Origin: Planctomicrobium piriforme
Lineage (GTDB): Bacteria; Planctomycetota; Planctomycetia; Planctomycetales; Planctomycetaceae
NCBI GenBank assembly: GCA_945860955.1
Contig: CAMATH010000093.1
Span: 1 to 34,137 of the forward strand
Direction: 5' to 3'
Length of the DNA stretch: 34,137 nt
In this document: positions 1 to 34,137 of the stretch, one piece after another
How positions within the stretch are numbered: the first letter of the stretch is position 1
Layout: each line of letters starts with the position of its first letter
Translations under genes and position numbers: made by a program
Notes under the pieces: generated by a model
Told to the model about the DNA's origin: nothing
Databases searched by the model: none
Seen by the model: only the letters and a program-made list of their open reading frames with translations

Positions 1-534
1 CTCCAGCGTCGCCAGTCCGATCGGGCCGGCCCCGATGATCAGGCACGATTCGTGGGCTTTCAAACCCGATCGATTCACCGCATGGCAGCCAATCGCCAGA
101 GTCTCCACTAGCGCGAGTTGCTCGAACGACAGTTTTCGCGAAATGTGCAGCTTTCGCGCGGGAACCACAAACTGCGGCCGCAAGCCACCATCACAGTGGA
201 CCCCCAGCGTCTGATGCTTCTCGCAACAATTGGTGTAGCCCCGGACGCAGGCGTAGCATTTCTGACAGTTGATGTACGGCTCAACGGCGCAGTGATCGCC
301 CGGCTGAACCTGGGAGACCCGTTCGCCGATCTCCAGAACTTCGACCCCCAGTTCATGTCCGGGGATCCGCGGGTAACTGAAGAACGGCATCTTCCCAAGG
401 TAGCCGCTAAGGTCGGTTCCGCAGATCCCCACGGTATTGACCCGCACCAGAGCGTCCCCTGGGCCAGGGCGGCCGGGAGCGGGAATGTCGAGCCGTTTCC
501 AGTTCTTCGGCGATTCGAGCGAGAGTGCTTTCAT
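1..534 (-). CDS. Zinc-dependent alcohol dehydrogenase, L-galactonate 5-dehydrogenase-like (partial, 3' end outside window)
   Basis: The N-terminal 178 residues of a medium-chain Zn alcohol dehydrogenase are present; the gene runs off the window start. Visible are the catalytic-zinc Cys38 (GICGTD) and His60-Glu61 (GHE), the four structural-zinc cysteines Cys90, Cys93, Cys96 and Cys104, and the start of the NAD-binding Rossmann fold (GAGPIG, 168-173). PFFSYPR and TNCCEK followed by GVHxDGG are the pattern I associate with E. coli LgoD/YjjN, which oxidises L-galactonate at C5; this match is from memory. The start is the ATG at 534, 14 bp after the stop of the aldo/keto reductase upstream, so the two probably form an operon. 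The family is certain, the substrate is inferred. Threonine or polyol dehydrogenase is the main alternative. Confidence 0.85.
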   Translation of the reverse strand, partial: MKALSLESPKNWKRLDIPAPGRPGPGDALVRVNTVGICGTDLSGYLGKMPFFSYPRIPGHELGVEVLEIGERVSQVQPGDHCAVEPYINCQKCYACVRGYTNCCEKHQTLGVHCDGGLRPQFVVPARKLHISRKLSFEQLALVETLAIGCHAVNRSGLKAHESCLIIGAGPIGLATLE

Positions 535-548
535 TGTGGCTTCAGCCC

Positions 549-1496
549 TTACTTGGCAGGTTGCGGGTCGTTGTTTTCCGGCCGGCCCTCAATGTAGAAC
601 CAGTTGTGAATCGGCGCGAGGATCTGTTGCACTTCGGAAACGAGTTGTTGATCGAGCGGCAGTTCGGCCCAGTTTGCCCACTGGCGGACATTTTCCGGAT
701 TCGCGGAACCGACGATGCAGGTGGTCATGTCGGGATTGGCGATCGAAAACTGCAGCGCGAGTTGCGCGATGTCGACACCCCGCCGGGCGCAATGCTCCGC
801 CGCCCGCCGGCAAATCGCCCGCACTTCCGGGGTCGCCTTGTGCCATTTGGGCAGCTCGGCGTTGGTCAGGAGTCGTGCCGAAAACGGCGCGGCGTTCATG
901 ATGCCGACCCGCTTGGATTTCAGGTACGGAACCAGGTCGGCGAACATTGTGTTCTGGAGCGTGTAATGGTTGTACGACAGCACGACATCCAGTGGAACCT
1001 GATCCAGCACGTAGCGGAAGATGTTCATGGGATAACCGCTGATTCCCACAAACCGAACCTTGCCCGACTGCTGAATTTTTCGAAGTGTTGGCAGAGTTTC
1101 GACCACAATCTGCCGCATGTCGACGAATTCAATGTCGTGGCACAGCATAATGTCGAGGTGGTCGACCCCCATCCGTTTCAGACTGACGTCCACACTTTCG
1201 ATGACTCGCTTCGCCGAGAAATCGAAATGGGCCGAGTCGTACCGCCCGAGTTTTGATCCCAGGAGGTAACTGTCGCGGGGGACGCCCCGCAGGGCGAAAC
1301 CGAGCAGACATTCGCTGGTCCCGCGTCCGTAGAAGGGGGACGTGTCGATGAAATTCATCCCCAGGTCGAGCGCGACACGAACGGAGCGCAACGCTTCGTT
1401 CAAATCGACCGCGCGAAACTCCTGCCCCAGCGACGAGGCACCAAAACTGAGGAGTGGTAGCGAAAGACCGGTCCGCCCCAGGACGCGTTGTTGCAT
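549..1496 (-). CDS. Aldo/keto reductase, L-galactose/L-fucose dehydrogenase type
   Basis: This is a 315-residue cytoplasmic NAD(P)-dependent oxidoreductase of the aldo/keto reductase fold. The catalytic tetrad is complete: Asp51 (NFIDTSPFYG), Tyr56, Lys82 (GSKLG) and His120 (LCHD). The opening VLGRTGL and the LCHDIEFVD region resemble plant L-galactose dehydrogenase and bacterial L-fucose dehydrogenases, which oxidise an aldose at C1 to the lactone. I chose the ATG at 1496. The frame stays open to 1826, but that extension is Arg/Pro-rich, is not family-like, and would overlap the divergent dus gene. No SD is visible. The gene lies 14 bp before the Zn alcohol dehydrogenase, which supports joint use in deoxy- or L-sugar catabolism. 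The family is certain, the substrate probable. Confidence 0.9.
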   Translation of the reverse strand: MQQRVLGRTGLSLPLLSFGASSLGQEFRAVDLNEALRSVRVALDLGMNFIDTSPFYGRGTSECLLGFALRGVPRDSYLLGSKLGRYDSAHFDFSAKRVIESVDVSLKRMGVDHLDIMLCHDIEFVDMRQIVVETLPTLRKIQQSGKVRFVGISGYPMNIFRYVLDQVPLDVVLSYNHYTLQNTMFADLVPYLKSKRVGIMNAAPFSARLLTNAELPKWHKATPEVRAICRRAAEHCARRGVDIAQLALQFSIANPDMTTCIVGSANPENVRQWANWAELPLDQQLVSEVQQILAPIHNWFYIEGRPENNDPQPAK

Positions 1497-1665
1497 GACG
1501 GTTCGGAACTCATTGCGAAAGTGCGGGGTGGAATGGCGTTCTCCACTCGGAGACCGTTCAACGAATCGACTGTTCCACCAACGCGTTGTATTGCCTGCGG
1601 TTCGATCTGGCAACGCAGCGCGAGAATGTCGCATTTTCCGCCACAGGGAGTAGAATGGGACCACT

Positions 1666-2721
1666 GTGTCAATCAAACCCCTTTCGTACGGCCCGTTGCG
1701 GCTTCCCACACGTTGGCTTCTCTCTCCTCTGGCGGGATTCACGAATCTGCCATTTCGGCGGATCGTTCGCGCTTTAGGAGGTCTGGGGCTGGCCACCACC
1801 GATCTGGTCAACGCCCGAGCGCTCATCGAAGGCTCGGCGAAGACGCTGGAATTGACCGCGACGTGCCCCGACGATTCGCCGCTCGCGGTTCAGATCTTCG
1901 GTGCCGATCCGCGGATCATGTCCGAGGCGGCGCGGATGCTCGCGGACCGCGGAGTCGCTTCGATCGACATCAACATGGGATGCCCGGTCAACAAAGTGAC
2001 CAAGACCGGGTCCGGCGCGAGTCTGATGTGCCGGCGGGACGAGACGGTCGACCTGGTGGAACAGGTGGTTCGCGCCGTGCCGATTCCGGTCACCGTGAAA
2101 ATGCGCCTGGGATGGGACGATCAGAACATCACCGCACCCGCATTCGCGCGGGCGTTCGAACAGGTGGGGGTCGCCGCCATCGCGATCCATGGCCGGACCC
2201 GTGCCCAGGGCTTTAGCGGAGTGGTCAACCGGGATGGAATTCGCCAAGTGGTCGAGGCGGTCGAGTCAATCCCCGTGATTGGCAATGGGGATGTCCGTAC
2301 TGTCGCCGACGCCGAACGGATGTTGCGAGAGACCGGTTGCGACGGCGTGTCGATCGGCCGGGGCGCGCTCGCCAACCCCTGGATTTTCCGCCAGTTGGAA
2401 CAATGGGAGCGAACCGGCCAGTACGAGCCGGCGGGAGATTTCGACGACCGGCTACGGTTACTGAAGCAGCAGTTCCGGTACGTGATGGAGTTGCGCGGGG
2501 GCGACCGCGCGGTGCCGTTCTTTCGGAAGATGGCCCACTGGTATCTCAAGTCGATGCGGGTTCCCCCGATTCTGCGGAACAAGTGTCAGCAGGTTCACAC
2601 CTGCGACGAGTTCTTCGCGGTGATCGACGAGATCGCCGAGCGGGGACCGGCGGTGGGGACTCGGCACGACCTGCCCGACATGCACATTCATGTCCCGGCG
2701 GGGCCGAACGCGAACTGGTGA
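1666..2721 (+). CDS. dus: tRNA-dihydrouridine synthase (Dus/NifR3 family)
   Basis: This 351-residue flavoenzyme reduces specific uridines in tRNA D-loops to dihydrouridine, using FMN and NADPH. Family signatures are all present: the N-terminal LAPMxG-like segment (SPLAGFTNLPFR, 20-31), the catalytic Cys106 in INMGCPV, Lys145 in TVKMRLGW, His175 and Arg177 in IHGRTR, and the FMN-phosphate loops GNGDV (206-210) and GRGAL (231-235). Length matches DusB-like enzymes (about 320-350 aa). The start is a GTG at 1666. AGGGAG lies about 15 bases upstream, which is far for an SD, so the start is less certain than the gene. It is divergent from the aldo/keto reductase (169 bp) and convergent with the ggt-like gene. 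Confidence 0.95.
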   Translation: MSIKPLSYGPLRLPTRWLLSPLAGFTNLPFRRIVRALGGLGLATTDLVNARALIEGSAKTLELTATCPDDSPLAVQIFGADPRIMSEAARMLADRGVASIDINMGCPVNKVTKTGSGASLMCRRDETVDLVEQVVRAVPIPVTVKMRLGWDDQNITAPAFARAFEQVGVAAIAIHGRTRAQGFSGVVNRDGIRQVVEAVESIPVIGNGDVRTVADAERMLRETGCDGVSIGRGALANPWIFRQLEQWERTGQYEPAGDFDDRLRLLKQQFRYVMELRGGDRAVPFFRKMAHWYLKSMRVPPILRNKCQQVHTCDEFFAVIDEIAERGPAVGTRHDLPDMHIHVPAGPNANW

Positions 2722-2768
2722 TATTCAGCGTGGTCCGGGTCGAGACCTATTGGTCGAGCCGCACCCGT

Positions 2769-2798
2769 CAGGAAGCGGGAGATTGACTCCGCTTCCTG
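2769..2798. terminator. Likely bidirectional terminator hairpin between convergent dus and ggt-like genes
   Basis: A perfect 10-bp inverted repeat (CAGGAAGCGG / CCGCTTCCTG) encloses a 10-base loop. It lies midway in the 123-bp space between two converging stop codons. A second, shorter stem follows at 2813-2828 (CCGAAA / TTTCGG, loop TTGT). No long T-run follows on either strand, so this is not a textbook intrinsic terminator, but position and stem strength fit termination for both genes. Confidence 0.55.
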
Positions 2799-2844
2799 GC
2801 GGGCGCGGCTCCCCGAAATTGTTTTCGGACGCCCCCCTTACCCC

Positions 2845-4470
2845 TCAATACGCCAGCGCGTAGCCGTCGCGTCGGGGGTCGGCCCCGGCGAGACGGGCAC
2901 CGCTTTCCGGGTCGATCATCACTGCCTGGCCACCTCCCACCAGGAAGTTGTAATCGCCAATCAGTTCGAGGTAGTGACCCCGTTGCGACAGCGTCCGCAA
3001 CACGTCGAAGGGGACACGGGTTTCGATTTGCATCCGTGTCCCCTCCCAGAGTCGAAATCGGGGGGCATCGATCGCCGCCTGCACGTCGGCACCGAAATCG
3101 ATCACGTTCAGCAGCATCTGCGCGGTTGTGTGCAGGATGCCGTAGCTCCCGGGAGTCGAGACCGAAAACCAGAATCGCCCGTCTTCGTGAAACACCTGAA
3201 CCGGAGCCATGCAGGCCGCCCAGCGTTTGCCGGGCGCGATGAGATTCGGCGTCGGGCAGGCCGGGTCGATTTCGCACCAATAGCAGAAACTGTTGAGCGC
3301 GACTCCGGTGTCGGGAACGACGCATCCGGATCCGAAACCGTGCCCGAGCGACTGGGTGATGCTCGCGACGTTGCCTTGCTCATCAACCACTCCCAGGTGT
3401 GTCGTCATCCCGTCCGCTTTGCCCGCCGTCACGTGGCTGGCGATTTTTCCGCCGTTCCAACGCTCTCCTTCGCTGCGTGACGCCACCTGCCGTTGAATTC
3501 CCTCCCGGCGGCTCGCCAGATACACGGGACTCAACAATCGATCAAGCGGAACGGGAGTGAACTTCGGATCGCCGGCGTACTGAATACGGTCAGCGATCGC
3601 CAGTTTCGCGCACTCGGTGACGGTCTGCAGATAGTCGGCGGAGTTGTGCCCCATCGCGACCAGATCTTCCGCCTCCAAGAGCTTCAGCGTCTGCAGAATC
3701 TGAAACCCCTCGTTGTTGGGAGGGCAGGTTGTAACGCGTTTACCCCGATAACTGACGCTGATCGGATCTTCCCAATCGGGGCGATAGCCCGCGAGGTCGT
3801 CGCGGGTCATCAAGCCTCCCTCGGTTTCCATAAACCGATGGAGCCGGTCGGCGAACTCTCCGCGATAGAACCAGTCGGGCCCCTCAGCGGCCAGCGTTCG
3901 CAAGGTTCGCGCCAGGTCGGGCTGCCTGAGAATCGCGCCGATCCGCAGCGGAACTTCTCCCCAGACCATTCGGCCGGCGGCGTTCAGGCGGGGGAGCGAG
4001 CTAGCAATGAGGTCGACGTTGAAGGGGTGCAGGGGAAAGCCGTGGTCGGCCAGCTCGATCGCCGGCGCGAGGACTTCCGACCACGACAGCGTGCCATGGG
4101 ATTTCAGCGCTTCGAACCAGCCGGCGACATTCCCGGGAATCATCGGAGCGCGTGGCCCCAATTCCCGGGTGATTTCGGTGAACTGGTCGAACGTGCCCCG
4201 GGCGGGGGTGTTGCCGCAGAAATTGAGGACGCGCGTGCGTCCGTCGGCCAGATGCAGCAGGAGAAAGCCCACTCCCGCGATACCGCTCATGTACGGTTCG
4301 ACGACCCCCAGGGCGATCGCGGTCGCGATGGCGGCGTCAATCGCGTTCCCCCCCCGTTTCAGGATCTCCAGTCCCACCTGACTGGAAAGAGGGTGAGCCG
4401 ACGCGACGGCGGCGTGCCGGCCGGCGACGACGGGACGAGTCCGATTCCAAAGAACGGCGGAGCTGGGCAT
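2845..4470 (-). CDS. Gamma-glutamyltransferase/hydrolase-like Ntn-hydrolase
   Basis: This 541-residue protein is of the gamma-glutamyltranspeptidase family, made as one chain that cleaves itself before a catalytic threonine. The N-terminal GGNAIDAAIA segment (40-49), the PGNVAGW segment (112-118) and the nucleophile region GMTTHLGVVD with Thr356 are clear, so autoprocessing should give a large subunit of about 355 aa and a small one of about 186 aa. No signal peptide is visible, which points to a cytoplasmic YwrD-like enzyme rather than periplasmic Ggt. The Gly-Gly pair that helps form the oxyanion hole in E. coli Ggt appears here as Gly441-Ser442 (TPGSYG). The start is the ATG at 4470; the frame opens to 4599, but the extra residues are not family-like. 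The substrate could be glutathione, another gamma-glutamyl compound or an acyl amide. Confidence 0.9.
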   Translation of the reverse strand: MPSSAVLWNRTRPVVAGRHAAVASAHPLSSQVGLEILKRGGNAIDAAIATAIALGVVEPYMSGIAGVGFLLLHLADGRTRVLNFCGNTPARGTFDQFTEITRELGPRAPMIPGNVAGWFEALKSHGTLSWSEVLAPAIELADHGFPLHPFNVDLIASSLPRLNAAGRMVWGEVPLRIGAILRQPDLARTLRTLAAEGPDWFYRGEFADRLHRFMETEGGLMTRDDLAGYRPDWEDPISVSYRGKRVTTCPPNNEGFQILQTLKLLEAEDLVAMGHNSADYLQTVTECAKLAIADRIQYAGDPKFTPVPLDRLLSPVYLASRREGIQRQVASRSEGERWNGGKIASHVTAGKADGMTTHLGVVDEQGNVASITQSLGHGFGSGCVVPDTGVALNSFCYWCEIDPACPTPNLIAPGKRWAACMAPVQVFHEDGRFWFSVSTPGSYGILHTTAQMLLNVIDFGADVQAAIDAPRFRLWEGTRMQIETRVPFDVLRTLSQRGHYLELIGDYNFLVGGGQAVMIDPESGARLAGADPRRDGYALAY

Positions 4471-4565
4471 TTCGAGCGAGCGGTGCGAGCGAGTGGGGTA
4501 CCGGCGGGACAATGGAGGGGCTTCCCACGGCGATTGGGTTGCGGAACCCCCGATTCGTCCGCCAG

Positions 4566-4571
4566 TATACT
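4566..4571 (+). promoter_or_regulatory. Possible -10 element upstream of rhomboid gene
   Basis: TATACT matches five of six bases of the sigma-70 -10 consensus and lies 31 bases before the rhomboid ATG, within the 132-bp divergent spacer. No good -35 box is seen at the right distance, so this is weak. Confidence 0.2.
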
Positions 4572-4602
4572 GTCCCACTCGAATTCCGCACGGGTTCATC
4601 GC

Positions 4603-5409
4603 ATGCTTCCACTCCGCGACAACATTCCGTCCCGCTCAACTCCGTTCATCAATTACCTGATGATCGCGATTTGCGGTGTCGTATTCGCCTTCCAGCTCGC
4701 CGACGAGAACGACGGGCGCGATGAAATGGTGGAACGGCTGGGGATGATCCCGGTGCGAATCACCCGCCCGGATGAACCGGTCATGATTCCGAAAGTGGTT
4801 CTCCAGCAGACTGCTTCGGGGATTCGAGAAGTCACACGGACCGTTCCCGCTGCGGCTCCGAGTTTCCCCGCGGTCTTCACGCTGCTCACCTGCATCTTCC
4901 TGCACGGTGGCTGGGCACACTTCATTGGGAACATGTGGTTCCTTTACATCTTTGGCGACAATGTCGAAGACCGCCTGGGACATTTTGGCTACCTGGTGTT
5001 CTACCTGGTGTGCGGCGTGGCGGCGAGTACGGTCCACCTGCTGTCGGACCGCAGCTCGATCATGCCCACCATTGGTGCCAGCGGCGCGATCGCCGGCGTG
5101 ATGGGGGCGTACATGCTGTTGTATCCCCGCGCGACCGTGATGACGCTGATCCCCCTGGTGGTTTTCATGCAGATCGTTTCGATTCCCGCCCCGATCTTTC
5201 TGGGAATCTGGTTTCTCATGCAGATTTTCAGTGGTTTTGGCGAAGCCTCGGGGGAAGGGGCGGGAATCGCCTGGTGGGCGCATATTGGCGGATTCGTGGT
5301 CGGTGTCGCGATCGCCTTTATTCTCAATCGGCTCCACTTCACCCGCCCGCGCGTCGACATGCGACGCCCCAACAGCGATTCATTTCACATGTATCGGCTG
5401 CGGTCGTAA
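4603..5409 (+). CDS. Rhomboid family intramembrane serine protease
   Basis: This 268-residue integral membrane protease cleaves transmembrane segments of other membrane proteins. The catalytic dyad is Ser160 in GASGAIAG and His227 in WWAHIGGF. His106 and Asn110 in the HFIGNMWFL segment are the conserved TM2 residues that help the oxyanion hole. About six membrane segments can be seen: roughly 15-32, 90-117, 128-145, 155-174, 178-208 and 222-241. There is a soluble insert of about 50 residues (36-86) between TM1 and TM2. The start is the ATG at 4603. The same frame runs open upstream to 3493, but that part is antisense to the ggt-like gene and does not look like protein. The substrate is unknown; nothing adjacent shows an obvious C-terminal rhomboid sorting tag. 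Confidence 0.93.
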   Translation: MLPLRDNIPSRSTPFINYLMIAICGVVFAFQLADENDGRDEMVERLGMIPVRITRPDEPVMIPKVVLQQTASGIREVTRTVPAAAPSFPAVFTLLTCIFLHGGWAHFIGNMWFLYIFGDNVEDRLGHFGYLVFYLVCGVAASTVHLLSDRSSIMPTIGASGAIAGVMGAYMLLYPRATVMTLIPLVVFMQIVSIPAPIFLGIWFLMQIFSGFGEASGEGAGIAWWAHIGGFVVGVAIAFILNRLHFTRPRVDMRRPNSDSFHMYRLRS

Positions 5410-5589
5410 CGACTTGAATCGTGACGGGGCGTATGGCCAGGGAACTCCAAAGGATGACGATTTCGGTGGGTTTGAGAGTCTGGACCGCCCGCGCGAGTTT
5501 TTGAAACGCCGGACGTTTCTGCCCGCCGATACCAATTTGCCGATTGCAACGGAGGGGCCGGTCGTACCTACTGAGATGACTCAAATTCC

Positions 5590-7281
5590 ATGAGACTTCG
5601 ACTCGCGCCTCTCAGAGTGGTTCTTGCTTTGCTGTTCGTCGCGCTGGCCGGATGCGTCTCCTCCGGGAGTCGGCTCTACTGGTCCCCACCGCCAGTACCG
5701 GCTTTGTGTGCGGCTTCCTCCAACCCGGCGAAGGAACTGCTTCAACGGGCGGCGGTGGCGGATGGTTTGAACGATCCCACCGCTCCCGAACTCTATTTGC
5801 ACGCCGCACTGACCGCCTGGAACGAAATTGAGAAGTCGCAGAATAACTGCGCAAACTGCGGTGAGTTTCCAGATTCCGCCGAGACGTATCGCGTCGCAGT
5901 CGGGAGATTCCTGGAAACCGCGCGAGACCAGGGAGAATGGGTCGCTGGCGAAGGATTTTACGTCTCAACCAGTCAGGGACGGATTTCGATTCCGATTCAA
6001 CCACACGCGTTCGCGTGGCGCGCAGACGAGTTTCAGGAACTCCATGCTGTCGGAGACTACGCGGCTCCCTCTCTTTCGCGTCGGCACGAAGGTTTCGGAC
6101 TCGGGGCACCCGTTGTGGCGGTTCGGCACGATTCCCCAGCCCTGCGTCCTGGTGATCGCTTTTTGCCACCAACTTCCTATTTCGCCGCGACAGCGATATT
6201 GCGACCGACCAAACACCTGGATGGAACCCCCGGCATCACGCTGGAGTTGTGGGATCCCCAAACGACCCGCCATGTGACCGGACCTGCGGGTGAGATCCCA
6301 CTGGCCACAGACATCTCAGCACCGATGGCTTATCGCGAGGTTGAACGGAACACACCGTTCGATCCCTTCGAAATGTTTGTCTATCCCGACAACAATCCGG
6401 TCACGGAAGGGTTGTACCTCCTCGAACCGTATCAACCAGGAAAGATACCGGTCGTGTTCGTCCACGGACTGCTCTCGAGTCCGCGGACGTGGATTGACCT
6501 CGTCAACGACTTGAAAGCGAATCCCGAATTCAACACCCGATATCAGATCTGGGTATTTGGTTACGCGACGGGAAAACCATTCATCGCGTCGGCGGCAGCG
6601 CTGCGTCGGGATCTGTGTGAGGCGGTGTCGGAATTGGACGCCGAGGGCTACGACCCAGCCCTGCGAGAAATCGTGCTGGTGGGACACAGCATGGGAGGGC
6701 TGATCTCCAAATTGCAGGTCGCATCCAGCGGAAACGAACTGTGGGGGACGATCGCCAGTGAGCCGTTGGACAATCTAAAAATGTCGGACGAATCCCGCGA
6801 ACGAATCCGCGAGATTGTGTACTTTGAACCCGTTCCCTTCATCCGGCGAGTGGTTTTTGTAGGAACACCCCATCGTGGGGCCGCGGTCGCGACACGCGTT
6901 GTCGGCCGAGTCAGCTCGGCACTCGTTCGCCGAAATCCCGACGACTATGAGAAACTGCGGGAAATCATCGCCGACAACCGCGGCGCGTTCCGCATTTCAC
7001 CCTGGGGTCGATTGCCCACCAGCATCGATATGTTGGAACCGTCAGATCGGATGCTGCAAGCGACCGAACGGATGACGTTGAGCGACCGAGTGCATTTCCA
7101 CACGATCGCCGGGACGGGGCTCTACACGCTGGGGCCGGGAAAAGGGGACGGAGTCGTGCCACTTTCCAGCGCGACACATCCGGTGGCGGAAAGCGAGCTG
7201 CAGGTGAAGACCACGCATACGAACATCCATCGCCATCCCGAATCGACTGCGGAAATCTGGCGGATTCTGAGTGAACCGTAA
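5590..7281 (+). CDS. Lipoprotein alpha/beta hydrolase (esterase/lipase)
   Basis: This 563-residue protein has a lipoprotein signal peptide ending in the lipobox LAGC, so Cys22 should be lipidated and the enzyme anchored on a membrane facing away from the cytoplasm. The N-terminal 270 residues are a helical/beta region I do not recognise. The hydrolase domain starts near 285 with PVVFVHGLLSSPRTW (oxyanion region). The nucleophile is Ser367 in GHSMGG, followed by FVGTPHRG (423-430). The acid is probably Asp520 (KGDGVVPLSSA) and the base a His at 543-549 (TTHTNIHRH). The elements resemble the PGAP1/triacylglycerol lipase group. It lies 180 bp after the rhomboid gene on the same strand; that gap holds nothing I recognise. 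The substrate is unknown. Confidence 0.88.
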   Translation: MRLRLAPLRVVLALLFVALAGCVSSGSRLYWSPPPVPALCAASSNPAKELLQRAAVADGLNDPTAPELYLHAALTAWNEIEKSQNNCANCGEFPDSAETYRVAVGRFLETARDQGEWVAGEGFYVSTSQGRISIPIQPHAFAWRADEFQELHAVGDYAAPSLSRRHEGFGLGAPVVAVRHDSPALRPGDRFLPPTSYFAATAILRPTKHLDGTPGITLELWDPQTTRHVTGPAGEIPLATDISAPMAYREVERNTPFDPFEMFVYPDNNPVTEGLYLLEPYQPGKIPVVFVHGLLSSPRTWIDLVNDLKANPEFNTRYQIWVFGYATGKPFIASAAALRRDLCEAVSELDAEGYDPALREIVLVGHSMGGLISKLQVASSGNELWGTIASEPLDNLKMSDESRERIREIVYFEPVPFIRRVVFVGTPHRGAAVATRVVGRVSSALVRRNPDDYEKLREIIADNRGAFRISPWGRLPTSIDMLEPSDRMLQATERMTLSDRVHFHTIAGTGLYTLGPGKGDGVVPLSSATHPVAESELQVKTTHTNIHRHPESTAEIWRILSEP

Positions 7282-7289
7282 CCGAAGGC

Positions 7290-7859
7290 TTACTTTTTCT
7301 TCAACAACTGCTCCACCAGTTGATTCACATCCGCATAAGTAAACCCCTCCTCCTCGGTCGGGGCGTCATCATTGCTGAAACACTTCACCAGTTTTCCATC
7401 GCGGCCGTAAACAAACACCGCGGGAATGGATGCGATCTTCAGTTTCTCGAACATCTGCTCCGCCTCGTCGCTCGCCAGCAGGTTTTCCAACGTCGACTGC
7501 TGCTTGTCGAGAAACTTCATGACCCGCTCGCGATAGTATTCGGGGGGCTTGCTCTTGATTCCCGCGTAGTCACACGACAGCGACATGCAGACCACCTCTT
7601 TGCCCCCGTACTTCTGGTGCATTTTCACCAGATTGGGAAACTCCTTCATGCACGGCGGACACGAGGTTGACCAAGCGTCGACAACTACGATCTTTCCCTT
7701 GTGAGCCGCGATCCGCTCGACAATTTCGTCCCACCCCGCGATGGTCAGCGAGACTTTGGCTTTCTCCTCGGCAACTGTGCGAGACGCTACGAATCCAATC
7801 GCGATCACCGCCATCGCGCACAGGGGGATTCCGAAACGCATTCCTTGAGTCAGTCGCAT
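7290..7859 (-). CDS. Secreted TlpA-like thioredoxin-fold protein
   Basis: This 189-residue thioredoxin-fold protein has an N-terminal signal peptide or anchor (hydrophobic about 9-25, likely cleavage near 30). The redox motif is Cys67-Pro-Pro-Cys70 in WSTSCPPC, typical of TlpA/ResA proteins that reduce disulfides outside the cytoplasm. The cis-proline is in IASIPAVFVYGRDGK (about 142-156). A Lys-rich tail ends the protein. The start at 7859 is supported by GGAG at 7866-7869, six bases upstream. It is the last gene of a minus-strand run after comM and the DoeB-like gene, but the 112-bp gap with a hairpin suggests it may be transcribed separately. Its client protein is not apparent here. Confidence 0.9.
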   Translation of the reverse strand: MRLTQGMRFGIPLCAMAVIAIGFVASRTVAEEKAKVSLTIAGWDEIVERIAAHKGKIVVVDAWSTSCPPCMKEFPNLVKMHQKYGGKEVVCMSLSCDYAGIKSKPPEYYRERVMKFLDKQQSTLENLLASDEAEQMFEKLKIASIPAVFVYGRDGKLVKCFSNDDAPTEEEGFTYADVNQLVEQLLKKK

Positions 7860-7881
7860 GGTCGTCTCCGTCGGTGAGGGG

Positions 7882-7900
7882 CGCGCTAAGTGAAAGCGCG
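7882..7900. repeat. Short inverted repeat between DoeB-like and thioredoxin-like genes
   Basis: CGCGCT and AGCGCG form a 6-bp stem with a 7-base loop. No T-run follows on the minus strand. It could attenuate transcription leaving the DoeB-like gene, or be chance in GC-rich DNA. Confidence 0.25.
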
Positions 7901-7971
7901 GGGAAAAGTCGATCTCGCAGAATACCGGGCGTAGCGCCAGCCCGACAAGTCCACGTGCGCGGGCGAAGTTG

Positions 7972-9030
7972 TTACTTCAGACTCGCCAGATCGACATCGT
8001 GCGCGATGCACGCCACGCAGTCTCCCTGCGCGACGAGGGCGGGACCACGCGTCGCCAGCAGCACCCCCGACGTCGGAGCGATAATCGGGACCGGTTCCCG
8101 ATCGGGGCGTTCGAGAAAGTGAATCTGCGCCACCGTCTGACCGGTCGCCACGTCGGCCCCCAGCGGAACCAGCGCTTCAAACACTCCCGATTCGGGTGCG
8201 AAGCGGTAATCGTCGCGACTGAGTGCCTGCACCCAGCGGGTTGGCGGCAACCCCAGTCCCTGGCGCGTCACCGGTTCCCCCGTCAGCACACCGAAGTGCC
8301 GCAGAACGTTCGAAAGTCCCACCTGCGTGATCGTGTGAACTCCCGAGGGGACCGGTTCTCCCCCTCCCATTTCGGTCGTCACCACAATCTTGCCCTGGTT
8401 TTCCGCCTCGACCGGCAGCAGTCCTGAGCCGGCGACGTCGGCGTAGACGAACGAGATATCGGTGTTCCACGCCTCGACACCGGCGGTCATCGTGGCCCGC
8501 TGTTTCAGGTCGGGAACCAGGTGCATGGTCGCACACGGGACGAAATCCATACTCCGTCCTCCGGTATGGATATCGATCACGATATCGGCCATTGGGAACA
8601 GAACCGTGGTCAGATAGTGCGCGATGATCGACGTCACGCTGCCGTCTGCTTTGCCTGGAAACGCCCGGTTCAGATTCATCCCATCGAGGGGCGACAACCG
8701 TGTCGACGCTTTCGCTGCCGGAAAGTTGAGCGACGGAATCAGAATCAGCCGGCCTCGAACGTGGCTCGGTTCGAGATTTCGGCACAGTTTCATGATGGCG
8801 ATCTGCCCCGGGTACTCATCGCCATGGTTGCCCCCGCTGGCCAGCGCCGTGGGGCCGTCGCCATTCTTGATCACCGTGATCGGCACCAGCAGATTCGCCC
8901 ACCCGCCCAGATTGTACGAGTACGGCACCATCAAGTGCCCGTGCTGTTTTCCCGGAAGGTCGAAATCGACGGTCGCGTGGATCGGGGACGGGGAGGTTGC
9001 AGGGGAGGTCGCGGCAGGTTTCTTGCTCAT
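7972..9030 (-). CDS. Succinylglutamate desuccinylase/aspartoacylase family deacylase (DoeB-like)
   Basis: This 352-residue zinc enzyme belongs to the M14-like AstE/AspA family, which hydrolyses N-acyl amino acids. Zinc ligands are His69 and Glu72 in GGNHGDE and His155 in DIHTGG. The substrate-binding DGMNLNRAFPG segment (116-126) is the family's NxxR signature. The glycine-rich and lipoyl-like C-terminal beta domain (about 275-345) and overall length are like DoeB, the N-alpha-acetyl-2,4-diaminobutyrate deacetylase of ectoine breakdown. No other ectoine genes are present, so that substrate is not claimed. Its start overlaps the comM stop as ATGA (9027-9030), which implies translational coupling. 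The N-terminal 20 residues are Ala/Pro/Ser-rich. Confidence 0.88.
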   Translation of the reverse strand: MSKKPAATSPATSPSPIHATVDFDLPGKQHGHLMVPYSYNLGGWANLLVPITVIKNGDGPTALASGGNHGDEYPGQIAIMKLCRNLEPSHVRGRLILIPSLNFPAAKASTRLSPLDGMNLNRAFPGKADGSVTSIIAHYLTTVLFPMADIVIDIHTGGRSMDFVPCATMHLVPDLKQRATMTAGVEAWNTDISFVYADVAGSGLLPVEAENQGKIVVTTEMGGGEPVPSGVHTITQVGLSNVLRHFGVLTGEPVTRQGLGLPPTRWVQALSRDDYRFAPESGVFEALVPLGADVATGQTVAQIHFLERPDREPVPIIAPTSGVLLATRGPALVAQGDCVACIAHDVDLASLK

Positions 9031-10565
9031 TTGGCCCAGTAGTTTCGGTCGAGGGTTCGGTAGTTGATCGCTTCGCTGAGGTGCTGCGACTGAATGTTGG
9101 GACTCTGGTCGAGGTCGGCGACAGTGCGGGAGACTCGCAAAATCTTGTCGTGCGCACGGGCCGACAATCCCATCTCTTCCATCGCCGTCTTTAACAACGC
9201 TTCGGCACCACGGTCGAGTTTACAATGCTTGCGGATCTGCCGGGGAGTCATCCGGCCGTTGAGTGTGTTGCGGTCGTCGGCGAACCGCTCGGTCTGGATC
9301 GTACGGGCGGCGATCACCTGCGCCCGCATCTGGGCGCTCGTGGTGCCGACCTGGGCGTCGGACAATTCGCGGAACGGGACTGCGGTCACTTCCAGATGAA
9401 TGTCAATGCGATCGAGCAACGGGCCGCTGATCTTGCCGATGTACTTTTCAACCTGCATCGGCAGGCAATTGCAATTTCGCCGGGGATCGCCACGGTAACC
9501 GCACGGGCAGGGGTTGAGTGCCGCCACCAGCATGAGGTTTGCGGGAAACGTCACGCTGCCAATGGCGCGGGAGATTGTGACGTTGCCCGATTCGAGCGGT
9601 TGCCGGAGTACTTCGAGCGTTCGGCGGTTGAATTCGGGAAGTTCGTCCAGGAACAAAACTCCGTTGTGTGCCAGTGAGATTTCCCCTGGTTTAGGCGTGC
9701 TGCCCCCGCCGACGAGTCCCGCTTCACTGACGGTATGGTGCGGCGCGCGAAACGGCCGTTGCAGCAGGAGCGACTGCCCCGCGGCGAGCGCGCCGATCGC
9801 GGAATAGACCTGCGTCGTTTGCAAACTCTCGAGCGGACTGAGATCGGGGAGAATCGTCCCCAAACGTTGCGCGACGAGCGTCTTGCCTGTTCCCGGTGAC
9901 CCGAGCATCAGGAGATGGTGTCCCCCCGCCGCCGCCACGGTGACGGCTCGTTTCGCCATCTCCTGTCCCTTGACGTCCGAGTAGTCAATATCGTAGCCGG
10001 CGAACTGAGACTGTACGTCGTTCCAACTGAACGGCGTCGGCTCAATGTTGAGTTGACCGCTGTACCAGCCGACCGCCTCGGCGAGCGATCCAACGGCGAT
10101 TGTTTCGACCCCCTCGACAACGGCGGCCTCCTGCGCGTTGGCGACGGGGACGACAATGCCGCGCAGTCCCTGCTCACGCGCGGCGATCGACATCGCCAGC
10201 GCCCCCTTCACCGGGCGAATTGTTCCGTCCAATGCCAATTCACCGACGGCGGCGTGCGTGGCGAACCGTTCCGACTGCAACTGCCCGCTGGCGGTCAGCA
10301 TTCCCAGCGCGATCGGCAAGTCGACCGCCGCCGCCTCTTTGGGAAACTCAGCCGGAGAGAGGTTGATCACCACCCGCTCAATCGGGCGATTGTACCCCGT
10401 ATTCACCAACGCCCGTTCGGTCCGGTGAATACTCTCTTTGACCGCCGTCTCGGCCAAACCGACCAGAATGGTCTTGGGGAGCGCGGCGGGAGAGATATCG
10501 ACCTCCACTTCAACGGGAAGCGCCTGGATGCCGAACAGGGAATAGGACGAAAGCTTGGCCAACAT
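9027..10565 (-). CDS. comM: YifB/ComM family Mg-chelatase-like AAA+ ATPase
   Basis: This 512-residue protein has the full ComM layout. An N-terminal Lon-protease-like ChlI domain covers about 20-165. The AAA+ module has Walker A GSPGTGKT (222-229) and Walker B GVLFLDELPEF (302-312). A Cys-containing loop follows (NPCPCGYRGDP and NCNC), then a C-terminal helical Mg-chelatase domain with SARAHDKILRVSRTVADL. In naturally competent bacteria ComM is a hexameric helicase that drives branch migration during transformation; it is also widespread in species not known to be competent. The start at 10565 gives the usual family opening and has no SD. It is coupled by 4 bases to the DoeB-like gene. No other competence gene is nearby. 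Confidence 0.95.
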   Translation of the reverse strand: MLAKLSSYSLFGIQALPVEVEVDISPAALPKTILVGLAETAVKESIHRTERALVNTGYNRPIERVVINLSPAEFPKEAAAVDLPIALGMLTASGQLQSERFATHAAVGELALDGTIRPVKGALAMSIAAREQGLRGIVVPVANAQEAAVVEGVETIAVGSLAEAVGWYSGQLNIEPTPFSWNDVQSQFAGYDIDYSDVKGQEMAKRAVTVAAAGGHHLLMLGSPGTGKTLVAQRLGTILPDLSPLESLQTTQVYSAIGALAAGQSLLLQRPFRAPHHTVSEAGLVGGGSTPKPGEISLAHNGVLFLDELPEFNRRTLEVLRQPLESGNVTISRAIGSVTFPANLMLVAALNPCPCGYRGDPRRNCNCLPMQVEKYIGKISGPLLDRIDIHLEVTAVPFRELSDAQVGTTSAQMRAQVIAARTIQTERFADDRNTLNGRMTPRQIRKHCKLDRGAEALLKTAMEEMGLSARAHDKILRVSRTVADLDQSPNIQSQHLSEAINYRTLDRNYWAK

Positions 10566-10633
10566 GGAGGAACTTCACCTGCCGAGGGGTGTTCACCGCC
10601 AGGGGAATGCGGTTTCCTCTGACGAATGTACGT

Positions 10634-10662
10634 ATGTTACGTTTTTCGGTCGGCCGAGGCAA
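10634..10662 (-). promoter_or_regulatory. Candidate sigma-70-type promoter for comM
   Basis: On the minus strand TTGCCT (10657-10662) and TAACAT (10634-10639) are 17 bases apart, each matching four of six consensus bases. The -10 lies about 70 bases upstream of the comM ATG. It is a moderate match only. Confidence 0.3.
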
Positions 10663-10940
10663 CCCAAAAACGGGTCGATTTCGATGACCATGGCGAAACG
10701 CGGCTTCATTTCGGACGGCGAGTCAAGTGCACGCGGCGACCATGTGAATGCCCACGTCGGGTCATCTGTCGTCACACGGGCTTTCGTAGTCGCGGCGCCC
10801 GACGTGTGGTGAATTTCAACTGGCGGTTCCGTGGCCGATCCGATTGGCATCTGCTCCGTACCGGCGCGCAGGGATAGTGTGTTGCGCAAATCTCACGCTC
10901 GCAAAATGCGACGCACGATCTGGTTGGCTACAACGCGGGT

Positions 10941-11072
10941 ATGGTCAACGAATTCGAACTGCCAATACGACGACATCTGCTCAGCGCTTCATGCGAGCAG
11001 CTTCGGCAATTTCTGCGGCCGGCGCACGAACTCCACGCGCTGGCCGCACTTTTGGCGAGGGACTTGGAGTGA
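10941..11072 (+). CDS. Possible small protein of 43 residues (doubtful)
   Basis: An ATG-started frame encodes a 43-residue Leu/Arg/His-rich peptide beginning MVNEFELPIRRHLL and ending ALLARDLE. It would form amphipathic helices and looks more protein-like than other short frames in this gap. There is no SD, no recognised family and no partner. It may equally be a gene remnant or chance. Confidence 0.2.
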   Translation: MVNEFELPIRRHLLSASCEQLRQFLRPAHELHALAALLARDLE

Positions 11073-11220
11073 CCCGGGAAGGAGCTGCATAATCCGATCG
11101 TTTGTACGTCACCGATCAATTCTTCAGCCGCTGGTGCCGCCCTGGCGGCTCGCCTCGCCACGTGGGGAATCGGCCGTTATGCTGCGGGCTGAAAATGTTC
11201 ACGCGATGTTGTGCCGATCC

Positions 11221-12435
11221 ATGTCTCAACCGACCGAAACGCCGTCCCTCCTTCCTGCGACCGAGCGAGCGTTCTCTTCTGGCGAGCGGTTGGTTTATAT
11301 CGACGGACTTCGCGGAGCCGCTTCGCTCGCCGTCGCCTGTTACCACATCACGCGATATACCCCGATCGCCACCGCGGCGCGCGGTTTCATCCCCGAATTC
11401 CTGCAGGGAATATTCGATCGGGGATGGGTGGGAGTGCAGGTGTTTTTCGTCATCAGCGGGTTCGTCATCGCATACAGTGTGCGAAACGCCCGGGTGACGC
11501 CGGGGTACGTGGCGAACTACGCGCTCCGACGATCGTTACGGCTCGATCCGCCCTATTGGACAACGATCGCGTTCGTGCTGTTACTGCACGCGGTCTTGCA
11601 TCTGGGATTGGGTTGGGTTTCTCTGTTGGATGAGCCGGAACCGCTGAGTCCCCCGTTGTCGTGGTGGTTGGTGCTGTGCCACGTCCTTTACATCCACAAA
11701 ATCAACGGATACGACAGCCTTTCGGCCGGCTTCTGGACGCTGTGCATTGAGGTTCAATTTTACCTGTTGTACGTGACCAGTCTGGGACTCGCCCAATCCG
11801 TGGGCCGGCTTTTTCCGCGAAGAAAAAGTCGGGAAGCGAGCGATTCCGAGAGCCAGCCAGGCGCGTGGACTCCGACTGGGATTTGCCTGGCGGTCGCGCT
11901 GGGTGCGTTCGCGGTCGCATCGCTGTGGGTGTTCAGCGTCGACAGAGAAAAGTATGAAAACTGGCTGTCGTTCTTTTTCTACCTGTTCTTTCCGGGGTGT
12001 GCCGCGTGCTGGGTTCTCACGCGTCAGGTGCCCGCCGTCGTGTTCTGGGGTTATTTCGCTCTGGCCGTTGGCCGACTTTGGTTTGTGGGTGGGCTCGAAA
12101 GTGTCGGGGAGATGTTTGAGCTGAAGGCGGCGCTGGTGACGGCGCTGTCCATTCTGGTCCTGGGACGAACGGGCCGGTTGACGACGGCACTCAATTGGCA
12201 CTGGCTCCAGTACCTGGGGCGGATTTCCTACAGCCTCTATCTCATCCACTTTCCCGTGAGCCACTTCATTTGCACCGCGGTCGATCGCTGGAATAACGGC
12301 CCTCCATCTCCGGCGATTTCCGCCGGTGTACTGCTGGCATCGCTCCTGGCGAGTATCGCGTGCGCTCATTTACTGCACGTATTCGTCGAGGCTCCCAGCG
12401 TGCGGCTGGCGAACCGGTTTCGTCCCAAACCGTGA
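11221..12435 (+). CDS. Acyltransferase 3 family membrane protein
   Basis: This 404-residue polytopic membrane enzyme is of the acyltransferase-3 (OafA/NodX-like) family, which transfers acetyl or other acyl groups to sugars of exported polysaccharides or lipids. Signatures are YIDGLRG (26-32), His42 in ACYHITRY, the GVQVFFVISGFVIAY segment (71-85) and RRSLRLDPPYW (103-113). The C-terminal LGRISYSLYLIHFPV is also a family hallmark. About ten membrane segments follow. The ATG at 11221 puts the GLRG motif near residue 30, as usual. The open frame continues upstream to 10831 but reads as low-quality Arg/Ser-rich sequence. No SD is visible. No polysaccharide genes are adjacent, so the acceptor is unknown. 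Confidence 0.9.
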   Translation: MSQPTETPSLLPATERAFSSGERLVYIDGLRGAASLAVACYHITRYTPIATAARGFIPEFLQGIFDRGWVGVQVFFVISGFVIAYSVRNARVTPGYVANYALRRSLRLDPPYWTTIAFVLLLHAVLHLGLGWVSLLDEPEPLSPPLSWWLVLCHVLYIHKINGYDSLSAGFWTLCIEVQFYLLYVTSLGLAQSVGRLFPRRKSREASDSESQPGAWTPTGICLAVALGAFAVASLWVFSVDREKYENWLSFFFYLFFPGCAACWVLTRQVPAVVFWGYFALAVGRLWFVGGLESVGEMFELKAALVTALSILVLGRTGRLTTALNWHWLQYLGRISYSLYLIHFPVSHFICTAVDRWNNGPPSPAISAGVLLASLLASIACAHLLHVFVEAPSVRLANRFRPKP

Positions 12436-12450
12436 GAATGAATCGCTCGA

Positions 12451-15400
12451 TTATTCGGCGGTCCGAGCGAATCGTGGCAAATACGCAGCGGTCATGCGGT
12501 CGGTTAGCAAGATCACCGACGAATTCGTTACTGTGATCGGTGTTGCCGCGGGGGAGCCCGGCACGTGGAAGCGTTCGCAACGTCGGCCCGTGCGACGGTC
12601 GAGGCAATCGACGTCCAGGCGTGATTCGTTCTGATCGCTCGAGACCAGCAAGGTCTCACCGGCAACCTGCAACCGCAATTTCGGGTGGGGAGCGGCGGAT
12701 TCCCAGAGGTATTCCCAGATCAGATGCCCATCCGATAGCGAGTGACACCGCACGACGGGTCCAAAGGCGATAACCAGTCGCTCTTCGTCAACTAGTAGGA
12801 CCGGGGAAGGGGAATTCGCGGTGACGGGAAGTCGAAGCTGCCAGAGCGTTCCGCCATTTGCCGCCGAGCGCAGTGACACACAGAAGCCGTCGCGCTGGGA
12901 CAGAAATGCCGCGCCATTATCCAAAGGGAGATCGCCCTGCCGATAGGCCTCTCGCACTCCGTCGTGGATCAAGTTGGGGGTTCGCAGGTTGAGTTGCCCG
13001 GTTCGACCATCGAAATCATGAAACGAGTCGGCGCAACGGGCCACTCCCCAAACCGCATCCGAGGAGCCGATGCGCGGGTCGTCGATCCAGTCGTGGCCTG
13101 GTGGGGTGGGAACATCACGGGCGAAACCGTCGTCGATATCAAAAAACAACGTCCGTCTGGGATGTGTCGTTTGAATCGCGACGATTTGATCGCGGACCAG
13201 CCAATAGGGTGAAATCCATCCCGCGGACGGGCGATAACGCCATTTCGCCTGGCCTTCGACCAGGGCGACTTCGGCACGCGCCAGGCTCATGCCGCCGCCG
13301 CGCGGGGCGTATCGCCACAATGATCGTCCTGTGGAGAGGTCAACAGCAGTCAATTCCACTGGGGGGGCGAATACCAGCAGCACATTTCCCGCCACTCGCA
13401 TTTGAGGCAATTCGCCAATCTTGTCGCGCGGGGGGGCCGGTCGACTCCAGCGCAGGGTGCCGGTCGTCGCATCCCAGGCGCATACCCGCGATCGAGTGGC
13501 CATGATCGTGAGGTGGGAGTTTCCGCCCGCCCATTCGACCGGTTCGACCAAGGGGATTGTCCATCGGACGTCCCCGCTCAGATACGAACGGCAAACGGCT
13601 TGCTGCCCTGCGGTGAGCAACCAGTCGGGAGGGCCGGCAGGGGGGCGTGAATCGGGCAGAAAGACCCGAATTCCGCCGGAACCGTCGACTCGCCAGAGGC
13701 ACGATCCCAGGGGAGTGGAGTGGCCCGCTGTACCTGAACCGCTGGAGGGCCGCCTCCTTCGCCAGACCACCGTCTCCATTTCCCCGGAAGGAACTGCATC
13801 GGTGGAGCCGGTTTCTTCCGGCCTCGCCAGGACACCCTGAAGCCGGTTGGAGGCCCATTCACGGATCGCGGGGTCAGAGGCATGGTTCTCAAGCGCCTGA
13901 TACAGCGCGGTTGCGGTCGCGAAATCACTTTGCTTCTCTGCGATTTCCGTCCCCGATTTGACGACGGAGGCTAGTTCGGGAGTCAGTCTCACGTCGGTCA
14001 ACCAAACAGGCAGGTTGGACACTCTCCCCCGTGCCAATTCCCGCCGGAGTTTTTCTGTCGTCTGGCCGGCGATCTTCAGGTCGAATGCGTTTCGCAGGAT
14101 TTCCCGCGCGCGAGACAATTCCACATCACACACCATGGAAACAGTTTTCGTCTGTCCCGCTCCGGGTGGTAAACGAACCAGATCAGGATCTTCGCGAATC
14201 GTGTTCAAAACGGTGACAGCATCGGTGACCTCTCCCGTCTTGAAGTGCGCGTTGGCCTCTTCGATCATCGCCGACGCACGAATTTCCTTCAAAGGGGAGT
14301 TCTGAGAGGTCAAACGGTAAAACTCCGCGGCGATCAGGGGTTCTCGCTGGTCGCGTGCGGCATCAGCCCGAATTCTCGCAAGATTCGCCAGATGTTCGCG
14401 AGCCCGAGCGTGCGCGGATTGACCGTACCACTCGGAATCCACGGTCGAGTCAAGGAGCAGTCGATACAGGTCGATGGCGGTGGAAGTCGCTCCCTCGGCT
14501 TCCTCGTGAAGTGCCAGGCGGAGTCCGGGAAGTGACTGGTTCGGCTGGGCCGCCATGTCCTGTTCCAATCGAATCTTGCGATTCGCGTACTCCCAGAACG
14601 CCACCATTCGGTCTGACTGGGCGCACACCAAAAAACCGTCGGCGATGACCAGGTTTCCGCCCCCGGGAAGCTGATGCTGCCCTGTCAGTGAGATTTCGCG
14701 ACGAACCCGGCCGGTGGCCGCCTCAACTACCAGGATTTCGTCGAAACGGGGCCAGTAGACGAAGTCTCCGGCGAGTGTCCCGCGCCCGTGTGTTTTGGCT
14801 TCCGGCCCATCCCGCCCCCGTGACCAGGCGACAGCGCCGGTTTCGGGGACCAGGCCCCACAGTTGATCACCCGCGACGATGACGCGATTGTGGCCGACTC
14901 CAATAATCTGGCGAGCGGAGCCTGGCAGGGGACGGTCCCAAAGCCGGATGCCACTGTTGGCGTCGAAAGCGAAAATCGAGTTCGAATCGGTCGGGGCGAC
15001 AAACACGATTCCGTCGTGGATGACGCAGGGATTTGGCCCCAGCGTCTGGCGATCATGGAATTCACGAACCTTGTCGAATTCCATCCGGTTGTAGGTCGCC
15101 CCCCACAACAGGTCGCCTGATCGGGCGTCGACAGCGGCGACGGCACCGAGATTGGTGGCGCAATAGACCCGACCATCAGCGGCCGACAAGAGCAGATGCT
15201 GCTGTTCGTCGTAATCTCCCGCGAACAAATCCAGTCCCTGGCACAAACGCCGGTTCCAGATCACCGTCCCAGTCGCCGGTTCCAGGCAGGCGATGTGCAA
15301 CGTCGGTTGGGGTGTACTCTTTCTGAGGAGGACATACAGGCGATCTTCGAATGGCATCGGGGCACCGTCGAACACCCAGTTGCCGACTTCGTCCGCGAAG

Positions 15401-16755
15401 TGATCCGCGGAAACCGACCAGAGCAAATCCCCTTCGCGCGCCAGGTCAAGACAAACGAGCGTGCTGGGGAGCGCTTCCACCAAGGCGGCGGCCCCGCGCG
15501 AGGGACCACCACGGCCCAGCCGTGCGAACAACCGATTGTCGGCGATGGACAGGCTGAAAGCCGGGAGGCCCACGCGCTGACCTCCGGGTCGGATTGGCCC
15601 CCGCGGATCGAGCGAATGAATGATGGGTGAATCGCCCCATAACGGGCGGGCGTCGCCGCGACTGGAGAGAGCCAGTGCGCGAATCGACGTTTCATCGCAA
15701 AAGAAGACCCCCTGATCATGGATCAGGGGAAACGTCGCCAACACGACGTGTGAAGAACTCACCCGGTCGTTGAGCGGTCCCTGATTGAGAAAACGGGCTT
15801 CAAACGGATTCTGCGACCTGGCTTCACGAAAATCGACTTGTACTTTGGACAGCGGCGTCAGCCAGCGGATCGCTCCCACGTCGACCGCTTCCGACATGAT
15901 GCGCGTCCGCGAAGCGGAACCTCCCAAGGTGTCACTGTGCGCAGGGTCGAGTGTTACCGCGCCACCGGCGGCACGAACTTCCCGATCAAGGATATCGGCC
16001 AGTTGACCGGAGGCCCCCGCCAGTTCTCCGGTGTCGTTCGGATGACGTTTGCGGAATTGAAGAGACTCGCGCAGGGCGCGTTCCCTGTCACCTGCGGCCA
16101 GGCTCGCCAGCACCATCCGCGCCCTCAGCAGCGAGAGTTCAACCCCCGGACGGGGATGATAGGCGACCGGAGGAATTCCCTCGGGGGGCGATTCGGAGTC
16201 AAAAGGGGGGAGCAACCGTTCCCAATATCCACGGGCCAGGTTGGCGTCCCCCCGTTCCAACGCGCGGTCGCCCAAAATCAACAAAGCCTTCGCGCTGTAT
16301 TGGCTATGTAAGGCCCGCTCCACAATCCGTTCGAGAAGCTCGTCATTCCCTTCGGCGAGCCCTTCGTCATACCAGCGACGGGCGAGCGGATCGACACGCG
16401 CCAGATGAGACTGGATTCCGTCGTCCGGGATGGCCGACAGCAGCAAATCGGCGGCGGCATGCACGCGCAGCAATCGGCCCGGATCGATCGAGACCAATCC
16501 GGTGGAGGGGATGGCAGTCGCCTGGTCAATGAGATCGGTCGCCTCGCGCCACTTGCGACTCAAAATCAACTCGCGAGCCGCCCCCAGCTTCCGTGAAGCA
16601 GTCGAGTCAATCTCGAAAAACACCGCATCGGCGGCGGGAGGAGGATCGCCCTGAGCCGAAACAGATCGGACAGTACCGAAGGCACAGATCAACAACAGCG
16701 TTGACACGATACCTTGTGTGGCGATTCCAGGAGGTCGCAGGCGTTCGCACAGCAT
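12451..16755 (-). CDS. Giant secreted PQQ-type beta-propeller/TPR protein (1434 aa)
   Basis: This is a 1434-residue exported protein. The signal peptide (about 1-35) ends near SVSAQG. Residues 50-260 form helical TPR-like repeats. About 330-725 is a first propeller of PQQ/BamB-type blades, with repeated units such as VDARSGDLLW (542-551), FDANSGIRLW (597-606) and VPETGAVAWSR (636-646). A second helical region spans about 745-985, and a second propeller about 1000-1425, with WDATTGTLRWSR and VDLSTGRSLWRY blades. No kinase, peptidase or transmembrane domain is seen. Such proteins may scaffold envelope complexes or bind PQQ or polysaccharide; none of this is shown here. The start at 16755 follows a small membrane gene by 7 bp. 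It has the same domain order as the 1508-aa protein at 25568-30094. Confidence 0.88.
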   Translation of the reverse strand: MLCERLRPPGIATQGIVSTLLLICAFGTVRSVSAQGDPPPAADAVFFEIDSTASRKLGAARELILSRKWREATDLIDQATAIPSTGLVSIDPGRLLRVHAAADLLLSAIPDDGIQSHLARVDPLARRWYDEGLAEGNDELLERIVERALHSQYSAKALLILGDRALERGDANLARGYWERLLPPFDSESPPEGIPPVAYHPRPGVELSLLRARMVLASLAAGDRERALRESLQFRKRHPNDTGELAGASGQLADILDREVRAAGGAVTLDPAHSDTLGGSASRTRIMSEAVDVGAIRWLTPLSKVQVDFREARSQNPFEARFLNQGPLNDRVSSSHVVLATFPLIHDQGVFFCDETSIRALALSSRGDARPLWGDSPIIHSLDPRGPIRPGGQRVGLPAFSLSIADNRLFARLGRGGPSRGAAALVEALPSTLVCLDLAREGDLLWSVSADHFADEVGNWVFDGAPMPFEDRLYVLLRKSTPQPTLHIACLEPATGTVIWNRRLCQGLDLFAGDYDEQQHLLLSAADGRVYCATNLGAVAAVDARSGDLLWGATYNRMEFDKVREFHDRQTLGPNPCVIHDGIVFVAPTDSNSIFAFDANSGIRLWDRPLPGSARQIIGVGHNRVIVAGDQLWGLVPETGAVAWSRGRDGPEAKTHGRGTLAGDFVYWPRFDEILVVEAATGRVRREISLTGQHQLPGGGNLVIADGFLVCAQSDRMVAFWEYANRKIRLEQDMAAQPNQSLPGLRLALHEEAEGATSTAIDLYRLLLDSTVDSEWYGQSAHARAREHLANLARIRADAARDQREPLIAAEFYRLTSQNSPLKEIRASAMIEEANAHFKTGEVTDAVTVLNTIREDPDLVRLPPGAGQTKTVSMVCDVELSRAREILRNAFDLKIAGQTTEKLRRELARGRVSNLPVWLTDVRLTPELASVVKSGTEIAEKQSDFATATALYQALENHASDPAIREWASNRLQGVLARPEETGSTDAVPSGEMETVVWRRRRPSSGSGTAGHSTPLGSCLWRVDGSGGIRVFLPDSRPPAGPPDWLLTAGQQAVCRSYLSGDVRWTIPLVEPVEWAGGNSHLTIMATRSRVCAWDATTGTLRWSRPAPPRDKIGELPQMRVAGNVLLVFAPPVELTAVDLSTGRSLWRYAPRGGGMSLARAEVALVEGQAKWRYRPSAGWISPYWLVRDQIVAIQTTHPRRTLFFDIDDGFARDVPTPPGHDWIDDPRIGSSDAVWGVARCADSFHDFDGRTGQLNLRTPNLIHDGVREAYRQGDLPLDNGAAFLSQRDGFCVSLRSAANGGTLWQLRLPVTANSPSPVLLVDEERLVIAFGPVVRCHSLSDGHLIWEYLWESAAPHPKLRLQVAGETLLVSSDQNESRLDVDCLDRRTGRRCERFHVPGSPAATPITVTNSSVILLTDRMTAAYLPRFARTAE

Positions 16756-16762
16756 GGTGGCA

Positions 16763-16930
16763 CTACCGGGGCTGGCGGAGCATCTGTCCGATGGAAAACA
16801 CCACGATCGCCAGCAATGTGGCCGTGGGCATCACCAACAGCGGGAAACCGAAGAACAGTTGCCAGCCAATAACGAGCGGCAAGAGCATCAGGACGGCCAG
16901 TTGCAGCAGAAAACCCAGGGACTGTCGCAC
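16763..16930 (-). CDS. Small membrane protein with two TM segments; 5' end possibly frameshifted
   Basis: This short frame encodes 55 residues from a GTG at 16930: MRQSLGFLLQ, then two strongly hydrophobic stretches (about 5-21 and 26-46) and a basic tail GQMLRQPR. It stops 7 bp before the 1434-aa protein's ATG, so the two are probably co-transcribed. The same frame stays protein-like upstream to a TAG at 16982-16984 (reading DLQQFVRLPPSHEVAPTVRQ), but has no ATG there. An ATG at 16988 would join this frame if one G of the GG in GTAGGATC were removed, giving about 74 residues. I take the gene as real but the start as unresolved. Function is unknown. Confidence 0.6.
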   Translation of the reverse strand: MRQSLGFLLQLAVLMLLPLVIGWQLFFGFPLLVMPTATLLAIVVFSIGQMLRQPR

Positions 16931-17022
16931 TGTCGGGGCAACTTCGTGAGATGGCGGGAGGCGGACGAACTGTTGCAGATCCTACCATGAATTTGACTAT
17001 CCGGGCTACTCCGCCACAAACC

Positions 17023-18534
17023 TCAGGGTGAACCCATGATGGCAAGCAACTGCCCACCGCCGGTAAAAGTCCCACCGGCGACGAATTCCCGGTACGTGAT
17101 CAACGCGTAAGCGTATCCATCGAGAATGACAAAGTCCTGAACATAAGCCTGGGTTCCGACACCGGGAACTGGAATCGAGAACTTTGCCCGGATGGGAGAG
17201 CCACCATTCCAGGAAAATCGATCAACGATCACATCGACCGTCTTTTTTGTGGCATTGGTCGCGGTCCAGCAGACGCAAATCTCCGCGTCGGTCGCGTAGA
17301 CACGCGTGGTTTCGGCATGCCACTGGTCGTCGACCGTGGTTTCCGTGGGGTTATAATCGTATTGCCAGGAAACAGCACCTCCATTCAGGTCGACGCATTG
17401 CAGGTGAGTACTCGTATTGCTGGTCATCCTGACAGATAGTACTGCCAGGCGATCACCGCTCAGAGAAACCTGGTATGACAACAAATTCCCGGTAATAATT
17501 TTTCCAAGCGAGGTGGACATCGTTTGTGCACCTGTCGCTCGACTCAATACCCGCAGGGTTGAAGGCTGATCCAAGTCAAAGTGATAGATTGCCGGGTGGG
17601 TGATCAGGCAGATTCGCGTCGCGTCCATACACCAGGGTTTTGACGCCGCCATTCCATCGTAACCACGCGCGTTGGCGTCATTGGGAATGCTCCAGGTCCA
17701 CCCGGTGTTATATGTGCCAGTCGCGGGAACGTAGTTTAATGATCGAACTTTGGTTCCGTAACCAAAGGTGTAGGTGGTGCCACTGAGGGCAGCGCTCGGA
17801 ATCGTCTCGGGACAGGTCACGTAGACTGTTGTGGCGTCCATCAGGGGGGTCGGATTATTGAAATCGTGTGGGGTGTTTGACATGTTTTTTGCGACGCCAT
17901 TGACCTTAAATTTAAAGTAGGTGTTGCCCTGGCCATGGCCGGACGCGCTGAGAATCACCGCCGGGCAACCGTCACACATCCCAAAGTACCCGTGCATATT
18001 GAAACTTGACGTTCCCGCCCAGGTTCTCGCCGCCCCCGTCATTGCGTCGAACGCCCCATAGTGAAAGTTGTCGCCGGATGACTGAAAATGGAGTGTGTCA
18101 TCGCTGGCCCAATAGACACTGAATTCACCGGGACGGAGGTCGCGACCCTCGGTAGAAGATCCCCATTCACCACGTGTCGACTTGGACAACGCTGTGGGAA
18201 ATTGACGCAGCAATTGGCCAGTTTGTGAATAGATTCCAATGTCGGTCCCTGAAGTGCCGGGAGTCAACAACGCGATTTCCCCGGCACGCGAAACGATGTT
18301 CTTGTTGCGAGTCGACCCCCAGCGGCTGCCACGTGGCGCGGCCGTACCCGGGTTTTGGCGTTTTTGCGGATCCAAGACAATCGCTTTGATCATCTGTAGT
18401 TGAAATGGTAGGATCGAATTGCTGCACCGACGGTGCGAACCGTCGCCATAGGGACCAAGACGGTCCTCTGCAAATAGCGTCGCCGTCAAACTAAAAAGCG
18501 CAACCCCCACCAGCGCGAATGGCCAAGGCTTCAT
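17023..18534 (-). CDS. Secreted protein of unknown function, beta-rich (503 aa)
   Basis: I do not recognise a family. The 503 residues start with a clear Sec signal peptide (MKPWPFALVGVALFSLTATLFA). The mature part is rich in Thr, Ser, Gly, Asn, Tyr and Trp, with recurring short beta motifs (LLTPGTSGTDIGIYSQTGQ, VYWASDDTLHF, CVDLNGGAVSWQYDY) that suggest an irregular propeller. Several Cys occur as nearby pairs (MCDGC, ICVCW). I prefer the ATG at 18534, which has GAGG six bases upstream, over an in-frame TTG at 18546. The gene looks less GC-rich than its neighbours, with many A/T third positions, which may indicate recent acquisition or relaxed selection. It precedes the small membrane gene and the giant propeller gene, so a shared envelope role is possible. 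Confidence 0.75.
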   Translation of the reverse strand: MKPWPFALVGVALFSLTATLFAEDRLGPYGDGSHRRCSNSILPFQLQMIKAIVLDPQKRQNPGTAAPRGSRWGSTRNKNIVSRAGEIALLTPGTSGTDIGIYSQTGQLLRQFPTALSKSTRGEWGSSTEGRDLRPGEFSVYWASDDTLHFQSSGDNFHYGAFDAMTGAARTWAGTSSFNMHGYFGMCDGCPAVILSASGHGQGNTYFKFKVNGVAKNMSNTPHDFNNPTPLMDATTVYVTCPETIPSAALSGTTYTFGYGTKVRSLNYVPATGTYNTGWTWSIPNDANARGYDGMAASKPWCMDATRICLITHPAIYHFDLDQPSTLRVLSRATGAQTMSTSLGKIITGNLLSYQVSLSGDRLAVLSVRMTSNTSTHLQCVDLNGGAVSWQYDYNPTETTVDDQWHAETTRVYATDAEICVCWTATNATKKTVDVIVDRFSWNGGSPIRAKFSIPVPGVGTQAYVQDFVILDGYAYALITYREFVAGGTFTGGGQLLAIMGSP

Positions 18535-18625
18535 TTCCGTCCTCAAACTCGATCAACGAGGTTCTGGGATCTCGCAACGAGCGGCCAGGAACAGCCATTC
18601 ACTTGCGGCACCTCCCGATGATCGA

Positions 18626-18654
18626 ATTCTATTAAACCAGTTTTGAATAAGCAA
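18626..18654 (-). promoter_or_regulatory. Candidate promoter for the 503-aa secreted protein gene
   Basis: In an AT-rich patch, TTGCTT (18649-18654) and TAGAAT (18626-18631) lie 17 bases apart on the minus strand, with the -10 about 92 bases before the ATG at 18534. A perfect TATAAT also occurs at 18676-18681 on the same strand, but without a good -35. The patch (about 18626-18690) is the most AT-rich in the window. Confidence 0.4.
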
Positions 18655-18714
18655 ACGTCAGGTCGTCTATTTTTGATTATATAGAAAACCTGTCGTAAGC
18701 GGCGGATTGGGGGT

Positions 18715-19773
18715 TCAGATTCGACTCTCGACGGCCGCGGCCACGGCCGTCGTTGTGGCCGTCCCTCCTAGATCTGGCGTCTTTGGTGCGGATTCCCTGA
18801 GTACGCCTGCGACGCCAGTTTGGACCGCACGGGCCGCCGTGGAACACCCCAAATGCTCCAGCATCATTCCCGCCGACAAAATGGCCGCCAGCGGATTCGC
18901 GACACCACGACCGACAATGTCCGGGGCCGATCCATGGACCGGCTCAAACATGCTGGGTGACCGCCGCGTCGGGTCGATGTTCGCCGACGCCGCCAGCCCC
19001 ATGCTCCCCACGACGATCGCCCCCAGATCGGTAAGAATATCGCCAAACAGATTGCTGGCTACCACTACATCGAACGACTCGGGTCGCCGGACGAATTCCA
19101 TCACGGCGCGATCAATCAGCAACGATTCGGTCGCGACGTCCGGAAAGTCGGCGGCGACCCGGGCGAAACACTCGTCCCAGAGAACCATTCCGAATCCCTG
19201 GGCGTTGCTTTTCGTGATCGACGCGACCTTTTTACGCGGGCGCTTCGTCGCGGCTTCGAAAGCGGCGCGGATGATCCGCTCGCAGCCTCGGCGGGTGAAC
19301 ACCGACGTCTGAACCGCGCTCTCTTCGGGAAATCCCTGGTACAACCGTCCCCCGATGTTGGCGTATTCCCCTTCCGTGTTTTCACGGAACACCAGCATGT
19401 CGATCGAGCGCGGGGCCTTTCCCACCAGAGGACTCGGCACCCCCTCATACAAATACGAGGGACGCAGACAGATGAACTGGTCGAATTTCCGACGGATCGG
19501 CAGTAGCAAACCGTTGAGCGTGATGTGATCCTGCACCTTCGGATGCCCGACCGCCCCGAGCAGAATCGCGTCGAATTGTGACAGTTGATCCAGATAGTCC
19601 GCCGGTGCCATCCGACCATGTTGGAAAAAATAGTCGGTCCCCCACGGAAACGCGGTCCATTCCAGACGAACCTGTTCGATCGCAGCCGCTTTCTCCGCGA
19701 TTGTCTGCGCCCCAACAGTCACCTCAGGACCAATCCCGTCCCCCGCGATCACCGCGATTCGATGTGTCCGCAT
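18715..19773 (-). CDS. D-malate/tartrate dehydrogenase-like beta-decarboxylating dehydrogenase
   Basis: This 352-residue enzyme belongs to the isocitrate/isopropylmalate dehydrogenase family; it oxidises and decarboxylates a 2-hydroxy acid with NAD and Mn/Mg. It looks like E. coli DmlA (YeaU) and tartrate dehydrogenase TtuC rather than LeuB. The supporting features are FDAILLGAVGHPKVQDHI (67-84), VFRENTEGEYANIGGR (128-143), VFTRRG (158-163) and the ending GPKTPDLGGTATT type (here APKTPDLGG). Catalytic and metal residues are visible: Arg94, Arg104, Arg130, Lys188 (TKSN), Asp221, Asp245 and Asp249 (SNLFGDILTDLG). The start at 19773 has AAGGAG at 19780-19785, six bases upstream and directly after the stop of the preceding hydrolase gene. 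D-malate or tartrate is the likely substrate. Confidence 0.9.
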   Translation of the reverse strand: MRTHRIAVIAGDGIGPEVTVGAQTIAEKAAAIEQVRLEWTAFPWGTDYFFQHGRMAPADYLDQLSQFDAILLGAVGHPKVQDHITLNGLLLPIRRKFDQFICLRPSYLYEGVPSPLVGKAPRSIDMLVFRENTEGEYANIGGRLYQGFPEESAVQTSVFTRRGCERIIRAAFEAATKRPRKKVASITKSNAQGFGMVLWDECFARVAADFPDVATESLLIDRAVMEFVRRPESFDVVVASNLFGDILTDLGAIVVGSMGLAASANIDPTRRSPSMFEPVHGSAPDIVGRGVANPLAAILSAGMMLEHLGCSTAARAVQTGVAGVLRESAPKTPDLGGTATTTAVAAAVESRI

Positions 19774-19785
19774 TCTCGACTCCTT

Positions 19786-20601
19786 CTATCCGGACTGGTC
19801 ACCAAACAGCGCGACGGCGCACTGTGCGTGATCAAACATCCGTTCATGGTCATGGGGAATTCCCGGGGCCTCGACCAGCCGCCAGCCGAACTCCCAGTTT
19901 CGTTCGTTCGCCAGTTCGCGGCCTCGAAAATATGCGCGGCGCCCCCGTTCGTACCGAGACATTCCCTGCCGGTCGGCTGCCGGGGTCTGTTCAAAATTCT
20001 CGTCCCGGATGATGTCCCCGGTCCCCAGGTACAACGTCAACGGTTGCGCCAAGTAGCGGCGGAATGCCTCGTCATTCGAAAACTCATCCGGCAAGCCACC
20101 AAAAGCGTAGGGGAACCCGTGTTCGCGGTTGAGAAACAAGTGCGTGCCGGGATTCGCTGCCACAATCCGCCGCACCTTGAGTTCCTGAAATGCCGCCATC
20201 CGAGCCAGAAACTGCCCGCCGCCGGAATGTCCAATCAGGTAGACCGGTAAATCACTCCGTCCCGCCAGAACACGCAAACCCGAAAGAAGCTGCGGTACGA
20301 GCTGATATGTCCAGGTGTCCCGAGGTTGTGGAACTCCGTCGAGAACAACTCCCCCCTGCTGGTACTTCGCCGTGGGAAACCGCTCGAGGTCGAACAACGG
20401 GGCGGCGATCAGCGCGCCAAAGCGATCGGCCATCGGTTTCGCATGATCGCGGTAAGTTTCGGCGTTGCGCAACACGCCATGGTGAACCACGATCAGTGGG
20501 CCATCCAAATAATTCCCGGGTCGATAGGTGAAAATGTCGATGGGCAGGGAATGCGCGGTGATCGCGATCTTGCCGCTCTCTTTGGGGAAGTCAGTGGCCA
20601 T
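19786..20601 (-). CDS. Alpha/beta hydrolase (PHB-depolymerase/feruloyl-esterase-like)
   Basis: This is a 271-residue alpha/beta hydrolase. VVHHGVLRNAETY (38-50) resembles the oxyanion region of poly(3-hydroxybutyrate) depolymerase-like esterases. The nucleophile is Ser126 in GHSGGG, and a likely base is His250 in GIPHDHERM. No signal peptide is seen. The ATG at 20601 overlaps the end of the upstream hydrolase gene by 11 bases; a second ATG at 20616 would overlap by 26 bases and add five residues. Only 12 bp separate it from the D-malate/tartrate dehydrogenase gene, so these genes are surely one transcript. A role in freeing an ester-linked hydroxy acid for that dehydrogenase is possible but inferred. 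Confidence 0.87.
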   Translation of the reverse strand: MATDFPKESGKIAITAHSLPIDIFTYRPGNYLDGPLIVVHHGVLRNAETYRDHAKPMADRFGALIAAPLFDLERFPTAKYQQGGVVLDGVPQPRDTWTYQLVPQLLSGLRVLAGRSDLPVYLIGHSGGGQFLARMAAFQELKVRRIVAANPGTHLFLNREHGFPYAFGGLPDEFSNDEAFRRYLAQPLTLYLGTGDIIRDENFEQTPAADRQGMSRYERGRRAYFRGRELANERNWEFGWRLVEAPGIPHDHERMFDHAQCAVALFGDQSG

Positions 20602-21466
20602 TGGGCGGTGTCGCATAGGTCAGAAAACCACGGATCGCCCTCAGGTACTCCACCGGTTCGTCGGCCGCCACGCTGTGTCCACTATGGTCAAAAATCTTCA
20701 GGTGGGCGCGGGGAATCGCGTCGGCGATCTCGCGCGAGTGCCACGGCGGGCAGATCCAGTCGTGGGCCGCGCCAATCACCAGTGTGGGACACCGAATCTC
20801 CGAAAGTTGTTTCGAGTAATCGAACGTCCGCAAAAAACCGCCGAACCCCTGATTGAGCGCGAGATACGAACGCCGTCCCCGATTCCATCCCGCGTCGAAG
20901 TCTTCCGCTTGAAACTTCCGCGAGTAGAGCGGCCCCATCACACGGTAGTAGTCCCGCAATTGCTCCATGCTCTCGAAATTTCCATCCCAGAGCCTTCGGC
21001 AGACCTGGATTTGCTCGGGCGTTCCCCGCTCCGCGAGCAATTTCTGAGCATCACCCAAGAATCGATGGCTGGCTGCTGTGCATACCAGAATCAAGTTTGC
21101 GACCCGATTCGGGTACCGCAGGGCGTAACCGATCGCGACCATGCCGCCATAGGACGACCCGAGTACAGAAATCGTCTCCAACCCCAGATGCGCCCGCAGT
21201 GCATCGAGATCGTCGATATTGTTTTCGAGCGTGTAGTCCGAGGGATTCCCCGTGTCGCTGCGGCCACATCCCCGGTGATCGACATAGACAAGCTGCGCCA
21301 CATCCCGCAATTCGCTGTTCGCCCCGCGAAAACCGGTGTGATCCCCCCCAGGACCGCCATGCAGCAGAAACAGCGTGGGGCGTTCCTTCAAGCGTTCGCC
21401 GTCCGGAATGAAGCCCGCACCGTCAGTATCGAAGAATATTCGGGTTCCGCGAATTGACGCCAGCAT
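20591..21466 (-). CDS. Alpha/beta hydrolase, proline iminopeptidase-like
   Basis: This 291-residue hydrolase has the HGGPGG motif (36-41) of proline iminopeptidases and related enzymes. The nucleophile is Ser105 in GSSYGG, with DHRGCGRS (63-70) nearby. A likely acid is the Asp in GAAHDWICPP, and the base the His in DHSGHSV near the C-terminus. Identity as a true peptidase is unsure, since many HGGPG enzymes cleave other amides or esters. The start is the ATG at 21466, with GGAA about ten bases upstream. The frame is open to 21619, but the extra residues are Arg-rich and would cover the STAS gene's 3' end. It overlaps the next hydrolase by 11 bases. Confidence 0.88.
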   Translation of the reverse strand: MLASIRGTRIFFDTDGAGFIPDGERLKERPTLFLLHGGPGGDHTGFRGANSELRDVAQLVYVDHRGCGRSDTGNPSDYTLENNIDDLDALRAHLGLETISVLGSSYGGMVAIGYALRYPNRVANLILVCTAASHRFLGDAQKLLAERGTPEQIQVCRRLWDGNFESMEQLRDYYRVMGPLYSRKFQAEDFDAGWNRGRRSYLALNQGFGGFLRTFDYSKQLSEIRCPTLVIGAAHDWICPPWHSREIADAIPRAHLKIFDHSGHSVAADEPVEYLRAIRGFLTYATPPNGH

Positions 21467-21492
21467 AGTGATTCGTTTCCGTTCTCGGCCGT

Positions 21493-21855
21493 TCAGGTGG
21501 ACCCGGTCGGTGGTACCGCGAAACTGGCGACGGCTTCCGCTTCCTTGTCGAAGAGCGAGATCATCGTTGGCAGCCGCACGATCTTCAACACTTTCTTCAC
21601 CATGTCCGTCGCGCCGCACATCTTCAATTGCCCTTGGGCTCTGCGGACGGACGAATAACAGGCGACAATCTCACCGACACCGCCACTGTCGATGAATCCC
21701 ACACCGGACAGATCGAGCAAAATCTGGACGTTTCCCCCCGCGACCTGCATTTTGACTTGCTCCGCCAGCGTGCGACTTTCTGCGCCGTAGATGAGCTGCC
21801 CTGTCAGTTTGAGGACAGTCACATCTTCCGCGGCATGAGGAGCAATTTGCAACAT
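21493..21855 (-). CDS. STAS-domain protein (anti-sigma factor antagonist type)
   Basis: This 120-residue single-domain protein is of the SpoIIAA/RsbV type. The STAS core is clear: VTVLKLTGQLIYGAES (12-27), LLDLSGVGFIDSGGVGEIV (46-64) and LKMCGATDMVKKVLKIVRL. Ser57 in FIDSGG is the residue normally phosphorylated by an anti-sigma serine kinase; unphosphorylated antagonists bind that kinase and free a sigma factor. No HPK-type RsbW-like kinase or PP2C phosphatase gene is in the window, so its partner must be elsewhere. It lies 26 bp before the hydrolase/dehydrogenase genes and 134 bp after the amidohydrolase gene, and may be co-transcribed with the former. Confidence 0.92.
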   Translation of the reverse strand: MLQIAPHAAEDVTVLKLTGQLIYGAESRTLAEQVKMQVAGGNVQILLDLSGVGFIDSGGVGEIVACYSSVRRAQGQLKMCGATDMVKKVLKIVRLPTMISLFDKEAEAVASFAVPPTGST

Positions 21856-21989
21856 CAGTCAGAAGGAGAAGTCTGGAGTATTCGTTGTCCCGCCCCGGTC
21901 GAGCGAGTCCGGACGCGTTCAAATGGTCCGCCGGGAACCAGTATCGGACGCGACGCCGCAGGACGCAAGCCAATCCACGCGAGTCGTGC

Positions 21990-23555
21990 TTACATCCCGA
22001 ACTTCAAGGCCCGGCCCGGTGGTGTCCTGCCTTGAAAGCCCACAGGCTGGCCATCGACAACAACCGGTACACCATTGACCAGAACCTGGTCGATCCCCTC
22101 CGACATCTGGTGCGGCTGGGCATAAGTGGCGCGATCTCCGACCACTTCCGGGTCGAAGATCACCAGGTCGGCGAACGCTCCGTTCCGAACCTCTCCCCGA
22201 TCGACCAGCCGAAATCGTTTCGCTGGCCCCCCAGTGAGTTTCCAGACCGCATCCTCGAGCGAAAAAAGTTTCCAATCCCTGACACACGGACCCAGCAGGC
22301 GCGCCGCCGATCCGTAGACACGCGGATGGACCGCCCCGTCATTGAAATAGATTCCGTCACTTCCCATCAGGTACAGATCGTGCTGTAAAAACGGGTGAAC
22401 CCGCCGGTCGTCCCCTTGGTTGAACACCAGCAACACCGCCAGCCGTTCTTCGATCAGCAGATTGCACAACGCCTCCGCCGCCGACAGGCCCGTTTCGGCG
22501 ACATAATCGCTCAACAGCTTCCCCTGATGGCGGGCGTTGTCTTTGGACAACGTCCACGCGATGTGAATGTGGTCGAGATCCAGCTCGTACGCATCAAGGC
22601 CGGCGGCGAACCGAGCGCGGATCGCCAGGTCACGCAGGGTATCCAGCGCCGCCAGCGGGCCGCGTTCCCAGCACTCGTTCGGCAACAGGAAATTCAACAT
22701 CGTCGAACCGGGCTGGTACGGATAGACGTCGAAAGACAGATCGACTTCGCGTCGCGCCTGCTCGAGAAAATCCAGCACCTGATCGATCTCGACGCCGCCG
22801 CTTGCCTTCAGGTGGGAAATGTGCAGCGGCACCTCGGCTCGCAAGGCGATCTCGACCGCTTCGTGCAACGCCGCGAGCAACCCGCGTTTGTATCGCACGT
22901 GGGTGACATACAATCCCTGCCGATCCGACATGGCCGAACAGGCCGCGACCAGCTCTTCGGTCGATGCGAAACTCTGCGCGATGTAGTCGAGTCCGGTCGA
23001 CAACCCCACCGCCCCTTCATCCATTCCTTTGCGGACCGCTTCGCGAATTTCGCGGAGCTGAAAATCGTCGGGAGATGACCGCCCCCAACCGCACGCGTTG
23101 ACCCGCAAATTCGCGTAGGGAACGTGGGCAGCGGAGTTCTGCGCCGTTCGTCGATCCAGCCTCGCGAGGTAATCGCCCAGCGATTCCCAGCCTTCGTATT
23201 CGTCTTGCCGGAGCGCGTTCAGCGATCGTAGATAGAAAATCCACTCAGCGGCATTGTGCGGTCGGACAGGCGCGTAGGAAATACCGTCCGCCATCAAGAC
23301 TTCTGTGGTAAATCCCTGGCACGTCTTGGGGGCGAAATTCGTTTCCCGAATTAGCCAGCCATCCGAATGGTTGTGCAAATCGATGAATCCGGGTGCCACG
23401 ACTTTGCCGGTCGCGTCAATTTCCCGCTTGGCTGTCACACCGGAGAGATCGCCAACTTCAACAATCCGCTCACCCGAGATCGCAACATCGGCACGTCGTG
23501 CGGGGACGCGGGTTCCATCGACCACGGTTCCGCCACGAACAATCCAATCGATCAT
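21990..23555 (-). CDS. D-aminoacylase-like amidohydrolase
   Basis: This 521-residue amidohydrolase resembles N-acyl-D-amino-acid deacylases, which release D-amino acids from acylated forms. The metal motif DLHNHSD (His61, His63) follows the usual APGFID. THVRY and HISHLKASG supply further His ligands, and GSDGIYFNDGAVHPRVYG corresponds to the conserved catalytic Asp region. The cysteine that bridges the metal in Alcaligenes D-aminoacylase (in GNCG) seems to be replaced by Asp90 in MADG. The C-terminal part carries the normal small beta domain (GEVRNGAFADLVIFDPE). The start is the ATG at 23555, 7 bp after the fur-like stop, so the two are likely co-transcribed. Dihydropyrimidinase-type activity is a less likely alternative. 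Confidence 0.88.
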   Translation of the reverse strand: MIDWIVRGGTVVDGTRVPARRADVAISGERIVEVGDLSGVTAKREIDATGKVVAPGFIDLHNHSDGWLIRETNFAPKTCQGFTTEVLMADGISYAPVRPHNAAEWIFYLRSLNALRQDEYEGWESLGDYLARLDRRTAQNSAAHVPYANLRVNACGWGRSSPDDFQLREIREAVRKGMDEGAVGLSTGLDYIAQSFASTEELVAACSAMSDRQGLYVTHVRYKRGLLAALHEAVEIALRAEVPLHISHLKASGGVEIDQVLDFLEQARREVDLSFDVYPYQPGSTMLNFLLPNECWERGPLAALDTLRDLAIRARFAAGLDAYELDLDHIHIAWTLSKDNARHQGKLLSDYVAETGLSAAEALCNLLIEERLAVLLVFNQGDDRRVHPFLQHDLYLMGSDGIYFNDGAVHPRVYGSAARLLGPCVRDWKLFSLEDAVWKLTGGPAKRFRLVDRGEVRNGAFADLVIFDPEVVGDRATYAQPHQMSEGIDQVLVNGVPVVVDGQPVGFQGRTPPGRALKFGM

Positions 23556-23562
23556 GAATCGC

Positions 23563-24060
23563 TCAGATCATATCCAGTTTGCGGTGCCGAGCCCGGGGAG
23601 GCCGACTACACGCCGCGCACATCCCATAAACTTCGAGCCGATGCCCTGACACCCGAAACCCGAGTTGAGTCGCCACCTGTTCCAGGATTCCCGCCAGCGG
23701 GGCGTTTTCGAACTCAGTGAGCGAACCACATTTGCCGCAGATGAGATGGTCGTGTCGCGGGTAGCCGTAGTCGTGTTCGTAGACGTCGCGGTTTTGCGAT
23801 CGCGCGACCTTACGGAGCAGTCCCGCCTCGACCATTTCATTCAGCGTCCGATAGACGGTGGCGCGGCTGACGCGCTTGCCCTCTTTTTGGCTGGACAGCC
23901 GATCGACGAGCTGGTCGCTGTCGAAATGTTCATGCGACGAAAACACTTCTTCGACAACTGATTTGCGCTCGGGCGTGAGCCGCATTCCCCGGGTCGTCAA
24001 ATACTCGCGGAATTTGTCCGCGGGACTGACGCTAACCGCCACCGCGGTCAATTCACTCAC
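23563..24060 (-). CDS. Fur family metal-responsive transcriptional regulator
   Basis: This is a 165-residue Fur-type repressor. The winged helix has SRATVYRTLNEMVEAGLL (65-82) as recognition region. The dimer/metal domain has HDHLICGKCG with His103, His105, Cys108 and Cys111, and a second pair Cys148/Cys151 (MCAAC), so the structural zinc site with four cysteines is complete. Whether it senses iron, zinc or peroxide cannot be told. The start is a GTG at 24060 with GGGA about seven bases upstream. It lies 27 bp after the FlgM-like gene and 7 bp before the amidohydrolase gene. A short N-terminal extension (about 12 residues) precedes the usual family start. Confidence 0.93.
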   Translation of the reverse strand: MSELTAVAVSVSPADKFREYLTTRGMRLTPERKSVVEEVFSSHEHFDSDQLVDRLSSQKEGKRVSRATVYRTLNEMVEAGLLRKVARSQNRDVYEHDYGYPRHDHLICGKCGSLTEFENAPLAGILEQVATQLGFRVSGHRLEVYGMCAACSRPPRARHRKLDMI

Positions 24061-24087
24061 GTTGTTTCCCTTGCGGCATGACGGTTA

Positions 24088-24387
24088 TCAGTTGCCAGAC
24101 GCCTCTTCGGCCGCGAGGCTCGCCAACAGCCGATCCACAGCGCTTTCCAGTTTCTCTGGCGTTTCATAGGTTCCGGAGGCGATCGCCGCCCGAATCTGTT
24201 CCAGTCGCTGTTCGCGCACGCCGGGCGACCGGCTGGCCGCGTCGAGCATCCGCGCGGCCGACGAAATCTCGACTTCGTCACGCGGAGCGACGAACGCCGC
24301 AGGAGCCGCAGGCGGAGGGGCCGCCGCCGGGGCTGTCCGCCCGATTGGCACCGCTCCGGAAATCGATCCAGGTCCACGAACTTCCAT
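24088..24387 (-). CDS. flgM: FlgM-like anti-sigma-28 factor
   Basis: This 99-residue protein has the FlgM C-terminal domain: DEVEISSAARMLDAAS (37-52), VREQRLEQIRAAIASGTY (57-74) and ETPEKLESAVDRLLASL. FlgM binds the flagellar sigma factor FliA and holds it inactive until the hook is complete. The N-terminal 35 residues are Ala/Pro-rich and probably disordered, as usual for exported FlgM. The start at 24387 has AAGG about seven bases upstream; a longer frame to 24423 lacks this. No flagellar gene is in the window. It has its own promoter (24464-24493) and may be co-transcribed with the fur-like gene. Confidence 0.85.
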   Translation of the reverse strand: MEVRGPGSISGAVPIGRTAPAAAPPPAAPAAFVAPRDEVEISSAARMLDAASRSPGVREQRLEQIRAAIASGTYETPEKLESAVDRLLASLAAEEASGN

Positions 24388-24463
24388 GTCACACCTTCTT
24401 CCTGGCCGGTGAGGAATCCTCAAACTCCGTGCGGAGCCTTGAGGGGTGATTCCGGCGGGGCGG

Positions 24464-24493
24464 ATTATAGGTGATTCCCCGCGTTGCGATCAA
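24464..24493 (-). promoter_or_regulatory. Sigma-70-type promoter upstream of flgM
   Basis: On the minus strand TTGATC (24488-24493) and a perfect TATAAT (24464-24469) are 18 bases apart, about 76 bases before the flgM ATG. The -35 overlaps the stop codon of the aldo/keto reductase gene. This is the best housekeeping-type promoter in the window. Confidence 0.6.
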
Positions 24494-25455
24494 TGAGACA
24501 TTTTTTCGTCAGGATCCACGCAATCGATCCCACGCAGCGCCACGTCAATTTCTCTGGGAGTGCCGAAGCCCAGAATCGCCGCCGACACACCAGGGTAAGA
24601 CAGCACCTTCCGGACCGCGAATTCTGGGAGCGACATTCCCGGCGGTAGCTGCGGGACCAGACTTTGCGCCCGTTCCAAGTCCCGTTGATAAACATCCAGT
24701 GTGAAAAACTTCGTGACGTGGGTGTAGTCACTCGGGGGAGCCAGCGCGAGGGCCCCGCCGGCGAAGACTCGAATCGCAAACACGCCCATCCCCAGAGACG
24801 CGCACAGCGAAATGATCGGCACCGGGGGCAATTCGCCAATCGGAGAGTCGGTTTCCTGGGGGAATGCGAGAGACAGTGCATTGAACGGCAACTGAAGGGT
24901 GTGGAACCGCCCGGTCCGAACCACCTGTTCCACCGCCCGACTCTCCCCCAGTCCGGTCAGGCCAATCCGTTCCGCCAACCCCAGCCTGCGAACCCGCTCA
25001 AGCCCATCCAGCACTCCCCCCGGGCGCAGGACGTCGTCGACCGCGAGGGATGTTGGCAGTTGGCCCCGCCGGTCGGTAATCGAATTGTGCAATTGCAGCA
25101 ACGCGACCCGGGGAACCCGTAATCGATCGAGACTCTCCCGCAGCGATCGCTCCACGGCGGCGGGAATGTCTTCGAGATCGCTCGCCGTCAGACGCACTTT
25201 GGTCGCGACCCGAACTCTGTGCCGCGCGTCGAGTTCCCATAGCACACGACCCAGTGCCCGTTCCGATCGCCCATCGCCGTAACCAGCGGCGGTGTCAAAC
25301 CAGTCGATCCCTCCATCAATCGCCCGCGCCAGGACGTCAAGTTGCCTTCGGAACATCGACTCAGAATCGCCTGCGGTCATCAGTCCGGCGATCGGACCCG
25401 CGCCGAATGCGATCGGGAACAACGACAGATTGGTCGAGCCGAGAGGACGTCGCAT
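24490..25455 (-). CDS. Aldo/keto reductase
   Basis: This is a 321-residue aldo/keto reductase with a complete tetrad: Asp54 (DWFDTAAGYG), Tyr59, Lys86 (VATKVRL) and His123 (LLQLHNS). The C-terminal AILGFGTPREID segment is the NAD(P)-phosphate-binding region. It is a different subgroup from the reductase at 549-1496; the opening LGSTNLSLFPIAFGAGPIAG suits D-threo-aldose dehydrogenase or general oxidoreductase members. The start is the ATG at 25455; the frame extends to 25530, but the extra 25 residues precede the usual family start. It is divergent (112 bp) from the 1508-aa gene. The substrate is unknown. Confidence 0.9.
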   Translation of the reverse strand: MRRPLGSTNLSLFPIAFGAGPIAGLMTAGDSESMFRRQLDVLARAIDGGIDWFDTAAGYGDGRSERALGRVLWELDARHRVRVATKVRLTASDLEDIPAAVERSLRESLDRLRVPRVALLQLHNSITDRRGQLPTSLAVDDVLRPGGVLDGLERVRRLGLAERIGLTGLGESRAVEQVVRTGRFHTLQLPFNALSLAFPQETDSPIGELPPVPIISLCASLGMGVFAIRVFAGGALALAPPSDYTHVTKFFTLDVYQRDLERAQSLVPQLPPGMSLPEFAVRKVLSYPGVSAAILGFGTPREIDVALRGIDCVDPDEKMSH

Positions 25456-25525
25456 GGCGAGCCACGAGAATCGATGATGACAACCGTTCAGCGGTGGATT
25501 ATGCTGGAGGGCCGAATTGGCGTCA

Positions 25526-25550
25526 AACACCGCGCGGATGGCGCGGTGTT
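25526..25550 (+). promoter_or_regulatory. Strong 5'-leader hairpin before the 1508-aa gene
   Basis: AACACCGCGC and GCGCGGTGTT form a perfect 10-bp stem with a 5-base loop GGATG, ending 17 bases before the ATG. Directly after it, TCCT (25553-25556) can pair with AGGA (25560-25563) of the SD through a 3-base loop. It could also act as a terminator for upstream transcription, but no T-run follows. Confidence 0.4.
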
Positions 25551-25567
25551 ACTCCTGCTAGGAAGTC

Positions 25568-28500
25568 ATGATGCTTCCCCGAGTTTTGTGCCGTGTCTGG
25601 TTGGCCTGTCTCGCCCTGGCGGCGAGTCCGGTGACGCTCTTTGGATTTCAGGCGCTCGACCGGGCCGCGCGGCAGTCGCCCGATGATGCGCCCGCCGACC
25701 CCAAGGACGATCGCGGGACGGCCCTCAGTCGCCGCGACATGGCGAAGCGTCTGTCAACCGCCCGCCGGCTGATCGACGAACAACGCTATGCTGAGGCGAT
25801 CGCCCAGATTCAACGGGTTCTTGACAATCCCCAGGATGAATACTGCGCGGTTCCCGGGTTACGGACCAGGGAACAGAGTGGCAAATCGCTCGCCGAGGAA
25901 CTGCTGCTGTCGCTCCCCGAGGAGGCGCAGGACATTTACGAAAAGCAGAACGGCCCCGCGGCGCAGCGACTTCTGGAAAAGACGCTGAAGGAGTTCGGCA
26001 ATCTCGACCAGGTCGTGGATCGGTACCTGCACACGCGGGCCGGCTCCCAGGCTCTGTATCGACAATCGGTCGATGCCTGGGAACGGGGACAACCGTTGGT
26101 GGCTGCGCAAGGTTTTGAACGACTGCGGCAGCGGGGATTCGAATTGCGTGAACTGGAGCCGATGTTGACGCTGCGAACCGCGGCGGCCTGGTCGCAAGCG
26201 GGCGACCTGGACCGGGCCCGGCGTCTGTTCAATGAGTTCGAGGCGATAAATTCCGGTGGGAATCTCCAGGTTGGCGGACAAAAACTGACTGTCCCCAAGT
26301 CGGGAGGACTGCCGGTTTGGCTCGCGCAACGGGAAGGGTCTGCCGGAAGATTGCACCAGGAAGTGAGCGACAACTGGTTGACCTGGCGGGGAAACTCCCA
26401 GCGCAACGGGGTGGGAACCGGGGGCGGCCCGTATTTGAACCATGGCTGGAGGGTGGAGACGCTGGCCAGTCTGGCCCGCGACACCAAGGAAGGCCGACTG
26501 GTCGACATCCTGTCGGAACTGAGCGACTTGGCGCGATTGGATAACGAAGCGACGCCGGCGATTTCGGTCGGATCGCCGCTGGTTGTGGGAAATCTCGTGA
26601 TCTTCCGGTCGCTGTACAATTTGCGGGCGGTCGACCGTGTGACGGGAACCCCTGTTTGGACGAACGCCGAACGTGATAACGACATCTTTGAGTTGTTGCG
26701 GCCCGGTCCGGGTGGCTTGCCGCAATCCAATCAGACGATGGGAACTCCAGCAGAGTATGTCGTCGGACAGCGGCTCTGGTCCGACATCAACTACAACTCG
26801 ATCAGTTCTGATGCGGAGCGGGTCTACGCAGTGGAAGACTTAGGATTCGTGGTTCCCGCACTGCCGGCGCGAATCGGCCCGTCACAGGCGATTCACAACC
26901 GGTTGATGGCGTATGACGCCCGATCCGGACGCATGCTGTGGGAGGCGGGCGCGCCGCGGGAGCCGGCGGGGGACGCGTTGGCCGGAGTCTTTTTTCTGGG
27001 TGCCCCGGTCGCGTGGCAGGGAATGTTGTACGCGATCGTCGACCTTGGTTCGTCTCCGCACTTGGCGGTGTTTCAACCCAAAAGCGGAAAGCTCGTGGTT
27101 CTACAACCACTCGGCACCGACGAAGTCGAACTTTCCTGGGTCGATCGCGCGCGACTCACTTCCGGTTTAACTCCATCGACCGATGGCGGAGTTTTGCTTT
27201 GCCCGACCGGCCCCGATTCGGTGACCGCCTACGACCCGGGACGCCGTCGGCTGATGTGGCGCTATCGCTTTCGGCCACGCACGGAAGCTCCCGGGCCGCG
27301 GGGACAATTGCAGTTGATGCAACAGCAGATGGCCCGGGGATCGAACCGGCTTCCCGAACAGGCCGGATGGATCGACTACGCGGGGATCATCGATTCCGGC
27401 AGGGCGATCTATTCCCCCAAAGATTCGGATGAACTCTTCTGCCTCAACGTGAACGATGGAACCCTGGCCTGGAAGGCGGCCCGCGGTGGGGGACTCTACG
27501 TCGGCGGCATCCGCGATGGCGTCGTTCTCGTCGTCGGGAGGAATTTCATCCAGGGACTTCGACTCGACGACGGACGTCCCGCGTGGAACAGCCCCACTAT
27601 GTTGCCCGTTGTCACCGGTCGTGGCTGCCTCTCGGACCAGTCGTATCTTGTTCCCCTGGCCAGCGGAGAAGTGGCGGCGGTCGACGTCAACGACGGGCGG
27701 ATTCTGTCACGGGCCAAGTCGTTCGCGGGACATGTCCCCGGTTCACTGGTGATGGCGGGGGGAACGATTGTCTCTCAACGACTCGACATGGTCTCGGGTT
27801 TCCGTCAGGTCGAAGCGTTACAAGCCGAAATCGCCGCGAAGCTCGCGGTCGACCCCAACCATCCCGAGTCACTCACAATCCGCGGGCAGATGCGGCTCGA
27901 ACGGGGTGAGTTTGGCGAAGCACTGGGAGACCTGGAACGTGCCGTCGCGCTGGCCCCCGACAACCTGGAAGCGCGCGGCCTCCTGCTGACGGCGCTGCTC
28001 GAAGGGTTGCGGACTGACTTTGAAAAATACCACACGTTCGGCCCCCGCGCGGGTGAACTCGTGGGGCATGGTCACGAACGGTCGCAATTCCACTGGCTCA
28101 TGGCACAGGGGAGCGAGCGATTGGGAGATCGCCAGGCCGCGTTCTCGCACCTCCTCTCGTTCAGCGATCCGGAAGTGGTCGACCGTGAACTGGAACGTGT
28201 GCAGACTTCGGTTCTGATTCGTCGGGATCGCCAGGTGATGGTGGCGGCAGAGCGGATTCTCAAAGAGGCGACGGACGCGGAGCGTCCGCTGTTGTTGGAA
28301 AAGCTCAACACCGCGATCGGTCGTGCGCTCGGCTCCACCGACCCGCTCGCCGGCGCGCGGTTTCTGCGCTACTTCGGCAATCTGCTTCCCAATCTCGCGA
28401 GTGCGACTTTGACCAACGTCGCGAGTCTGGGCCAATCTCACTGGCTCGATGCGGAATTGGAGATTCAACGGGCGTTGAAGTCGGCGGATGCCCGTACTTC

Positions 28501-30094
28501 GGCCCGATTGATGGTGGAGTGGGGCGAGATGCTCGCGCGAACCGAAAAACCTCGAGAATTGGCGGTCCTCGCCGATCTTGTGGAGCGGGACTACGCACAG
28601 GTTGAACTGCAACCTGGCGGTGAGACTGTTGGCCAGCGAGCCGCGACATGGCGCGAGCGTCCGGGGCTCAAACGCCGGGCGACCGCCCGCCACGACTGGG
28701 CCACGGGCAAAGTGGAAACCGAGCGATTGCCTGGCGTTCGCCCCGCGTTTATCGGGCGCACTCAGCCGATCCAGTTTGACGGGCCACGCGGACCGTTCCT
28801 GTCGGGGGTGACTCTCGAACTGGGGACGGGAGACCAGCAACTTGTCGCGCGCGACGGAAGTGGCAAGACTTTGTGGAAGCTTAGTTTGGACACCCAGATC
28901 TGGACCGGAAATGCCCAGTTCAACCGCGCCTGGGTGCGCGACCACCTGCTTCTGCTGCTGGTGGGAAAAGACCTGCTGGCGGTGGATTTGCTGGGATCTC
29001 CCGATGATCCGGGGCCACGCTGGTTGTGGCACCAGACTTTGATTGAAGGCTCCGCCGCCATTATGGTTCAGCGCGGGCTGCCGCCCCCGCGGGCGAGAAT
29101 CAATTTCGCCCCCCTGGGACCAGACAATACGGCCGTGGTCGGCCCGGCGACGTTTGATCATCTGGTGGTGTTGCGTGGTCGGCGGCTTTCGGCCCTCGAT
29201 CCGGTGACAGGACAAACGATCTGGATGCGGGAAGGTGTGCCTGCGGGAGCCGGGTTGTTTGGCGACGACGACTACCTGTTTGTGGTGCCACCCGATGCGC
29301 ACGAGGCACTCGTGTACGGCATGCGGGATGGTTCCGACGCCAAACTGCCGGACGGAACTCCCGTCGGCTCAAAGCGTCTCCCTCCCTCCAACTGGTGGCT
29401 GGAGCCACAGGGACGCCACCTGGTTCTTTGGGGAAAGCCACTCGACAAACAGGTGCTGGCCCTGCGCGACATTCTCTCCAATCAGGATGTCTGGAGCCGG
29501 GAATTCCCGGTGGGAGCGTTCGTTGCGCTGGTCGAATCGGAAGAAGCCCTGGTTCTCGATCCCACCGGCCGGGTCACGTGTCTCTCGTTAAAAGATGGTT
29601 CCATCCGCTTCGAGTCCGAAGTCACCCCCCAGCCCAATACCAACGAACTGCAGGTGCTGCGAACCCGCGATCAATACCTGGTCATTGCCAATGAACCGCT
29701 CCCCAACGGTCCCTCCATCGTTCGCAATCAGCAGAACGTCCACTTGACGGTGAACGGCGTCGTGCATGCTCTCGACCGCGCTTCGGGCAAACGGCTGTGG
29801 AGTTCCGAAATGACGAAACAGCAGATCGACCCGCAACAGCCGTCCGAAATACCACTCGTGACGTTCGCCTCGCACATCTTTGAACCCCGCCGAACCGGCA
29901 ATGGTCTCGAACAGAAGTTCCTGCTGACAAGCCTTGACCGGCGGACGGGTCGACTCCTGTATGAAGAGAGCCGTGGTGACGAGCCGTTGCACTTCATTGA
30001 TTACCGGATCGATGAAGACGCGTCGACCATCGAATTGCAGCTCTTTCAGTCCGTCATTCGATTCACGTTCACCGCGAAATCTTCGACCCCATAG
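25568..30094 (+). CDS. Giant secreted PQQ-type beta-propeller/TPR protein (1508 aa)
   Basis: This 1508-residue exported protein has a signal peptide (about 1-27). The first helical repeat region (55-230) includes ARRLIDEQRYAEAIAQIQRV and SLAEELLLSLPEEAQ. The first PQQ/BamB-type propeller spans about 265-730, with blades such as DWRG-like TWRGNSQRNG (272-281), YDARSGRMLWEAG (449-461) and LNVNDGTLAWKA (626-637). TPR repeats follow (about 745-1015, best at LERGEFGEALGDLERAVALAPDNLEA). A second propeller spans about 1075-1500 (LDPVTGQTIWMREG, LDRASGKRLWSSE). No membrane anchor is seen. AGGAAG at 25560-25565 is only two bases from the ATG at 25568 and five from the ATG at 25571, so the second ATG may be the true start. 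The 3' end overlaps the HEAT-repeat gene by 26 bases. Function is unknown. Confidence 0.9.
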   Translation: MMLPRVLCRVWLACLALAASPVTLFGFQALDRAARQSPDDAPADPKDDRGTALSRRDMAKRLSTARRLIDEQRYAEAIAQIQRVLDNPQDEYCAVPGLRTREQSGKSLAEELLLSLPEEAQDIYEKQNGPAAQRLLEKTLKEFGNLDQVVDRYLHTRAGSQALYRQSVDAWERGQPLVAAQGFERLRQRGFELRELEPMLTLRTAAAWSQAGDLDRARRLFNEFEAINSGGNLQVGGQKLTVPKSGGLPVWLAQREGSAGRLHQEVSDNWLTWRGNSQRNGVGTGGGPYLNHGWRVETLASLARDTKEGRLVDILSELSDLARLDNEATPAISVGSPLVVGNLVIFRSLYNLRAVDRVTGTPVWTNAERDNDIFELLRPGPGGLPQSNQTMGTPAEYVVGQRLWSDINYNSISSDAERVYAVEDLGFVVPALPARIGPSQAIHNRLMAYDARSGRMLWEAGAPREPAGDALAGVFFLGAPVAWQGMLYAIVDLGSSPHLAVFQPKSGKLVVLQPLGTDEVELSWVDRARLTSGLTPSTDGGVLLCPTGPDSVTAYDPGRRRLMWRYRFRPRTEAPGPRGQLQLMQQQMARGSNRLPEQAGWIDYAGIIDSGRAIYSPKDSDELFCLNVNDGTLAWKAARGGGLYVGGIRDGVVLVVGRNFIQGLRLDDGRPAWNSPTMLPVVTGRGCLSDQSYLVPLASGEVAAVDVNDGRILSRAKSFAGHVPGSLVMAGGTIVSQRLDMVSGFRQVEALQAEIAAKLAVDPNHPESLTIRGQMRLERGEFGEALGDLERAVALAPDNLEARGLLLTALLEGLRTDFEKYHTFGPRAGELVGHGHERSQFHWLMAQGSERLGDRQAAFSHLLSFSDPEVVDRELERVQTSVLIRRDRQVMVAAERILKEATDAERPLLLEKLNTAIGRALGSTDPLAGARFLRYFGNLLPNLASATLTNVASLGQSHWLDAELEIQRALKSADARTSARLMVEWGEMLARTEKPRELAVLADLVERDYAQVELQPGGETVGQRAATWRERPGLKRRATARHDWATGKVETERLPGVRPAFIGRTQPIQFDGPRGPFLSGVTLELGTGDQQLVARDGSGKTLWKLSLDTQIWTGNAQFNRAWVRDHLLLLLVGKDLLAVDLLGSPDDPGPRWLWHQTLIEGSAAIMVQRGLPPPRARINFAPLGPDNTAVVGPATFDHLVVLRGRRLSALDPVTGQTIWMREGVPAGAGLFGDDDYLFVVPPDAHEALVYGMRDGSDAKLPDGTPVGSKRLPPSNWWLEPQGRHLVLWGKPLDKQVLALRDILSNQDVWSREFPVGAFVALVESEEALVLDPTGRVTCLSLKDGSIRFESEVTPQPNTNELQVLRTRDQYLVIANEPLPNGPSIVRNQQNVHLTVNGVVHALDRASGKRLWSSEMTKQQIDPQQPSEIPLVTFASHIFEPRRTGNGLEQKFLLTSLDRRTGRLLYEESRGDEPLHFIDYRIDEDASTIELQLFQSVIRFTFTAKSSTP

Positions 30095-32234
30095 GGACCG
30101 GCTCTTCATCGCCATCGTCGCATTCGTGACTGGTGAACAGCCGGTGCCGGTAACAATTGACCTCGGCACAATTACCGGGTCGTTCATATCCGACCGCGTA
30201 TTCGGTCCAGCACGGGGGGGCACCCACAACATGCACCGGGAAGAGAGCCACATTCTTCGCGAAGGTGGCTCCCGACACCACCGACTGGAAGCAGCCGTAG
30301 TGGTAGCCATACCGTTCCAGATTGATTTCCTGGAAGTACAGCGGGTAGTGCTTGACCGCTGCCGGAGTCCACATGCAGGCGGTTTCGGCGAATCCGCGCG
30401 ACACGCCAAGCTGGTGGAATCGCCCTCCCAATTGCCGCGCTTTGTCTTCCCCGGGATTGAGGGGAAGTTCCCCGGCGGGAGGGACGATTGCGGCGCTCAC
30501 CCGCTCGATAGACTTGAATTCGGGACCGTCGTCGGTCGACCGGTGGACAGTCCGAATCGGTGAGGCCGCGCCGCGGGAGACCGGACGCGACGGGGGCGGT
30601 GCGGTGTTTGGTTCCACCACCGAGTCTAGTAGCGGAATCTCCTGTGAAGGGACGACGAGCGGCACCGACCCCGGGTTGGTCACCAGGGTTGGTTCACCTT
30701 CCACGGGAGCCGTAGTGGTCTGTCCCACGTCACCTGCCCCCCCGTCTTCGTCGTCAGACGATCCGGACAGCTCTTCTACGAAACCCGCCGGGCGAACCGC
30801 AGCCGGGCGTCCGCCGCCAGACATCACCTGATTGGCGGCCGCACGAATTCGCAGGTTGTCTTCCCGGGCAGCGGAGGCAAGGCTCTGCCTGACGCGCGCG
30901 TCGTTCTGCCACTGTGTGATTCGCAGCGTCCGGGCGGCCAACGTCCGCGATTCGGGCGATCCCGAGGAGATCCCCTGCGCCAGCACGGCAAGAACCTGCG
31001 GATGATCGGGAGCGACTCGAGCCACCACCGCCGCCGCCAGAATTCGTACCGTCCCATTCGCCGACCGCAGATGCCGTTGTGCTCCCTCGACAAGCGGGCG
31101 CGAGGCACTGGGCATCCGGCCGACCGCCCCCAGACCCACGATGGCCTGTTGATCACTCGTTGAATCCAGCAGTTCCACCAGCGAGTCTTCAACCGCCTGC
31201 GCGTCTGCGGAGGATGCACACAAAGCCAACGCGGCGTTCGACCGGACGATGGCATCTTGGTCGTGAAGATGAGCCCGCGCCGCGCCGGCGACTTTGGAAT
31301 CGGGATCGACCGCGACTCCGAGCCGGACCGCCGCCGCCTGCCGGGCCGCCGGACTTCCGTTGTCCAGCAACCGCTTGATGTTCTCCACCCGTTCTTTTGA
31401 AACAAAGGCCCGTTCGCTCGCCTTGGCGGCTGACGCGTTCCAACGAATCAAAGTCAACGCGGAACCAGCCGCGACATCAAGATCCGAATCCCCCTGCGCC
31501 GCCGCCATCCGAAACGCCAGAGTGGGGTTCGGAGTTTGGTCCAGCACTCCCAATGCATGGATTGCAAACGCACGCTCGGCTTCATCCGTCGAAGCCAACC
31601 CATTGGTCAGTTCGGTCAAGGCACCGGCGTGTTCTGAATCGATTTTGACGAGGGCCTCGGCGGTGTGCAGCCGAACTTCGGCTGTGCCATCCTTCAAACA
31701 CGTTTCCAGCCGTTCGGTGGCGACGCTGTCTGTCACACGGAATTCCCCCAGGATGAAAGCCGCCAGACAGCGTTCTTCCGGAGCGTCCGATTCGAGAAGC
31801 GCGGCGAGTACCATGACCGAGGCGTCACGGTGCTGCCCGAGCCGCAACAGCGCCATCGCGGTGCAGGCACGCACTTCGGCGTCGGAATCGTGCAACGGCT
31901 CAACCAGCAGGTCGGCCGCCTTGCCTCCCAGCGACCCCAGCGATTCGATCTGCAAAACCGCCTCTCGGCGGGCGTCGACATCGGGTTGAGTCAACAGTGC
32001 TCGCAGGGCTGCGGCGGATTCCGCCGCTTGTTCCTGTTTGGCCCGGTCGGCCGCGGGCGAACCGGCGACCACAGGGAGAAGGGGAGCCGTCCCTGCGGCG
32101 GCCAGTGCGAACACCAGAGCGGATCTGCGGGCCCGCTTGGAAAAGGTCATTTGATTCCAGGTTTTGCCGGCGGAAATACGAGCGGCCTTGACCAGTCTCT
32201 TCCAATTGGCGTGATCAAAAATCCAGGATGGCAC
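30069..32234 (-). CDS. Secreted HEAT-repeat protein with Cys/aromatic-rich C-terminal module
   Basis: This 721-residue protein has a long basic N-region, then a hydrophobic signal (about 37-56, ALVFALAAAGTAPLLPVVAG). About 65-480 holds many HEAT/PBS-lyase-type repeats, for example LHDSDAEVRACTAMALLRLG and CLKDGTAEVRLHTAEALVKI. A Pro/Thr/Ser-rich linker (about 490-600) leads to a compact last domain of about 105 residues with CMWTPAAVKHYPLYFQE, ERYGYHYGCFQSVVSGATF and GAPPCWTEYAVGYERPGNC. I believe that domain recurs in secreted planctomycete proteins. The start is GTG at 32234, with GGAGGAG at 32240-32246, an ideal SD. An internal ATG at 32150 lacks one but would give a shorter signal peptide. 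Repeat proteins of this sort usually bind partners. Function is unknown. Confidence 0.85.
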   Translation of the reverse strand: MPSWIFDHANWKRLVKAARISAGKTWNQMTFSKRARRSALVFALAAAGTAPLLPVVAGSPAADRAKQEQAAESAAALRALLTQPDVDARREAVLQIESLGSLGGKAADLLVEPLHDSDAEVRACTAMALLRLGQHRDASVMVLAALLESDAPEERCLAAFILGEFRVTDSVATERLETCLKDGTAEVRLHTAEALVKIDSEHAGALTELTNGLASTDEAERAFAIHALGVLDQTPNPTLAFRMAAAQGDSDLDVAAGSALTLIRWNASAAKASERAFVSKERVENIKRLLDNGSPAARQAAAVRLGVAVDPDSKVAGAARAHLHDQDAIVRSNAALALCASSADAQAVEDSLVELLDSTSDQQAIVGLGAVGRMPSASRPLVEGAQRHLRSANGTVRILAAAVVARVAPDHPQVLAVLAQGISSGSPESRTLAARTLRITQWQNDARVRQSLASAAREDNLRIRAAANQVMSGGGRPAAVRPAGFVEELSGSSDDEDGGAGDVGQTTTAPVEGEPTLVTNPGSVPLVVPSQEIPLLDSVVEPNTAPPPSRPVSRGAASPIRTVHRSTDDGPEFKSIERVSAAIVPPAGELPLNPGEDKARQLGGRFHQLGVSRGFAETACMWTPAAVKHYPLYFQEINLERYGYHYGCFQSVVSGATFAKNVALFPVHVVGAPPCWTEYAVGYERPGNCAEVNCYRHRLFTSHECDDGDEEPVPMGSKISR

Positions 32235-32680
32235 GTCGTCTCCTCCGACAAGGGCGTCAAAATCGAAACTCCTGCTATAGGTATTCGACGAAGCAGAACC
32301 GGAAATTCGGTTAGGGAGGGAACGATCGAAAGAACCGTTACAGGCAGAACGGTTTGTCTGTTTTGCCCATTTTACAAATGTCGCGCCGACGCACCTTCGG
32401 CGTCGCGCCGACGCCGACAGGCAAAGGTCAGGTCGAATCACCGTTACCCGTCGTTTGAATCTGTTGTCGATCGTCGCGCGAGCAGTTGATTCCGATACGA
32501 CGATTCAATCTGTCACCACTCAACTCGGCCGAAGAGCGTCCAGACCGCGGCGTCAGGAGACCCTTTGAAGTCGTTTCGTGGCGCTGGTAGCATCTCCGCC
32601 CTTGCAACAACTTCGTTTCGCAACGCTGGCCGTTTGCAAACAACTCGACTTCACCCCGAAAGAACGCGAGCTGGAATTAC
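32235..32680. other. 446-bp divergent intergenic region with a 12-bp direct repeat
   Basis: This separates the HEAT-repeat gene (-) and the DUF1254 gene (+). GTCGCGCCGACG occurs twice, at 32380-32391 and 32402-32413, 22 bases apart start to start. CGACGC/GCGTCG within it can also fold as a small stem. An open frame continues upstream of the HEAT-protein GTG to 32441, but its translation is not protein-like and it lacks an SD. No RNA gene is seen. Promoters for both genes should lie here, but none is convincing. Confidence 0.5.
32380..32413. repeat. Tandem 12-bp direct repeat GTCGCGCCGACG
   Basis: Two identical 12-base copies lie 10 bases apart in the divergent spacer. Spacing of two helical turns (22 bases) would suit a dimeric regulator binding one face, but the repeat may be chance in GC-rich DNA. 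Confidence 0.4.
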
Positions 32681-33997
32681 ATGAAGAACACAACAACAGC
32701 CATGGTCGCATTCCTGACCTTGACCATCGGGGGACTCATCGGTTGGGTGGTCGCACAGGACCAGCCCCAGAAGTCCAATGGACCAGCCAGGTACAAGATG
32801 ACGACCGAGATTGCCCCCGGGATCGCCGTTCCGGACAAAGTGGAGACTCGGTTCGGCACACTAAACTTTTTTGACGGCGTCCCGGACAAGGCGAGTACCG
32901 AAAAGATCTACGACAACCTTGATTTTCAACGGGCCGTGCAGGCCTACCTGCTGGGCCTGCCGGTGGTGAACCAGGTTGCGAATCGCGACAACATCCTCAA
33001 GCTGGGACCAGTGAACGCGACCGTTCCCATCTGGGAGAACCTCGTGGACTCCCGGACGGTCGAGCTGACGGCCAATGACAACACGCCTTACACCTGGTTC
33101 TGGATGGACCTTCGCAAGGGGCCGCTCGTCATCGAAGCGCCACCGAAGGTACTCGGTCTCGTCGACGACATCTGGTACCACTGGAGTGGGGACATCGGTA
33201 TCACCGGGCCGGACAAGGGCAGGGGGGGTAAGTACCTGCTGCTGCCGCCAGGTTATAAGGGCGAAGTCCCTGAAGGGTACTTTGTGATCAAACCCGGTTC
33301 TTTCAGCGTTTGGGCCGCATGGCGCAGCTTTGTCGTGGACGGAGACCCGAAACCGGGCGTGGATGCGGTCAAGAAGTTCACCAAAATTTACCTTCTGTCG
33401 CAGGCGGCGAGCCCACCGGAGTTGAAGTTTGTCGACATGTCGGCAAAGCCATTCAACATGGTCGGGCCGGCAGACTACCGTTTTTGGGAGTTGCTGAATC
33501 AGGTCGTGCAGGATGAACCGACCGACACTGTCGACTCGACGACGCTTGGCCTCTGGGCGTCCGTCGGTATTCGGAAAGGCCAGCCGTTCAAACCGGATGA
33601 GCGCATGAAGCGGATTCTGACTGAAGCGGCCGCCGTTGGCGACGCGACCGGCCGGGCTCTCGCCTATCGCGTGAGAGAGAAAAGTGCTTACTTCTTTGAC
33701 GATCGGCAATGGAAGATGCCGTTCATCGGCGGATACAAGTTTGAGTGGCAGCCGGGGGTTCCGAACCTGGACGCGTCCGCCATGTACTTCTTCGCAGCCA
33801 CTGGCGTCACCCCGGCGATGGATACGAAAATCGTCGGCGAGGGGTCGACGTACCCTTGGACGGCCGTGGATTCGAAAGGCAATGCCCTGGACGGCGGCAA
33901 GAATTACAGACTGCATCTGCCCCCGAAGATTCCGGTCAAGACGTTCTGGTCGGTCATTGTTTATGACACCCAGACCCGCTCAATGCTTCAAACGTAA
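32681..33997 (+). CDS. DUF1254/DUF1214 family secreted protein, C-terminally truncated
   Basis: This 438-residue protein has an N-terminal signal (about 1-25). The DUF1254 domain is clear (about 70-200: IYDNLDFQRAVQAYLLGLP, DNTPYTWFWMDLRKGPLVIE, GGKYLLLPPGYKGEVPEGYF). The DUF1214 domain starts near 330 (RQWKMPFIGGYKFEWQPG, NYRLHLPPKIPVKTFWSV). It stops abruptly after YDTQTRSMLQT. Homologs continue, as I recall, with about 65 more residues (DQ-FPS, NADGSVDVYFGP, GWF-RLYGP). None of the three frames beyond 33997 encodes them. So the C-terminal half of DUF1214 is lost, and the gene may be inactive or newly ended. Function of the family is unknown. The start at 32681 has only a weak SD (GGAA). 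Confidence 0.85.
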   Translation: MKNTTTAMVAFLTLTIGGLIGWVVAQDQPQKSNGPARYKMTTEIAPGIAVPDKVETRFGTLNFFDGVPDKASTEKIYDNLDFQRAVQAYLLGLPVVNQVANRDNILKLGPVNATVPIWENLVDSRTVELTANDNTPYTWFWMDLRKGPLVIEAPPKVLGLVDDIWYHWSGDIGITGPDKGRGGKYLLLPPGYKGEVPEGYFVIKPGSFSVWAAWRSFVVDGDPKPGVDAVKKFTKIYLLSQAASPPELKFVDMSAKPFNMVGPADYRFWELLNQVVQDEPTDTVDSTTLGLWASVGIRKGQPFKPDERMKRILTEAAAVGDATGRALAYRVREKSAYFFDDRQWKMPFIGGYKFEWQPGVPNLDASAMYFFAATGVTPAMDTKIVGEGSTYPWTAVDSKGNALDGGKNYRLHLPPKIPVKTFWSVIVYDTQTRSMLQT

Positions 33998-34062
33998 CTG
34001 CTCAATAACCCCTCGGAAACTGGTATTTACTCAAAGTCGGTTTTTCGGGGAATGTATGGCGC

Positions 34063-34137
34063 ATGAGCCAGTCAGACCCCCAGCCAATCCAACCGATCGT
34101 CATCGCGGGAATCGAGATCCCGGCGGCGGAGCAGACG
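34063..34137 (+). CDS. Start of an unidentified gene (25 codons, runs off the window)
   Basis: An ATG at 34063 opens a frame to the window end, encoding MSQSDPQPIQPIVIAGIEIP and five more residues. GGGGAA lies about ten bases upstream. The IVIAGIEIP opening recalls the beginning of AstE/aspartoacylase-type zinc enzymes, but 25 residues are too few to decide. It follows the truncated DUF1254 gene by 65 bp. Confidence 0.5.
   Translation, partial: MSQSDPQPIQPIVIAGIEIPAAEQT

Follow-up and report, generated by a model that had tools for sequence, protein, structure and literature searches.

Three consecutive genes on the minus strand of a planctomycete genome raise the question of whether an unfamiliar secreted protein, a very small membrane protein and a giant beta-propeller protein belong to one conserved envelope cluster, as an earlier note on this DNA had proposed. 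The stretch analysed, here called the window, comprises 34,137 nucleotides of contig C93, one of the 282 contigs in a draft genome of 8.4 Mb from the family Planctomycetaceae. The first gene (17023–18534; ATG at 18534, stop codon ending at 17023, with an alternative TTG start at 18546 giving 507 aa) encodes a secreted protein of 503 aa. The second (16763–16930; GTG at 16930, stop codon ending at 16763) encodes a 55-aa two-helix membrane protein, termed SM below, and the third (12451–16755; ATG at 16755) a 1434-aa exported protein in which a helical-repeat and beta-propeller unit is present in tandem duplication. SM lies 92 bp from the 503-aa gene and 7 bp (16756–16762) from the 1434-aa gene, in agreement with the order and spacing first described. 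Hydropathy analysis gave two hydrophobic stretches for the 55-aa protein, as expected for the two transmembrane helices assigned to it earlier, and one N-terminal hydrophobic stretch each for the 503-aa and 1434-aa proteins. The range originally given for the cluster, 16763–18534, spans the 503-aa and 55-aa genes; the 1434-aa gene, though named as a member, lies outside it. Overall, the earlier observation stands and its interpretation is partly supported.

The distribution of SM was determined by sequence search, which detected it in 110 of 150 genomes of the family (45 of 58 genera), and with a profile built from 40 sequences, which recovered it, with a single match per carrier, from 123 genomes out of 170 in the order. 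Search and profile together did not find SM in 39 of the 150 family genomes. In a sample of 294 genomes from the phylum there were ten carriers, all in the same family, which has 17 members listed there, and SM was not found outside Planctomycetaceae in that sample. Thalassoglobus neptunius KOR42 was among the genomes in which it was found, there with a weakly matching propeller behind it. With start codons chosen by rule, the protein measured 53–57 aa in 101 of the 110 genomes. Over the 40 sequences, five columns were invariant (Gly6, Gln10, Pro18, Phe45 and Leu51) and seven were near-invariant, among them Met34-Pro35, Gly48 and Arg52. The family was defined in this analysis by the resulting pattern of G6, Q10, P18, M34-P35, F45, G48 and L51-R52 in about 55 aa, which the SM of the window also displays. 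The conserved residues extend over the whole length of the protein, and conserved polar residues occur inside the helices. Residues 2 and 52 are positively charged, and residue 30 in the loop is K/R in half of the sequences, which leaves the orientation in the membrane ambiguous. The possibility of a chance reading frame was rejected on the basis of the 110 homologues and of five close pairs, in which most differences fell at third codon positions. Pfam and NCBIfam gave no convincing match and PHROGs was likewise unhelpful; fragmentary database matches (E 0.0014–0.35), each occurring in at most 2 of the 40 SM sequences, were taken as chance. Judged from its sequences, SM is a strongly conserved, unnamed family of predicted two-helix membrane proteins.

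Of the 110 SM genomes, 64 (from 25 of the 45 genera) have a propeller gene directly downstream of SM and in the same orientation; another gene followed in 44 genomes and the contig ended in two. Since the genomes are mutually related, counts are given per genus as well. Some of the 64 downstream frames were short, at least partly because of contig ends (103, 206, 362 and 527 aa), that of genome G072 was 413 aa with a different start, and the propeller matches behind SM in G007, G062, G087, G104 and G114 were weak. For genomes with other neighbours, the readable flank measured 1.0–10.1 kb downstream and, in the shortest case, 0.5 kb upstream; contig ends may thus account for some absences, and more distant partners are possible. 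With propeller start codons chosen by a hydrophobicity rule, the two frames overlapped by 4 bp (stop/start) in 21 of the 64 pairs, from nine genera, which argues for translational coupling. A family-wide propeller search, which scored the best three candidates per genome (the directly-downstream count used a wider query set), gave a propeller at E 1e-40 in 73 of the 110 SM genomes. After correction of coordinates, 54 of these had both genes on the same contig and strand, with SM first and within 430 bp, and in the remaining 19 the best SM and propeller places were on different contigs. This operon linkage favours a shared role and suggests that SM and the propeller are an old conserved pair within Planctomycetaceae.

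SM may also anchor the propeller or help to export it, as had been suggested. At the same threshold, a propeller was still present in 18 of the 39 family genomes in which SM was not found. Six propellers from SM-free genomes were examined; like those behind SM, they start with a cleavable-looking signal peptide, and N-terminal inspection of the six revealed no added anchor, suggesting that SM is not required everywhere for export or holding.

The 1434-aa protein starts with a signal-peptide-like region read from the sequence (16651–16755, about the first 35 residues, up to SVSAQ). On the minus strand this is followed by helical repeat domain 1 (15970–16605, about residues 51–262, from the structure model), a BamB-like propeller 1 (14590–15936, about residues 274–722, from the model and matches), helical repeat domain 2 (13696–14589, residues 723–1020, approximate) and propeller 2 (12454–13695, residues 1021–1434, approximate). 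Profile comparison with hhalign matched the two propellers to each other at 98.5 % probability and the helical domains likewise at 96.3 %, indicating a tandem duplication. The model of unit 1, built from 13 sequences (pLDDT 79.5, pTM 0.80), consisted mostly of helices over residues 26–237, a propeller to 697 and helices thereafter (model numbering; add 25). In relatives, the propellers behind SM were 657–845 or 1,110–1,585 aa long, plus five shorter, which suggests one or two units; this number was read from frame length, and the domain-by-domain self-comparison was done on the window protein.

The closest fold to this protein is that of BamB (YfgL), the outer membrane assembly factor, with which it shares a PQQ-like envelope propeller. 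Propeller 1 aligned with Klebsiella pneumoniae BamB at Z 31.7 and 3.1 Å over 330 residues, tied with other BamB entries and with YxaL of Bacillus velezensis. In a Foldseek search, tetrathionate hydrolase headed the list together with BamB (E 5e-16), and quinohaemoprotein dehydrogenases ranked lower. At the sequence level, the protein matched PQQ_2 (BamB type; E 2.1e-39, score 136) and solved BamB chains at E 1.8e-7. The curated BamB model TIGR03300, however, scored 60.4 bits against a cut-off of 285.2, and identity with BamB was rejected on this basis. The 1434-aa protein further differs from BamB in having two units, each with helical repeats ahead of its propeller, and no visible lipobox, the N-terminus reading LLLIC and then SVSAQ by eye, with no G/A/S before the Cys. 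An ordinary PQQ enzyme was likewise rejected, the NCBIfam enzyme models being far under cut-off (TIGR03075, 30.6 against 480.05; TIGR03074, 21 against 832.65), although PF01011 did pass, at 43.9 bits against the Pfam cut-off of 26.7, over residues 533–615 only (83 residues). A vicinal Cys-Cys pair is absent from the window protein, and the G001 orthologue has one near its C-terminus. As modelled, the 1434-aa protein has a BamB-type fold yet is not BamB.

The window also encodes a second propeller/TPR protein of 1508 aa (25568–30094, plus strand), a distant paralogue of the 1434-aa protein. Its closest relatives among the propellers compared were 1523–1546 aa long, with 25–27 % identity over nearly the full length; they are encoded near the single-unit propeller in g39 (loci L073–L075), a genus in which the searches did not find SM. 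The 3′ end of its gene overlaps, on the opposite strand, the 3′ end of a gene for a 790-aa HEAT-repeat protein (30069–32441, minus strand).

A second recurrent partner of SM was identified on its upstream side. The gene of a secreted blue-copper protein (cluster c3) stood directly before SM on the same strand in 38 of the 110 genomes and 20 of the 45 genera, and c3, SM and propeller occurred together in 16 genomes from 12 genera. Either c3 or the propeller was beside SM in 86 of the 110 genomes (33 of 45 genera), and neither was near it in 22. The ligands His145, Cys185, His188 and Met191 (numbered as in the first sequence) were invariant in 18 of 18 aligned c3 sequences, and the c3 profile matched solved blue-copper and amicyanin chains with best E values of 0.0009 and 0.002. 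These sequence features identify c3 as a type-1 blue-copper protein with predicted copper binding. It has the same His...Cys-x2-His-x2-Met ligands as the amicyanin/blue copper domain and differs from amicyanin in an extra CarboxypepD_reg-like domain, which was detected in 17 of the 18 sequences at E 0.01, mostly below the Pfam cut-off. Methylamine dehydrogenase pairs with amicyanin. Quinoprotein dehydrogenases resemble the 1434-aa protein in their envelope propeller, in a PF01011 match confined to residues 533–615 and in that the propeller is, in many relatives, encoded near a type-1 copper protein; they differ in that the curated enzyme models are far under cut-off and in that the copper gene of the window is not adjacent.

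Genes of the c3 type are widespread, occurring in 148 of the 150 genomes at E 1e-15 and often in several copies; the window genome has at least three, none of them directly before SM. In at least 12 of the 18 SM-free propeller genomes (11 of genus g39, and G056), c3 directly preceded the propeller with a gap of about 18–95 bp, and in the other six no copper gene was beside the propeller among the places listed. This arrangement suggests that c3, SM and the propeller probably share an ancestral locus. The old cluster order was most likely blue copper, SM, propeller, and the simplest reading of the gene orders would be an ancestral operon of the three followed by repeated losses and moves. In a search for a third recurrent neighbour, three of the 22 clusters listed included genomes with neither partner: one taken, from its end coordinate, for SM's own frame (11 of the 22 genomes with neither partner), an antisense cluster (one) and a 478-aa family (three). 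One large neighbour cluster that mixed propellers with antisense-shadow-like frames was left out of the counts. At locus L250 (5313–7001), a tandem pair of c3 genes lies directly upstream of SM and the propeller. No paper on SM or on the c3-SM-propeller operon was present among the literature matches listed.

The conserved three-gene cluster first envisaged holds for the order of SM and propeller and not for the 503-aa gene, which was found in two of the 150 family genomes. Both belong to the genus of the window (two of four genus genomes), the second carrier being one congener. No sound match was found elsewhere in the 294 phylum genomes, where the best five candidates per genome were scored and the best other E value, 0.007, was taken as noise. 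The atypical composition noted earlier was confirmed, with a GC of 0.549 and a GC3 of 0.61 against 0.67–0.80 for GC3 in seven other measured genes. Upstream of the 503-aa gene in the window lies an isopropylmalate/isocitrate dehydrogenase-like gene (18715–19773, minus strand). In the congeners G002 and G003, the dehydrogenase-like gene is followed directly by SM (gaps of 188 and 86 bp) without the 503-aa gene, which would therefore have been inserted in the window or lost in those two genomes. In G001, the C-terminal part of the 503-aa frame is directly before SM and the N-terminal part is behind the dehydrogenase-like gene on another contig. The 503-aa gene looks like a recent, genus-restricted and foreign-looking arrival on this sequence evidence. 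That it is instead an ancient member since lost by most lineages is improbable. Its place between the dehydrogenase-like gene and SM, with its G001 parts in matching places, would fit such a history; the old-member reading was nevertheless rejected, given the two carriers, the lack of a sound match in the phylum sample, the absence from the gap in G002 and G003 and the unusual GC3.

The patch upstream of this gene (18535–18714, minus strand) had been described as AT-rich and promoter-like. The first part was borne out (47.8 % GC against 60.7 % for the window), and by eye parts of the patch are common to the window and G001. The second was not: a scan of 16500–18900 gave two sigma-70-like sites against 1.1 expected, which is chance level, and none of them within the patch; no promoter or terminator at the locus rose above chance level.

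As in the earlier note, no family was recognised for the 503-aa protein: searches of Pfam, NCBIfam and PHROGs returned none, and a PDB sequence search gave nothing useful. The structure model was poor (pLDDT 31.5 from a two-row alignment), with secondary structure almost entirely strand, and the best-ranked solved chains were mostly propellers, but at a TM of about 0.15. Comparison with the propellers by hhalign reached at most 6.8 % (propeller 2), and one 30-residue blade-like stretch aligned with propeller 1 at E 0.019. The protein is perhaps a degenerate propeller, which at this model quality is a guess. The idea that it diverged from a duplicate of the upstream copper protein was rejected (hhalign 0.1 %).

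Our preferred reading, to which we assign a probability of roughly 0.4, is that the SM and propeller genes are the remnant of an old Planctomycetaceae operon in which SM acts as a docking or assembly point for periplasmic proteins. The copper protein and the propeller would be exported via their own signal peptides, and SM would form a two-helix hairpin that remains in the cytoplasmic membrane and whose invariant Gly, Gln and Pro residues make up the docking or assembly point. The large helical-plus-propeller protein would then act in association with the membrane, as a scaffold or redox partner, rather than free-floating. In the genus of the window, where the copper gene is not adjacent, the young 503-aa gene with its own AT-rich upstream region would fill the slot. 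The proposal builds on gene order and conservation, on the confident model of unit 1, on the c3 copper ligands and on how few genomes carry the 503-aa gene; from these we infer co-transcription, physical contact, the docking role and the age of the operon. SM may plausibly dock the propeller. A bolder version is unlikely in its entirety: an undescribed envelope complex of Planctomycetaceae in which the SM hairpin docks, on the periplasmic side of the membrane, the helical-repeat propeller and in many genera also the copper protein as a redox or scaffold system, with the 503-aa protein replacing the copper protein in the genus of the window.

The occurrence of SM in 22 genomes with neither partner nearby, and in 44 with another gene downstream, indicates that SM may have a role of its own. 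It could be an independent small subunit of another inner-membrane complex whose neighbours are operon companions without contact, a serious rival that we regard as somewhat less probable than the docking reading. Its retention in those 22 genomes would fit such a role, and the conserved polar residues within its helices suggest packing on another membrane protein; the recurrence of the same two partners in 33 of 45 genera, with frames often overlapping or nearly touching, points the other way, as drift should have kept fewer such arrangements. Arrest peptides have been described in front of localisation genes (PMC12992588), and a short membrane-inserting frame just before that of an exported protein, overlapping it by 4 bp in 21 of the 64 pairs, could likewise be a leader whose insertion during translation controls translation of the propeller. 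This is very improbable for SM, since conserved residues are distributed over the entire protein and 46 of the 110 genomes retain SM with no propeller seen directly behind it (two at a contig edge).

The alternation of helical repeats with propellers also brings to mind the membrane-coat-like proteins of the Planctomycetes–Verrucomicrobia–Chlamydiae (PVC) bacteria, gp4978 and others, which like the 1434-aa protein are large and combine propellers with stacked helices (PMC2799638). Santarella-Mellwig et al. (2010) describe PVC proteins in which stacked helices come after an N-terminal propeller, and report gp4978, a planctomycete propeller-plus-helix protein, beside vesicle membranes. Sagulenko et al. 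(2017; PMC5287468) report propeller proteins in pore-bearing Gemmata membranes. The 1434-aa protein might on these grounds be a periplasmic relative with a part in shaping the cytoplasmic membrane, SM serving as its foot there. The published architecture sets the two apart: a propeller and then C-terminal helices in the coat-like proteins, against a signal-peptide-like start and helices-propeller twice here. The window protein thus departs from the coat-like order with a helical start and a propeller end, though its internal propeller does precede helices. Macromolecule uptake was moreover unaffected in a Planctopirus limnophila mutant without one coat-like protein, according to Boedeker et al. 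(2017; PMC5394234). Overall, we consider this reading quite unlikely.

For planctomycete proteins that combine propellers with helices, parts in membrane coats or pores have been under discussion; an operon linking one of them to a dedicated membrane hairpin and, in many genera, to a copper protein gives a specific hypothesis of another kind. What makes the locus interesting is SM with its conserved linkage, not the 503-aa gene, which would be an example of a young gene settling within an old neighbourhood. SM, at 55 aa, single-copy and unnamed in databases, now has two recurrent partners of recognisable fold, so its function is directly testable.

Two further genes of the window lie beyond the propeller. 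A Mg-chelatase/ComM-like gene (9027–10565, minus strand) is downstream of the propeller here, and in 6 of the 110 SM genomes a gene of this type is divergent and upstream of SM or of its copper neighbour, which would fit a rearranged neighbourhood in the window. In the acyltransferase frame (10831–12435, plus strand), the first 150 or so residues fall outside the Acyl_transf_3 match, and the start is probably placed too far upstream.
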